A stretch of 64,000 nt of DNA from the NCBI GenBank assembly GCA_021018815.1, contig JAITYX010000078.1, positions 2,170,001 through 2,234,000 of the forward strand, given 5' to 3'. A model generated the notes under the pieces. The model made no database searches. It had not been told where the DNA came from and saw only the letters and a program-made list of their open reading frames with translations. The stretch comes from Talinum fruticosum (taxonomy: Eukaryota; Streptophyta; Magnoliopsida; Caryophyllales; Talinaceae). Below, one piece after another: positions 1 through 64,000 of this stretch (position 1 is its first letter; the number at the start of each line of letters is the position of its first letter). A program made the position numbers and the translations under genes.

Positions 1-1193
1 AAAATCCATGGTTTCAATCTTATTTCTCATATTTCATTTGAGTCCCGGAGGATGAGGGTTCATGGACACCAATTTCTTATGATCTTGTTTATAAATAAAT
101 TGCTTATCGATGGGCTCAAGTTAGAGAAGATATAAGCTAGCTACCTAAAGCTCCCCATGTTAAGTTCGGCCAAGCCTAGACGTGTGGAGATGTTTCAAGT
201 GTTACATTTTATTTCCCTTGCATATAAATAAATCAAGGCGGACCAAGGGACCAAGGCTTAAGATCATGTGCATAATAGAAGACCAAGAGTAGCCTAAATG
301 AAGAGCATTCTAGAACCACTAACTATAGTGGAGGAAGGTGGTTACTAGATGCTTGCCCAAGGGAAATCAAACAATGGCCACATGTTCCCAATTCCCAAAT
401 ACTTGGCTAGAATTAATCCAAGCTTAACTTGGAGAGGAGGAAAGCATCTAATTAGTTAGCATTTTTGTTTTGCTTTATTTTTCATATTTTTCAGCTTGGA
501 TTCGGTTATGTAAAAGCTCATATGAAGCATTATATATTCAGCATGCACACTCCTTGTAAAAACAAACTTTGATGAATATATGAACTTTGAGCTTTGCTCT
601 TTTGAGATGGATTTCTCAACCCCTTGAATTCTCATTGCTGTATCCGAGCCTTGGCAAGCTTGGTGGTGTCCTTTGAGTCCTTACAATCCCGGTGGTGTTT
701 CTGTATCCGGATAGATTGCAAGGTGCCCCTCGGTTCAGCTTGGTGGTGTTTCTGTATCCAGGCCAGAACCCAGGAACTATCCAGCGACTTTATCATCCCA
801 TATCTCCCAATCCACAAATCCTTTCGTCCCCAAATTTCACCCACACCATCCTACACGGGTTGAGTCCAGTACCACCAAATTTCAGCTCAATCCAAGAAGT
901 ATCCCGTCCTCGGCACCAAAAACAAACAAAGGACCTCATCCTGGACAGCCGCCCAGCGTGACTTTCTGTTTGGCTTTGGTTCAAGGTGATCCCGACCTTG
1001 GATGCTTCCCATATTTTTACCAGCCCTTCCTAACATCCCAAATAACCTTCCCTCCAATTTTTAGCCAAAACCAAGAACATTTGACCCTCCTTTCACCCTT
1101 TTCCCCAGACCCGCACCTGCAGACCCTATTCTGTCCGGTTGCATTTTCTTGGGTTTTTCCTTCTTCTTTTGCTTCCGCTCCCACTACACATCA
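1..1193 (+). repeat. Right-hand LTR, 5' end outside the window
   Basis: This is the right part of a gypsy LTR in plus orientation. It ends at 1193 in CCACTACACATCA, the same end as many LTRs here. From about 600 to the end it is nearly identical to the solo LTR at 6040-7305. It contains a TATA-like CATTATATATTCAG near 520-540 and the tandem TGGTG...TGTATC modules near 640-770. The start lies outside the window, so it may be a solo LTR or the 3' LTR of a larger element. It interrupts an E-family LTR (1194-1348). Confidence 0.85.
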
Positions 1194-1348
1194 GATAGAC
1201 AAATATTTCTAAGTGTGGCCAAAACTCCCTTGATGCCTGTGTTAATAACGAAGACCCAACAGTGGATTCCGAGGACTCAACATTTTCAATTAAACTTGGC
1301 TGACTCTAGATATCAGTTGGGGTTTGGCTTGTGGTGTTCACCCCATCA
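1194..1348 (-). repeat. Fragment of an E-family LTR (U3 start)
   Basis: The reverse complement matches the first 150 or so bases of the E-family LTR (compare 30291-30450 and 25850-26016). It ends at 1348 with CCCCATCA, the reverse of the LTR start TGATGGGG. No polypurine tract lies beyond 1348, so this edge fits a solo LTR rather than a 3' LTR. The rest was displaced by the LTR that ends at 1193. Confidence 0.75.
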
Positions 1349-1911
1349 AAACCATCCCTAATGATTGCTTATAGGTTGATAGACTTTCGACCATGTATTT
1401 TCTGACCCGGTCAGAAATAAAAACCACACTCCCTTGTAGTTTGATGATTTTCAAGAAGGAAGGAGGAGTCTTTCTGAGTCTAGAGAAGCTGCAAACTTCA
1501 CTTAGAAGAAGAAGAGCTCATATTGAGAAGATGAAGCTTCAAGTCAGCCACGTTTCGAGCCTCGAAACTAGCCACTTGTAAGCTAGTTTTCTAGGCTGCA
1601 ACCTATCTTTTGGTGGTCCAATAGGAAACCTTTTGGTGAAAATATTCAATCATTATCAATCTTTTCAAAGCCAAATCCCAGCAGGACCAAAAGGAAGGAT
1701 TTTGATTTGTTAATATTCAATCATTGGTTTATGCTTCTGTTTCAATTTAGAAAGTTTTGAGTGAATCAACTTTCTATCCAAATCCCCTAGCTGTTGTATC
1801 TTGGTTTGGTAACCAAGTGGTGATCTCCTAGATCTTAGAAACAAACCCTGCTGGATCTTTATCCAAGGCTAGTTTCTTTGCTGCCCCTTATTGACTTCGA
1901 AGTGGACTGAG
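1349..1911. other. Unassigned stretch, no gene recognised
   Basis: I recognise no retrotransposon protein or LTR here. A 62-codon open frame (1393-1581, +) has no family resemblance. Visible structure is a short palindrome near 1551 (GTTTCGAG with CTCGAAAC) and a direct repeat of AATATTCAATCATT near 1640 and 1711. It could be old host sequence or an eroded element. Confidence 0.4.
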
Positions 1912-2856
1912 TGATATATGTGAGCGTATTCTAGCCAGAAACGAGCTAAATAGGGGAAGGAATGCTAGTCAAAACGGGCACCAAAATGAGGAACACAAAG
2001 GGATATGAATCAAGCTTTCAATGGATAAGAAATCACCACCATTATCAACTTGAGGCACCGAGGTATGGGTTGGATAAGAAACACCGCCAGCTTGCTCGAA
2101 GGACTTGAGCGGTCACCACTTAGCTTGCCGAACTAAGATAAGCAATCAAGAATTTTGAGGGTGAAGAGCACTTAGCTCATTCTATTTTTCATTCAGCCAA
2201 TTCGCCCCTTACAATTGGGTATGGTGAAGTATTTATAGTGCATACAAAGGGTGAAAGCAAAGCATAACCTAATGGCCATTAGAGGCCTTACATGATCAAG
2301 GGATGGGATTACATTAAGCATAGAGAATAATCCAAAAAAGATGCTTCCACTAAGAGGGAACATGTGGACACTATTCATGGTGCAATTCTAGCCAAGTATT
2401 AGATTTCCTCTCCTCCAAGCTTCACTTTGATTGGCTCTAGAATTTGATTCCCTTCGCCAAATGAGGTGTTCTCGGAATCTCCAGAATGTTCCACAAGTCT
2501 ACTTTGCACCCATGTAGCTTGACTTCATATTTGACTCTCCAAGCATTGACTTTTTGACCTTCAAATACTGTTGTGTAGAAATATTCCAAATCTGGCCGGT
2601 TTGCTTACTTTGCTCTTTCTAGCCTCTTTCACTCTTATTCTTGGTTCAACTCCTAGGGACCATTTATTGGTATTAACATGGTCTTGATAAAGGGGATTTT
2701 TGGGGTTCTCCTAACCCATTGCTAGCTTGCTCAATTCGAATCAGAATACGTGACTTGGAAACCCAATGTTGACCTTTGTCCCAAAGTGACTCCTCTTGTG
2801 CTCTAGTTAGTAAACCATGACCTTTAGTGGCTTGATTAGTAGGAAGGCCTCCACCA
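1912..2856 (-). repeat. 3' LTR of minus-strand element N
   Basis: This LTR follows the integrase of N in the minus direction. Its start (reverse of CCACCA at 2851-2856) directly follows the purine run AAGGAGAGGA. Its end is placed at TGATATATGTGAG (1912), which resembles the other LTR ends. It holds the conserved hairpin module, with stem AATGG/CCATT around a TGGTG...TTAT loop near 2025-2050. It is more diverged than the other LTRs. The 1912 edge is less certain than the 2856 edge. Confidence 0.7.
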
Positions 2857-4304
2857 TCCTCTCCTTGTAGAGAAGAATTTACCCTCAAATTCTCTAAGGT
2901 GTCATCCTCAAAATAAGGAGAGAGATTGACCACATTGAAGCTTGCCAAGACCCTATAATCTCCGGGAAGATCAATCTTGTAGGCGTTGTCATTAATCCTT
3001 TCAAGCACCTCAAATGGACCTTCATCCCTTGGCATCAACTTTCTCTTTCTCTTGGAAGGAAAGCGCTCCTTCCTTAGGTGCACCCAAACTAGGTCTCTCG
3101 GTTGAAAAACCTTCTTTCTTCCCTTGTCAACTCGTCGTTTGTGTTCAAGATTGGTTTGCTCAATTTTGGCTCTTACTTTCTCATGCATTTTCTGGATTTC
3201 TTGCACTCTTTTGGCAGCCTCTACATTGGGTTTTCCATCCAAGCCTCTTGGTGTCAAGTCTAGAGGAGTTAACGGCTCAACTCCATAGACTACCTTGAAC
3301 GGACTAACACCCGTGGCCTTGCTTAGAGCTCCATTGTAGGCAAATTCAGCATCCCTAGCTTTCATGTTGGTTTTGATCAAAGCCCTCAAAAGTACTCCCA
3401 ATGTTCGGTTTGTGACTTCGATCTGCCCATCCTTTTGAGGATGACAAGTAGTACTAAATTGCAGCTTGGTCCCCAACTTCTTCCAAAGAGTAATCCGAGA
3501 GTGACTCAAGAATTTGCTATCTCTGTCCGAAACCATTGTTTTTGGAATGCCATGAACCCTCACTATCTCCTTGAAGTACAAATCCGCCACATGAGTTGCA
3601 TCATTTCTTTTGTTGCATGGAATAAAATGAGCCATCTTGGAGAATCGATCCACAACAACTAGAATTGAGTCTTTGTTTCTTTGTGTCCTTCGTAAGCCTA
3701 GTATGAAGTCTAGGCTCACGTCTTCCCATGGCTGGTTGGGTGTAGGAAAAGGGGTGTAGAGCCCTTGAGGAAGGGAATGGCTCTTAGCCGCTTGACACAT
3801 TGCACACTTTTTCAAGATGTCTTGCACATCCTTCTCCATGTTGGGCCAAAAATAATGCTCCCTAAGCATACTCACTGTCTTGTTAACACTGAAATGACCG
3901 GGCAAGGCTCTACCATGTATCTCTCGGATCAATAGCTCTCTTATGCTACAAAGAGGAATGCACAACCAAGTGTCCTTGAAAAGAAATCCATCTTGGACTA
4001 GAAACTCTCCTCTTAGGTGATTTTGGCAAGATTGATACAATTCTCCCAAGTCTTTATCATCAATATACAAAGACTTTAAATGCTCAAAACCAAGAACATG
4101 GGATTCTAATTGAAACAAGAGAAGATACCTCATTAACAAAGCGTCTGCTCCTTTGTTCATCGTTCCAGATTTGTGCTTGATGGTGAAATGAAAAGTTTGG
4201 AGGTATTCTACCCACTTGCCATGCTGAGGATTCAACTTGTGCTGCCCTTGTATGTATTTGAGGGTCGTGTGGTCCGAATGGAGAATGAACTCACTAGCCG
4301 CCAA
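2673..4304 (-). CDS. Integrase with RNase H end, element N (open fragment of a broken pol)
   Basis: A 543-codon open frame covers the end of RNase H (FILHSDHTTLKYIQGQ, GADAL), the integrase zinc finger (H-H-C-C, ending KKCAMCQ), the catalytic core and the C-terminal domain. The DDE residues are visible in [16 protein letters not shown] and GQIEVTNR. Six or so residues are missing before AEFAYNG, where relatives read [16 protein letters not shown]. The end of the frame runs about 180 bases past the polypurine tract into the 3' LTR. The real polyprotein began upstream in gag; the first Met here is only the start of the open stretch. Related to chromoviral integrases; no chromodomain seen. Confidence 0.85.
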   Translation of the reverse strand: MAASEFILHSDHTTLKYIQGQHKLNPQHGKWVEYLQTFHFTIKHKSGTMNKGADALLMRYLLLFQLESHVLGFEHLKSLYIDDKDLGELYQSCQNHLRGEFLVQDGFLFKDTWLCIPLCSIRELLIREIHGRALPGHFSVNKTVSMLREHYFWPNMEKDVQDILKKCAMCQAAKSHSLPQGLYTPFPTPNQPWEDVSLDFILGLRRTQRNKDSILVVVDRFSKMAHFIPCNKRNDATHVADLYFKEIVRVHGIPKTMVSDRDSKFLSHSRITLWKKLGTKLQFSTTCHPQKDGQIEVTNRTLGVLLRALIKTNMKARDAEFAYNGALSKATGVSPFKVVYGVEPLTPLDLTPRGLDGKPNVEAAKRVQEIQKMHEKVRAKIEQTNLEHKRRVDKGRKKVFQPRDLVWVHLRKERFPSKRKRKLMPRDEGPFEVLERINDNAYKIDLPGDYRVLASFNVVNLSPYFEDDTLENLRVNSSLQGEDGGGLPTNQATKGHGLLTRAQEESLWDKGQHWVSKSRILIRIEQASNGLGEPQKSPLSRPC

Positions 4305-4868
4305 ATAATGGCTCCAATGCTCAAGTGACCGAATTATAGCATAAAACTCCTTGTCATAAGTTGAGTATTTTCTTCTTGAATCACAAAGCTTCTCACTAAA
4401 GAAGGCTAGTGGTCATCTTTCTTGAGAGTGAACTCCTCTAATGCCTACTCCGGAGGCATCACTCTCTACTTCAAAGACCTTGTCAAAGCTTGGTAGAGCT
4501 AGAACCGGAGCTTGAGTAAGCTTGAGCTTGATTGTTTCAAAAGACTATTGAGCCTTAGCATTCCACTTGAACGAACTCCCTTTTAGCACTTCGGTCATAG
4601 GGGCTGTGATAGTGCTAAAATCCTTAATGAACCTTCGGTAGAAAGAAGCCAAACCATGGAAACTTCGAACATCATGAATACTTATGGGAATGGGCCAAGA
4701 CATTTGGAAAACACTTGTGACCCATGGAGCTCATCAAGCATGTCTTCAAGTCTAGGGATTGGATGCCTATACTTGATGGTTATTTTGTTTATGGCTCGGT
4801 TGTCCATACACATTCTCATGGTGTCATCCTTCTTTGGAACTAGAAGAGTTAAGACCGCACATGGACTT
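4305..4868 (-). pseudogene. RT end and RNase H start of element N, broken and truncated
   Basis: Minus-strand translation gives pieces of the RT thumb and connection ([32 protein letters not shown]) and the start of RNase H with [17 protein letters not shown], broken by stops. Near 4680-4868 lies the RT motif for the first catalytic Asp region ([20 protein letters not shown]). The fragment ends where the LTR of element A begins. The rest of N does not reappear in the window, because A is truncated on its right. Confidence 0.75.
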
Positions 4869-5794
4869 TGATAGAGAGTCCAAAGCTACCAAGGTCCAAG
4901 GGCTGTAAGCAAAGCTATAAGGGGAGATAAACGTGTGTAGAGACCAACTTTGGGCACCAAAGTCCACCATTATGGTCCAAGTGACACAAGCTAAATTAGA
5001 GCTTGAAGGGCTGTGAAAGTTGTCTTTCTATGACAATCAATAAATAAATGATGCTTAGAAGTTGAAGCAAAGTAATCCGCAGAGAGAGGGCCCAAAAGCC
5101 TAAAAGCCCAAACCGAGCGAGTTAGAAGCACAATCTTCCCGGTTAGCTTCAAAGACCAAAATACCCATGCTCGGTTCATAAAAATAAGTCACTAAGGGAT
5201 GGAATACATTGGCAGCACAAGGAAGGTTGTAGAGGAATATGAGAGCACTACCTATAGTGGAAGTAATCATGTGTTGGACCAATCGAAGCAAGCTTGCTCC
5301 GGGGAAAGAAAATACATGGCTGAAATTACTATTCATTTCAGGCCACATGTTCCCAAAACTAGGTTGGAGAAGGGGTTAGCTATAGTATAATCTTGGCCTT
5401 TGATCTTGTACATACACTCTTAGCGTCTAGATTATGCTAAGCTTTAATTTTTAAGCATGGTATATACTACTTGTATTCAGCTATGTATGGATTGAACATT
5501 GATATGGAATGAAAGCCGAGCAAGTTAATGCTCTTTCCCCTTAAATTCTCAATTGCTATATCTAAGCTTGGCATGCTTAGTGGTGCTCGGTTGAGTCCGA
5601 AAGTCTAGCTACTGGTGTCATCTATATCTAGCCTTAGTCTTTTGGTGCCTCAAGATACTTATGGTGGTGTGACTGTATCCATAAGGAACTTGGTTCTATC
5701 TTTGATCATTACAAAGCACTCATTCAACCTGTTTCACATTTCATCCTTCACAAATTTCCCCTCTTCCCTTGGTCTCTTGCTTAGCCATCCATCA
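4869..5794 (+). repeat. 5' LTR of element A
   Basis: It starts TGATAGAGAGTCC and ends GCCATCCATCA, directly followed by a primer-binding site. Its start matches the stub at 12524-12561, which identifies that stub as the 3' LTR. The transcribed part holds the clearest hairpin module of the window: CTTATGG (5658) pairs with CCATAAG (5679) around the loop TGGTGTGACTGTAT. The element entered the pol of N. Confidence 0.85.
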
Positions 5795-5795
5795 T

Positions 5796-5813
5796 CTTTG
5801 GTATCGGAGCAAG
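5796..5813 (+). other. Primer-binding site of element A (tRNA-iMet)
   Basis: TTTGGTATCGGAGCAAG follows the LTR end after one or two bases. It is complementary to the 3' end of plant initiator tRNA-Met (consensus TGGTATCAGAGC) with one change. Confidence 0.85.
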
Positions 5814-5912
5814 TTTCGCCCTCCTGGTTGAATTGTTACCAATCCCTAATCGCATCTCCAAAACCCTTAGCTACAAAATAGCCAGAAACAAACAAAAATC
5901 CCGGTTCTCAAC

Positions 5913-8890
5913 ATGAGTGCTAGCATGATTTTGGAAGAAAGGTTTGAGATGTTGATGAAGGAAACAAATGAACTCCGTAGCCAAAATGATTACTTGCGTA
6001 AACAACTTGGGCAATCCATGAGGGATAGGCGAGATCAATTGATGGAAAGTGGACCATCTTAGACTTTGAGCTGAAAACTATTCATTTTGAAGGACCAAGC
6101 ACACCGGAAATCAACCAAAATGGCTTGAATTTGTTTTAGTTGTTTTTGATCCGGGAGGATGCAAAGCCAAGAGTATGGTCTTTTATGAATTCATGTTCAT
6201 AAATAATTATCTACCTAAAAAGTCAAGAGGTTAGCTAGGAAGAAATCTGCTAGCAATCAAACATCCTCCACGTTAATGCATGAAGAGTTCGACCATGACA
6301 AACCGAGAAGAGTCAAGCCTTTTGTGCATAAATAACTTGGTGCATTCTTTTGGTCGGTCCAAGGTCCAAGAGCCATATGCTTAAACGTCTACCATGATGC
6401 ATCAAAGGAGAAGAATGAAGGCCTTCTAGAACCCTCTTGGAATATGTTGTGTTGGCCAAATTGAAATGAAGCTTGCATAAGGGGAAAAGGCCTCACAACC
6501 ACATGTTCCCAAACGCTCAAATGCTTGGCTAGAATTCACTCTAGCTTAACTTGGAGGAGGGGAAAGAATCTTAGTAGTTTTATCATCATTTTTGCTTTAT
6601 TTTCCAGCTTAGTTTCAGCTTGTAAAATGCCATTGTTAGGCATTATATATTCAGCTAGTTAGCTATGTAAAAATAAGACTTGATGAATATATGAATTTTG
6701 AGCTTTGCTCTTTTGAGATGGATTTCTCAACCCCTTAAATTCTCATTGCTGTATCCGAGCCTTGGCAAGCTTGGTGGTGTCCTTTGAGTCCTTACAATCC
6801 CCGGTGGTGTTTCTGTATCCGGATAGATTGCAAGGTGCCCCTCGGTTCAGCTTGGTGGTGTTTCTGTATCCAGGCCAGAACCCAGGAACTATCCAGCGAC
6901 TTTATCATCCCATATCTCCCAATCCACATATCCTTTCGTCCCCAAATTTCACCCACACCATCCTACACGGGTTGAGTCCAGTTCCACCAAATTTCAGCTC
7001 AATCCAAGAAGTATCCCGTCCTCGGCACCAAAAACAAACAAAGGACCTCATCCTGGAGAGCCGCCCAGCGTGACTTTCTGTTTGGCTTTGATTCAAGGTG
7101 ATCCCGACCTTGGATGCTGCCCATATTTTTACCAGCCCTTCCTAACATCCCAAATAACCTTCCTTCCAATTTTTAGCCAAAACTAAGAACATTTGACCCT
7201 CTTTTCACCCTTTTCCCCAGACCCGCACCTGCAGACCCTATTCTGTCCGGTTGCATTTTCTTGGGTTTTTCCTTCTTCTTTTGCTTCCGCTCCCACTACA
7301 CATCATCAATTGAGGAGTATATCCCCTCCCTCTCGGCCTACTCATAGTTCCAACGAAGAGGATGAAGAAGATAATCCATTTCCCTCTTCGGATGAGTCGA
7401 GTGAAAGGAGATCAAGGCGAGGCTCTAGGCGTGCAAAGCATCATTCCCATGATTTCAAAGTGGAAATTCCGGAGTTTGAAGGCCGCTTAAACCCGGATGA
7501 GTTCTTGGATTGGTTTAGAACCGTGGAGAGGATATTTGATTACAAGTATGTGCCCGAGGAGAAGAAGGTCAAGCTTGTTGCTCTCAAGCTTAGAGGCTTT
7601 GCATCAACATGGTGGGAGAACCTAGTACACAAACGGGTTAGAGAAAGAAAGGCTAAAATCTGAAGTTGGGAGAAAATGAGGACAAAACTCAAGGCTCGTT
7701 TCTTGCCCCCAACCTACATCCAAGATAGTTACTCTCAACTACACAATCTACAACATGGAAGTATGAATATGGAGGAGTAGACTCGTGAATTTGAGAAGTT
7801 GCTCATTAAGTGTGACATCCAAGAAAATGAGGATCAAACCATGGTGAGGTATCTTGGAGGCCTAGATGCAAAACATGCTCAAGTAGTGGAGTTACAACAA
7901 TTCTCTACCTTTGATAAGGTGTGTCACTTGGCACATAAAGTTGAGCAACAAAAGAAACACCATTTTGCCAAGAAAGAAATACCCAAGCCTTTTCCCCAAA
8001 AGAACCCTTCCTATTACAAGGGAGTTCCCAACCAGTCCCACAAAAACCCCTAGCTCCACAAAACAGCCTACACACATTCCTACCCCAAATCTGCATCTAA
8101 CCCCAACAACCCACGGAGGTGTTTCAAGTGTCATGGCCTAGGACACATTGCCTTGGAGTGTCCTACCAGAAGGGTAGTGACTTTGGTGGAATTTCAAGAA
8201 CAATACATGGAGGAAGACGAAAACGAGGAGCTCTACTTGGTGGATGAGATGGAGGAAGCAGTAGAGGAGGCGGATGAAGGAGAACTATTGGTCTTAAGAA
8301 GGACTTTGAGCGGGTTCAATGATTCCAAAGAAGAGCAACATGAGAACATATTTCACACTAGAGGCACGGTGCAAGGCAAGGTTTACTCTATTATTATGGA
8401 CGGAGGAAGTTGTACAAATGTAGCCGCTTCAACCATTATGGAGAAGCTCGGACTTATTGCTTCGATTCATCCTCATCTCTACAACATTCAATGGCTAAAC
8501 TAAGATAAAGGCCTCCAAGTCAATTCTAAATGTCTTATTTCATTTAGTATTGGCAAGAATTATTATGATGAGTTGTGGTGTGATATTATTCCTATGGATA
8601 CTTGTCATTTGTTACTTAGGAGACCTTGGCTATTTGATAGAAGAGTTATGCATGATGGGCTCAAGAACACTTATACATTTACCAAGGATGGGAAAAAGAT
8701 CACCTTACCCTCTATCCCCAAACCCACTCACAAAAACAAAGCCAAAAAAAACCCACTCAAATTGATGTCTATCTTACTTTGGGAGAATCATTTATCAAAG
8801 CAAAGCAACATGAGTTTAGACCCATGCAAGAGCTCATCTTACTGTCCCCAAATGAACCCGAAAGCATTCCCTAAGACTTACATCCTCTAG
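5913..8890 (+). pseudogene. gag and protease of element A, split by a solo LTR
   Basis: The gag starts at ATG 5913 (MSASMILEERFEMLMKE-like) and runs to the insertion at 6039. It resumes at 7311 with the core PEFEGRLNPDEFLDWFRTVE and TWWEN. The knuckle CFKCHGLGHIALEC lies near 8115-8160 and the protease motif IIMDGGSCTNVAAS near 8390-8440. After the solo LTR is removed the frame is mostly kept, but there are in-frame stops near 7661, 7779, 8051 and 8501. Gag would form the particle, and the protease would cleave the polyprotein. The copy is dead. Confidence 0.85.
6040..7305 (+). mobile_element. Solo LTR inside gag of element A, target duplication TCAAT
   Basis: A 1266-bp LTR (TGATGG...ACACATCA) is flanked by TCAAT at 6035-6039 and 7306-7310. 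Removing it restores the gag reading frame. It is close to the LTR at 1-1193. TATA-like CATTATATATTCAG lies near 6641, followed by three TGGTG...TGTATC modules at 6750-6880. A solo LTR is what remains after recombination between the two LTRs of a full element. Confidence 0.93.
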
Positions 8891-10937
8891 CCAAAGACCT
8901 CACTGTCTAGATTTTCCTGTCTTTCCAAACAAAATTCCTCTTAGCCTACCTCCACAAAGAACCATCCAACATCACATAGACCTTATCCTGTGAGCCACTT
9001 TGCCCAACAAACCCGCATATAGGATGAATCCTAAAGATGCTCAAGAAGTTCAAAGGCAGGTTGATGAGTTGGTGGGTAAAGGCCTTGTAAGGGAAAGTAG
9101 GAGTCCATGTGTTGTGCCTACTCTTTTGGTGCCTAAGAAGGACGGATCCATGAGGATGTGTGTGGACAGTTGTGCCATACACAAGATCCCTATCAAGTAT
9201 AGGCATCCCATACCTAGACTTGAGGATATGCTTGATGAGCTCCACGGTTCACAAGTATTCTCCAAGGTGGATTTAAGAAGTGGATACTATCAAATCCGGA
9301 TCCGAGAAGGGGATGAGTGGAAAACGACATTCAATACTAAGGGAGGATCTGTATGAGTGGCTTGTATTGCCATTCGGACTATCTAATACACCTAGCACTT
9401 TCATGAGACTTATGAATAAAGTGTTTAGACCTTTTCTTGGCAAGTTTGTGGTAGTATACTTTGATGATATCTTGGTGTATAGCCAAAGTGCGGAAGAGCA
9501 TCTCAACCACCTCACATAAGTTCTTGAACTATTGGAAGAGGAAAAGCTCTATGGCAATCTTCAAAAGTACACCTTCTTTGCCTCGGAAGTTACTTTTCTT
9601 GGATATATTGTCACGGCTCATGGCGTGAAGGTAGATGAGAGTAAGGTGGAAGCCATACAATCTTCAAAAGCATTCATGATGTACAGAGTTTCCATGGTTT
9701 GTCTTCTTTCTACCGAAGGTTCATTAAGAACTATAACGGCTCCCATAACCGATGTGTTAAAAGGAAGCGTGTTCAAGTGGAAGACTAAAGCCCAAGAAGC
9801 TTTTGAAACAATCAAGCTAAAGCTCACTCAAGCACCGGTTCTAGCTTTGCCCAGCTTTGACAAGATTTTTAAAGTTGAGTGTGATGCCTCGGGAGTTGGC
9901 ATTGGAGGAGTTCTCTCTCAAGAAGGGCGGCCTATAGCCTTTTTAGTGAAAGACTTTGTGACTCAAGGAGGAAGTACTCAACTTATGATAAGGAGTTACG
10001 TGCTATTGTGAAATCTTTAGAGCATTGGAGCCATTACCTTATGGCAAATGAATTCATTTTGCATTCGGATCATGAGGCTTTAAAGTACATTCAAGGGCAG
10101 CACAAACTCAATCCAAGGCATGGAAAATGGGTGGAGTATTTGCAAACATTCCATTTTACCATTAAACACAAATCGGGGAAAATGAACAATGGAGCGGATG
10201 CACTATCAAGAAGGTATCTCTTGCTATTTCAGTTACAAACTCAAATCCTTGGTTTTGAGCATTTAAAGTCCTTATATTCTAATGATCAAGATCTTGCTGA
10301 GTTGTTTCATGATTGTCAAAAACACCCTAAGGGAGAGTTCCTAGTCCAAGATGGTTATCTTTTCAAGGGTACTCGGCTATGCATACCATGTTGTAGCACA
10401 ATGGAGCATTGGTTGGACATTTTGGTGTGAACAAAACAGCAAGAATGTTAAGGGAGCATTACTTTTGGCCGAATATGGAAAAATATGTGCAAGACATCTT
10501 AAAAGGTGTGCGGTGTGTCAAGAATCAAAGAGCCATTCACTCCCTCAAGGGCTCTACACTCCTTTTCCGACACCCAACCAGCCATGGGAGGACGTGAGCA
10601 TGGACTTTGTTTTGGGGCTGCCAAGGACCCAAAGAAACAAAGACTCTATTCTAGTAGTGGTGGACCATTTCTCTAAAATGGATCACTTTGTCCTATGTAA
10701 CAAAACCAATGATGAAACTCAAGTGGCTGATTTATACTTCAAGGAGATTGTAAGGCTCCATGGTATACCAAAATCCATAGTCTCCGATCGGGATAGCAAG
10801 TTTCTAAGCCACTTTTGGATCACACTTTGGAAGAAGTTGGGGACTAAGCTACGATTTTGCACTACTTGTCATCCCCAAATGGATGGCAAACCGAAGTCAC
10901 AAACCAAACGTTAGGCGTGCTCTTGAGGATTTTGATC
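8891..10937 (+). pseudogene. RT, RNase H and integrase (N-terminal part) of element A
   Basis: RT begins near 9000 ([15 protein letters not shown]) with [28 protein letters not shown] and YFDDILVYS near 9460. The RT thumb and RNase H follow ([34 protein letters not shown]). The integrase zinc finger ([21 protein letters not shown]) and the DDE segments MDFVLGL and SDRDSKF come next. Frameshifts near 8890, 9350, 10005, 10425 and 10880 and stops at 9517-9519 break it. The third catalytic residue region reads MDGKPKSQT, so the Glu motif is out of frame. The solo LTR at 10943 interrupts integrase. Confidence 0.88.
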
Positions 10938-10942
10938 AAGAC

Positions 10943-12005
10943 TGATGGAGAGTTGCTTGCTATATGGACTCCAAAACCTGGTATCATCGTTACCATGGTA
11001 CAAAACGAAGCGCTAGCATGAAAGCCTATGGGTTAATGAACGTTTGTACAAAAATAAGACAAGCTGGTCGGTCCATATTTCTTTCTACAAATAAATCAAG
11101 CAAGAGAAGGAGCATTCTAGAAGCATACATCATGGTGGAAGAAGGTTGTTAGAATCTTGACAAAAGAGGATACAACCATGACCACATGTTCCTTAACCAT
11201 CAAATGCTTGGCTAGAATTCACCCTAGCTTGGCTTGGAGAAAGGGAAAGGAATATTGTTAGTTAGCATTTTGTTTTTGCATTATTTTCAGCTTGAGTTTG
11301 TTACACTTTCAGCTTGCAAATCGGTTATGTAGAATGCCATAGCTGGGCATTATAAAATCAGCTCATGTGCTCCATTGTAACACACTTTTGATGAAATATA
11401 TGAGTTTATACTCGAGCTGGATTTGCTCACCTTTCGGAATCCTCATTGCTGTATCCTAGTGTGGCAGCTAGGTGGTGTCCTTTGAGTCCTTCCAATCTCC
11501 CGGTGGTGTTTTCTGTATCCGGACAGATTGAAGGTGCCCCTCGGTTCTTACTCGGTGGTGTTTTCCGTATCCGAGCTAGGACCTTGGAATTATCCCCTCA
11601 CTTCATCAATTCATATCTCACAATCTACCCAGCCATTTCACTCCAAATTTTAACCACATTCCTTCCAGTCCATCTACTACCATTCCTCCAATTTTCAGCT
11701 CCATCCAAGAACATCTCCATCCTCTACACCGAAATCAAACAGAGGGTGTCTGTCTGTACAGCCAGCCGGGTACCTCAACTTCAGGCTATCTGTTCAGGGA
11801 GTTCCCCTTATCCAAATTCAACGAAACTTGGTCTCGACCTTCATTTACCAGTTACCATCCTTCCCACCAAATTTCAGCCAAGACCAAGCACTTTTGCCCC
11901 TCCATTTCCTCAATCTGCCAAGGTTGCGCAAACAGGCTGCATTCTGCCCAGTTGTGCTTCTTGCGGTTTTTCCATCTTTTTCTTTGCTTCCGCCACTACA
12001 CATCA
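10943..12005 (+). mobile_element. Solo LTR inside integrase of element A, target duplication AAGAC
   Basis: A 1063-bp LTR (TGATGGAGAG...ACACATCA) is flanked by AAGAC at 10938-10942 and 12006-12010. Its modules show clean stems: CCTAG/CTAGG near 11455, CCGG/CCGG near 11500 and CTCGG/CCGAG near 11555. By sequence it is closer to the 42886-47673 element LTR than to the solo LTR at 6040. Confidence 0.93.
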
Positions 12006-12010
12006 AAGAC

Positions 12011-12573
12011 CAATATGAAGGCTTGGGATCAACTTCTAGCTTATGCTGAGTTTGCTTAAAGCAATGGGTGTTAGTCCCTTCAAAGCGGTCTATGGAATTG
12101 ACCCATTAACTCCTCTAGACTTAGCACCGAGAGGTTTGGAAAGGAAGCCCAACGTGGAGGCTGCCAAGAGAGTTCATGAGATCCAAAGAATGAATGACAA
12201 GGTGACAGCAAAGATTGAGCTCACCAATGCCGCCTACAAAGAAAGGTTTGACAAGGGCAAAAGAATGAAGGTTTTCTAGCCCGGAGATATTGTGTGGATA
12301 CACTTAAAGAAGGAACGCTTTCCTTCCAAAAGGAAGAACAAGCTAATGCCTAGTGCTGATGGACCATTTGAAGTGTTGGAGAAAATCAATGAGAACGCCT
12401 ACAAGATTGATCTACCCGGTGAAAATGGTGTCTCCGCAAGCTTCAATGTGGCTGATCTATCTCCCTATTTTGATGATGATACACTAGAGAATTTGAGGCC
12501 AAATTCTTCTTTACAAGGGAGAATGACAAAGAGTCCCAAGCTACCAAGGGTCAAGGGCTGTTTGAATTTATAA
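12011..12573 (+). pseudogene. Integrase C-terminal part of element A
   Basis: It continues the integrase after the solo LTR: WDQLLAYAEFA, then GVSPFKAVYGIDPLTPLDL, then [19 protein letters not shown] and [20 protein letters not shown] stop lies at 12278-12280 and a frame change near 12055. The last open frame passes the purine run AAGGGAGAA and ends at 12573, beyond the A/B junction. No chromodomain is visible. Confidence 0.85.
12524..12561 (+). repeat. Stub of the 3' LTR of element A
   Basis: TGACAAAGAGTCCC and the next 25 or so bases match the start of the 5' LTR at 4869. They follow the purine run AAGGGAGAA. At about 12562 the match stops and a minus-strand B-family LTR begins in mid-sequence, so about 890 bp of this LTR are gone. 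Confidence 0.8.
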
Positions 12574-13082
12574 TGCTCAAAAATAAAAATACTTGACAAG
12601 CTAAAACAAAAGCTAAAATAAAAAATAAGCTTTCCCTTTCCCAAGCTAGGTGAGGGTGAATTTCGGCCAAGCATTTGTGGAGCTTGGAACATGTGGATGT
12701 GAGGCTTTTCCCCTTGTGCAAGCCTTCTTCTCATTTGTCCAACACATAATATTCCAAGATGCTTCTAGAATGCCTCTATTTCCCTCCTTGATTGCTTCCA
12801 TTTAGGCGCCTAAATAAAGTCCATTCGGACCCTTGGACCGACCATGAGGTTATTTATGTATCAATGTCATAAAAATAAGAGTTATTCTCGGTTGATCATA
12901 TTGGACTACCCTTTGTATCATGCAGACTTAAAATGGAAGAATTAGGTGGCTAGCTTGGACCTTCTTGACTATCCTTCTTGGCTCCTTAGATAAATATTTA
13001 TTTATGAACATAAGGTCACAAAAAATGATACTCTCGGCTTCTCATCCCCGGGATCAACTTGTATCATGTGAGTGATCATAGG
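12563..13082 (-). repeat. 3' LTR of element B, part 1 (truncated at the junction)
   Basis: It matches 23810-24320 of B's 5' LTR closely. The U5 side is missing because of the junction with element A. The rest of the LTR continues at 20520 after the insertion of element M, whose target duplication ATAGG occupies 13078-13082. Confidence 0.85.
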
Positions 13083-14333
13083 TGATGTGTAGTGAGGGCG
13101 GAAGCAAGAAAAGAAGGAAAACCGCAAGAAAGACTACCCCGGCTAGAATGTGACCTGCAGGCGCAATCTTGGGAGAATGGGTGAAAGGAGGGGCAAACAG
13201 ATGAATTTGAAGCTGAAATTTGGTATGGAGCTTCTCAACTGATTGAAGAAGCTCTGGCATTTTTTGGGATTTTTTATCACCGGGAACACCTTCATCAAAG
13301 GTCTGAAAGTCGGGGTTCTGGGCTGACTGTCCAGGATGATATCCTTTGTATATATCGAAGGTGGGGGTCGGGATACTGCTTGGATGGAGGCGATTTTGGG
13401 GGAAATAAGTGGACTCGCTGGGCTGGAGGTAGACGAAGTTTGGAGTGAAATGGATAAGCAGTTTGTGAGATATAGAAATGGAAAGTGAAGGGATAAAGCC
13501 GAGGTTATCTCTAGGATACGTAAACAACCAAGGGGCACCTCTCGCCTTGTCGGATACGAAACACCACCGGTAGGTTTTGAGGACTCAATGAACACCACCA
13601 AGTAGCCAACTTGGATACAGCAATTAAGATTCAAAAGGGAAGAGCAATCCAGCTCAAGTTTGTCATTCATATAATAATCAAGCTTGTCTTTACAATGCCA
13701 TTACAAGCTGAATTTATAAGTAATGCAAATAGCTCTTAACTAAGCTGAAAATTAAAACAAAAATAACAAAGATGCTTTTTCTCCTCTCCAAGTTAGAGTT
13801 GGATGAATCCTAGCCAAGTATTTTGGAATTGGGAACATGTGGCCACGGCTACCTTTCCCCTTTAGCAAGCTTCTTCCTCTTCTTGTTCAACAAGCTATCT
13901 TTCTTCCACTATGGTTAGTGCTTCTAGAATACTCCTCATTAGGCTTCATTGGATGCTTCATTTCTGGCCAAAGCTCATTGCAAGGAATTATGGACCGACC
14001 ATAATTAATCACTTATTTATTTATGTGCAATGGACATAAAATAGTAGCACTTCTCGGTTTAACATGGCTGGACTCATCTTTGCTTCAACGTGGAGAATTA
14101 GGCAGCTAGCTTGACTTCTTCTTTACTAACCTTCTTAGCTCCTTAGATAAATATTTATTTATGAACATAAAGTCATAAAAGGTTAAACTCTTGACTCCCT
14201 ATCCTCCGGGATCAAATTGTACCATCTGAATGGTCATAGGATTTTCAAGTATCTTCGATTGATTCCGGGCATGCTTGACCCTTCAAGATGAATAACCTTC
14301 AGCTCATAATCTAGGGCAGCCCACTCTCCATCA
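13083..14333 (-). repeat. 3' LTR of element M
   Basis: Reverse complement starts TGATGGAGAGTGGGC at 14333, right after the purine run AAGGGGAGGA, and ends in CTACACATCA at 13083. It pairs with the 5' LTR at 19256-20519. Confidence 0.92.
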
Positions 14334-14684
14334 TCCTCCCCTTGTAGAGAAGAAGTTGTCCTCAAATTCGTGGGATGTCAATCAGAAAATGGAGAGTGAG
14401 TAGTAACATATCTCACTTGGCATAAGCTTAGGCCATCCCATAGATGGTAACCATTTCTGCCTTGTTCGCATCCACTCCAAACTTCCGGATTTAGCAACCA
14501 CTTGTTGGCATCGTGTGTTAGGACCAAATTTTTGGGACGCTTGTTCTTTACTTGGGCTCATAAAATGCTCCTCAAGCCACAATAAAGTCCCCATGAATAA
14601 GGACCGTCCTTGGGCTAGAAACTCTTTCGCTCCTCTTTGGAAAATCTGCAAAAACTTCCCAAAATGCTTAGCCAAGTTACCAAC
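14334..14684 (-). pseudogene. Polyprotein end of element M (unclear remnant)
   Basis: The first 40 or so bases hold the polypurine tract and an integrase-tail-like stretch. Further in, a minus-strand open frame (14382-14738) reads EFLAQGRSLFMGTLLW, faintly like the pol stretch [16 protein letters not shown]. The rest I cannot assign. The frame extends into the adjoining solo LTR, so its first codons are not real. Confidence 0.45.
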
Positions 14685-15917
14685 TGATGTGTAGTGGCGG
14701 AAGCAAAGAAAAAGATGGAAAAACCGCAAAACACACAACCGGGCAGAATAGGACCTGCAGGTGCGGTTCTAGGGAAAAGGGTGAAAGGAGGGGTAAATGA
14801 TGGAGGTTTTGGATGAAATGTGGTGGAAGGTTAGTTAACTGGTTGGGGAAGGTTGTGGTAAAATTTGGGCAGCATCCAAGGTCGGGATCACCTTGATCCA
14901 AACGCAAACAGAAAGCCTCGCTGGGTGGCTGTCCAGAATGAGGTTCTTTGTTTGTTTTTGGTGCTGGGGATGGAGTTCTTCTTGGATTGAGCTGAGATTT
15001 GGAGGGAATGGACTCAACTCATGTAAGATGAAGTGTGTGAAATTTGGGAAAGAGATGATTCATGGATTGGGAGATATGATTGATGGAAGTCGCTGGATAG
15101 AACCTGGATTCTGGCTTGGATACGGAAACACCACCAAGCTGAATCAAGGGGCACTCTTAAACGGTCCGGATACAGAAACACCACCGGGGCTTAAGAGACT
15201 CAAAGGACACCACCAAGCTTACCAAGGCTTGGATACAGCATTGAGGATTCAAAGGGTTGAGAAATCCATCTCACAGGAGCAAAGCTGAAATTCATATATT
15301 CATCAAAAGTGTCTTTACATGAGCTAGGCTTGCTGAATTTATAATGCCTAACATTGGCATTTTACAAAGCTGAAACATAGCTAAAAATTAAAGCAAAATC
15401 AAAACAAAATTAGCCAAGATTCTTTCCCCTCCTCCAAGTTAAGCTAGGAGAAATTTTAGCCAAGTATTTGATGGTTAGGGAACATGTGGCTACGGTTTGT
15501 TTCCCCTTTGCCAAGCCTCCTTAGTTCTTCTAGAATGCTCTTCATGTGGGCTGCTTTGGATGCTCCCCTTAGGCACCTAGGCATGTTGTATTTGTCCTTG
15601 GACCGACCAGAATCAAATACAAATTATTTATGTACAAAGACACCTTACTTCACGTTTTGTCATGGCCAAACTGCACCTTGCTCTAACATGGAGGATTTTA
15701 GGTTTGCTAGCTGATTCTTCTTGGCTCTCCTTCTTGACTCTTAGGTAAATAATTATTTATGAACAATCATAAAAATATCACACTCTTGACTTCCCATCCA
15801 CCGGGATCAAAAATGATAATAAGAAATTCAAGTGTCTTTGGCTGATTTCCATGCATGTTTGATCTCTCTTGATGACTTGTCCTCGGTCCATGATCAAGGG
15901 CTGTCCACTTTCCATCA
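14685..15917 (-). mobile_element. Solo LTR in element M, target duplication CCAAC
   Basis: A 1233-bp LTR in minus orientation is flanked by CCAAC at 14680-14684 and 15918-15922. It is close to the solo LTRs at 27334 (opposite orientation) and 40758. TGTATCC/GGTGGTG modules lie around 15110-15240. Confidence 0.93.
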
Positions 15918-15922
15918 CCAAC

Positions 15923-16861
15923 ACAAGATCTTCGGTTGAGGAGCTCCCATCTCTCCATATTCAGCAAACAACAAGGCCAGATTAGAATACAAAGCCAGCT
16001 CATAACACAAAGCCAACTCAAGAAGCAAGGCCGAGAGTTGTTAGGCAAACAATAAACTTGGTCATGGGGCTCTCTCAACAAGTGATTCTCATAGTCAAGG
16101 AGCAATGTTTCATACTTCTCATCAGCAACACAAATCAGAAACATTTGTCCCTTCAATGGCTTATGATTGTGGCTGCCCATACAACTCCTTACATACCTTT
16201 CTTTTTGGATCACAAAGGAGTCATACCAAGTATCCAACTTCTCTTCCATTAGTCTCATGGCTTCAAACTCCCCAGTAGGATGTGTGATCCTCTTAAGAGA
16301 ATTATGCATAAGTGGGGCACCGAATTCTGGAATTGAGGGGAGTTGGGCTTGGGCAGATTCTGGTGGAGAAAATTTAGAGAGATAAACTCCTCTACAAGGC
16401 CACAACTCAAGGAAAAGAATTTGGGGTAAAGGTGGTTTAAGTGGAGGGGTAAGGACGGGGTTCAAATCAACCAAGGGAAGGCTTTGAAGGTGGCGGAATG
16501 TGGGCAGATTTGGTTTGTGGAGTTTCGGTTGAAGAATGTGGGTTTTGGGGTAGGCTTGCGGGTTCCTTTGTGGTCTTGTCTTTGTGGGTGGGCTTGAATG
16601 CGCCTTGAAATAAGTAGTAAGGCAGCCATGGTGTGTCGATGGTAATAACAACTCACTAGCACCGTCATTAGATGCACAAAATTGTGCTCCCTTGAACAAA
16701 TTCTCCTTATGCACTAGTAGCTCTCCAAAATCATGATCAACACCATACAAGCACATTAGTTGGTCAAAAGGGAAAACACAATTCTCTAACGGGAAAACGA
16801 GTTATACCTCCTTGCCAACTTATGGGCTTCTCGCTTGCACTTTTGGTTTGCCAATGGGTTG
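15923..16861 (-). pseudogene. Element M: integrase-zinc-finger-like remnant and unknown C-terminal region
   Basis: Near 16660-16800 the minus strand reads LARRY, FDQLMCLYGVDHDFGEL and ENLFKGAQFCAS. This aligns with the normal order [35 protein letters not shown] that links RNase H to integrase. A proline-rich stretch follows, then a region (FEAMRLMEEKLDTWYDSFV, KGQMFLICVADEKYETLLL) that I do not recognise; a distant link to the integrase tail is possible but weak. No DDE residues are present. The open frame is long (15767-16756), partly through the neighbouring solo LTR. Confidence 0.55.
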
Positions 16862-16866
16862 GGAAA

Positions 16867-18082
16867 TGATGTATAGTGGGAGGCGGAAGCAAAAGGAAGC
16901 AAAACCGTGAACAAGCAGCCTGGCCAGAACAGGACCTGCAGGCGCGGCTCTGGGGAAAACGGTGAAAGGAGGGGCAAATGATCTTCGATTTGGACGAAAT
17001 TTGGTGGAGGGTGAGTTAACTGATTGGGAAAGGTTGTGGTAAAATTTGGGAATTTTTGGATAAGGGGAACCCCTGATCAACAAGCCTAAAGTTGACAGTA
17101 CCCGGCTGGATGAACAGATTGATACCCTTTGTTTGGTTTGGGTGTGGAGGGCGGAGTTCTTCTTGGTATAAGCTGAAATGTGGTGGAGATGGTCTCAACT
17201 CATGTATGATGAAGTGTGTGAAATTTGGGAAATAGATGATTCGTGGATTGGGAGATATGATTGATGGAAGTCGCTGGATAGAACCTGGATTCTGGCTTGG
17301 ATACAGAAACACCACCAAGCTGAACCAAGGGGCTCTTTGCAATCTGACCGGATACAGAAACACCACCGGGGATTGTAAAGAATCAAAGGACACCACCAAG
17401 CTTGCCAAGGCTTGGACACAACAATGAGAATTCAAGGGGTTGAGAAATCCATCTCAAAAGAGCAAAGCTCAAAGTTCATATATTCATCAAGGTTAATTTT
17501 ACATGAGCTAAGCTAGCTGAATTTGTAATCAACAAAAATAACATTTAGCTATGCTGAAAATTAAATCTAAAATGCTAAAGATGCTTTCCTCTCCAAGTTA
17601 GTGAGGATGAATTTCGGCCAAGCAATTTGAGATTTAGGAACATGTGGTTGTGGCTTGTTTCCCCTTTGGCAAGCTTTGCTCTCATTGCTCCAACACATCA
17701 TATTCCAAGAGGCTTCTAGAAGGTCTTCAATGTTCTCCTTTGATGCATCATTTTGGGCATCTAAACAAGGCCATTTGAACCCTTGGACCGTCCTTGATTA
17801 TTTATGTTCAACAACATAAAATGGTAGCTTCTCACGGTTTTAACAAGGCCGATTTCATCATGCTTTAACATGGAGGTGTTTGTCTTGATTCTCCTTGACT
17901 AGTCTCCTTGCGTATTTATTTATGAACATTAAGTCATAAAAAGGTCACACTCTTGGCTCTCTATCCTCCGGGATCAAAAATAATTAAGACAAATTCAAGT
18001 ACTTTTGGTTGAGTCCCGGTATGCTTGATCCTTCAAAATGAATAGCTTTCAGCCCAAAGTCTAAGGTAGTCCACTTTCCATC
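16867..18082 (-). mobile_element. Solo LTR in element M, target duplication GGAAA
   Basis: A 1216-bp minus-oriented LTR is flanked by GGAAA at 16862-16866 and 18083-18087. The first base of its sense start is missing (GATGG instead of TGATGG). Its U5 part resembles the solo LTR at 52806, while its U3 part resembles that of 6040-7305. Confidence 0.9.
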
Positions 18083-18087
18083 GGAAA

Positions 18088-18851
18088 GGAAATAACCATG
18101 AAGGTTCAATTCCCATGCCATAAAAACTCAATAGTCGTTGATCTTGGCAACTCATCAAATACAATAAGATCCTTTGATCCACAAAGTAGTAGCTCCAACA
18201 TGTAAGTATGAACAAGATAGTCAAAACTCTTTTTGGGCGCTTCACACAATCCGGATATAATCTTTGGAGCCTTTTTTCAACAATAAATGCCCATGTAAAT
18301 TTCTCAAACACATTTTCACAACCTTCTAAATGTAAAGGAATAGAACACCTCAAGGAAAATGCACCATTTAATTTTTGAGGCTTCGCTTGTTCTATCACTT
18401 TGAATATCATCTCAAGCTCTTCCATTGAACAAAACTCATGATCAACTTTATGCACATTGGGCAGTCCACTCACGACCAGATTAAGAACAAGCATGTGGGA
18501 TGGAATGTTTGAAGCCAAATGGTCAAATTTGGCCAAGGGTTCTTTGGCGATGGGATGGGTATTTTGAGGAGGACTTTCAGCTTCAGGTGGTGTCCAAGGG
18601 ATTAGTTCTTGTGATGACCGAAGCTCATGTGGTTTTGCTTTGAAAGAATTTTCTCCATGAAGAAGGTCAGTTTGAGGGGTGTTATTTTGTGGCTTTGTTT
18701 CTGGAATTTGGCTAGGTGACAAGGGAATCAATGTGATCCTCTTGCCATCTTTGGTGAAAGCATAAGTATTCAAGAACCCATCATGTATGACTCTCCTATC
18801 AAAGAGCCAAGGTCTACCAAGCATTAAATGGCATGCATCCATGGGTAGCAC
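18088..18851 (-). pseudogene. Element M: protease tail plus altered RNase H-like domain
   Basis: An uninterrupted minus-strand frame begins with the usual post-protease stretch (MDACHLMLGRPWLFDRRVIHDG, KDGKRITLIPLSPSQ). It continues through the normal linker to AKFDHLASNIP, where full elements enter RT. From about 18470 it enters a 120-residue domain (NGAFSLRCSIPLHLEGC, RLQRLYPDCVKRPKR, CWSYYFVDQRILLYLM) shared with element F. Its second half aligns loosely with the end of RNase H (SEKLCESRRKYST, HWSHYLVANEFILHSD), but the catalytic aspartates are absent. RT itself is gone. Function unknown; the open frame over 250 codons is notable in a setting full of stops. Confidence 0.7.
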
Positions 18852-19157
18852 ATCACACCATAACTCATCTCGATAATGTTTACCAATGCTAAATGAAAGA
18901 AGGCATCTAGAATTGATTAGAAGATTTTCACCTTGATTTAGTCATTGGATGGTGTAAGGATGAGGATGAGGTGAAACTTGAATTCCAAGCTTTTCTACCA
19001 TAGTTGTTGAGGCCACATTTGTGCAACTACCACTATCAATAATGATAGAGCACACCTTGTTGAGCACCATTCCCTTGTATAGAAAATGTTCTCACGTTGA
19101 TCTTCATTTAGCTCCTTGAAATCGCTCAAGGTTCCTTATGAGTAGGCTAGTATTCAT
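18852..19157 (-). pseudogene. Element M: gag start fused to protease by deletion
   Basis: ATG at 19157 gives MNTSLLI, the first codons of gag (MSASMTL in relatives). After about seven codons the sequence jumps to the segment before protease (NLERFQG, then DQRENIF). The protease core follows in broken frames (LSLLIVVVAQMWPQQLW is an off-frame reading of the DGGSCTNVAST region). The whole gag core and knuckle are missing, so this copy depends on Gag from other elements. Confidence 0.7.
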
Positions 19158-19227
19158 GGGTAGGATTTTTGTGGGGCTGGCTGTTTTTGTGGTTTTTGGG
19201 TTTATGGGGAATGGACAAAACACCAAA

Positions 19228-19254
19228 GGATTAGAACTTGCTCTGATACCAAAT
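19228..19254 (-). other. Primer-binding site of element M (tRNA-iMet)
   Basis: The reverse complement reads TTTGGTATCAGAGCAAGTTC, a full match to the initiator tRNA-Met PBS, two bases from the 5' LTR end. Confidence 0.9.
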
Positions 19255-19255
19255 A

Positions 19256-20519
19256 TGATGCGTAGTGAGGGCGGAAGCAAGAAAAGAAGGAAAACCGCAA
19301 GAAAGACTACCCGGCCAGAATATGACCTGCAGGCGCAATCTTGGGAGAATGGGTGAAAGGAGGGACAAACGGATGAATTTGAAGCTGAAATTTGGTATGG
19401 AGCTTCTCAACTAATTGAAGAAGCTCTGGTATTTTTTGGGATTTTTGATCACCGGGAACACCTTGATCAAAGGTCTGAAAGTCGGGGTTCTAGGCTGACT
19501 GTCCGGGATGATATCCTTTGTATATATCGAAGGTGGGGGTCGGGATACTGCTTGGATGGAGGCGATTTTTGGGGGAAAGAAGTGGACTCGCTGGGCTGGA
19601 GGTGGAGAAGTTTGAAGTGAAATGGATAAGTGGTTTGTGAGATATAGAAATGGAAAGTGAAGGGATAAAACCGAGGTTATCTCTAGGATACGAAACACCA
19701 CCTAGAAACAACCAAGGGGCACCTCTCGCCTTGCCGGATACGGAAAAACCATCGGTAGGTTTTGAGGACTCAATGAACACCACCAAGTAGCCAACTTGGA
19801 TACAACAATTGAGATTCAAAAGGGAAGAGCAATCCAGCTCAAGTTTGTCATTCATATAATAATCAAGCTTGTCTTTACAATGCCATTACAAGCTGAATTT
19901 ATAAGTAATGCAAATAGCTCTTAACTAAGCTGAAAATTAAAACAAAAATAACAAAGATGCTTTTCCTCCTCTCCAAGTTAGAGTTGGATGAATCCTAGCC
20001 AAGTATTTTGGAATTGGGAACATGTGGCCACGGCTACCTTTCCCCTTTGGCAAGCTTCTTCCTCTTCTTGTTCAACAAGCCATCTTTCTTTCACTATGGT
20101 TAGTGCTTCTAGAATACTCCTCATTAGGCTTCATTGGATGCTTCATTTCTGGCCAAAGCTCATTGCAAGGAATTATGGACCGACCATAATTAATCACTTA
20201 TTTATTTATGTGCAATGGACATGAAATAGTAGCACTTCTCGGTTTAACATGGTTGGACTCATCTTTGCTTCAACGTGGAGAATTAGGCGGTTAGCTTGAC
20301 TTCTTCTTGGCTAACCTTCTTAGCTTCTTAGATAAATATTTATTTATGAACATAAAGTCATAAAAGGTCAAACTCTTGACTCCCTATCCTCTCGGGATCA
20401 AATTGTACCATGTGAATGGTCATAGGATTTTAAAGTATCTTCGGTTGATTCCGGGCATGCTTGACCCTTCAAGATGAATAACTTTCAGCTCATAATCTAG
20501 GGCAGCCCACTCTCCATCA
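19256..20519 (-). repeat. 5' LTR of element M
   Basis: It pairs with 13083-14333. Module stems are TCTAGG (19682) with CCTAGA (19701), and CCAAGT/ACTTGG near 19785-19800. ATAGG at 20520 is the target duplication. Confidence 0.92.
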
Positions 20520-20618
20520 ATAGGAAATTCAAGTGTCCTTAGTTGATTCCCGTGCATACTTGACCCTTCAAGATGAGTATCCTTCGGGCCATAGTCTATG
20601 GTAGCCCAATATCCATCA
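20520..20618 (-). repeat. 3' LTR of element B, part 2 (U3 start)
   Basis: It continues the B LTR after the M insertion and ends at CCATCA (20618), the reverse of TGATGG. The purine run of B (AAGGGGAGAA in sense) follows at 20619-20630. Confidence 0.88.
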
Positions 20619-21520
20619 TTCTCCCCTTGTAGAGAAGAATTTGTCCTCAAATTCGCAAAAGTATCATTTTCCAAGTATGGAAAAAGATTGCTCATGTTGA
20701 AACTCATGGAGAGTTGAGGAATGGGATGCCCTTTTGCTTCTTGATAAGCCGCCAACTCCTTGAAGTTGTCTTGGATATTTTTTTCCACATTCGGCCAGAA
20801 GTGGTGCTCTTCTAGCATGCTCATGGTGGTGTAAAATGTACTTGGCCATCCAAGACTCCATAATGAGGTATACAAAACCAAACGTTTTTGGGAAGGAAGT
20901 CATCTTCCTTTGGCACCAAAAGAATAGGTTCCGCATACTCCTTTAAGGTGCGTAGAGCTTTTTCCACCTTGTTCGGCCATAAGGGATGGTCCCTTAACAT
21001 TGTTATGATTATGCCAAAATGGTCGGCCCGAGCTACATTGTGCTCGTCTCGGATAGGCAGCTCTTGTGTACCACAATGAGAACTCCAAAGCCGAGTGCCC
21101 TTAAGAAGGAAGTCATCCTTCCTTAGCACCAAGAAAATAGGCCCCACACATGGACTTACTCCTTTCTCTTCTAGGCCTTTAGCCAACAATTCAACAATTT
21201 GACTTTGGATCTCTTGAACACTTTTATGATCCACTCCATAGGTTGGTTGGTTAGAAAGAATGACTCTCGGGATAGGGTTTACAATGTGTTGTAGGGTTCT
21301 TTGTGAGGGAAGGCTAGGAGGAATTTTGTTTGCAAAAATATGGCCAAATTTGGCTTGTGGAGTTTCGGTTGTAGAATGTGGGTTTTGGGGTAGGCTAGCA
21401 GGTTCTTTTGAGGGTAGTGGAATGAGCTCTTAAATGGGGCCAAACTCAAGTTGTTTTTCTTTGGAAAATGGTTCTCCCAAAGTGAGTAAAAGGTTGGTTT
21501 GAGTGGGGTTCTTTTGTGGA
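20619..21520 (-). pseudogene. Collapsed pol of element B: RT start fused to integrase zinc finger, twice
   Basis: In the minus direction the usual RT entry (VQEIQSQIVELLAKGLEE, SPCVGPIFLVLRKDD) jumps at the KD(G) motif straight into the integrase zinc-finger region (FLLKGTRLWSSHCGTQELPI). A second partial copy follows: AEPILLVPKEDDFLPKNVWF. Then come HHFWPNVEKN and AAYQEAKGHPIPQ, where the first zinc-binding Cys is lost. The sequence then passes directly to the integrase tail MSFNMSNLFPYLENDTFANL. RT, RNase H and the DDE core are absent. Frames run 20821-21234 and 20420-20881. The element could only move in trans. Confidence 0.75.
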
Positions 21521-22351
21521 CTAGTTTTTGAGATTTGGCTTGGAGATAGGGGCTAAGGTGATTTTCTTCCCATCTTTGGTAAGGGTATAAGTGTTCATGA
21601 ATCCATCATACATAACTCTCCTATCATAAAGCCAAGGTCTCCCAAGTAACAAATGACACACATCCATTGGAATAATATCACACCACAACTCATCATGATA
21701 ATGCTTGCCAATACTAAATGAAATAAGACATCTAGAATTGACTTGAAGACCTTTACCATGGTTTAGCCATTGAATGTTGTAAGGTTGAGGATGGACCGAA
21801 GCATGAAGTCCAAGTTTCTCCACCATCGTTGTGGCGGCTACATTTGTACAACTTCCACCATCAATGACAATGGAACACCCTTTGTTTTAGACCGTACCCC
21901 TTGTATGAAAAATGTTTTCACGTTGCTCTTCCTTTGTATCCTTGAATCTGCTCAAGGTTCTCTTTAACACTAGCATTTCTCCTTCATTCGCTTCCTCAAC
22001 ACCTTCCTCTATGTCATCTACCAAGAGTAGCTCCTCGGCTTCATTCTCTTCCTCTAGTTGCTCTTGGTACTCAACCAAAGTAATCACCCTTCGATTTGGG
22101 CATTCTAAAGCAATATGCCCAAAACCATGGCACTTGAAACACCTTCTCGGATCACTTGGATTTGGTATTGATTTGGGCGGATGTGGGGTTTGAATAGGCG
22201 TGGGTTGATTTGAGGAGCTTGGAGTTTTTGTGGGATGGGTGGAGAACTCCCCTTGTAAAAGGGTTGGCTCTTTTGGGAAAAAAATTTGGGTGTTTCTCGT
22301 TTGACAAGTCGGGTTTTCTTTTGTTGCTCCACTTTGTGTGCCAAATGACAC
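21521..22351 (-). pseudogene. CCHC knuckle and protease of element B
   Basis: The minus strand encodes CFKCHGFGHIALECPNRR near 22090-22150, an acidic linker, then IVIDGGSCTNVAATT near 21830-21880 and LLGRPWLYDRRVMYDG to about 21590. One in-frame stop follows HTRGTV (21887). Gag binds RNA through the knuckle; the aspartic protease would mature Gag. The frame differs from the gag core by a shift near 22350-22400. Confidence 0.85.
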
Positions 22352-22357
22352 ACTTCA

Positions 22358-23059
22358 TCAAATGTAGAAAAATATTGTAACTCCACAATTTGTGCATACC
22401 TTGCGTCTAAACCACCAAGGTATCTTACAATTTTGGTCCTCATTCTCTTGGAGATCACATTTGATTAGTAATTTCTCAAACTCTCTAGTGTATTCTTCTA
22501 CACTCATGTTGCCTTGTTGAAGGGTATAGAGTTGGAGAAAGCTATCTTGAACATAAGTTGGAGGTAAGAAACGAGCCTTGAGCTTGGCTCTCATTTTCTC
22601 CCAACTTTTAATTTTTGACTTCTTATCTCTCACACGCTTGTGCTTCAAATTTTCCCACCAAGTTGAGGCAAAACCTCTAAGCTTGAGAGCAACAAGCTTC
22701 ACTTTCTTCTCATCGGGAACCTCCTTGTAATCAAAAATTTGCTCAACGGTTCTCAACCAATCAAGGAATTCATCCGGATGCAAACGTCCTTCAAACTCCG
22801 AGATCTCTACTTTGAAATCATAAGAGTGATGTTTTGATCACCTAGAGCTCCTTCTTGAATGCCTTTCACTATCCGAAGAAGCAAAAGGATTGCTCTCTTC
22901 ATCATCCTCATGGAGACTAGGAATCGATTGAGTAGGAGGTGAGTTACTCCTTAGTTGGGCATGCTTGGCTTTCATGTCTCGCCCAAGTTGCTTGCGGAGG
23001 TATTCATTTTCCCTCATAAGCATTTCAAACCTCTCCTCTAAGGTTATGCTTGCACTCAT
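22358..23059 (-). pseudogene. gag of element B
   Basis: It starts MSASITLEERFEMLMRE at 23059. After a break near 22835 (TGA in SSRxSKHHS) the retrotransposon gag core follows (EGRLHPDEFLDWLRTVE, KLRGFASTWWENL, MSVEEYTREFEKLL). A frameshift lies near 22440 (DQNCKIPWW instead of DQTIVRYLGG). An overlapping frame (22105-22458) continues to the knuckle. Only a few lesions separate it from an intact gag. Confidence 0.87.
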
Positions 23060-23125
23060 GGTTTGGGATTTTTGTGGAGCTCGCTATTTATGTGTTTTTG
23101 GGTTTAAGGGAATGGACAATCCATC

Positions 23126-23156
23126 AAGGAATCAGAACTTGCTCTGATACCAAGGT
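23126..23156 (-). other. Primer-binding site of element B (tRNA-iMet)
   Basis: The reverse complement reads CTTGGTATCAGAGCAAGTTC next to the LTR end at 23157. It matches the initiator tRNA-Met complement. Confidence 0.9.
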
Positions 23157-24411
23157 TGATGTATAGTGAGGGTGAAAACAAAAAGAAGGGCAAAAGCGCA
23201 AAGAGGGTCTGCTGGACGTGAATGTGGCCTGCAGGTGCGATCCTGGGAGAATGGATTAAAGAGGGGGCAAATGGGGGAGTTCTGAGCTGAAATTTGGTAG
23301 AAGGCTTCTTAACTGGACCAAGAATGACTGGTAAAACTTGGGGAATTTTATGAGGATGGGAACACCTTGATTTACAAGCTGAAAGTCGGCAGTTTTGGAC
23401 TGGCCGCCCGAATTATACTCTCGCATGGATCGAAGGTGGGGGACAGAGGAGTTCTTGGATGGAGCTGTTTTTTTGGGGGGGATAAGTAGACACCACTGGA
23501 ATGGAGGTGGACGAAATTTGGGATGAAGTTGATGAGTGAGCTGGGAGATATGGAATTTTGAAAACGTAGTAACCAATAGGTCAAGGATTTCACGAGATAC
23601 GTAAACACCACTATGAAACGCCTTGGGGCACCTCTTGCTTGGCTAGATACAGAAATACAACTAGCTAGCTTGAGGACTCAATAGAACACCACCAAGTTGC
23701 CACACATGGATACAACAATTGAGGATTTTAAAGGGGAGAGCAATCCAGCTCAAGTTCATTCATATATTCATCAAAAGTTGTCTTTTACATGGCTCATACA
23801 AGCTGAATTTATAATGCTCAAAAATAAAATACTTGACAAGCTAAAACAAAAGCTAAAATAAAAAATAAGCTTTCCCCTTTCCCAAGCTAGGTGAGGGTGA
23901 ATTTCGGCCAAGCATTTGTGGAGCTTGGAACATGTGGATGTGAGGCTTTTCCCCTTGTGCAACCCTTCTTCTCATTCACTTAATATTCCAAGATGTTTCT
24001 AGAATGCCTCCATTTCCCTCCTTAATTGCTTCCATTTAGGCGCCTAAATAAAGTCCATTCGGACCCTTGGACCGACCATGATGTTATTTATGTATCAATG
24101 TCATAAAAATAAGAGTTCTTCTCGGTTGATCATATTGGACTACCCTTTGTATCATGCGGACTTAAAATGGAAGAATTAGGTGGCTAGCTTGGACCTTCTT
24201 GACTATCCTTTTTGGCTCCTTAGATAAACATTTATTTATGAACATAAGGTCATAAAAAATGATACTCTCGGCTTCTCATCCCTCGGGATCAACTTGTATC
24301 ATGTGAGTGATCATAGGAAATTCAAGTGTCCTCGGTTGATTCCCGTGTATGCTTAACCCTTCAAGATGAGTATCCTTTGGCCCATAGTCTATGGCAACCC
24401 AATATCCATCA
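23157..24411 (-). repeat. 5' LTR of element B
   Basis: A 1255-bp LTR runs from TGATGTATAG (23157) to CCATCA (24411) on the plus strand. A module stem GCTAG/CTAGC lies near 23642-23666. B entered the gag of element C; CTTTT would be one copy of its target duplication, but the partner was lost at the 12562 junction. Confidence 0.88.
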
Positions 24412-24535
24412 CTTTTAATCTCAAATTTTCAAAGGCTTCTTCAACCTTGATAAACCAACTAGAAAAGAGATCTTGTTGGCCATAAAATTTAGGCACAAAT
24501 AGATTAGCCAACTCAAAATTAAAAGCAGCCATTTC
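24412..24535 (-). pseudogene. gag start of element C (second gag type)
   Basis: It reads MAAFNFELANLFVPKFYGQQ then SSWFIKVEEAFENLRLK, where it is cut by the LTR of B. This gag type also occurs in F, G and K. It is related to the common gag (both have a P-x-F-x-G...W...VE...KL-R-x-A-TWW pattern) but clearly separate. The remainder is not in the window. Confidence 0.8.
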
Positions 24536-24697
24536 AGCTCTCAAACCCAAAAGCAAAGTGGTGATCACGGTGGTGAAAGAAAAATGGGCAAAAATTTTTT
24601 TTTTTGTGGTTTTGGTTTTTTTGTGGACGAATGTGCTTGGATATGGAGGATGGAGGTAACTCACCCAAGGAATCAGAACTTGCTCTCATACCAAAGT
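24536..24697 (-). other. Leader and PBS of element C
   Basis: An A/T-run leader (poly-T on the plus strand at 24595-24605) joins gag to a PBS, the reverse complement of TTGCTCTCATACCAAAG at 24680-24696. A second PBS-like unit lies at 24698-24729 inside the LTR end. Confidence 0.75.
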
Positions 24698-24972
24698 TGA
24701 TGTATAGCTCTATGCTCTGATACCAAAGTTGATGCATAGCTGGGGTAGATGGCTAAAGAGGGTAGAAAGGAGGTTAAGGTGCAAAGAACGAGAACCGGGC
24801 GAGAATGGCTTTCTCCAGGTGCGGTCTTGGGAGAACGAGGTGATGGAGGGGTAAATTGTGGAGTTTAGAGGTGAACTTTGGAGGGAAGGCTCTAGGGGAG
24901 GTTAGGAAGGGATGGTAAAAGTGGGGGATTATTCGAGGTCGGGATCACCTCGAACTAAGGGTAAACAGAATG
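24698..24972 (-). repeat. 5' LTR of element C, part 1, with an extra LTR-end/PBS unit
   Basis: The LTR edge appears twice: TGATGTATAGC at 24698 and TGATGCATAGC at 24730. Between them sits CTCTGATACCAAAG, the reverse complement of a tRNA-iMet PBS. The LTR is close to those of F and is interrupted at 24973 by an E-family solo LTR. Confidence 0.78.
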
Positions 24973-26016
24973 TGATGTGCCAAAACGCAAGGCTACACCG
25001 ATCCTGCAAACAGAGTGCGCAAAATGCAATTCCGAGAGACTAAGAATGGACTTAGAAATGACCAATGGAACAAGTAAACAACAAGGACTAAGCTAATCAC
25101 TTGTGAGGAGATGATTAGCAAGGTAACCAGCACCGATAGGACAAGAACAAGACAAACTAGAGCTATCCAAGGATACGAGATATCACCACCAAAGATAAAA
25201 CTAGGGCACTAATCACACTTAGTGATACAACTATCCCCACACTAAGTATAATCGGACTCTTCAGAACACAGCCCAATTATGCCACTAATTAGACAAGCAA
25301 AAGAGAATTTTGGGGTTGAAAGGAGCACGACTCAACTTTACTTAGCATACAGCCAATATCAAAATCATCATCCTCTACAAAGAGAGAGCCCATGTATATT
25401 TATAGGCCTCTTAGCTAGATTACATCACTCTAATCTAAGGGTTATAAATCCCCTTTACAATCAATGGTTGTGATGTATTCAGCAAAATAAAAGGACAAAA
25501 ACAAGGACAAAAGGTTAATAAATACAGTAGAAAAAGAACAGCGAGAAAGGAGGGGGACCATAGAATCAGTAGTACAAAGTAGTACGGTTACGAGTCCAGT
25601 GACAGCCTACAATCGTTGTCACCAAATTCTTTTGCTTTCGATCCTTAACTTTCCCTTTCGGCTCTGCTGAAGACGCCTAGATGATGATCAAGTAGATTAC
25701 AATGCGGTCTAAGCTCGAAGCGAGGACTCGGAAAAGATCATTTGACTTCGAGCTCGAAGGCGAGGACTCGAGAAAAGATCTCTTGGCTTATTTTCCTCCA
25801 AATACTTCGACTTGTCCGACTCCCTTACTCCTGTCCGAGGAGACAGACAAGTATTTCGAGTGTGGCCAAAACTCCCTTGATGCTCGTGTTATCAACGATG
25901 ACCCAGCAATGGTTTACGAGGGCTCAGTAGTAAATTATAAGGACTCAGAATTATCAATCTGTTCCGGCTGGCTATCGGTATTAGTTGGGGTTGGGTTTGT
26001 GGCGTCCTCCCCATCG
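24973..26016 (-). mobile_element. Solo LTR of the E family in element C, target duplication GAATG
   Basis: A 1044-bp minus-oriented LTR matches 35454-36507. It is flanked by GAATG at 24968-24972 and 26017-26021. Its outer base at 26016 is changed (CCCCATCG). It keeps the TATA region that E's own 5' LTR lost. The hairpin CTTAGTG/CACTAAG is present near 25220-25250. Confidence 0.92.
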
Positions 26017-26021
26017 GAATG

Positions 26022-26276
26022 TCTCGCTAGGTGGAAGTCCGAGGTTGATAGGTCTTGGTTGTTGTGGAGGAGGGGGTCGAATACGGCTTGGATGGAGCTG
26101 AAATTTGGAGGGGAACTCTTGAGGGCGTTGGGAAGAGGTGGTAAAAAGTGGGGGTTCATTCGAAGTCGGGATCACCTCAAGCCGATGGCTGAAAGTCTGT
26201 CTCACCGAGCGAGGCATCCGAGGTTGACAGGCTTTAGGTGTTTTTGTGGAGGGGCTCGAGACGGGTGCTTGGATTG
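26022..26276 (-). repeat. 5' LTR of element C, part 2, cut at a junction with element D
   Basis: It continues the C LTR and matches 48080-48330 of F. At about 26276 it stops inside U5 and is replaced by integrase of D. The rest of this LTR and D's 3' LTR are both missing, which fits one deletion spanning the boundary. Confidence 0.75.
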
Positions 26277-27333
26277 AAGGAAATTGCTCCTTCCTCAAAT
26301 GTATCCATACCAAGTTCTCGAGTTGAAAAGCCCTCCTTTTCCTTCCCTTGTCAACTTGTTGCTTGTAGTTGGCATTAGATGCCTCAATTTTCTCCTTCAC
26401 CTTTTCATGCATCTTTTGTATCTCATGCACTCTCTTGGAAGCCTCAATACTTGGCTTCTCGCTTAACCCTCTAGGAGTTAAGTCAAGAGGAGTTATCGGC
26501 TCCAAACCATAGACTACCTTGAATGGACTCAATCCCGTAGTCTTACTAGGTGCTCCATTGTAAGCAAACTCGGCGTGAGCTAGTAGTTGGTCCCATGCTT
26601 TGGTATTCACCTTGATTAATGCCCTCAATAGCACGCCTAAGGTCCGGTTGGTAACCTCCGTTTGTCCATCCGTTTGTGGATGACAAGTGGTGCTAAATTT
26701 TAGCTTCGTTCCCAATTTCTTCCAGAAAGTGATCCAAAAGTGGCTAAGAAATTTTCTATCTCGATCCGAAACAATTGACTTAGGAATGCCACGTAGTCTT
26801 ACAATCTCCTTGAAATATAAATCGGCTATTTGAGTAGCATCATTGGTCTTGTTGCAAGGAACAAAGTGAGCCATTTTAGAAAAACGATCCACCACCACAA
26901 GAATGGAATCCTTGTTCCTTTGTGTTCTCGGCAGCCCCAAGGTAAAGTCCATGCTAACATCCTCCCATGGTTGAGTAGGTGTAGGAAGCGGTGCATAAAG
27001 CCCTTGAGGAAGACAATGGCTCCTTGCTTGTTGGCAAACTGCACACCTTTTCAAAATATTTTGCACGTCCTTCTCCATGTTTGGCCAATAATAATGCTCC
27101 TTTAACATGCTTGTTGTTTTGTTCATGCCAAAATGGCCAGCCAATGCCCCATTATGAACCTCTCGGATTATCAACTCTCTTGTGCCACAACGAGGCACAC
27201 ATAACCGAGTCCCTTTAAAAAGATAGCCCTCTTGGACTAAGAACTCTCCTTTGGGGTGGGTGTTTAAGGCAATCATGAAATAACTCACCAAAATCTTCAT
27301 CATTAGAGTACAAAGATTTCAAATGTTCAAAAC
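26277..27333 (-). pseudogene. Integrase of element D (core intact, C-terminus lost)
   Basis: The minus strand reads [17 protein letters not shown], the zinc finger (GHFGMNKT, HYYWPNM, RCAVCQQ), then DDE residues in MDFTLGL, SDRDRKF and GQTEVTNR. It continues through VVYGLEPITPLDL to LVWIHLRKEQFPS, where the deletion junction cuts it. The open frame 25981-27303 reads on into the C LTR. A frameshift lies near 27270. The core looks intact, yet without its tail and 3' LTR the copy cannot be active. Confidence 0.88.
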
Positions 27334-28588
27334 TGATGGAAAGTGGACTACCCTGGAATATGAGCTGAAAGATATTCATCTTAAAGAGCCAAGCATGTTT
27401 AAGGATCAACCGAAATTACTCGAATTTGTTCTAATTATTTTTGATCCTGGAAAATGAGCAACCGAAAAGGAGGTCTTTTATGAGTTCATGTTCATAAATA
27501 AAAGCTCAACCAAGGAGCCAAGGAGGATAGGCAAGTAGTTTGAAGCTAGGCGCATAATTCTCCATGTTAGAGCAAGGTACATTTCGGCCATGACAAACCG
27601 TGAAGCAAGGTGTCTTTGCACATAAATAATTCGTATTTGATTCTGGTCGGTCCAAGGTCAAATACAACATGCCTAGGCGTCTAAGGGGAGCATACAAAGA
27701 AGCCCACATGAGAGCATTCTAGAAATATTACCAAATGAGGCTTGTTAAACAAGAGTGAAGGAGGCTTGGCAAAGGGAAACAAACCGTGGCCACATGTTCC
27801 CTAAACCATCAAATACTTGGCTGAAATTTCTCCTAGCTTAACTTGGAGGAGAGGAAAGAATCTCTATGATTTTTATTATCATTTTGTTTTAATTTTCAGC
27901 TTGTAAAATGCCATTGTTAGGCATTATATATTCATCTAGCATAGCTCTTGTAAAAAATTAACCTTGATGAATATATGAATTTGAGCTTTGCTCCTTTTGA
28001 GATGGATTTCTCAACCCCTTGAATTCTCATTGCTGTATCTGAGCCTTGGCAAGCTTGGTGGTGTCCTTTGAGTCCTTACAATCCCTGGTGGTGTTTCTGT
28101 ATCTGTCCAGATTGCAAGGTGCCCCTCGGTTCAGCTTGGTGGTGTTTCGGTATCCAGGCCAGAACCCAGGATTTATCCAGCGACTTCATCAACCCATATC
28201 TCCCAATCCACCGCTCATCTCCTTCCCAAATTTCACCCACATCATCATACACAAGTTGAGTCCATTCCCTCCAAATCTCAGCTCAATCCAAGAAGAACTC
28301 CATCCCCAGCACCAAAAACAAACAAAGAACCTCAATCTGGACAGCCGCCCAGCGAGGCTTTCTGTTTGCCTTTGGTTCAAGGTGATCCCGACCTTGGATG
28401 CTGCCCAAATTTTACCGCAACCTTCCCCAACCAGTTAACTAACCCTCCACCAAATTTCGTCCAAAAACTCCATCATTTGCCCCTCCTTTCACCCTTTTCC
28501 CCAGAACCGCACCTGCAGGTCCTATTCTGGCCAGCTTGGTTTTCTTGCGGTTTTGCTTCATCTTTGCTTCCGCTCCCACCATACATCA
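27334..28588 (+). mobile_element. Solo LTR in pol of element D, target duplication AAAAC
   Basis: A 1255-bp plus-oriented LTR (TGATGGAAAG...ATACATCA) lies between GTTCAAAAC and AAACCAAGAAC. The duplication is AAAC (27330-27333, 28589-28592), or AAAAC if the terminal A is shared. Removing it restores VLGFEHLKSLYSNDEDFGEL of D. Confidence 0.9.
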
Positions 28589-29948
28589 AAACCAAGAACT
28601 TGAGTTTGTAATTGAAATAACAAGAGGTACCTCCTTGAAAGTGCATCCGCTCCCTTGTTCATTTTTCCTGATTTGTGTTTAATGGTGAAATGGAAAGTTT
28701 GCAAATACTCTACCCATTTCCCATGTCTTGGATTGAGCTTATGTTGTCCTTGGATGTATTTTAGAGCCTCATGATCCGAATGCAATATGAACTCATTAGC
28801 TACAAGATAATGGCTCCAATGCTCTAAGGATCTCACAATAGCATAGAACTCTTTATCATAGGTTGAGTACTTCCTCCTTGATTCACAAAGTTTCTCACTA
28901 AAGAAGACAATGAGTTGCCCTTCTTGAGAGAGAATTCCACCAATACCAATTCCGGAAGCATCACATTCAACCTCAAAAACTTTGTCAAAGCTTGGCAAAG
29001 CTAGAACCGGGGTTTGTGTGAGCAAACACTTGATAGTCTCAAAGGCTTCTTGGGCCTTAGCATTCCACTTGAATGAACTCCCTTTTAGTACCTCGGTCAT
29101 GGGGGCCGTGATGGTACTAAAATCCTTGATGAACCTCCGGTAAAAAGAAGCTAAGCCATGGAAACTTCTCACATCATTGATACTAGTGGGAACCGGCCAT
29201 GATTGAATGGCTTCCACTTTGCTCTCTTCAACCTTAATTCCATTAGCGGTGATAATATACCCAAGAAAGACAACCTCCGGGGTCAAGAATGTGCACTTTT
29301 GAAGATTGCCATAGAGTTTTCCTCTTTCCAAAAGTTCAAGCACTTGTGTGGATGACTTAAGTGCTCCTCTTCATCCTTGCTAGACACCAAAATATCATCA
29401 AAATAAACAACCACAAACCTGCCAATAAGAGGCCGAAACACTTGATTCATGAGTCTCATGAAAGTGCTTGGTGCGTTTGAGAGACCGAATGGCATTACAA
29501 ACCATTCATACAATCCTCCCTTGGTGTTGAAGGCGGTCTTCCACTCATCCCCCTCACGGATCCGAATTTGGTAGTATCCACTTCTCAAATCCACCTTGGA
29601 AAATACTTGTGAACCATATAACTCATCAAGCATATCTTCAAGTCTAGGTATGGGATGCCTATACTTGATTGTGATTTTGTTTATGGCACGGCTATCCACA
29701 CACATCCTCATGGATCCATCTTTCTTTGGCACCAAAAGAGTAGGTACCGCACATGGACTCCTACTTTCTCTCACAAGGCCTTTGGCCACCAACTCATCAA
29801 CTTGTCTTTGGACCTCTTGAGCATCCTTGGAATTCATTCTATAGGCGGGCTTGTTGGGTAATATGGCTCCGGGATAAGGTCTATGTGGTGTTGAATGGTT
29901 CTTTGTGGAGGAAGGCCAAGGGAATTTCATTTGGAAAAACATGGGCAA
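28589..29948 (-). pseudogene. Reverse transcriptase and RNase H of element D
   Basis: This is the best-preserved pol in the window. RT reads [51 protein letters not shown] and YFDDILV, so the three catalytic Asp are visible. RNase H reads [42 protein letters not shown] and GADALSRRYLLL, with its Asp residues present. A single frameshift near 29330 divides two long frames (29283-29948 and 28558-29343). RT copies the RNA; RNase H removes it. Confidence 0.9.
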
Positions 29949-30285
29949 ATTTGGCTAGGAGTTCTTTGGGCAAGGGGATGGATATTTTGTTGGAGGCTTT
30001 CGGGTTCACTTGGAGATAAAAGGATGAGCTCTTGTGTGGGTCTAAACTCATGTTGCTTTGCCTTGAGAAAAATCTCCCCAAAAACAAGCAAAAGGTCGGT
30101 TTGGGGGCTATTTTATAGCCTTGTTTTTGTGAGTTGGCTAGGTGATAAGGGGGCTAGCGTTATCTTCTTCTCATCCTTGGTAAAAGTGTAGGTATTCATG
30201 AATCCATCATGCATAACATTCCTATCAAAAAGCCAAGGTCTCCCAAGCAACAAATGACAAGCATCCATGGGAATAATATCACACC
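29949..30285 (-). pseudogene. Protease tail and linker of element D
   Basis: It continues the protease after the E insertion: LWCDIIPMDACHLLLGRPWL, then KKITLAPLSPSQLTKT. The linker to RT ([17 protein letters not shown]) follows, with stops. In elements M and F this linker is the point where RT is lost. Confidence 0.8.
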
Positions 30286-30290
30286 ATAAT

Positions 30291-30997
30291 TGATGGGGAG
30301 GACACCACAAACCCAACCCCAACTAATACCGAGAGCCAGCCGGAAGCGATTGATAATTCCGAGTCCTCGGAATTCACTATGGAACCCTCACAAACCATTG
30401 CTTGGGTCTTCGTTGATAACGCATGCATCAAGGGAGTTTTGGTCACACTCGGAAATACTTGTCTGTCTCCTCGGACGGAAGTAAGGGAGTCGGACAAGTT
30501 AGAAGTATTCGGAGGAAAATAAGACAAGAGATCTTTTTTGAGTCCTCGGTTTCTAAGCTCGGAAATCAAATGATCTTTTACGAGTCCGCAGTTTCGAGCT
30601 TAGACCAGATTGTAGATATACTCAAATCTACTTGATCATCATCTAGGCGTCTTCAGCAGAGCCGGAAAGGGAAAGTTAAGGATCGGAAAGCAAAAGAATT
30701 TGGTGACAACAATTGTAGCTATCACCGGACTCGAAGCCGTACTACTTTGTGCTACCGATTCCGTGGTCCCCCTCCGTCTCTGTTATCCCTTTTCTGCTGC
30801 ATTTATTTACCTTTTGTCCTTGTTTTTGTCCTTTTATTTTGCTGAATACATCACAACCATTGATTGTAAAGGGGATTTATAACCCTTAGATTAGAGTGAT
30901 GTAATCTAGCTAAGATCGGTGTATTATGAGCCTCTTAGAATTGCACTTGGCGCACTCTTTTTGCGGGATCGGTGTATCCTTACGTTTTGGCACATCG
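30291..30997 (+). repeat. 5' LTR of element E, with the core promoter deleted
   Basis: It starts TGATGGGGAGG and ends CACATCG before the PBS. Against the 3' LTR it lacks about 350 bp between CTAGCTAAG (30914) and ATTATGAGCCTC, including the TATA-like CCTATAAATATAC and both hairpin modules. A short ATCGGTGT filler lies at the break. Confidence 0.9.
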
Positions 30998-30999
30998 GT

Positions 31000-31017
31000 T
31001 TTGGTATCGAGCTTTGG
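31000..31017 (+). other. Primer-binding site of element E (tRNA-iMet)
   Basis: TTTTGGTATCGAGCTTTGG follows the 5' LTR end. It fits TGGTATCAGAGC with a small deletion. Confidence 0.75.
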
Positions 31018-31104
31018 AGCCTTTCCTAGGCTGAGCTTCCTTAACCCCAAACACAACCCTTTTTGCCCCAAACACATCAGTCCACAAAGAACCCATAAAC
31101 CAGA

Positions 31105-32133
31105 ATGAGTGGAAGCATGACATTGGAGTTACGTTTTGATATGCTCATGAACAACTATGATGAGATGCGTGCCTAGAAGATATATCTAAAAAGCAACTTG
31201 GAGATATGATGAAGAAGAAGAGGCATGAGTTAGACGAGTCACCACCCAACTCACCACCTCATACCCACTCACACGGGGATGATGATGGGGAGAGGAATCC
31301 CTTTGCTTCTTCCGGTGAGCGTGAGCAAAGAAGAGGAAGAAGAGGGAGAAGGGATTAATCACCCCGACCCAACTCAGATTTCAAAGTTGAAATCCCGGAG
31401 TTTAAAGGTCGCCTTAACCCGGATGAGTTTCGGAATGGTTGCAAACAGTTGAAAGAATCTTTGACTACAAAGAGGTGAAAGATGAGAAGAAGGTCAAGCT
31501 TGATGCTATCAAGCTCGGAGGGTTTGCCTCAACCTGGTGGGAAAATCCGGAGAAGCATGCTGTTCGGAGGAAACCTAAGATAAGAAGTTGGGAGAAGATG
31601 AGGTCCAAATTGAAAGCCCGGTTTCTACCCCCAACATACATCCAAGACAACTACTCTAACTTGCACAACCTACAACAAGGTCTGATGACTGTAGAGGAGT
31701 ATACCCGAGAGTTCGAAAGGCTAATGATTAAATGCGATCTTCAGGAGTCGAAGATCAAACCATAGTCGAGTATCTTGGAGGACTTGACCCAAGGTATGCT
31801 AATGTTGTTGAGCTGCAGCGAGTACTTGACCTTTGATGAGGTGTGTCTTCCGGCACATAAGGTGGAGCAGCAAAAGAAGGTCGGAACCTTCAAAAAGAAG
31901 TCTCTAGGACCCAACCACCAAAGCCAACTCAGTTTGGCAAGGGTTATTCTAACCCTCTCGTTTCGATCTAAGTCTATCGCCCCAAAACTCGGTTCGAGTT
32001 TAAACACCCTACTACTCAAACTCGGACTCGGAACAAACCTCATGCTGGTCGGAGCCGCAAGTGTTTTAAGTGTCGGGGATTTGGACACTTTGCTTCGAGT
32101 GCCCAAATCAAAGGGTCGTTACTATTACTGAGA
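31105..32133 (+). pseudogene. gag of element E
   Basis: It starts at ATG 31105 (MSGSMTLELRFDMLM), soon broken by a frameshift. The core is readable: VEIPEFKGRLNPDE, QTVERIFDYKEV, GGFASTWWEN and EEYTREFERLMIKC. The knuckle CFKCRGFGHFAS near 32070-32110 loses its last Cys to a one-base shift. Frame breaks lie at 31430, 31750 and 32095, several at TCGA or TCGG sites. Confidence 0.82.
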
Positions 32134-32775
32134 GTGATGAACCCATATGGGATGAGTATGAGCCAGAAGGAGATTTATGCCTTGCTTGAGGGCATAGAAG
32201 AGATTGTTGAAGAGGTTGATGAAGGAGAACTACTTGTGATCTTGAGAGCCTTGAGTGGATATAAGGACCCAAGTGAGGCTCGAGAGGAGAATATATTCCA
32301 CACAAGGGGAACCATTAAAGAGAATGTTTGTTCGATCATTATTGATGGAGGGAGTTGCACCAACGTTACTTCGTAAGCATGGTAGAGAAGCTTCGGTTAC
32401 AAGCCGAGTTGCACCCTCACCCCTACAACATACAATGGCTGAGTCAAGGTGAGGGCCTCGGAGTTAATTCTCGTTGCCTAATATCTTTCGAGTAAGGGAA
32501 GTTTTATGTTGATGATATATGGTGTGATGTTATACCTATGGATGCATGTCACTTACTTGTTGGGTAAACCTTGGTTATTTGATCATAGAGTTATGCATGA
32601 TGGGTTCAAAAATACATACACTCTCACTCGGAATGGCAAGAAAATAACCTTAGCCCCACTTGACCCTTCACAACTACCTAAAGCCAAGCCTCCTCGGACA
32701 CCCGATCCGTCCGAGTTACTTCTAACCCTCGGGAAACCTATCTGCTGTCCATGCATCATGAACTCGGACCCATGA
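32134..32775 (+). pseudogene. Protease of element E
   Basis: An acidic linker (LEGIEEIVEEVDEGELL) leads to CSIIIDGGSCTNVTS near 32330-32376, then a stop from a frame change, then WCDVIPMDACHLLVG and LFDHRVMHDGFKNTYTL. The active-site motif is DGGS as in the other elements. At least two frame breaks. Confidence 0.82.
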
Positions 32776-34170
32776 GAGAATTGATTCTTTTAAGTCAGGA
32801 CAATTCCGAGTCCTCGGAACTCGAGACACCCACTAGCCAAAACACTTATCACCCGAGTTACCCATGTTTTTCCTGATGAGATACCTCTTGGCCTACCCCC
32901 CAAAAGAGATATCCAAGCACCACATTGACCTTATCCCAGGATCTATATTGCCAAACAAACCAGCCTACAAAATTAACCCTAAAGACACCTCGAAGTGTAG
33001 AGGCAAGTTGAGGAGTTGGTGTCTAAAGGTCCGGTGAGAGTGAGTAAGAGTCCTTGTGCTATGCCAGCCTTGTTAGTACCCAAAAAGGATGGTTCTATGA
33101 GGATGCGTATAGATAGTCGCGTCATTAACAAGATCACGATCAAGTATAGCCATCCTATACCACAACTTGAAGATATGCTTGGATGAGTTACATGGTTCTA
33201 AGGTCTTCTCTAAGATTGACCTTAGAAGTGGATATTATCAAATCGGAATCGAGAGAAGGAGATGAATGGAAAATTGCTTTTAAGACCAAGGGAGGTTTAT
33301 ATGAGTGGCTTGTTATGCCTTTTGGTCCGACCAATGCTCCAAGCACATTTATGCGACTCATGAATCAGATTTTTAGACCATTCATCGGGAAATTCGTTAT
33401 GGTATATTTTGATGACATTCGATCTACGATCGGAATGAGAGGGAACATTCTGACCACCTCGGATAGATTGTCCAACTGCTAGAGAGAGAGAAACTGTACG
33501 GGAATCGAAGAAATGTTCATTCTTCAGCTCGAAATCGCATTTCGGGTTATGTTGTTTCAGCTGAGGGAGTAAAGGTAGATGAGAGCAAGATTGAGGCTAT
33601 CCTGTCTTGGCCTACTCCTAAAAGCACACATGATGTTTGGAGCTTTCATGGGCTTGCATCTTTCTATAGGAGGTTTATCAAAGACTTCGAGCACTATCAT
33701 CGCCCCTATGACCGAGGTGCTCGAAACAGTTCTTTTGTTTAGACACCTCGGACTCGAAATCTTTTGAAGCTATCAAGGCAAAACCGACCCAGGCTCCTGT
33801 CCTAGCCCTGCCGAGTTTTGAGAAGATTTTTGAAGTTGAGTGTGATGCCTCGGACGTAGGCATTGGTGGGATTCTCACTCAAGAGGGTCATCCCATCGCT
33901 TATTTCGGGATGAAGTCGTGTGATACCAAGCGAAGATACTCTACCTACGACAAGGAATTCTATGCCATCATTCAATCATTAGAGTATTGGAATCATTACT
34001 TGGTGGCTCAAGAATTCATTCCGCACTCGGATCATCGAGTACATTCGGGGCCAACACAAGTTGAACCCACGGCATGCGAAATGGGTTGAGTACCTTCAAA
34101 CCTTTCATTTTTCAATCAAACACAAATCGGGACAGACTTAACAAGGGCGCTGATGCTCTGTCCGGAAGGT
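32776..34170 (+). pseudogene. Reverse transcriptase and RNase H of element E
   Basis: RT pieces are [52 protein letters not shown] and VYFDDI. RNase H pieces are VECDASDVGIGGILTQEG, RRYSTYDKEFYAI, FSIKHKSG and GADALS. The GQHKLNPRHAKWVEYLQTF stretch is nearly identical to 60950-61020. More than five frameshifts prevent any full protein. Confidence 0.83.
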
Positions 34171-35715
34171 ATCTACTGTTGTTTCGAGTTGGAAACTTTT
34201 GTCTTCGGGTTTGAACATTTGAAGAGTCTATATGCGAATGACAAGGAATTTGGAACCCTCTACCAAGAATGCCAAACTCGACCCAAGGGTGAGTTCCAAA
34301 TACAAGGAGGATACTTATTCAAGGGTATCAGATTGTGTGTGCCTAGTCGTGGCACAAGAGAGCTTATTATAAGAGAAGTCCATTCCGGAGGACTTTCCGG
34401 CCATTTCGGAGAGAAAAACAACTCGGATGCTCAAGGAGCATTATTTCCGGCCAAGCATGGACAAAGATGTTCAAGACATCATCAAGAGATGTGTTGTATG
34501 CCAATATGCCAAGAGCCATTCCCTACCTCAAGGACTTTACACGCCATTACCTGTCCCAACTCAGCTACGGGTGGATGTAAGTCTAGACTTCGTTACGGGT
34601 CCGCCACGGACTCGAAAGGGAAAGATTCTATTCTGGTTGTTGTTGATCGATTTTCTAAGATGGCTCACTTCATTGCTTGTAACAAAACCAATGATGCTAC
34701 ACTGGTTGTTGACCTATACTTTAGAGAAGTGGTAAGGCTGCATGGGATCCCAAGGACAATGGTCTCGAGATAGAGATGTAAAGTTTCGAGTCATTTCGGG
34801 TTACCCTTTGGAAGAAATTGGGAACGAAGTTGAAGTACAACACCACTTGCCATCCTCGGACAGTCTGGTCGGACCGAGGTTACAAACAGAACTTTGGGAG
34901 TATTGCTCGAACGCTAATCAAATCAAATACTAAGGCGTGGGATCAACTTCTTCCACATGCTGAGTTTGCTTACAATCACACGCCAAACAAGACTACCAAT
35001 GTTTCGCCCTTCAAGATTGTTTATGGTGTGGAACCTCTGTCACCGCTTGATCCGACCCCAAGAGTTTTTGATGGAAAGCCTCATACCGACGATGTGAAAA
35101 GAGCTGCTCGGATTCAGGACTTGCATGCGAAAGTCGAGCCGAATTGAGCAAGCTAATCTGAGTTACAAGGCTAGCGCTAACAAAAACCGCGAAGGGTGGT
35201 TTTTCAACCAGGAGATCTCGTTTGGATCCATCCGAGGAAGGAGCGTTTTCCTTCCAAGCGCAAGTCTAAGTTGATGCCAAGGGCGAGATGGACCATTTGA
35301 AGTACTTGAGAGAATCAATGACAATGCTTATAAGGTGAATTTACTAGGAGAATACAATGTCTTAGCTACTTTCAACATTGCTGATTTATCTCCTTACTTG
35401 GAAGATAATTCGCTCGAGAATTTGAGGGCAAATTCTTTTCAAGCTGGGGAGGATGATGGGGAGGACACCACAAACCCAACCCCAACTAATACCGAGAGCC
35501 AGCCAGAACCGATTGATAATTCCGAGTCCTCGGAATTCACTACTGAACCCTCACAAACCATTGTTGGGTCTTCGTTGATAACGCGAGCATCAAGGGAGTT
35601 TTGGTCTCACTCGAAATACTTGTCTGTCTCCTCGGACGAAGTAAGGGAGTCGGACAAGTCGAAGTATTCGGAGGAAAATAAGACAAGAGATCTTTTTCGA
35701 GTCCTCGGCTTCTAA
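34171..35715 (+). pseudogene. Integrase of element E, tail running into the 3' LTR
   Basis: Zinc-finger parts ([27 protein letters not shown]) are in different frames. The core has VSLDFVTGPPRTR and [19 protein letters not shown]. The second Asp and the Glu motifs (HPRT, RGYKQNF) are frame-shifted. The tail reads WDQLLPHAEFAYNHTPNKT, GVEPLSPLDPTP, then LLGEYNVLATFNIADLSPY. The last frame continues for about 87 codons into the LTR (DGEDTTNPTPTNTESQPEP). Two breaks, near 34795 and 35130, recur at the same places in L. Confidence 0.85.
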
Positions 35716-36071
35716 GCTCGAAATCAAATGATCTTTTTGAGTCCGCAATTTCGAGCTTAGACCAGATTGTAGATATACTCAAATCTACTTGATCATCATC
35801 TAGGCGTCTTCAGCAGAGCCGAAAGGGAAAGTTAAGGATTAGAAAGCAAAAGAATTTGGTGACAACAATTGTAGCTGTCACCGGACTCGAACCAGTACTA
35901 CTTTGTACTACCGATTCTGTGGTCCCCCTCCGTCTCTGTTATCCCTTTTCTGCTGCATTTATTTACCTTTTGTCCTTGTTTTTGTCCTTTTATTTTGCTG
36001 AATACATCACAACCATTAATTATAAAGGGGATTTATTACCCTTAGATTAGAGTAATGTAACCTAGCTAAGA

Positions 36072-36085
36072 GGCCTATAAATATA
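36072..36085 (+). promoter_or_regulatory. TATA-like box in the E 3' LTR
   Basis: CCTATAAATATAC is a good plant TATA match placed about 150 bp before the hairpin modules. It would set the transcript start and hence U3/R. The 5' LTR of the same element has lost this segment. Confidence 0.65.
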
Positions 36086-36235
36086 CATGGGCTCTCTCTT
36101 TGTAGAGGATGATGATTTTGATATTGGCTATATGCTAAGTAAAGTTGAGCAGATGCTCATTTCAATCCCAAAATTCTCTTTTGCTTGTCTAATTAGTGGC
36201 ATAATTAGGTCTGTGTTCTAAAGAGTCCGATTATA

Positions 36236-36264
36236 CTTAGTGTGGTGATAGCTGTATCACTAAG
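36236..36264 (+). other. Hairpin module 1 of the E LTR
   Basis: CTTAGTG pairs perfectly with CACTAAG around the 15-base loop TGGTGATAGCTGTAT. The same loop with other stems occurs in every LTR family in the window. Confidence 0.8.
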
Positions 36265-36512
36265 TGTGGTTAGTGCCCTAGTTTTATCCTTGGTGGTGAT
36301 ATCCGTATCCTTGGATAGTTCTAGTTTATCTTGTTCCTGTCCTATCGGTGTTGGTCGCCTTGCTAATCATCTCCTCACGAGTGATTAGCTTAGTCCTTGT
36401 TGTTTATTGTTCCATTGGTCATTTCTAAGTCCATTATGAGCCTCTTAGAATTGCACTTGGCGCACTCTGTTTACGGGATCGGTGTAGCCTTACATTTTGG
36501 CACATCAATAAT

Positions 36513-37214
36513 TCATCATGATAATTCTTACCAATACTAAATGAAATGAGACATCTAGAGTTGACTTGAATGCCTTTACCTTAGTTTAACCATTGGATGT
36601 TGTATGGATGAGGATGAACCGAAGCATGAAGTCCAAGCTTCTCCACCATAGTTGATGCGGCCACATTTGTGCAACTCCCACCATCAATAATGATGGAACA
36701 AATTTTGCCATGCACCGTGCCCCTAGTGTGAAAGATATTCTCTCATTGCTCCTCTTTAGGATCTTTGAATCCACTCAAAGTTCTCCTCAACACCAACAAT
36801 TCTCCTTCATCCGCCTCCTCAACAACTTCCTCTACTTCATCCACCAAGAATAGCTCCTTCTTGGTACCCTCTTCCTGTATTAGTTGCTCTTGAAACTCAA
36901 CTAATGCTACCACCCTTCGATTTGGGCATTCCGAAGCAATATGCCCTAAACCGTGGCATTTGAAGCACCTTCTCATGTCGTTTGGGCTAGGAATAGGTTT
37001 GGGTAGATTTGGGTTGGAATGGGTTTGGGTTGTTTTGTGGAGCTTGGGGTTTTTGTGGGGCGAATTGAGAACTCCCCTTGTAAAAGGGTTGGTTCTTTTG
37101 AGGGAAAGATTTGGGTACTTCTTTCTTGACAAGCCGAGACCTCCTATGTTGTTCAACCTTGTGTGCCAAATGACACACTTCATCAAAGGTAGAAAAATGT
37201 TGCAACTCTACCAC
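36513..37214 (-). pseudogene. gag C-terminal part and protease of element D
   Basis: The minus strand reads AQVVELQHFSTFDEVCHLAHKV, then the knuckle CFKCHGLGHIASECPNRR near 36915-36975, then LRRTLSGFKDPKEEQ and CSIIIDGGSCTNVAAST near 36640-36690. Stops lie near 36743 and 36590. It joins the gag start at 49332-50009 once F is removed, and the protease tail at 30285 once E is removed. Confidence 0.87.
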
Positions 37215-37219
37215 TTGTG

Positions 37220-38741
37220 TGATGTATAATTCAAGCTCTGATACCAAAGTTGATATATAGCTGGGGTAGATGGCTAAAGAGGGTAGAAACGAGGTTAAGA
37301 TGCAAAGAAGAGAAACCGGGCAAAATGGCTTTCTCCGAGTGCATTCTTGGGAGAACGAGGTGATAGAGGGGTAAATGGTGGAGTTTGTAGGTGCAATTTG
37401 GAGGGAAGGCTCTTGGGGAGGTTAGGAAGGGATGGTAAAAAGTGGGGGATCATTCGAGGTCGGGATCACCTCGAACTAGGGGTAAATAGAATGTCTCACT
37501 GGGTGGAAGTCCAGGTTGACAGGTCTTGATTGTTTTGGAGGAGGGGTCAGAATTCGACTTGGATGGAGCTGAAATTTGGAGGTGGAATTCTTGAGGGAGT
37601 TGGAAAGAGGTGGTAAATAGTGGGGATTCATTCAAGGTCGGGATCACCTCGAACTAATGGCTAAAAGTCTGTCTCGCTAAGCGGCGTCTAGAATGATAGG
37701 ATTTGGGTGTTTTGATGGAGGGGTCGGACGGGTGCTCGGATTGAGCTGCGATTTCAGGGGGTGACTCAACTCGTCCAGAGAGGTATGGGTGCAATTTGGA
37801 GTGCAGCTGATTTGTGGATTGGGAGATATGGATTTTTGAAGTTGGGTAACCGAGATAGTACCAAGGTTCTTAAGAATACGAAACACCACCTTTCAAAGTC
37901 TTGGGGCACCTTTCACTTGGCTACATACGAAACACCACTAGCTAAGCTCAAGGACTCAAAAGATCACCACCAAGTTGCCAAACTTGGATACAGCATTTGA
38001 GGATTCAAAGGGGAATGAGTACACAACTCAAATTCTCATTTCATATTCGTCAAAAGTTGTTTTTACAAAGCTGAATACATTGAGTATTTATAGGGAATAA
38101 AAGCATGCTAAAAATAACCTAAAGCTTAAAGCAAAAAGATAATCAAAGGCCTAAATTAAGCTTCCCTTCTCAAAGCCAAGATGGGTGGCCGGATGTGAAG
38201 ATGCATTCTTGGCCAAGCTTTGAGGCTCCTAGGAAACATGTGGTAGTAAATGCATAGTTCATTTTCAGCCAAGTATTCTTGGCCCCTTGCACAAGATAGC
38301 TCCTCATTGGTCCAACACATGCTCTCTTCCACAAAGGATAGTGCTTGGGAATTCCTCTAGAGTCTTCTCTGGGGCAGCCACGAATTTCCAGCCTTGGTGA
38401 CTGATTTTGAAGGACCGAACAAGGTCATTTTGGTCCGGGCAGATTTGTGCATTGATTTTCGGTTTTAAACCGAATTGGACTCTTTGATAATTTTGGACTT
38501 CCCTTTGTGGCGTATAATGCTTCACTCCTTAAGCAACATTTATTTATGTACCAATTGTCATAGAATGACTATTTTCATGGCCCTTAAAATCTCTTCAGAC
38601 CTTGGCTCGGTTTGCACTACTTTGGCTAGCATAAGAGTTTTTGGTGTAAAATTGATCTTCAAATAAGCTTGACTCCTTTTATGCCTTAGCTTGAGAACCC
38701 CTTGACTTTTGAACATTTGACTTGGATGGAAATATCCATCA
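37220..38741 (-). repeat. 3' LTR of element F, ending in an extra PBS-bearing unit
   Basis: The plus strand starts TGATGTATAATTC, then CTCTGATACCAAAG (reverse of a tRNA-iMet PBS), then a second edge TGATATATAGC at 37251. So the LTR itself carries one LTR-end/PBS unit. It ends CCATCA at 38741, followed by the purine run (AAGGGGAGAC in sense). Confidence 0.87.
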
Positions 38742-39280
38742 GTCTCCCCTTGTTGAAAAGAATTTGTCCTCAAATTTGCATGGACAATATCTTCCAAGTG
38801 AGGAAAAGTCAAGATCAATATAACACAACTCTTGTCATCATAGGAGTAATGCCTCTTCTTTTCAGTTAAGGGAGATATGCCTTGCATGAGCATGAAACTG
38901 ATTGTTCAGCATAAGATCCTAGCAAGTGCTCTCCATGTGATTCTTCAAGTTGAGACAAGCATGACCAATGGAGCCTAGGATCATAGTGAGGCTCATATTG
39001 CTTCTTTCTCCTTCGATGCTTACAATGCAAATCTCCAACTTGAGTAAAGATATTTATGTGGATGTATGTCATGAAAAGCTCTTAGGGATTTAACCCTTTT
39101 GACTTGGCCAAAATCTTGTGGGATTGATTTATGAAGGACACTTTCGGATAGCATGTAATAGTAAGAGCATCAAGCAAATTCTCCATGGTTAAGCGCACAA
39201 TAATGGCACAACTTCAATGGTATAAGTAGGAGCTTGCTCTCCACATTCTTGGCATAAACACATAGAAATATTAAATGCTC
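38742..39280 (-). pseudogene. Element F: integrase-tail remnant and unassigned sequence
   Basis: Next to the LTR the minus strand reads FPHLEDIVHANLRTNSFQQG, which fits the integrase end [17 protein letters not shown] followed by the purine tract. Beyond about 38900 to 39280 I recognise nothing; the frames are short. Possibly eroded pol. Confidence 0.5.
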
Positions 39281-39658
39281 CTAATCAACTTTACAAGCGG
39301 CCAATGGAGAATAAATGGAGTACCTCCTCTTGGAATCACACCATTCCAAGTGCTCACTCATTGCTTGCATGAGACCATCAATATTCTCAACTCCAAAGGC
39401 TTCATAATCGGCCACAAAATTGGCTTCTTGGGCGGAAATGGTGCGGCTCAAAAATGTGGTCTCACGGCTGGAAGGGAGGCATTTTAGGAGGTTAAGAATT
39501 TCCTCGGTAGATGCACAAAATTGTGCTTCCTTGAACAAATTCTCCTCATAAACTAGTGGCTCTCCAAAGCCATGATCAACACCATACAAGCACATTAGAT
39601 TATCAAAATGGAAAACAAAATTTTCCAATGGAGTAAATAAGATATACCTCCTTGCCAA
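39281..39658 (-). pseudogene. Element F: link region before integrase, altered
   Basis: A 125-codon frame begins ARRYILFTPLENFVFHFDN, then LMCLYGVDHGFGEPLVYEEN and LFKEAQFCAS. This matches the same region of M and, more distantly, the normal RRYLLL / FEHLKSLYSNDEDFGEL / YLFKGTRLC. The rest (ANFVADYEAFGVENIDGLM) is unknown. Confidence 0.6.
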
Positions 39659-40071
39659 CTCATTGGGTCACACCTCTCGGTTTGGTTCATGGTTGGAAAA
39701 GGGGGTATCCATGGAAGTTCAACTCCTTTGTCATAATAAAAACTCCATAGTTGTTGGCCTTGGAAATTCATCAAATACAATAAAATCATTTGAATCACAA
39801 AGTAGTGGCTCCAACATGTAAGTGAGAACAAGATAGCCAAATCTCCTTTTGGGCACTTCACACATTCCGGATACAATCTTTGGAGGTTTCTTTCAACAAC
39901 AAATGGCCATATAAATTGGTCAAAAACAATTTTACAATCCTCCAAATACAAAGGAAAAGAACACCTCATAGAAAATGCACCCATCAAGTTTAGAGGCTTT
40001 CCTTTTTCTACTACTTTGGTCAACACTTCAAGCTTCTCCATAAGATAAAAATTATGTTCAGCTCTAGTCAC
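39595..40071 (-). pseudogene. Element F: altered RNase H-like domain shared with element M
   Basis: A 158-codon open frame contains NLMGAFSMRCSFPLYLEDC, NLQRLYPECVKCPKGDL and CWSHYFVIQMILLYLMNFQ. By eye it is more than half identical to the M copy at 18088-18480 over some 110 residues with one small gap. The pattern KGDLAILFSL-TCWSHYFV lines up with KEFYAIVRSL-EHWSHYLV of RNase H, and QGQQ with QGQH. The catalytic ECDASG and HSDH motifs are missing. Role unknown. Confidence 0.65.
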
Positions 40072-40752
40072 CTTGGACAGTTTGCTTACGGCCAGAATCG
40101 TATCAAGTACTCGGTTTGTAATTTTTGAAGCAAAATGCTCAACTCCTTGGCTCCTAAAACATCTTCGGTTTGAGCTAGGGACATATTTTGGGAGGAGGAG
40201 TTGGGATTTTTGTGGGCAAAAATAGGGGCTGGACAGAATAGGGATAGGGCTTAAACATGGGCTGGGCAGAATGTGTTTGGGGGTGAAATGGGTTTCGGGT
40301 TTTGGCTTTTGGTTTGTGGACTTGGGTTCTTTTGAGTAAGGTCAAAGTGGGAGGGGTTATGGACAATTTGTGGACATTTTTGAGAGATGAGAGACTCTAA
40401 ACCCATCATGGGCTAATTTCTTGTCAAACAATAAAGGTCATTCCCAAAAAGCAAAGCAAATACTCACAATCATAGCAACATTCCACATCTCAATAATGCT
40501 TAGCTTCACAAAACCGAAAGAGAATAGGCAAGGATGAACAAAGTGATTTATACCTTGATGGGGCCGTGAGATGTAACATTAAGGGAGGTGGGTTGTGGCT
40601 TGAATCTCCAAACGCTCATTGCTAGTAGGCTCTTCTACCTCACTAGACAATGAATGGAAGGTGACACTTCCATACTCCTCAACTTCTAAACATTTTTAGC
40701 CATAGTCATCAAAGATGGGAAGTAGTTCATCTTGGCTTGAGTATTCCTCAAG
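40072..40752 (-). pseudogene. Element F: much-altered protease region
   Basis: The minus strand shows LFDKKLAHDGF near 40400-40430, matching LFDRRVIHDGF after the protease of other elements. A proline-rich stretch then leads to the RNase H-like domain. Upstream, an acidic segment (SSQDELLPIFDDYG, SLSSEVEEPTSNE) lies where the acidic linker normally sits. The DGGS active site is not visible. Several stops. Confidence 0.5.
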
Positions 40753-40757
40753 GCTTG

Positions 40758-42008
40758 TGATGTGTAGTGGCGGAAGCAAAGAAAAAGATGGAAAAACCGC
40801 AAAACACACAACCGGGCAGAACAGGACCTGCAGGTGCGGTTCTGGGGAAAAAGGTGAAAGGAGGGGTAAATGATGGAGTTTTTGGACGAAATTTGGTGGA
40901 AGGTTAGTTAACTGGTTGGGGAAGGTTGTGGTAAAATTTGGGCAGCATCCAAGGTCGGGATCACCTTGAGCCAAACGCAAACAGAAAGCCTCGCTGGGTG
41001 GCTGTCCAGAATGGGGTTCTTTGTTTGTTTTTGGTGCTGGGGATGGAGTTCTTCTTGGATTGAGCTGAGATTTGGAGGGAATGGACTCAACTCATGTAAG
41101 ATGAAGTGTATGAAATTTGGGAAAGAGATGATTCGTGGATTGGGAGATATGGTTGATGGAAGTCGCTGGATAGAACCTGGATTCTGGCTTGGATACAGAA
41201 ACACCACCAAGCTGAATCAAGGGGCGCTCTCAAACGGTCCGGATACAGAAACACCACCGGGGTTTGGGAGACTCAAAGGACACCACCTAGATGCCAACCT
41301 AGGATACAGCTTTGAGGATTTAGAGGCTCGAGAAATCCATCCCGAAAAAGAGTATAACACTCAAGGTTTGTATATTCATCAAAAAGTGTCTTTACGATGA
41401 AGCATATGAGCTGAATTTATAATGCCTAGCCTTGGCATTGTACATAACCGAAAACCATGCTGAAAATAATGCAAAAATGAAAATGAAACTAATTAGATTC
41501 TTTCCCCTCCTCCAAGCTAAGCTAGAGTAAATCCTAGCCAAGTATTACAAAATTGGGAACATGTGGCCATGCTTGTTTTCCCCTTCTTCAAGCTTCTTGA
41601 TTCTTTGATGCTTTGATGCCTCTAGAATGCCTTCGTCACTCTCCTTCCTTGTTGCTCCATATCCGGTCATGGTCCATCTCATGTCAATATGGACCGTCCT
41701 CAATTAAGCATCATCTTATTTATGTACTTAAGCATAAAGTGGCAATGTTCCTCGGTTTGACTTGACCATGCATACTTGCTTTGCCTTGGAGGTTTGTTGG
41801 TGGCTAGCTTCAACTATCCTTCTTGGCTAAATTAATAACCAATTATTTATGAACATAAAGACATAAAATAACACACCCTTGGCTTTGCATCCTCCCGGAT
41901 CAAAAATAATTAAAACAAATTCATGCCCTTTTGTTGATTCCGGGCATGCTAGCTTCCTTAGAATGAATATCTTTCAGCTCAAAATGTGGGGCTGTCCACT
42001 CTCCATCA
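40758..42008 (-). mobile_element. Solo LTR in element F, target duplication GCTTG
   Basis: A 1251-bp minus-oriented LTR is flanked by GCTTG at 40753-40757 and 42009-42013. Its U5 is nearly the same as the solo LTR at 14685, while its U3 is closer to the 42886 element, so it is mosaic. Confidence 0.93.
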
Positions 42009-42013
42009 GCTTG

Positions 42014-42832
42014 TAAGAGCTAGACTCACAACTTGCTCCTCTTGAGGTGGGTTGGACACACCCAAGGTTTCTTGCTCAACCGCAACTTCCCATGAAAAAT
42101 GGTCATTGATTTCTTCCTCATTTGTAGATAAAGAAGTCTCTTCCAAAACATCTCCATCATGCTCATCAAACTTAAGAGGCAAATCAAAATCATTTGTTGG
42201 TTGGCAAATATCCTCCAATGCACTTTCAACATACTCATCAAACTTTGGAAGCAAACCAAAGTTGGGCTCAATTCCTCTTGAGCAGGAAAAAGAGGGCGGC
42301 CATGGGTTTTGGTGAGGGAAATGGGGGTTTTGTGAAGGTGAAGAGGGCTGGGCCGAGGGCTTTTGGAGGAGTGTGGTTGCTCTTTTTATGGGTGGATGTG
42401 GGTTTTTGTGGAGGTAAAGAGAGTTGGCTGTTTGGGGTTGTGGTTAAGGGTTGTTTTTGTGGTGGAGATGGTGGAGAAAAAGAGGTGGCCGAAGGCTTAG
42501 AAGGAAGGGAAGAATGACTCCCCTTGTTGTTTCTTGGTTGGAGGAAATTTGTAACGAAGTGGGCCAAAATTTTTCAACAATTTTCCTCTCAACTTTCTCC
42601 ATTTGCTCACCTTCTTTTTGCCTTTCTTCTTCCTTCTCATCTTGTAGGCTTTCAACCAAGTGAGGGCATGACTCCTCAACTTAGACTCAACAATCTCAAC
42701 CTTCTCATGCTCTTTTAACCTCAAATTTTCAAAGGTTTCTTCAACCTTGATGAACCAACTAGAAAAAGGATCTTGTTGGCCATAAAATTTAGGCACAAGT
42801 AGACGAGCCAACTCAAGATTAGAATAGGCCAT
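42014..42832 (-). pseudogene. gag of element F (second gag type) with proline-rich and acidic regions
   Basis: It starts MAYSNLELARLLVPKFYGQQ at 42832, then SSWFIKVEETFENLRLKEHE, KLRSHALTW and RGKLLKNFGP. The frame then shifts into a proline/serine/threonine-rich stretch (42268-42567). An acidic stretch follows (KFDEYVESALEDICQP, NEEEINDHFSWEV; 42006-42254). No CCHC knuckle is visible, unlike the common gag. At least two frame breaks. Confidence 0.78.
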
Positions 42833-42885
42833 TTAAGCTCTCACAACCAAGTCCAAAATGATGCTCAAGATGGTAAATAAAAATG

Positions 42886-44168
42886 TGATGGAGAGTGGGC
42901 AGCGTCCTGTTTTGAGCTGTGTGACATTCATGTTAAGAAGCTTTGTATGTTTAGTGTTCAGCCGGAAATGCTTGCTTACTCCATGATCAAGGGGAAGGGC
43001 TCAAAATACAAGCGCATGATGCTAGTGGATCCCGGAGGATGATGAGTCCGGATCATTAAGTTCTTATGATTTTGTTTATAAATAATTGAGTACCAATTTA
43101 GTTGAGAAGATTAGTGAACGTAGTCACCTAAAATCTCCATGGTCAAGCAAGAAGGTTTGTTCTAGTCAAGGCCGAGAATGTTGCTATGTTATGCTCAAGG
43201 TACATAAATAAGTTGGTGCTTATTATGGTCGGTCCATATTTACTAATGGGAGACCTTAGCCGAATGATGGACAACAAAGGAAGATGATGACAAAGCATTC
43301 TAGAAGCATCAAGAATCAAGGAGCTTGGAGAAGGGGAAAACAAGCCATAGCCACATGTTCCCAATTTTGGAATACTTGGCTAGAATTCACCCTAGCTTGG
43401 CTTGGAGGGAGGGAAAGGAATATTGTTAGTTAGCATTTTATTTTTGCTTTATTTTCAGCTTGAATTCGGTTATGCTTTTCAGCTTGAATTTGGTTTTGTA
43501 AAATGCCAAGGCAAGGCATTATATATTCAGCTCATGTGCTTCATTGTAAAACACCTTTGATGAATATATTTGAGTTTAAACTCTTGAGCTGGATTGCTCG
43601 TTTTTGAATCCTCAAAGCTGTATCCGTGCTTAGCATCACGGTGGTGTTCTTTGAGTCTCTTGAGTCCCGGTGGTGTTGCTGTATCCGGACCACTTAAGAG
43701 CGCCCCTTGATTCACTCGGTGGTGTTGCTGTATCCGAGCCCGAGTCAAGGTTCTATCCCTCACTTTGCCGCCTCATATCTCACAATCTACCCAGCCATTT
43801 CACTCCAAATTTTAACCACAATCCGTCCAGTCCATCTACTATCATTCCTCCAATTTTCAGCTCCATCCAAGAAACCCTCCGTCCTCCACCCTTGATCCAA
43901 ACAGAAGGTGTCAGCCTGAACATCCAGTCCAGTGCTGCTCATTTCAGGCGTGCAGATCAAGGACTTCCCCAACTCCAAAATTTCCCAAATTTTACCACAA
44001 TCAACCTTCACCTGTTACCTTCCTTCCCACCAATTTTTAGCTAAATCCAAGAACCTTTGCCCCTCCATTTCCCCAATCTGCCAAGATTGCGCACGCAGGC
44101 TGCATTCTGGCCGGTTGTGCTTCTTGCGGTTTTCTCTACTTTTTCTTTGCTTCCGCCACTACACATCA
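42886..44168 (+). repeat. 5' LTR of the gag-protease element
   Basis: It runs TGATGGAGAG...ACACATCA, 1283 bp. TATA-like CATTATATATTCAG lies near 43518. Three modules follow: CCGTG/CACGG (43624-43641), CCGG/CCGG (43667-43688) and CTCGG/CCGAG (43715-43738), the last two with loop TGGTGTTGCTGTAT. Confidence 0.95.
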
Positions 44169-44171
44169 TTT

Positions 44172-44190
44172 TTGGTATCAGAGCAAGTTC
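44172..44190 (+). other. Primer-binding site of the gag-protease element
   Basis: TTGGTATCAGAGCAAGTTC, a full tRNA-iMet complement, starts four bases after the LTR. Confidence 0.92.
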
Positions 44191-44267
44191 TGAACCTAGG
44201 GTGATTGTGTCCATTCCCACAAAAAAATCAAATCCAAAAAAATAGCCAGCCACAAAATTGCCTAGCC

Positions 44268-45248
44268 ATGAGTGCAAGTATGACACTAGAAGAGAGGTTT
44301 GAAATGCTCATGAAGGAGAATGAGTACCTCCGAAAACAACTTAGGCGTGACATGAAGGCTAAGCGTGACCAGCTAAGGAGTGAATCACCTCCTATTCGCT
44401 CTAATCCTAGCCTACATGAAGATGATGAGGAGAGCAATCCTTTTGCCTCCACGGATAGTGAAAGACAATCAAGAAGGAGTTCTAGACGGTCCAAATCTCA
44501 CTACCAAGATTTCAAAGTTGAGATTCCGGAATTTGAAGGAAGATTGCATCCGGATGAGTTCCTTGATTGGTTGAGGACCGTGGAAAGAATTTTTGATTAC
44601 AAGGAGGTACCAAACGAGAAGAAGGTGAAGCTTGTTGCACTCAAGCTTAGAGGCTTTGCTTCCACTTGGTGGGAAAATTTGAAGCACAAACGTGTGAGAG
44701 ACAAAAAGCCTAAAATCAAAAGTTGGGAGAAAATGAGAGCTAAGCTCAAAGCTCGTTTTCTACCACCTACTTATGTCCAAGATAGCTTTCTCCAACTCTA
44801 TACTCTTCAACAAGGCAATATGAGTGTGGAAGAATACACTAGAGAGTTTGAGAAATTGTTGATCAAATGTGATTTGCAAGAAAATGAGGACCAAACAATT
44901 GTGAGGTACTTAGGCGGTTTGGATGCTAAGTATGCTCAAATTGTGGAGCTACAACATTTTACCACATTTGATGAGGTGTGTCATTTGGCACACAAAGTGG
45001 AGCAACAAAAGAAAAACCGGCTTGTCAAAAAAGAAGTGCCAAAAATCTTTCCCTCTCAAAGAAGCCAACCTTTCTACAAGGGGAGTCCCCAACCTTCACC
45101 ACAAACAATTCCAAATCCCACAAAACAGCCCATGCCCATCCAAACCCCAAAGCCGCCTAATCCAATGCAAAAACAAATGACCCAAGGAGATGCTTCAAGT
45201 GTCACGGTTTTGGACACATTGTTTCGAAGTGTCCCAACCAAAGGGTGA
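44268..45248 (+). CDS. gag, gag-protease element
   Basis: ATG 44268 starts MSASMTLEERFEMLMKENE, matching the gag starts of B, D and J. The frame stays open for 327 codons. A coiled-coil-like start and an acidic, serine-rich region lead to the gag core (VEIPEFEGRLHPDEFLDWL, KLRGFASTWWENL, MSVEEYTREFEKLL, IVRYLGGLDAKYAQIV). This is the most intact gag in the window. One frameshift near 45100-45185 moves the CCHC knuckle to the next frame. Gag would build the particle, which must be filled with RT and integrase from another element. Confidence 0.92.
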   Translation: MSASMTLEERFEMLMKENEYLRKQLRRDMKAKRDQLRSESPPIRSNPSLHEDDEESNPFASTDSERQSRRSSRRSKSHYQDFKVEIPEFEGRLHPDEFLDWLRTVERIFDYKEVPNEKKVKLVALKLRGFASTWWENLKHKRVRDKKPKIKSWEKMRAKLKARFLPPTYVQDSFLQLYTLQQGNMSVEEYTREFEKLLIKCDLQENEDQTIVRYLGGLDAKYAQIVELQHFTTFDEVCHLAHKVEQQKKNRLVKKEVPKIFPSQRSQPFYKGSPQPSPQTIPNPTKQPMPIQTPKPPNPMQKQMTQGDASSVTVLDTLFRSVPTKG

Positions 45249-46129
45249 TTACTTTGGTTGAATACCAAGAGCCCTTGATGGATGAGCATGAAACCGAGAA
45301 GGAGCTACTCTTGCTAGATGAGGTAGAGGAAGTGGTAGAAGAGGCGGATGAAGGAGAAATGTTGGTGATAAGAAGGACCTTGAGCGGTTTCAAGGATCCA
45401 AGCGAGGAGCAACGTGAAACCATTTTTCACACAAGGGGCACGGTCCAAAACAAAGTGTGTTCCATTATCATTGATGGAGGTAGTTGTGCTAATGTGGCTG
45501 CCACAACAATGGTAGACAAGCTTGGACTTCATGCTTCGGTCCATCCTCACCCATATAATGTTCAATGGCTCAACCAAGGTAAAGGACTTCAAGTTAATTC
45601 TCGTTGTCTTCTTTCATTTAGTATTGGTAAGCACTATCATGATGAGTTGTGGTGTGATGTAATTCCTATGGATGCTTGCCATATATTACTTGGGAGACCT
45701 TGGCTATATGACCGAAGGGTGACACATGATGGTTTCAAGAATACCTACACCTTCACCAAGGATGGAAAGAAAATCACATTAGCCCCCTTGCCTCCTAGCC
45801 AATACAAACCGAAGCCACAAAACTCTTCCTCCCAAAATGACCTTTTGTTTGTACTCAAGGAACCTCTCCTCAAAGACAAGCAAAAAGAGTTTGAGCCTTA
45901 CTACAAACACATCCGTTCATTCCCATACTCAGCCGAGGAGTTGCCACAAAAATTCCAACCTCTTTCCACCATTTTTCATGACAAGTTCAGCTTTGTTCCC
46001 CCACATAAAATTCCTTTCCATTCACCACCACAAAGACATTTCCTAAGCCAAAAATCCTTGTCCCAAGAGCCATTTGTTTTACCCGGACAGAGTATGATTT
46101 GGATCCCAATGGTGATGATTTATGGGTAG
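45185..46129 (+). CDS. CCHC knuckle and protease, gag-protease element
   Basis: In this frame the knuckle CFKCHGFGHIVSKC (45191-45232) is complete. An acidic linker (DEVEEVVEEADEGEML) leads to the protease motif CSIIIDGGSCANVAATT near 45460-45510, then WCDVIPMDACHILLGRPWL and KKITLAPLPPSQ. About 100 residues follow that have no match to RT. The frame ends at 46129 near a frame change. Relative to full elements everything after the protease linker is replaced. Confidence 0.9.
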   Translation, partial: RRCFKCHGFGHIVSKCPNQRVITLVEYQEPLMDEHETEKELLLLDEVEEVVEEADEGEMLVIRRTLSGFKDPSEEQRETIFHTRGTVQNKVCSIIIDGGSCANVAATTMVDKLGLHASVHPHPYNVQWLNQGKGLQVNSRCLLSFSIGKHYHDELWCDVIPMDACHILLGRPWLYDRRVTHDGFKNTYTFTKDGKKITLAPLPPSQYKPKPQNSSSQNDLLFVLKEPLLKDKQKEFEPYYKHIRSFPYSAEELPQKFQPLSTIFHDKFSFVPPHKIPFHSPPQRHFLSQKSLSQEPFVLPGQSMIWIPMVMIYG

Positions 46130-46572
46130 TCGACCGGGAAGAGCAAACAGAAAATCCATGGGCAGAATTAATACCAAAGGAAGTTGTGTATCTTCCTCAA
46201 TGTTTGCGGTTTGATGTGCCTAATGAGGACAGAGGCAGCCCCTACATCATGAGCATACTCGGAGAACATCCGGGCTGGCTGCATGGGCGGGGCTTGTCTC
46301 CACAATTAACCGTCTGCTCGGGCATACAAGGAAACTCCATTTTTGTTCTCAACATAAGCTCCAACTTGGTCAGATTTTTTCACACCGGAGCATGTTATTT
46401 GTGCGAATTTGAGGGCAAATTCTCTCCTACAAGGGAGAATGATGGAGAGTGGGCAGCGTCCTGTTTTGAGCTGTGTGACATTCATGTTAAGAAGCTTTGT
46501 ATGTTTAGTGTTCAGCCGGAAATGCTTGCTTACTCCATGATCAAGGGAAGGGCTCAAAATACAAGCGCATGA
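46099..46572 (+). CDS. Tail ORF of unknown origin running into the 3' LTR
   Basis: This 157-codon frame overlaps the end of the protease frame. It encodes DPNGDDLWVVDREEQTENPW, IPKEVVYLPQCLRFDVP and FEGKFSPTRENDGEWA. I do not recognise its first 100 residues. EGKFSPTRENDGEW spans the polypurine tract and corresponds to the integrase-end position of full elements. The last 43 codons lie inside the 3' LTR. It may be a captured sequence; no match can be named. Confidence 0.5.
   Translation: MDPNGDDLWVVDREEQTENPWAELIPKEVVYLPQCLRFDVPNEDRGSPYIMSILGEHPGWLHGRGLSPQLTVCSGIQGNSIFVLNISSNLVRFFHTGACYLCEFEGKFSPTRENDGEWAASCFELCDIHVKKLCMFSVQPEMLAYSMIKGRAQNTSA
46431..46439 (+). other. Polypurine tract of the gag-protease element
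   Basis: AAGGGAGAA sits directly before the 3' LTR start TGATGGAG. It would prime plus-strand DNA synthesis. Confidence 0.85.
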
Positions 46573-47673
46573 TGCTAGTGGATCCCGGAGGATGATGAGT
46601 CCGGATCATTAAGTTCTTATGATTTTGTTTATAAATAATTGAGTACCAATTTAGTTGAGAAGATTAGTGAACGTAGTCACCTAAAATCTCCATGGTCAAG
46701 CAAGAAGGTTTGTTCTAGTCAAGGCCGAGAATGTTGCTATGTTATGCTCAAGGTACATAAATAAGTTGGTGCTTATTATGGTCGGTCCATATTTACTAAT
46801 GGGAGACCTTAGCCGAATGATGGACAACAAAGGAAGATGATGACAAAGCATTCTAGAAGCATCAAGAATCAAGGAGCTTGGAGAAGGGGAAAACAAGCCA
46901 TAGCCACATGTTCCCAATTTTGGAATACTTGGCTAGAATTCACCCTAGCTTGGCTTGGAGGGAGGGAAAGGAATATTGTTAGTTAGCATTTTATTTTTGC
47001 TTTATTTTCAGCTTGAATTCGGTTATGCTTTTCAGCTTGAATTTGGTTTTGTAAAATGCCAAGGCAAGGCATTATATATTCAGCTCATGTGCTTCATTGT
47101 AAAACACCTTTGATGAATATATTTGAGTTTAAACTCTTGAGCTGGATTGCTCGTTTTTGAATCCTCAAAGCTGTATCCGTGCTTGGCATCACGGTGGTGT
47201 TCTTTGAGTCTCTTGAGTCCCGGTGGTGTTGCTCGTATCCGAGCCCGAGTCGAGGTTCTATCCCTCACTTTGCCGCCTCATATCTCACAATCTACCCAGC
47301 CATTTCACTCCAAATTTTAACCACAATCCTTCCAGTCCATCTACTATTATTCCTCCAATTTTCAGCTCCATCCAAGAAACCCTCCGTCCTCCACCCTTGA
47401 TCCAAACAGAAGGTGTCAGCCTGAACATCCAGTCCAGTGCTGCTCATTTCAGGCGTGCAGATCAAGGACTTCCCTAACTCCAAAATTTCCCAGATTTTAC
47501 CACAATCAACCTTCACCTGTTACCTTCCTTCCCACCAATTTTTAGCTAAATCCAAGAACCTTTGCCCCTCCATTTCCCCAATCTGCCAAGATTGCGCACG
47601 CAGGCTGCATTCCGGCCGGTTGTGCTTCTTGCGGTTTTCTCTACTTTTTCTTTGCTTCCGCCACTACACATCA
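46440..47673 (+). repeat. 3' LTR of the gag-protease element
   Basis: 1234 bp, nearly identical to the 5' LTR. It lacks 49 bp near 47235: one hairpin module was lost by a deletion between the repeated TGGTGTTGCTGTAT loops. Confidence 0.95.
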
Positions 47674-47678
47674 AAATG

Positions 47679-47831
47679 GGCAGAAAAAGTTTTGTGTGGT
47701 TTAGGTTTTTTTGTGGGCTAAGGTGTTCGGGGTCGGGGTTGTGTTTGGGGGATAAGGAATATAATCACCCAAGGAATCGGAACTTACTACGATACTAAAG
47801 TTGATGTATAGTTCAAGCTCGATACCAAAGT
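47679..47831 (-). other. Leader of element F with two PBS copies
   Basis: Next to gag lies a T-rich leader (A-rich in sense). The ancestral PBS copy is the reverse of CTACGATACTAAAG at 47787-47800, followed by an LTR-edge copy at 47802 and a second PBS at 47821-47830. The LTR proper starts at 47832 if it is taken to match the 3' LTR. Confidence 0.8.
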
Positions 47832-49326
47832 TGATGTATAATTCAAGCTATGATACCAAAGTTGATGTATAGCTGGGGTAAATGGCTAAAGAGGGTAGAA
47901 AGGAGGTTAAGATGCAAAGAAGAGAAACCGGGCAGAATGGCTTTCTCCGAGTGCAATCTTGGGAGAACGAGGTGATGGAGGATTAAATGGTGGAGTTTGG
48001 AGGTGAAATTTGGAGGGAAGGCTCTTGGGAAGGTTAGGAAGGGATGGTAAAAGCGGGGATCCAGGTTGACAAAATGTCTCGCTAGGTGGAAGTCCGAGCT
48101 GACGGGTCTTGGTTGTTTTGGAGGAGGGGTCAGAATACGGCTTGGATGGAGCTGAAATTCGGAGGGGAGCTCATGAGGGAGTTGGGATGAGGTGGTAAAA
48201 AGTGGGGATTCATTCGAGGTCGGGATCACCTCGAACTAATGGCTAAAAGTCTGTCTCGCTAAGTAGGTGTCCGGAATGACAGGATTTGGGTGTTTTGATG
48301 GAGGGGTCAGACGGGTACTTGGATTGAGTTGAGATTTGAGAGGGGATGACTCAACTTGTCCAGAGAGGTGTTGGTGAAATTTGGAGTGGAATTAATTTGT
48401 GGATTGGGAGATATGGATTTTTGAAGTTGGGTAACCGGATAGGTTAAGGTTCTCAAGTATACGAAACACCACCTTGAAAAGTCTTAGGGCACCTTTCACT
48501 TGGCTAGATACGTGAAACACCACTAGCAAGCTCAAGGACTCAAAAGATAACCACAAAGTTGCCAAACTTGGATACAACATTTGAGGATTCAAAGGGGAAC
48601 GAGCACACAGCTCAAATTCTAATTTCATATTCGTCAAAAGTTGTTTTTACAAAGCTGAATACATTGAGTATTTATAGGGAATAAAAGCATGCCGAAAATA
48701 AACTAAAGCTTAAAGCAAAAAGATAATCAAAGGCCTAAATTAAGCTTCCCCTTCTCCAAGCCAAGATGGGTGGCCGGATGTGAAGATGCATTCTTGGCCA
48801 AGCTCCGAGGCTCCTAGGGAACATATGGTGGTAAATGCATAGTTCATTTTCAGCCAAGTATTCCTCGCCCCTTGCACAATATAGCTCCTCATTGGTCCAA
48901 CACATGCTCTCTTCCACAAAGGATAGTGCTTGGGAATTCCTCTAGAGTTTTCTCTGGGGCAGCCACGAATTTCCAGCCTTGGTGACTGATTTTGAAGGAC
49001 CAAACATGGTCATTTTGGTCCGAACAGATTTGTGCATTGATGTTCGGTTTTAAACCGAATTGGACTCTTTGATAATTTTGGACTTCCCTTTGTGGCGTAT
49101 AATGCTTCACCCCTTAAGCAACATTTATTTATGTACCAATTGTCATAGAATGACAATTTTCATGGCCCTTAAAATCTCTTCAAACCTTGGCTCGGTTTGC
49201 ACTACTTTGGCGAGCATAGGAGTTTTTGGTGTAAAATTTATCTTCAAATAAACTTGACTCCTTTTATGCCTTAGCTTGAGAACCCCTTGACTTTTGGACG
49301 TTTGACTTGGATGGAAATATCAATCA
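47832..49326 (-). repeat. 5' LTR of element F
   Basis: It pairs with 37220-38741 over its full length. Its edge unit (TGATGTATAATTC...GATACCAAAG, then TGATGTATAGC at 47863) is also in the 3' LTR. The outer U3 end is TGATTGATATTTCC in sense. Confidence 0.88.
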
Positions 49327-49331
49327 TTGTG

Positions 49332-50009
49332 CATACCTTGCTTCCAAACCTCCAAGATACCTCACAATCGTTTGATTTTCATTTTCTTGAAGGTCACATT
49401 TGATAAGCAACCTCTCAAACTCTCGGGTGTACTCTTCCACATTCATATTTCCTTGTTGCAAATTATGGAGTTGAGAGTAGCTATCTTGAACATAAGTTCG
49501 GGGCAAGAAACGAGCCTTGAGTTTTGTCCTCATTTTCTCCCAACTTCTAATCTTAGACATCCTTTCTCTTACACGCTTATGCACCAAATTTTCCCACCAA
49601 GTTGAGGCAAATCCTCTAAGCTTGAGTGCAACAAGCTTCACCTTCTTCTCTTCGGGTACCTCCTTGTAGTCAAAAATCCTTTCAACGGTTCTCAACCAAT
49701 CTAGAAATTCATCCGGGTTCAATCGCCCTTCAAACTCCGGTATCTCAACTTTAAAGTCATGAGAATGTGTTCTTGTTCGCCTAGAACTTCTCCTTGAACG
49801 CGCCCTTCACTATACTCATCCAAAGTAGCAAAGGGATTGCTTTCTTCATCTCCTTCATGGAGACTAGGAATAGGCTGAGTAGGAGGGGAATTGCTCCTCA
49901 ATTGGTCTCTCTTAGCTTTCATGGACTGCCCAAGTTGCTTGCAGAGGTACTCATTTTCTTTCATCAACATGTCAAATATTTCCTCCAAGGTCATACTAGC
50001 GCTCATGGT
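49332..50009 (-). pseudogene. gag N-terminal part of element D
   Basis: It starts MSASMTLEEIFDMLMKENEY near 50006, with an upstream in-frame Met at 50015. One frameshift near 49720 falls between the acidic start and the core (MNPDEFLDWLRTVERIFDYK, FASTWWENLVHKRV, NVEEYTREFERLL). The core frame 49324-49722 ends RYLGGLEARYAQ at the F insertion and continues at 37214 with VVELQHFSTF. Confidence 0.88.
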
Positions 50010-50079
50010 TGGCATTTTTGTGGGTTTCTAGCTATTTTTGTAGTTTTTGGGTTAAGGGAATGATGAATCCACCAAGGAA

Positions 50080-50104
50080 TCAGAACTTGCTCTGATACCA
50101 AAGT
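50080..50104 (-). other. Primer-binding site of element D (tRNA-iMet)
   Basis: The reverse complement reads TTTGGTATCAGAGCAAGTTC directly at the 5' LTR edge (50105). Confidence 0.9.
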
Positions 50105-51132
50105 TGATGTATAGTGAGGGCAATGAGCAAAAATAAAGAACAAGCACAAACAAGAGAAACCGGGCAGAATATGCCCCTTAGGTGTGGTCTTGGGAGAACG
50201 GGGTGATGGAGGGGTAAATGGATGAATTTGGAGATGAAATTTGAGGGGGAACTCTTGAACGAGTTAGGAAAGGCTGGTAAAAAGTGGGGGATGATTTGAG
50301 GTTGGGATCACCTTGAACCTTTGATAAAAAGACTGTCGTGCTGGGCGGTCATCCGAATGAGGTCCTTTGTTTGTTTTCGAGGAGGGGGCCGGAGTTTAGC
50401 TCGGATTGACCTGAAATCTGAAAGGGGGGTAATTAGACACGTAGAAGAATAGGTGGGTGAAATTTGGGATGGAGGAGGTTCATATTTTGGGAGATATGGA
50501 TTTTTAAGTTGGATAACTAGATAGGCTAAGGCTTCCAAGGTTACGAAATCACCACCTTGAAAATCTTAGCGCACCAAAAACCTAGCTAGATACAGACAAC
50601 ACCACTAGCAAGATTTATGGACTCATAAGATCACCACCAAGTTGCCAAACTTGGATAAAGCATTTGAGGATTTTAAGGGGAAGAGCAATTCCAGCTTAAT
50701 GTTCATTCAATATTCAAAGATAGTTTGTACATGGCCGAATACAAGCTATTTGTAATGCTCAATTAACAATAACATAATCTAAGGCTAAAATAAGATCAAA
50801 GGCCTAGATCATGCTACCCCTTCTCCAAGTTACAATGGATGGCCGGATGTGAACAAGTAAATCTCGACCAAGCATTCTTCACCCCTTGTGCAAGCCATTT
50901 CCCCATTGGTCCAACAAACAAGATTCCTTCCACTAAGAGTAGTGCTTGAAGATTCTTCTAGAATTCTTCCTTTGTTGCTCCATTTCAGTTAAGGCCTCTT
51001 CGGATGGGATATTTGGACCGCCCTTGATTAATAAACTTCAACCTTTATTTATGTACCACATGACATAAAACAAGTAACACTTCATGGCCCTTCATAACTG
51101 GTCTCACCTTGCACCATATGGACTACCCATCA
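50105..51132 (-). repeat. 5' LTR of element D
   Basis: A 1028-bp LTR from TGATGTATAG (50105) to CCCATCA (51132). Module stems GCTAG/CTAGC near 50580-50605 and CAAGG/CCTTG near 50540-50560. It adjoins the U5 end and PBS of G, so D probably inserted within the last 25 bases of G's LTR. Confidence 0.8.
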
Positions 51133-52259
51133 CTCTTGCTCCAAGGATACATCATATTTGGTATCAGAGCTTATGGCTACCATCCTTGTATGAGCTTCCC
51201 TAAGCCAGCAAACCCACACAAAAAAAAAAAACCGAAACAAAAAAAAAAATGTTTCTACCCATTTTCACCATCTTGAGCACAAATTTGCATTTAGTTGTGA
51301 GAGCTGAAATGGCCGCTTCTGATTTTGAGTTGGCTAGTCTACTTGTGCCCAAGTTTTATGGCCAACAATATCTATTTTCTTGTTGGTTTATCAAGGTTGA
51401 AGAAGCCTTTACAAATTTGAGTTTAGAAGAGCATGAGAAGATAGAAATTGTTGTGTAGGTTGAGGAGTCATGACCTCACTTGGTGGAAAACCTACAAGAT
51501 GATAAGAAAGAAGAAAGGCAAAGAGAAATTGTGCACATGGAGAAAGTTGAGAGGGAAGTTGCTAAAAAATTTGGTCCACTAACATACAAACCTCTTCCCA
51601 CCAAGACCAAACCTATTAACAAGGGAAGTCTCTTTTCTCTTCCCTCCAAACCTTCAACCATCACGTCCTCTCCTCCACCAACACCTATTGGCCAGCCTTC
51701 CCTCCTACCTTAAATTGCCCCAACTTGTCACAAAAGAAGCCACCATATTCCCTCACCTAAACCTTTTGACCAGCCCCTCTTTCCCTCACCACAAAACACC
51801 AAATCTAACCTCTAAAAAGCCAACAACCTCCCTCATTTACCCCTACTGTCCAGTCTTCTTTACCTCCACAAAAAGCCACACCCCTTCTCAAAAGGAGCCC
51901 CCAAATACCCTCACCAAATTCTGGTGGTTGTCTTTCCCCTCCACCACCAAATTTCTCAACCCCACAACCCACAAACCCTCTTGGTCCACAAACCTATTAA
52001 CAAGGGATGACTCACCTTGAGTTGGAGTACCCACAATCAAGCCTTGTGTTGGCTGAATGAGAAGAGCTCCATGAGGAGCAAGAAGAAAATGAGCTCCATG
52101 ATGAGTATGATATCTTGGGTGTGACAATGAGAGTTGTGATAGCTCAAGCGGACAACCCTTTAGTTGGTTTCATGGAGAAATTATGTGAGTCCATTTGGAG
52201 GTGTTCTACCATTGACAAGAGGCTTAGTATCATCATCCTTGTGCTTCAGCGTTGGAGCC
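51133..52259 (+). pseudogene. Element G remnant: PBS, second-type gag, fragment of RNase H
   Basis: GGATACATCA (51145-51154) is an LTR end, followed by PBS TTTGGTATCAGAGC (51156). An A-rich leader (51218-51250) precedes ATG 51309. Gag reads MAASDFELASLLVPKFYGQQ, SCWFIKVEEAFTNLSLEEHE, EREVAKKFGP, then a proline-rich stretch with stops to about 52020. At 52140-52258 the frame shows PLVGFMEKLCESIWRCSTIDK and VLQRWSP, a decayed RNase H ([28 protein letters not shown]). Protease and RT between them are missing. Confidence 0.72.
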
Positions 52260-52805
52260 CGATGTATAGCCAAAGTAAGAAATCGAGAGAGGGGAGAATG
52301 ATGTATAGCCAAGCGAGGAGCCGAGAGAGGGTGAGAAAGTGTTGTGGACGGTAGAGGAAAAGAGCGACTCGCTGAGTGCTAAATGAACAAAGTAGTAAGG
52401 ATAAAACCAAGGCCCTTAAGGATATAGAAGCACCATCTTAAGAATCTTGGGGCACCGAAGGCTAAGCTAGATACGAGATAATCACCACTAGCAAAGACCT
52501 TTGGACTCAATCGGACACCACTAAGCGGCCAAACTTAGATATAGCAATTGAGAATTTAAGGGGCAAAAGAGCAGTATCAAGCTCGGTTTTCATTCAATCA
52601 AAGTTGTAACAAGTAGTATAAATAATGCTAGGAGAGTATGTACAAGATCAAAGGCGTAGATTACACCATAGCTTACCCCTTCTCCAAGTTGGTTTTTGGG
52701 AACATGTGGCTGGAATTGAATAGTGATTCTCGGCCAAGTATTACTTGCCCCTTGCTCAAGCTTGATTGTGATTGGTCCAACACAAGATTCTTCCACTATA
52801 GTTAG
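52260..52805 (-). repeat. 3' LTR of element H, part 1, with a duplicated 39-bp edge
   Basis: The LTR edge GATGTATAGCCAA occurs at 52261 and again at 52299, with the purine run GAGAGAGGGGAGAA between them. The LTR continues to GTTAG (52801-52805), one copy of the target duplication of the solo LTR. Confidence 0.72.
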
Positions 52806-54061
52806 TGATGTGTAGTGGGAGGCGGAAGCAAAAAGGAAGCAAAACCGTGAACAAGCAGCCTGGCCGAACAGGACCTGCAGGCGCAGCTCGGGGAAAAGGG
52901 TGAAAAGAGGGGCAAATGATCTTGGATTTGGACGAAATTTGGTAGAGGGTGAGCTAACTGGTTGGGGAAGGTTGTGGCAAAATTTGGGAATTTTTGGATA
53001 AGGGGAACACCCTGATCAACAAGCCTGAAGTTGACAGTACCCGGCTGGATGAACAGATTGATACCCTTTGTTTGGTTTTAATGTGGAGGGCGGAGAAGTT
53101 CTTGGATGCAGCTGAAATTTGAAGGAATGGAAGTGGATGGACTGGAAAGAAGGTGGTTAAAATTTGGATAAAAATGGCTAAGTAGATTGTGAGTTATGGG
53201 ATGGAAAAGTCGCTGGATAGTACATTGACCCGAGCTCGGATACGTAAACACCACCGAGTGAATCAAGGGGCGCACCTAAGCGATCCGGATACAGCAACAC
53301 CACCGGGACTTAAGTGACTCAAAGGACACCACCGTGATGCCAAGCACGGATACAGCTTTGAGGATTCAAAGGGTTGAGAAATCCATCTCAAAAGAGCAAA
53401 GCTCAAATTCATATATTCATCAAAAGTGTCTTTACAATGAGCATGATGGCTGAATATATAATGCCTAGTAATGGCATTTACAAAACTGAAAACAAAGCTA
53501 AAATTAAAGCTAAAATGAAACAAAAACCATAAAGATTCTTTCCCCTCCTCCAAGCTAAGCTAGGAGAAATTCTAGCCAAGTATTTGAAAATTGGGAACAT
53601 GTGGTCTTGCTTTGTTTGCCCCTTTGCCAAGCTTCCTTCTAACCAACTCCCACTAAGGTGAGTGCTTCTAGAATTCTCCTTCATGTGTGTCATTGGCTGC
53701 TGGATATTAGGTGCTTGACTTCGGCCATGTTGACCCTTGGACCGACCCTCTTGATTATTTATGAATAAGGTAAAAATAGTAACACTTGAAGCAAGTCATG
53801 GCCGGACTTCTCTTTGCCTTAACATGGAGGGATTTAGGTAGTTAGCTTATATCTTCTCTAACTTGAGTCCATCGATAAGCAATTTATTTATAAACAAGAT
53901 CATAAGAAATTGATGTCCATGAATCTTCAACCTCCGGGACTCAAATGAAATATGAGAAATATGATTGACACCATGGATATTCCCGGTTCTTCCTTGATCA
54001 TGCAAAGCTCATTAGGATGGACATCTTTCAACTCAAACATAGGGCTGGCCACTCTCCATCA
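52806..54061 (-). mobile_element. Solo LTR in the H LTR, target duplication GTTAG
   Basis: A 1256-bp minus-oriented LTR is flanked by GTTAG at 52801-52805 and 54062-54066. Its U5 resembles the solo LTR at 16867. Its U3 (53880-53960) resembles the start of the window, 1-150. Confidence 0.93.
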
Positions 54062-54066
54062 GTTAG

Positions 54067-54377
54067 TGCTCTTGGATTCTTCTAGAACTCCCTTCATGCT
54101 AGTAGTCCTCCATTGATTCATGTTGTTAGTCTAAATATGGACCCTTCGGTTTGGACCGTCTTTGCTTATCGTGCCTCAACTCCTAAGCATCAACTTATTT
54201 ATGTACCAATTGACATAAAAGGGCAACATTCACGGCTCCTCAAGTCTGGATTTAGCTTGTACTACATGGACTAGGACAGAAGATTTAGGTGTCCAAAGTT
54301 GACCTTCACACAAGCTTATCTCCTCTTGCGGTTTTGCCATAAGCCCATGGCCTTTGGTGACTTGGGACTCTCCATCA
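54067..54377 (-). repeat. 3' LTR of element H, part 2 (U3)
   Basis: It ends CTCCATCA at 54377, the reverse of TGATGGAG. The purine run (CAGGGGAGAA in sense) follows at 54378-54390. Confidence 0.82.
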
Positions 54378-54654
54378 TTCTCCCCTGTAAAGAAGAATTT
54401 TCCCTCAAATTCTCCAATATATCATCCTCAAAATAGTGAGATAAATCAGCCACATTAAAGCTTGTGGATACTCCATATTCACCGGGTAGATCAACCTTGT
54501 AGGTGTTGTCATTGATCTTCTCTAACACTTCAAATGGTCCATCAGCCCTAGGCATTAGCTTGTTCTTCCTCTTGGAAGGAAAACGTTCCTTCCTTAAATG
54601 TACACATACAAGATTTCTGGGCTGGAAAACCTTCTTTCTTTTTCCTTTGTCAAA
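54316..54654 (-). pseudogene. Integrase tail of element H
   Basis: It reads [56 protein letters not shown] and [17 protein letters not shown], then about 20 codons inside the LTR (MMESPKSPKAMG). The start of the open frame (TPFMLQLEKPLDSWT) comes from the adjoining chimeric LTR and is not real. About 65 integrase residues are missing between this piece and 55828. Confidence 0.82.
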
Positions 54655-55827
54655 CGTCCAAGAGTCAAGGGGTTTCTCAAGTTGAAGCATAAAAGGAGTC
54701 AAGCCTATTTTACACCAAAAACTCCTATGCTAGTTCAAAAGTGCAAGCCAAGCCAAGGATGGAAGAGATTGTTAAAGGCCTTGAGAATTGTCATTCAAAG
54801 ACAATTAACACATAAATAAATGTTGCCAAACGAGTAAAGCAAGATATGCATAAAAGACGGTCCAAAAATACCTAAAGGGTATTTTAGGCACATTTTGTTC
54901 ATGCTGAATTTTATGGCCGAAAATGTCATGCTTGGTCAAGAGTCAATGGCCGGACCTTCAAGGCTCAAGGAGAATTCCGAAGCATCAAGAATTGAGAAGA
55001 TTGGGAAAGGGGAAAACAAGCCACATCCACATGTTCCCAATCTTGCAAATACTTGGCTAGAATTCATCCTAACTTAACTTGGAGGAGAGGAAAGAATCTT
55101 GTGGTTTTTGTTTTGATTTTGGTTTAATTTTTAGCTAAGTTTCAGCTTTGTAAAGGGCCAATGTGAGGCATTATATTCAGCTAGCATAGCTCATGTAATA
55201 CAACCTTGATGAATATATGAACTTTGAGCTTTGCTCTTTTGAGATGGATCTCTCAACCTCTTGAATTCTCATTGCTGTATCCGAGCCTTGGCAAACTTGG
55301 TGGTGTCCTTTGAGTCCTTACAATCCTGGTGATGTTTCCGTATCCAGCCAGATTGCAAGGAGCCCCTCGGTTCAGCTTGGTGGTGTTTCACGTATCCAGG
55401 CCGGAACCCAGGATTTATCCAGCGACTTTCCACCCCCATATCTCCTAATCCACAAATCATCTCCTTCCCAAATTTCACCCACATCATCATACACAAGTTG
55501 AGACCATTCCCACCAAATCTAAGCTCAATCCAAGAAGAACTCCATCCCCAGCACCAAAAACAAACAAAGAACCTCATTCTGGACAGCCACCCAGCGTGAC
55601 CTTCTGTTTGCCTTTGGTTCAAGGTGATCCCGACCTTGGATGCTGCCAAATTTTACCACAACCTTCCCTAACCAGTTAACTAACCCTCCACAAAATTTCG
55701 TCCAAAAACTCCATCATTTGCCCCTCCTTTCACCCTTTTCCCCGAACCGCACTCGCAGGTCTTATTCGGCCAGCTTGCTTGTTTGCGATTTCTCTCTTCT
55801 TTTTGCTTCCGCTCCCACTATACATCA
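54655..55827 (+). repeat. Chimeric LTR in integrase of H, truncated start
   Basis: Positions 54655-54900 match the U3 of F-type LTRs (AAGTCAAGGGG, GACGGTCCAAA). From about 55000 it matches the solo LTR at 27334, to the end CACTATACATCA. The LTR start and about 190 bp of flanking integrase are gone at the left, so no target duplication remains. It is either a true recombinant LTR or two fused pieces. Confidence 0.72.
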
Positions 55828-56550
55828 ACTTCCATAGACAACCTTGAAGGGACTAACACTCATAGCCTTACTTAGAGCACTATTATAAGCAAACTTGGCA
55901 TGAGCTAGGAGTTGGTCCCAAGCCTTGGCGTTCGTCCCGATCAAAGCTCTTAGTAGCACGCATAGCATTCGGTTTATAACCTCCGTTTGTCCATCCGTTT
56001 GTGGATGACAACTAGTGCTAAATTTCAGCTTGGTCCCTAATTTCTTCCAAAGTGTGATCCAAAAGTGGGCTAGGAACTTGCTATCTCGATCGAAACTATG
56101 GACTTTGTAATACCATGTAGCCTCACGACCTCCTTGAAGTATAAATCAGCTACTTGAGTTGCATCATTGGTCTTATTGCATGGAATAAAGTGAGCCATTT
56201 TAGAGAAACGGTCCACTACCACAAGAATAGAGTCTTTGTTCCTTTGTGTCCTTGGTAGCCCTAAAATGAAGTCCATGCTCACGTCCTCCCGGGGTTGATT
56301 AGGTGTTGGAAGAGGTGTATAGAGCCCTTGAGGAAGAGAGTGGCTCTTTGCTTCTTGACAAACCGCACACCTCTTGAAGATGTCTTGCACATCTCTTTCC
56401 ATATTTGGCTAAAACTAGTGCTCCCTTAGCATGCTTGCGGTTTTGTTTACACCAAAGTGGCCAGTCAAGGCTCCATTGTGAACTTCTCGGATCAATAACT
56501 CTCTACTGCCACAACGTGGTATGCATAGCCAAGTGCCCTTGAAAAATAAC
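55828..56550 (-). pseudogene. Integrase core of element H
   Basis: The minus strand encodes the zinc finger ([15 protein letters not shown], then [10 protein letters not shown]) and core motifs [12 protein letters not shown] and [19 protein letters not shown]. The second Asp region is broken ([13 protein letters not shown] for SDRDSKF), and the Glu region ([15 protein letters not shown]) is in another frame. Stops lie near 56100 and 56412. Cut at 56551 by the LTR of J. Confidence 0.84.
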
Positions 56551-57632
56551 CGATGGAGAGCTGCTAGCAATGCTTCGAGGAGAACTAAACTGGACACCTA
56601 AAACTTCCATTTTAGTCCATTTGGTGTGCAATGAATCCGGGCATGTTGAGGCGTGAAGTGCGCCCATTTTATGTCATTTGAACATAAATAAAGTTGTCCT
56701 TATATCAAGCTCGGTCCAAGGTCCAAAGAGTTCATGTTTGAAAGCCTAATGAAGCATCAAAGGAAGCATTCTAGAGGAATCTTCAAGCACTACCCTTAGT
56801 GGAAGGAATCTTGCTTGTTGGACCAATGAGAAGATGGCTTGCACAAGGGGGAGAAGAATGTTTGGCTGAGATTTACTGTTCAAATCCGGCCACCCATTTT
56901 AACTTGGAGAAGGGGTAGCTTGATCTAGGCCTTTGATCTTATTTTTGCCTTAGATTATGTTATTGTTAATTGACCATTACAAATAGCTTGTATTGGGCCA
57001 TGTACAAACTATCTTTGAATATTGAATGAACATTGAGTTGGAATTGATCTTCCCTTAAAATCCTCAAATGCTTTATCCAAGTTTGGCAACTTTGTGGTGA
57101 TCTTTTGAGTCCATAAATCTTGCTAGTGGTGTTGCTGTATCTAGCTAGGGTTTTGGTGCCCTAAGATTTTCAAGGTGGTGATTTCTGTATCCTTGGAAGT
57201 CTTAGCCTATCCGGTTACCCAACTTCAAAAATCCATATCTCCCAAAATACGAACCTCCTCCATCCCAAATTTCATCCACCTGTTCTTCTACGTGTGTAGT
57301 TACCCCAGCCCTCTCAGATTTTAGGTCAATCCGAGCTAAACTCTGGCCCCTCCTCAGAAACAAACAAAGGAGCCCATTCCGGACGTCCGCCCAACGTGAC
57401 AGCTCTTTCCGTCAAAAGTTCACTATGATCCCAACCTCAAATAACCCCCACTTTTTACCAGCCCCTCCTAACTCGTTCAAGAGTTCCCCCCCAAAATTTC
57501 ATCTCCAAATTTATCCATTTACCCCTCCATCACCCCGTTCTCCCAAGACCGCAAATAAGAGGCCCATTCTCGCCTGGTTACTCCTATTTGTGCTTGTTCC
57601 GTATTTTTGCTTTTTGCTCTCACTATACATCA
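56551..57632 (+). repeat. 5' LTR of element J
   Basis: It starts CGATGGAGAGC (first base changed from T) and ends ACTATACATCA before a PBS. Modules: GCTAG/CTAGC (57122-57145, loop TGGTGTTGCTGTAT) and CAAGG/CCTTG (57171-57195, loop TGGTGATTTCTGTAT). It is the plus-strand counterpart of D's LTR. Confidence 0.87.
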
Positions 57633-57653
57633 ACTTTGGTATCGGAGCAAGTT
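57633..57653 (+). other. Primer-binding site of element J
   Basis: ACTTTGGTATCGGAGCAAG follows the LTR. It fits the tRNA-iMet complement with one change. Confidence 0.87.
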
Positions 57654-57730
57654 TTGATTCCTTGGTGGATTTATCATTCCCTTAAACCCAAAACTACAAA
57701 AATAGCAAGAAAACCACAAAAATCCAAACC

Positions 57731-59161
57731 ATGAGTGCTAGTATGACCTTGGAGGAGAGATTTGACATGTTGATGAAGGAAAATGAGTACCTCCGCAAGC
57801 AACTTGGGCAGTCCATGAAAGCTAAGAGAGATCAATTGAGAAGCAATTCCCCTCCTACTCGGTCTATTACTAGTCTTCATGAAGGAGATGAAGAAAACAA
57901 TCCCTTCGCTTCTTCGGATGAGTATAGTGAAGGACGGTCAAGGAGAAGTTATAGGCGCTCAAAACCCATTCTCAAGACTTCAAAGTTGAGATCCCGAAGT
58001 TTGAAGGAAGATTGAACCCGGATGAATTTCTCGATTGGTTGAGAACCGTTGAAAGGATTTTTGATTACAAGGAGGTGCCCGAAGAGAAGAAGGTGAAGCT
58101 TGTTGCACTCAAGCTTAGAGGTTTTGCCTCAACTTGGTGGGAAAACTTGGTACATAAGCGTGTAAGAGAAAGGAAGTCAAAGGTTAAAAGTTGGAAGAAA
58201 ATGAGAACAAAACTCAAGGTTCATTTCTTGCCCCCAACTTATGTTCAAGATAGCTACTCCGAACTCCATAACTTGCAACAAGGAAACATAAGTGTGGAAT
58301 AATACACCCGAGAGTTTGAGAGGTTGCTTATTAAATGTGACCTTCAAGAAAATGAAGATCAAACGATTGTGAGTTATCTTGGAGGATTGGACGCAAGGTA
58401 TGCACAAGTGGTAGAGTTACAACATTTTTCTACCTTTGATGAAGTGTGTCATTTAGCACACAAGGTTGAGCAACAAAAGAGATCTCGGTTTGTAAAAAAC
58501 AGATGCCAAAATCCTTCCCTCGAAAGAGCCAACCCTTTTACGAGGGGAGTACTCAATCCACTCCACAAAAACCCCAAACTCCACAAAACAACCCACACCC
58601 ATTCCAACCCCAAATATGTCCAAACCTATTCCTAGCCCAAATGACATGAGAAGGTGCTTCAAATGCCACAGTTTAGGGCATATTGCCTCGAAATGCCCAA
58701 ACCAAAGGGTGGTGACTTTGGTTGAGTATCAAGAGCAACTAATGGAGGAAAATGACACCGAGAAGGAGTTGTACTTGATAGATGAAGTAGAGGAAGTTGT
58801 TGACGAAGCATATGAAGGAGAATTGTTGGTGTTAAGGAGGACTTTGAGCAAATTCAAAGATCCTAAAGAGGAGCAACGTGAGAATATCTTTTACACTAGG
58901 GGCACGGTGCATGGCAAAATTTGTTCCATCATTATTGATGGTGGGAGTTGCACAAATGTGGCCGCATCAACTATGGTAGAGAAGCTTGGACTTCATGCCT
59001 CGGTTCATCCTCATCCTTACAACATCCAATGGCTAAACCAAGGTAAAGGTCTTCAAGTCAATTCTACATGTCTCCTTTCATTTAGTATTGGCAAGAGCTA
59101 TCATGATGAATTATGGTGTGATATTATTCTTATGGATGCTTGTCATTTGTTGCTTGGGAGA
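57731..59161 (+). pseudogene. gag and protease of element J, cut by element K
   Basis: ATG 57731 starts MSASMTLEERFDMLMKENEY. A frameshift near 57970 precedes the core (MNPDEFLDWLRTVE, FASTWWENLVHKRV). There is a stop at 58300 and a second shift near 58500. The knuckle CFKCHSLGHIASKC lies near 58653-58695. The protease has CSIIIDGGSCTNVAAST near 58920-58970 and ends LWCDIILMDACHLLLGR where the LTR of K enters. RT and the rest of J are not in the window. Confidence 0.88.
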
Positions 59162-60500
59162 TAATGGATATCTCTATCCATACTTAATTTCCAAAAGTCA
59201 AGGGGTTCTCAAGCCAAGGCATAAAAGGAGTCAAGCTTATTTTTACACCAAAAACTCCTATGCTAGTCCAAGCAAATGCAAACCGAGCTAAGGTTTGAAG
59301 AGGTTTGAAGGGCCATGAAAATTGTCGTTCAATGACAATTAGTCCATACATAAATAATGCCAAAGGAGTGAAGCAAGATATGCCACAAAGGACGGTCCAA
59401 AAATGCCAAAAGGTCCAAATCGGGTGAAGCCAAGCATCAATGCACAAATCTGTCCGGGCCAAAAATGACCACGTTCGGTCCTTAAAAAAATCAGTCACCA
59501 AGGCTGCAAATTCGTGGCTGCCCAAAGAGAAAATCAAGAAGAAATCCCAAGCACTAACACTAGTGGAAGAAGAATGTGTTGGACCAATAAGATGATAACT
59601 TGCACAAGGGAAAGGAAAATACATGGCTGAAAATGCACCTTACATTTTCCACCACATGTTCCCTAGAGTTTCAAAGCTTGGCCTAGAATGCTCCTCCACA
59701 TCCGGCCCTCCATCCTTACTTGAAGAAGGGAAGCTTATTTCAAGCCTTTGATTATTATTTTATTTTAAGATTTATTTTATTTTCAGCATGCTTTTTATTT
59801 TTTATAAATAGCTCTAGTATTCAGCTTTGTAAGGCATTAACTTTGATGATGATGAATATATGAACATTGAGCTGGATTGCTCGTTTCCCTTTAAATCCTC
59901 AAATGTTGTATCCAAGTTTGGCAACTTGGTGGTGTCCTTTGAGTCCTTGAGCTTAGCTAGTGGTGTTCGCTATATCTAGCCAAAGTGAGAGGTGCCCCAA
60001 AGTTCCTTTAGGTGGTGTTCGCTGTATCCTCTAGGAATCTTGGTTTTATCCAGCTATTTTCCACGCCCATATCTCCCAATCCACAAATCCCCTGCGTCCC
60101 AAATTTTACCCACACCATCCTACACGTGTTGAGTCATCCCCCTAAAATCTCAGCTCAATCCAAGCACTCTACTGACCCCCATATCCAAAACAAACAAAGA
60201 CTGTCAATCTGGATGCCAGCCCAGCGAGACATTCTGTTTCCCTTTACTTCAAGGTGATCCCGACCTTGAATGAATTCCAACTTTTTATCAGCCCTTCCTA
60301 ACCTCCCCAAGAATCCCCCTTAAATGTCACCTCCAAACTCCACCATTTACCCCTCCATCACTCTCATCTCCCAAGACTACACCTGCAGACCCCATTCTGT
60401 CCGGTTGCCTTCTTTCACAATTTGCCTTCATTTTTCTACCCCCTTGCCATCTACCCTAGCTATACATCACTTTGGTATTAGAGCGTGCCACTATACATCA
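59162..60500 (+). repeat. 5' LTR of element K, with an extra LTR-end/PBS unit
   Basis: It starts TAATGGATATC (G to A change) and is of the F type. Its end appears twice: CTATACATCA at 60460-60469 and again at 60491-60500. Between them lies CTTTGGTATTAGAGC, a PBS-like copy. Modules: CCAAGTT/AACTTGG (59912-59929) and GCTAG/CTAGC (59956-59980). Confidence 0.85.
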
Positions 60501-60524
60501 ACTTTGGTATCAGAGCAAGTTCTG
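60501..60524 (+). other. Primer-binding site of element K
   Basis: ACTTTGGTATCAGAGCAAG, a full tRNA-iMet complement, next to the outer LTR end. A variant copy precedes it inside the LTR (60470-60484). Confidence 0.88.
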
Positions 60525-60660
60525 ATTTCCTTGGGTGAATAGCTTCCCTACCCACATCCATCCACAAAAAAAAAAAAAACAGAACCACAAATTTTCTTTT
60601 TTCTGCCCATTTTTCTTTCAACCGTGAACACCACTTGGCATTTGGGTTTTGAGTACTGAA

Positions 60661-60945
60661 ATGGCTCCTTCTAATTTTGAATCGGCTAGTCTATTTGTGC
60701 CTAAATTTTATGGCCAACAAGATCTCTTTTCTAGTTGGTTCATCAAGGTTGAAGAAGCCTTTAAAAATTTGATATTAGAAGAGCATGAGAAGGTTGAGAT
60801 TGTTGTGTCTAAGTTGAGGAGTCATGCCCTCACTTGGTGGAATGCCTATAAGATGATAAGGAAGAAGAAAGGCAAGAAGAGAGTGAGCACATGGAGAAAG
60901 TTGAGAGGAAAGTTGTTGAAAAAATTTGGCCCCCTTATTTACAAA
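60661..60945 (+). pseudogene. gag start of element K (second gag type), fused to element L
   Basis: ATG 60661 (an in-frame upstream Met lies at 60649) gives MAPSNFESASLFVPKFYGQQ, SSWFIKVEEAFKNLILEEHE, KLRSHALTWWNAYKMIRKKK and RGKLLKKFGPLIYK. It is open throughout. At about 60945 the sequence switches in frame to RNase H of L (GQNKLNPRHAKWVEYLQTF). An A-rich leader (60566-60580) precedes it. Confidence 0.85.
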
Positions 60946-61028
60946 ATTCAAGGCCAAAATAAGTTGAACCCGCGGCATGCGAAATGGGTTGAGTACCTTC
61001 AGACCTTTCATTTTTCAATCAAACACAA
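60946..61028 (+). pseudogene. RNase H fragment of element L
   Basis: GQNKLNPRHAKWVEYLQTF then HFSIKHN matches element E near 34045-34125 almost base for base. The left part of L is gone at the junction with K. It is interrupted by a solo LTR and resumes at 62283. Confidence 0.85.
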
Positions 61029-62282
61029 TGATGTATAGTGGGATCGGAAGCAAAAGAAGAAGGAAAAACCCAAGAAAAGGCAACCGGACAGAATAGGGTC
61101 TGCAGGTGCGGGTCTGGGGAAAAGGGTGAAAGGAGGGGAAAATGTTCTTGGTTTTGGCTAAAATTTGGAGGGAAGGTTATTTGGGATGTTAGGAAGGGCT
61201 GGTAAAAATATGGGAAGCATCCAAGGTCGGGATCACCTTGAACCAAAGCCAAACAGAAAGTCACGCTGGGCGGCTGTCCAGGATGAGGTCCTTTGTTTGT
61301 TTTTGGTGCCGGGGATGGGATATTTCTTGGATTGAGCTGAAATTTGGTGGGACTGGACTCAACCCGTGTAGGATGGTGTGGGTGAAATTTGGGGACGAAA
61401 TGATTTGTGGATTGGGAGATATGGATTGATGAAGTCGCTGGATAGTTCCTGGGTTTTGGCCCGGATACGTAAACACCACCAAGCTGAACCGAGGGGCACC
61501 TTGCAATCTGGCCGGATACAGAAACACCACCGGGGATTGTAAGGACTCAAAGGACACCACCAAGCTTGCCAAGGCTCGGATACAGCAATGAGGATTCAAG
61601 AGATTGAGAAATCCATCTCAAAAGGAGCAAAGCTCAAATTCATATATTCATCAAGGTTGGTTTTACATGAGCTATACTAGCTGAATATATAATGCCTAAC
61701 AATGGCATTTTACAAGCTGAAACTAAGCTGGAAAATAAAGCAAAAATAATAATAAAACTATTAAGATTCTTTCCCCTCCTCCAAGTTAAGCTAGAGTGAA
61801 TTCTAGCCAAGTATTGCAAAATTGGGAACATGTGGTTGTGGCTTGTTTTCCCCTTTCCCAAGCTTCTCAATTTGATGCTTCTAGACTTCCTTGTAATGCT
61901 CTTCCTTTGTTCTTTCTGACCTAGGTAGCATCATATGACAATATGGACCGACCATATTTAAGCACTAAATTATTTATGAACATGAGTTGGATAAGGACAC
62001 GTGCTGGACAAGGCCACTGCTGGACAAGGCTGAATCCACTTGCTTTAACATGGAGGAATTTAGGTGGCTAGCTTTGGCTAGCTTTGATTCTTCTTCTAGG
62101 CTCTTAGGTAAATAATTATTTATGAACATAAGGCCATAAAAGATCACTTCCCGGTTGCTCATCCTCCGGGATCAAAAATGAATAAGGGAAATTCAAGTGT
62201 TTTCGGTTCAATGCCATGCTTGTTTGATCTCTCTTGATGATTTATCTTCGGTCCATGATCAAGGGCTGTCCACTTTCCATCA
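61029..62282 (-). mobile_element. Solo LTR in element L, target duplication CACAA
   Basis: A 1254-bp minus-oriented LTR is flanked by CACAA at 61024-61028 and 62283-62287. U5 is close to the LTRs at 1-1193 and 6040-7305. Its U3 end resembles the solo LTR at 14685. Confidence 0.93.
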
Positions 62283-62287
62283 CACAA

Positions 62288-63807
62288 ATCGGGACAGCTT
62301 AACAAGGGCGTCGATGCTCTGTCTAGAAGGTATCTACTGTTGTTTCGAGTTAGAAACTTGTGTCTTTGGGTTTGAACATTTGAAGAGTCTATATGCGGAT
62401 GACAAGGAATTTGGAACCCTCTACCAAGAATGCCAAACTCGACCCAAGGGTGAGTTCCAAATACAAGGAGGATACTTATTCAAGGGTATCAGATTGTGTG
62501 TGCCTAGTCGTGGCACAAGAGAGCTTATTATAAGAGAAGTCCATTCTAGAGAACTTGCTGGCCATTTCGGAGAGAAAAAACAACTCGGATGCTCAAGGAG
62601 CATTATTTCCGGCCAAGCATGGACAAAGATGTTCAAGACATCATCACGAGATGTGTTGTATGCCAATATGCCAAGAGCCATTCCCTGCCTCAAGGACTTT
62701 ACATGCCATTACCTGTCCCAACTCAGCCACGGGTGGATGTAAGTCTAAACTTCGTTACGGGTCTACCACGGACTCGAAAGGGAAAGATTCTATTCTAGTT
62801 GTTGTTGATCGATTTTCTAAGATGGCTCACTTCATTGCTTGCAACAAAACCAATGATGCTACACTGGTTGCTGACCTATACTTTAGAGAAGTGGTAAGGC
62901 TGCATGGGATCCCAAGGACAATGGTCTCAAATAGAGATGCAAAGTTTCCGAGTCATTTCGGGTTACCCGTTGGAAGAAATTGGGAATGAAGTTGAAGTAC
63001 AGTACCACTTGCCATCCTCGGACATATGGTCGAGCCGAGGTTACAAACAGAACTTTGGGAGTATTGCTCGAACGCTAATCAAATCGAATACTAAGGCGTG
63101 GGATCAACTTCTTCCACATGCCGATATTGCATACAATCACACACCAAACAAGACTACCAATGTTTCGCCCTTCAAGATTGTTTATGGTGTGGAACCTCTG
63201 TCACCGCTTGATCTAACCCCAAGAGTTTTTGATGGAAAGCCTCATACCGACGATGTGAAAAGAGCTGCTCGGATTCAGGACTTGCATGCGAAAGTCGAGC
63301 CGAATTGAGCAAGCTAATCTGAGTTACAAGGCTAGCGCTAACAAAAACCGCAGGAGGGTGGTTTTTCAACCAGGAGATCTCGTTTGGATCCATCCGAGGA
63401 AGGAGCGTTTTCCTTCCAAGCACAAGTCTAAGTTGATGCTAAGGGCAGATGGACCATTTGAAGTACTTGAGAGAATTAATGACAACGCTTATAGGGTGAA
63501 TTTACCAGGAGAATACAATGTCTCGGCTACTTTCAACGTTGCTGATTTATCTCCTTACTTGGAAGATAATTCGCTCGAGAATTTGAGGGCAAATTCTTTT
63601 CAAGCTGGGGAGGATGATAGGGAGGACACCACAAACCCAACCCCAACTAATACCGAGAGGCAGCTAGAACTAATTGATAATTATGAGTCCTCGGAATTCA
63701 CTACGGAACCCTCACAAACCATTGTTGGGTCTTCGTTCATAACGCAGCTTATCAAGGGAGTTTTGATCACACTCGAAATACTTGTCTGTCTCCTCGGACG
63801 TAAGTAA
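62288..63807 (+). pseudogene. RNase H end and integrase of element L, tail running into the 3' LTR
   Basis: It resumes with SGQLNKGVDALSRRY, then FEHLKSLYADDKEFGTLYQE and GGYLFKGIRLCVPSRGTREL. Zinc-finger parts ([20 protein letters not shown]), [18 protein letters not shown] and SNRDAKF follow in shifting frames. The first core Asp is changed (VSLNFVTG). The tail [19 protein letters not shown] is clean. The last frame runs 64 codons past the LTR start (DREDTTNPTPTNTERQ). Frame breaks near 62960 and 63296 match those in E. Confidence 0.85.
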
Positions 63808-64000
63808 GGGAGTCGGACAAGTCGAAGTATTCGGAGGAAAATAAGACAAGAGATATTTTTCCGAGTCCTCGGTTTCGAGCTTAGAAATCAAATGATCTTT
63901 TTGAGTCCGCAGTTTCGAGCTTAGACCAGATTGTAGATATACTCAAATCTACTTGATCATCATCTAGGCGTCTTCAGCAGAGCGGAAAGGGAAAGTTAAG
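63615..64000 (+). repeat. 3' LTR of element L, leaves the window
   Basis: It starts TGATAGGGAGG after the purine run AAGCTGGGGAGGA and matches the first 386 bp of the E LTR. The TATA and hairpin region would lie beyond the window. Confidence 0.9.

Follow-up and report, generated by a model that had tools for sequence, protein, structure and literature searches.

The nest of retrotransposons in this part of the Talinum fruticosum genome raises the question of whether the hairpins in its LTR leaders are an RNA structure maintained by selection and, if so, what reads them. An initial annotation had proposed that a loop of fixed sequence sits on covarying stems in every LTR family, and that it may serve as a packaging, dimerisation or translation signal. 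In what follows, the window is the whole stretch of 64,000 nucleotides, and R1 is a covariance model of the leader block, which, run on the window and 28 other loci of the same genome with an E limit of 0.01, matches at 107 places.

The elements and their leader block

The LTRs of the window, each about 1.25 kb long, are related and nested on both strands; they start with TGATGG and finish with CATCA. In several copies TGGTATCAGAGC or a near form of it follows 3-4 nt past the LTR and marks the PBS, which we take to be complementary to tRNA-Met, an assignment that agrees with the CRM description; the CR-motif of the elements is likewise assumed to resemble that of the CRM clade. Coding pieces with Retrotrans_gag, Ty3_capsid, RVT_1, RNase H, integrase and SH3_Tf2-1 domains are those of Ty3/gypsy, and in one copy the frame containing TSSLQGEDDGEWAALDYELKV runs over the start of LTR 14333(-), with a stop further upstream in that copy. 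One element of the window, at 42886..47673 (+), was checked for a target-site duplication and is flanked on either side by AAATG. Passages of PMC3059260 give TGATG/CATCA termini, a tRNA-Met PBS and a 5-bp duplication as features of the CRM clade, and a coding region that extends into the 3' LTR as a feature of its group A; in termini, PBS, duplication and frame, the present elements are alike. Their LTRs of 1,283 and 1,234 bp are slightly longer than the 299-1,225 bp reported in that source, a survey range rather than a criterion. Judged by these traits, the elements are Ty3/gypsy with features of the CRM (centromeric) clade.

The element at 42886..47673 has LTRs at 42886-44168 and 46440-47673, a PBS from 44173 and an internal part of only 2,271 bp. 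A domain scan places a Gag open frame (Retrotrans_gag, Ty3_capsid) at 44205..45248 (+), an overlapping frame at 45161-46129 contains a CCHC zinc knuckle, CFKCHGFGHIVSKC, and a scan of three frames found no RT or integrase domain. Among Gag homologues, which include plant proteins, the best match is a Cuscuta campestris protein, with 55% identity over 54% of the query. The 5' LTR of this pol-less element retains the leader block, as had been claimed for non-autonomous elements.

When 24 leaders are compared side by side, they resolve into three hairpins in series, H1-H2-H3, spanning about 150 nt downstream of a TATA-like box. In H1 an internal loop, with CUGUAU on its 5' strand and UGGUG on its 3' strand, separates the outer from the inner stem, and the apical loop has UGGC in most copies. 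In H2 and H3 the two stems are separated by an asymmetric bulge, and the inner one closes a loop of the form GUGGUG...UAUC. The two core strands are the same throughout; in H1 they form an internal loop and their order is reversed. One module is thus used three times, once inverted. The second form described in the initial annotation, with a stem between TGTAT and TGGTG, is real and corresponds to H1, the two core strands being joined the other way round; of the two to three modules ascribed to each LTR, three is the number in a complete leader. Among 29 sequences examined, the diverged families retain the layout and differ in their stems, and three weak matches (window 1784, L040:9754 and L031:1799) hold only part of it.

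The reference block, in the 5' LTR of the pol-less element, lies at 43608..43757 (+; R1 147.1 bits). Its H1 (43611..43655) has the outer stem CUCAAAG/CUUUGAG, the internal loop CUGUAU/UGGUGUU and the inner stem CCGUG/CACGG; H2 (43657..43700) pairs CUCUUGAGU/ACUUAAGAG and CCGG/CCGG, and H3 (43705..43750) pairs CCUUGAUUC/GAGUCAAGG and CUCGG/CCGAG. The copy with the 36236 stem of the initial annotation has its block at 36174..36330 (+; 87.8 bits), where sequence and MFE fold give H1 at 36176..36225 (outer CUCUUU/AAAGAG, inner CUAAUUA/UAAUUAG, an apical loop with GUGGCA) and H3 at 36278..36324 (loop UGGUGAUAUCCGUAU, outer stem CUAG/CUAG, inner stem AUCC/GGAU plus GG/CC with two U.U mismatches between), and scan and MFE fold give H2 at 36229..36271, a 14-pair stem, G.U included, around UGGUGAUAGCUGUAU. 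The block at 25151..25307 (-; 81.7 bits) belongs to the same family, and in both copies the inverted H1 core has diverged.

Twenty-six R1 matches fall inside the window. Besides those already named, plus-strand blocks lie at 628..781 (145.9 bits), 5546..5700 (115.6), 6739..6893 (146.3), 11439..11594 (146.1), 28023..28177 (134.1), 55265..55419 (137.2), 57061..57211 (132.5) and 59896..60050 (134.3). On the minus strand they lie at 15096..15248 (154.9, inside LTR 14685-15917(-)), 17277..17431 (137.3), 19664..19815 (124.4), 23575..23725 (122.2), 37854..38003 (127.1), 41169..41319 (154.1), 48438..48587 (115.3), 50520..50670 (129.6), 52400..52554 (118.4), 53216..53365 (141.9) and 61441..61595 (141.5), together with 2002..2152 (75.5), which has a CUUAUC-type core, and 13492..13630 (92.9), which has a deletion in H3. 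The claim that the module occurs in every LTR family does not hold literally. At 1784..1930 (+; 37.4 bits) and at L040:9754-9897(+) the H2/H3 loops are of another kind, the H1 core of the 36174 and 25151 copies has diverged as described, and at 47161..47262 (+; 68.1 bits), the 3' LTR copy of element 42886-47673, a deletion between the loops has fused H2 with H3. The two LTRs of that element consequently differ in module number; at 1784-1930 and L040:9754-9897 the inverted H1 module is retained and different hairpins occupy the places of H2 and H3.

Several features of the surrounding leader allow the block to be placed in the transcript. A TATA-like box lies 70-103 nt upstream of the block in 20/23 leaders (a loose pattern, counted without a chance control), in agreement with the earlier placing of the modules downstream of a TATA box, and from it the transcript would start about 40-70 nt before H1. 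Many copies have a TGATGAATATATGAA-like stretch after the TATA-like box and upstream of H1, which suggests that the poly(A) site, and with it the end of R, comes before the hairpins; if so, the block is most likely the first part of U5. The PBS, where found, mostly lies 555-606 nt past the block start, the block end being about 400 nt upstream of it. A conserved RNA structure is therefore present between the promoter and the coding region, given a transcript start set by the TATA-like box. In a profile of nine diverged copies, with gaps scored as differences, conservation within the LTR is highest in the block: its 20-base bins show pairwise identities of 0.56-0.76 at offsets 0-119 and of 0.49 at offsets 120 and 140, and the other bins range over 0.01-0.54.

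Two further pairings were seen in the leaders. In most copies a GGC in the H1 apical loop is complementary to a GCC in the H2-H3 spacer; the reference copy (H1 43611-43655, spacer 43701-43704) has AGC. This pairing is nearly invariant, and a fourth pair matches in 21/34 copies scored, a scoring in which one copy lacks a core match and L024, L041_7977 and L043_6951 are located wrongly or loosely. At L027:7238 the fourth pair is altered on both sides (GGCU/AGCC for GGCA/UGCC). The H1 loop and the spacer could possibly form a pseudoknot over H2. In addition, 20/23 leaders have a small hairpin of the form GAG(C/U)...(G/A)CUC after the TATA-like box and ahead of H1 (for example at about 43570-43600), a count made without a chance control.

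Paired change in the stems and constancy of the core

All twelve stems named in the initial annotation were located in the sequence. Nine are of the first form: CTTAGTG/CACTAAG (36236), CTTATGG/CCATAAG (5658), GCTAG/CTAGC (57122 and 59956), CAAGG/CCTTG (57171), CTCGG/CCGAG (43715), CCGG/CCGG (43667), TCTAGG/CCTAGA (19682) and AATGG/CCATT (about 2025-2050), the last two being minus-strand hairpins at 19706-19682 and 2043-2020. The other three, CCAAGTT/AACTTGG (59912), CCGTG/CACGG (43624) and CCTAG/CTAGG (about 11455), are of the second form. The further assertion, that these stems change on both sides together, was borne out against shuffles, slid partners, a tree-based background and arm swaps.

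When the structure of one leader is applied to a MAFFT alignment of 22 window leaders built from sequence alone, 82.6% of 840 cells are paired, compared with 70.4±0.8 after shuffling, and 24/39 pairs are changed on both sides, compared with 18.0±1.8. Covariation is 0.393 against 0.185±0.012 in shuffles (0/500 as high) and 0.148/0.180 when partners are slid by one, although the choice of a structure from one alignment member biases the comparison in its favour over the slid versions. The tree, swap, core and AUG counts used 35 non-redundant copies (<92% identity), drawn from 94/107 model matches. Left out of the first set were four of the 26 window matches (2002, 13492, 47161 and 1784), and of the second 13 matches: the duplicate L020, two cut by the locus end, and ten that are deleted, chimeric, weak or diverged, including window 1784, 13492 and 47161. 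These omissions favour the structure.

Against a tree-based null, the summed G of the 38 structural pairs is 331, compared with -1±30 (maximum 71) in 200 tree simulations and 3±24 (maximum 67) in 200 simulations that preserve the number and letters of the substitutions in each column. The two best-scoring column pairs out of 11,175 belong to the structure, with E of 0.01 each, and the third to eighth lie outside it, with E of 1 or more; taken singly, 3/38 structural pairs reach E<0.05 and 15/38 reach E<1. Arm swaps among one representative of each of 11 families (80% identity clusters; 20,000 permutations) give mean energies for own versus swapped arms of -10.2 versus -5.6 kcal/mol in H2, -13.3 versus -6.7 in H3, -2.7 versus -0.1 in the inner stem of H1 and -3.0 versus -1.2 in its outer stem. 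The corresponding p values are 5e-5, the permutation floor, for H1 inner, H2 and H3, and 6.5e-4 for H1 outer. The own partner is the single best in 4/11 families for H1 outer, 6/11 for H1 inner, 6/11 for H2 and 9/11 for H3.

The initial annotation implied that the stems form when folded with their flanks, and here the outcome is mixed. Folded with flanks, the helices of the 22 window leaders have mean pair probabilities of 0.18-0.64 (0.18-0.32 for H1; control 0.00), and over the 35 copies the mean MFE z-score is only -1.45, falling below -2 in 11/35. The thermodynamic support for the hairpins is thus modest, H1 being weakest, perhaps because the energy model has no knowledge of its internal loop. 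With regard to strand, G.U cells number 110 against a shuffled expectation of 159 and A.C cells 58 against 122; the difference, G.U minus A.C, is 52 against 37±6.6, a weak excess. That G.U falls less than A.C is a mild sign of the sense RNA strand. A DNA cruciform would be compatible with the covariation alone, and the G.U preference over A.C speaks mildly against it.

The core behaves quite differently from the stems. Over the 35 copies the majority letter averages 97.4% in 30 core columns versus 65.5% in the other stem columns; G-UGGUG and UAU-C are near-invariant in all of H1, H2 and H3, and each column of GUGGUG is at least 94% conserved. Two positions ahead of UAU there is a C or T in 100/101 cells, a preference before R that a putative loop register of G-C, U.U, G.A, G.U, U.R and G.Y would explain. 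In diverged families CUUAU stands in place of UGUAU. The loop form given originally, TGGTGxxxxCTGTAT, was therefore partly right: the literal TGGTGNNNNCTGTAT is found 5 times where 0.02 would be expected, and a looser scan gives many more matches on both strands, but the part that stays fixed is shorter, GUGGUG plus UAUC, and the loops span 13-17 nt (35 copies), a range that includes the 14-15 bases first described. Upright cores (TGGTG-N3..9-TAT) number 80 in the window, compared with 12.3 in shuffles and 16 in the window read backwards; 20 of them have at least five contiguous flanking pairs, where 30 dinucleotide shuffles average 0.07 and the backward reading has 1. Inverted cores (TATC-inner stem-GTGGTG) number 25, and 20 of these have an inner stem of at least five pairs; backwards, the counts are 2 and 0. 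An invariant sequence displayed three times, once inverted, on freely varying stems is what would be expected of a recognition module.

Taken together, these results leave us highly confident that the leader block is a selected RNA structure, all of the structural data coming from one genome. It has also been considered that template switching, during DNA replication or reverse transcription, could make perfect inverted repeats and so mimic compensatory change without selection. The mechanism is documented for DNA replication in passages of PMC8794818, and some stems are long and wholly different between families. However, template switching leaves the invariant core, the register between core and stem, the inverted module of H1 and the mild G.U preference unexplained, and as a full account it seems to us extremely improbable. 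It may help stems to change in pairs; it cannot fix the core.

Occurrence in the genome and in other sequences

One common loop form has 2,917 exact matches in the 620-Mb genome, and the reversed pattern has none; among the matches listed, this form lies on contig C1 (17.6 Mb), between 7.7 and 9.0 Mb. The loop form of the 36174 copy has 202 exact matches genome-wide (C1 at 3.3 Mb and 8.3-9.3 Mb, and other contigs), and the CTTATC form has 92 (C1 at 6.1-6.3, 8.3-8.9 and 13.6 Mb, and other contigs). Four further short stretches on other contigs match the covariance model, but they were picked by the core pattern and their model matches are not independent. Regularly spaced loop matches occur at C1:8949222-8963229, about 3,486 bases apart, and at C29:1690823-1734837, about 5,500 bases apart with one step missing. 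From this spacing, the two series appear to be tandem arrays of LTR-plus-internal units, satellite-like in character. One of the four short stretches, L048:1-341, is a diverged leader with four cores. The third is inverted and has 6 inner pairs; the others are upright, with 1, 5 and 3 contiguous pairs, so that two of their stems are weak. The arrangement looks like a duplicated three-hairpin block.

A pattern scan of IMG/VR gave 17 exact matches, none with a second module within the surrounding 260 bases, and these are read as chance; protein scans of viral and GTDB contigs confirmed no relative. In the open-access literature, judged from titles and abstracts, a three-hairpin leader is not described. 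The leader hairpins set the present elements apart from the CRM clade as portrayed in the main texts of PMC3059260 and PMC7010299, in which the words hairpin and secondary structure are absent.

What may read the module

An explanation that accounts for these features, and to which we give an even chance as a whole, is that of a CRM-type leader whose three hairpins display one module to be bound by Gag. In this model, the transcript would start about 40-70 nt upstream of three hairpins, each presenting the same module, 5'-GUGGUG-3' opposite 5'-(Y)(R)UAUC-3' with a G-C pair closing one side, as an apical loop in H2 and H3 and as an internal loop of reversed strand order in H1. Since the stems are free in sequence provided that they pair, they would be scaffolds displaying the module. 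Lying in U5 of the genomic RNA, the module would be the binding site for the CCHC (nucleocapsid-like) part of Gag, and its three copies would allow cooperative and specific packaging of the RNA into particles. Were recognition to depend on the core and not on the stem, a given family's Gag could package the RNA of other families and of pol-less ones.

Analogy with known systems points to packaging by Gag as the main role of the hairpins, a proposal that we place slightly short of an even chance. Retroviral core packaging signals usually lie near or downstream of the PBS; the block, about 400 nt upstream of the PBS, is placed differently, and this counts against packaging. In passages of PMC7599994, the zinc knuckles of HIV-1 nucleocapsid bind the exposed G's of the SL2 GGUG loop; in the Psi hairpin, binding to a labile (weakly paired) G-rich stem is tighter than to the apical loop; and tight binding by MoMuLV NC requires an RNA with all three stem-loops. 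The present leader resembles HIV-1 SL2/SL3 and the three-stem-loop core signal of MoMuLV, as those passages describe them, in its hairpins with conserved G's that may be exposed or weakly paired and in the GGUG shared with the SL2 loop. It differs in using one module three times, once inverted, far upstream of the PBS and without a conserved loop palindrome. According to the same source (PMC7599994), replacement of the Psi hairpin GGAG loop affected packaging little. Loop binding alone is consequently no proof of function. Another parallel is offered by BARE1 and BARE2, which are Ty1/copia elements. In the passages of PMC3735527 that describe them, barley BARE2 makes no Gag and is nevertheless packaged, which fits its conserved dimerisation and packaging signals; the likeness lies in the packaging of a Gag-less element through cis signals, and the difference in that no such triple hairpin appears in those passages. 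The nucleocapsid/GGUG likeness, the presence of the block in a pol-less element with gag and a knuckle, and the BARE2 case make packaging the likeliest role, ahead of translation, a host protein or centromere RNA.

Of these other roles, control of translation supposes that the hairpins act on ribosomes entering the leader, by shunting, stalling or binding of a repressor. In the leaders of plant pararetroviruses, a short ORF ends just before a hairpin. Here a short upstream ORF ends no more than 8 nt before the H1 stem in 18/35 copies, and exactly 3 nt before it in 14; AUG is in excess just upstream of H1 (76 vs 39 expected at -60..0; 35 copies) and scarce within the block (24 vs 83 expected) and after it (88 vs 149; 35 (34) copies). 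Shunting in RTBV/RTSV is reported to depend on a short ORF (PMC3291615), and the long structured leader with short ORFs is common to both cases. However, the control triplets deviate as well (CAT in the block, 38 vs 71 expected; GTA, 66 vs 149 after the block and 59 vs 134 far upstream), which makes the AUG pattern weak evidence and led to the rejection of AUG depletion as proof of a translated leader. The ORF end is missing in 17/35 copies, including all six most diverged clusters, so that it is not conserved across families as the pararetroviral arrangement would have it; the copies are related, their AUG and ORF counts are not independent, and with several AUGs per copy chance agreement is likely. 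Furthermore, a shunt needs a stem and not three separate hairpins with a fixed GUGGUG/UAUC core, once inverted. We regard translation control as unlikely. Another candidate is a site for a host RNA-binding protein, which all families would exploit for the export or stability of their RNA or to be protected from silencing. A conserved core on freely varying stems suits any sequence-specific protein, and the core is common to families of diverged LTRs; Rfam has 0 matches at gathering score in the window, and this reading seems decidedly unlikely.

It has also been asked whether the transcript is held on CENH3 chromatin by its leader hairpins, which would take part in targeting or marking the centromere. 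The elements are of CRM type, and among the matches listed on the 17.6-Mb contig C1 many lie at about 7.7-9.3 Mb. In maize, according to passages of PMC7010299, CRM LTR reads are enriched in anti-CENH3 RIP, CRM2 having 15,104 LTR reads there compared with 254 in an input about half the size. However, that enrichment includes other CRM regions, in those same passages of PMC7010299; the rarer loop forms are found elsewhere on C1 as well (3.3, 6.1-6.3 and 13.6 Mb); and nothing here ties the core to a centromere protein. A centromeric role for the hairpins is thus very improbable. Two more candidates were set aside. Dimerisation through kissing loops is disfavoured, a 6-base palindrome being present in 4/35 H2, 9/35 H3 and 1/35 H1 apical loops, and a main role for the UGUA of the loops as a far-upstream poly(A) element was rejected, given that the A-rich near-upstream-like stretch lies upstream of H1 and that CUUAU can replace UGUAU.

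Under the packaging model, a wider proposition may be framed, which we consider doubtful: that centromeric retrotransposons share a packaging code in GUGGUG/YRUAUC, a new and recurrent RNA module that can be used with its strands in either order; the Gag of any family would read the core and ignore the stem, the stems would drift, and helpers would mobilise their pol-less kin in trans. A module in three copies, one inverted, that is kept while stems and LTRs diverge provides a 45-nt probe for Gag binding, and the covariance model can be used on other plant genomes. Cis-acting RNA signals of plant Ty3/gypsy elements are hardly present in the literature searched. The leader module may bear on how the RNA of centromeric elements is packaged and how these elements spread.
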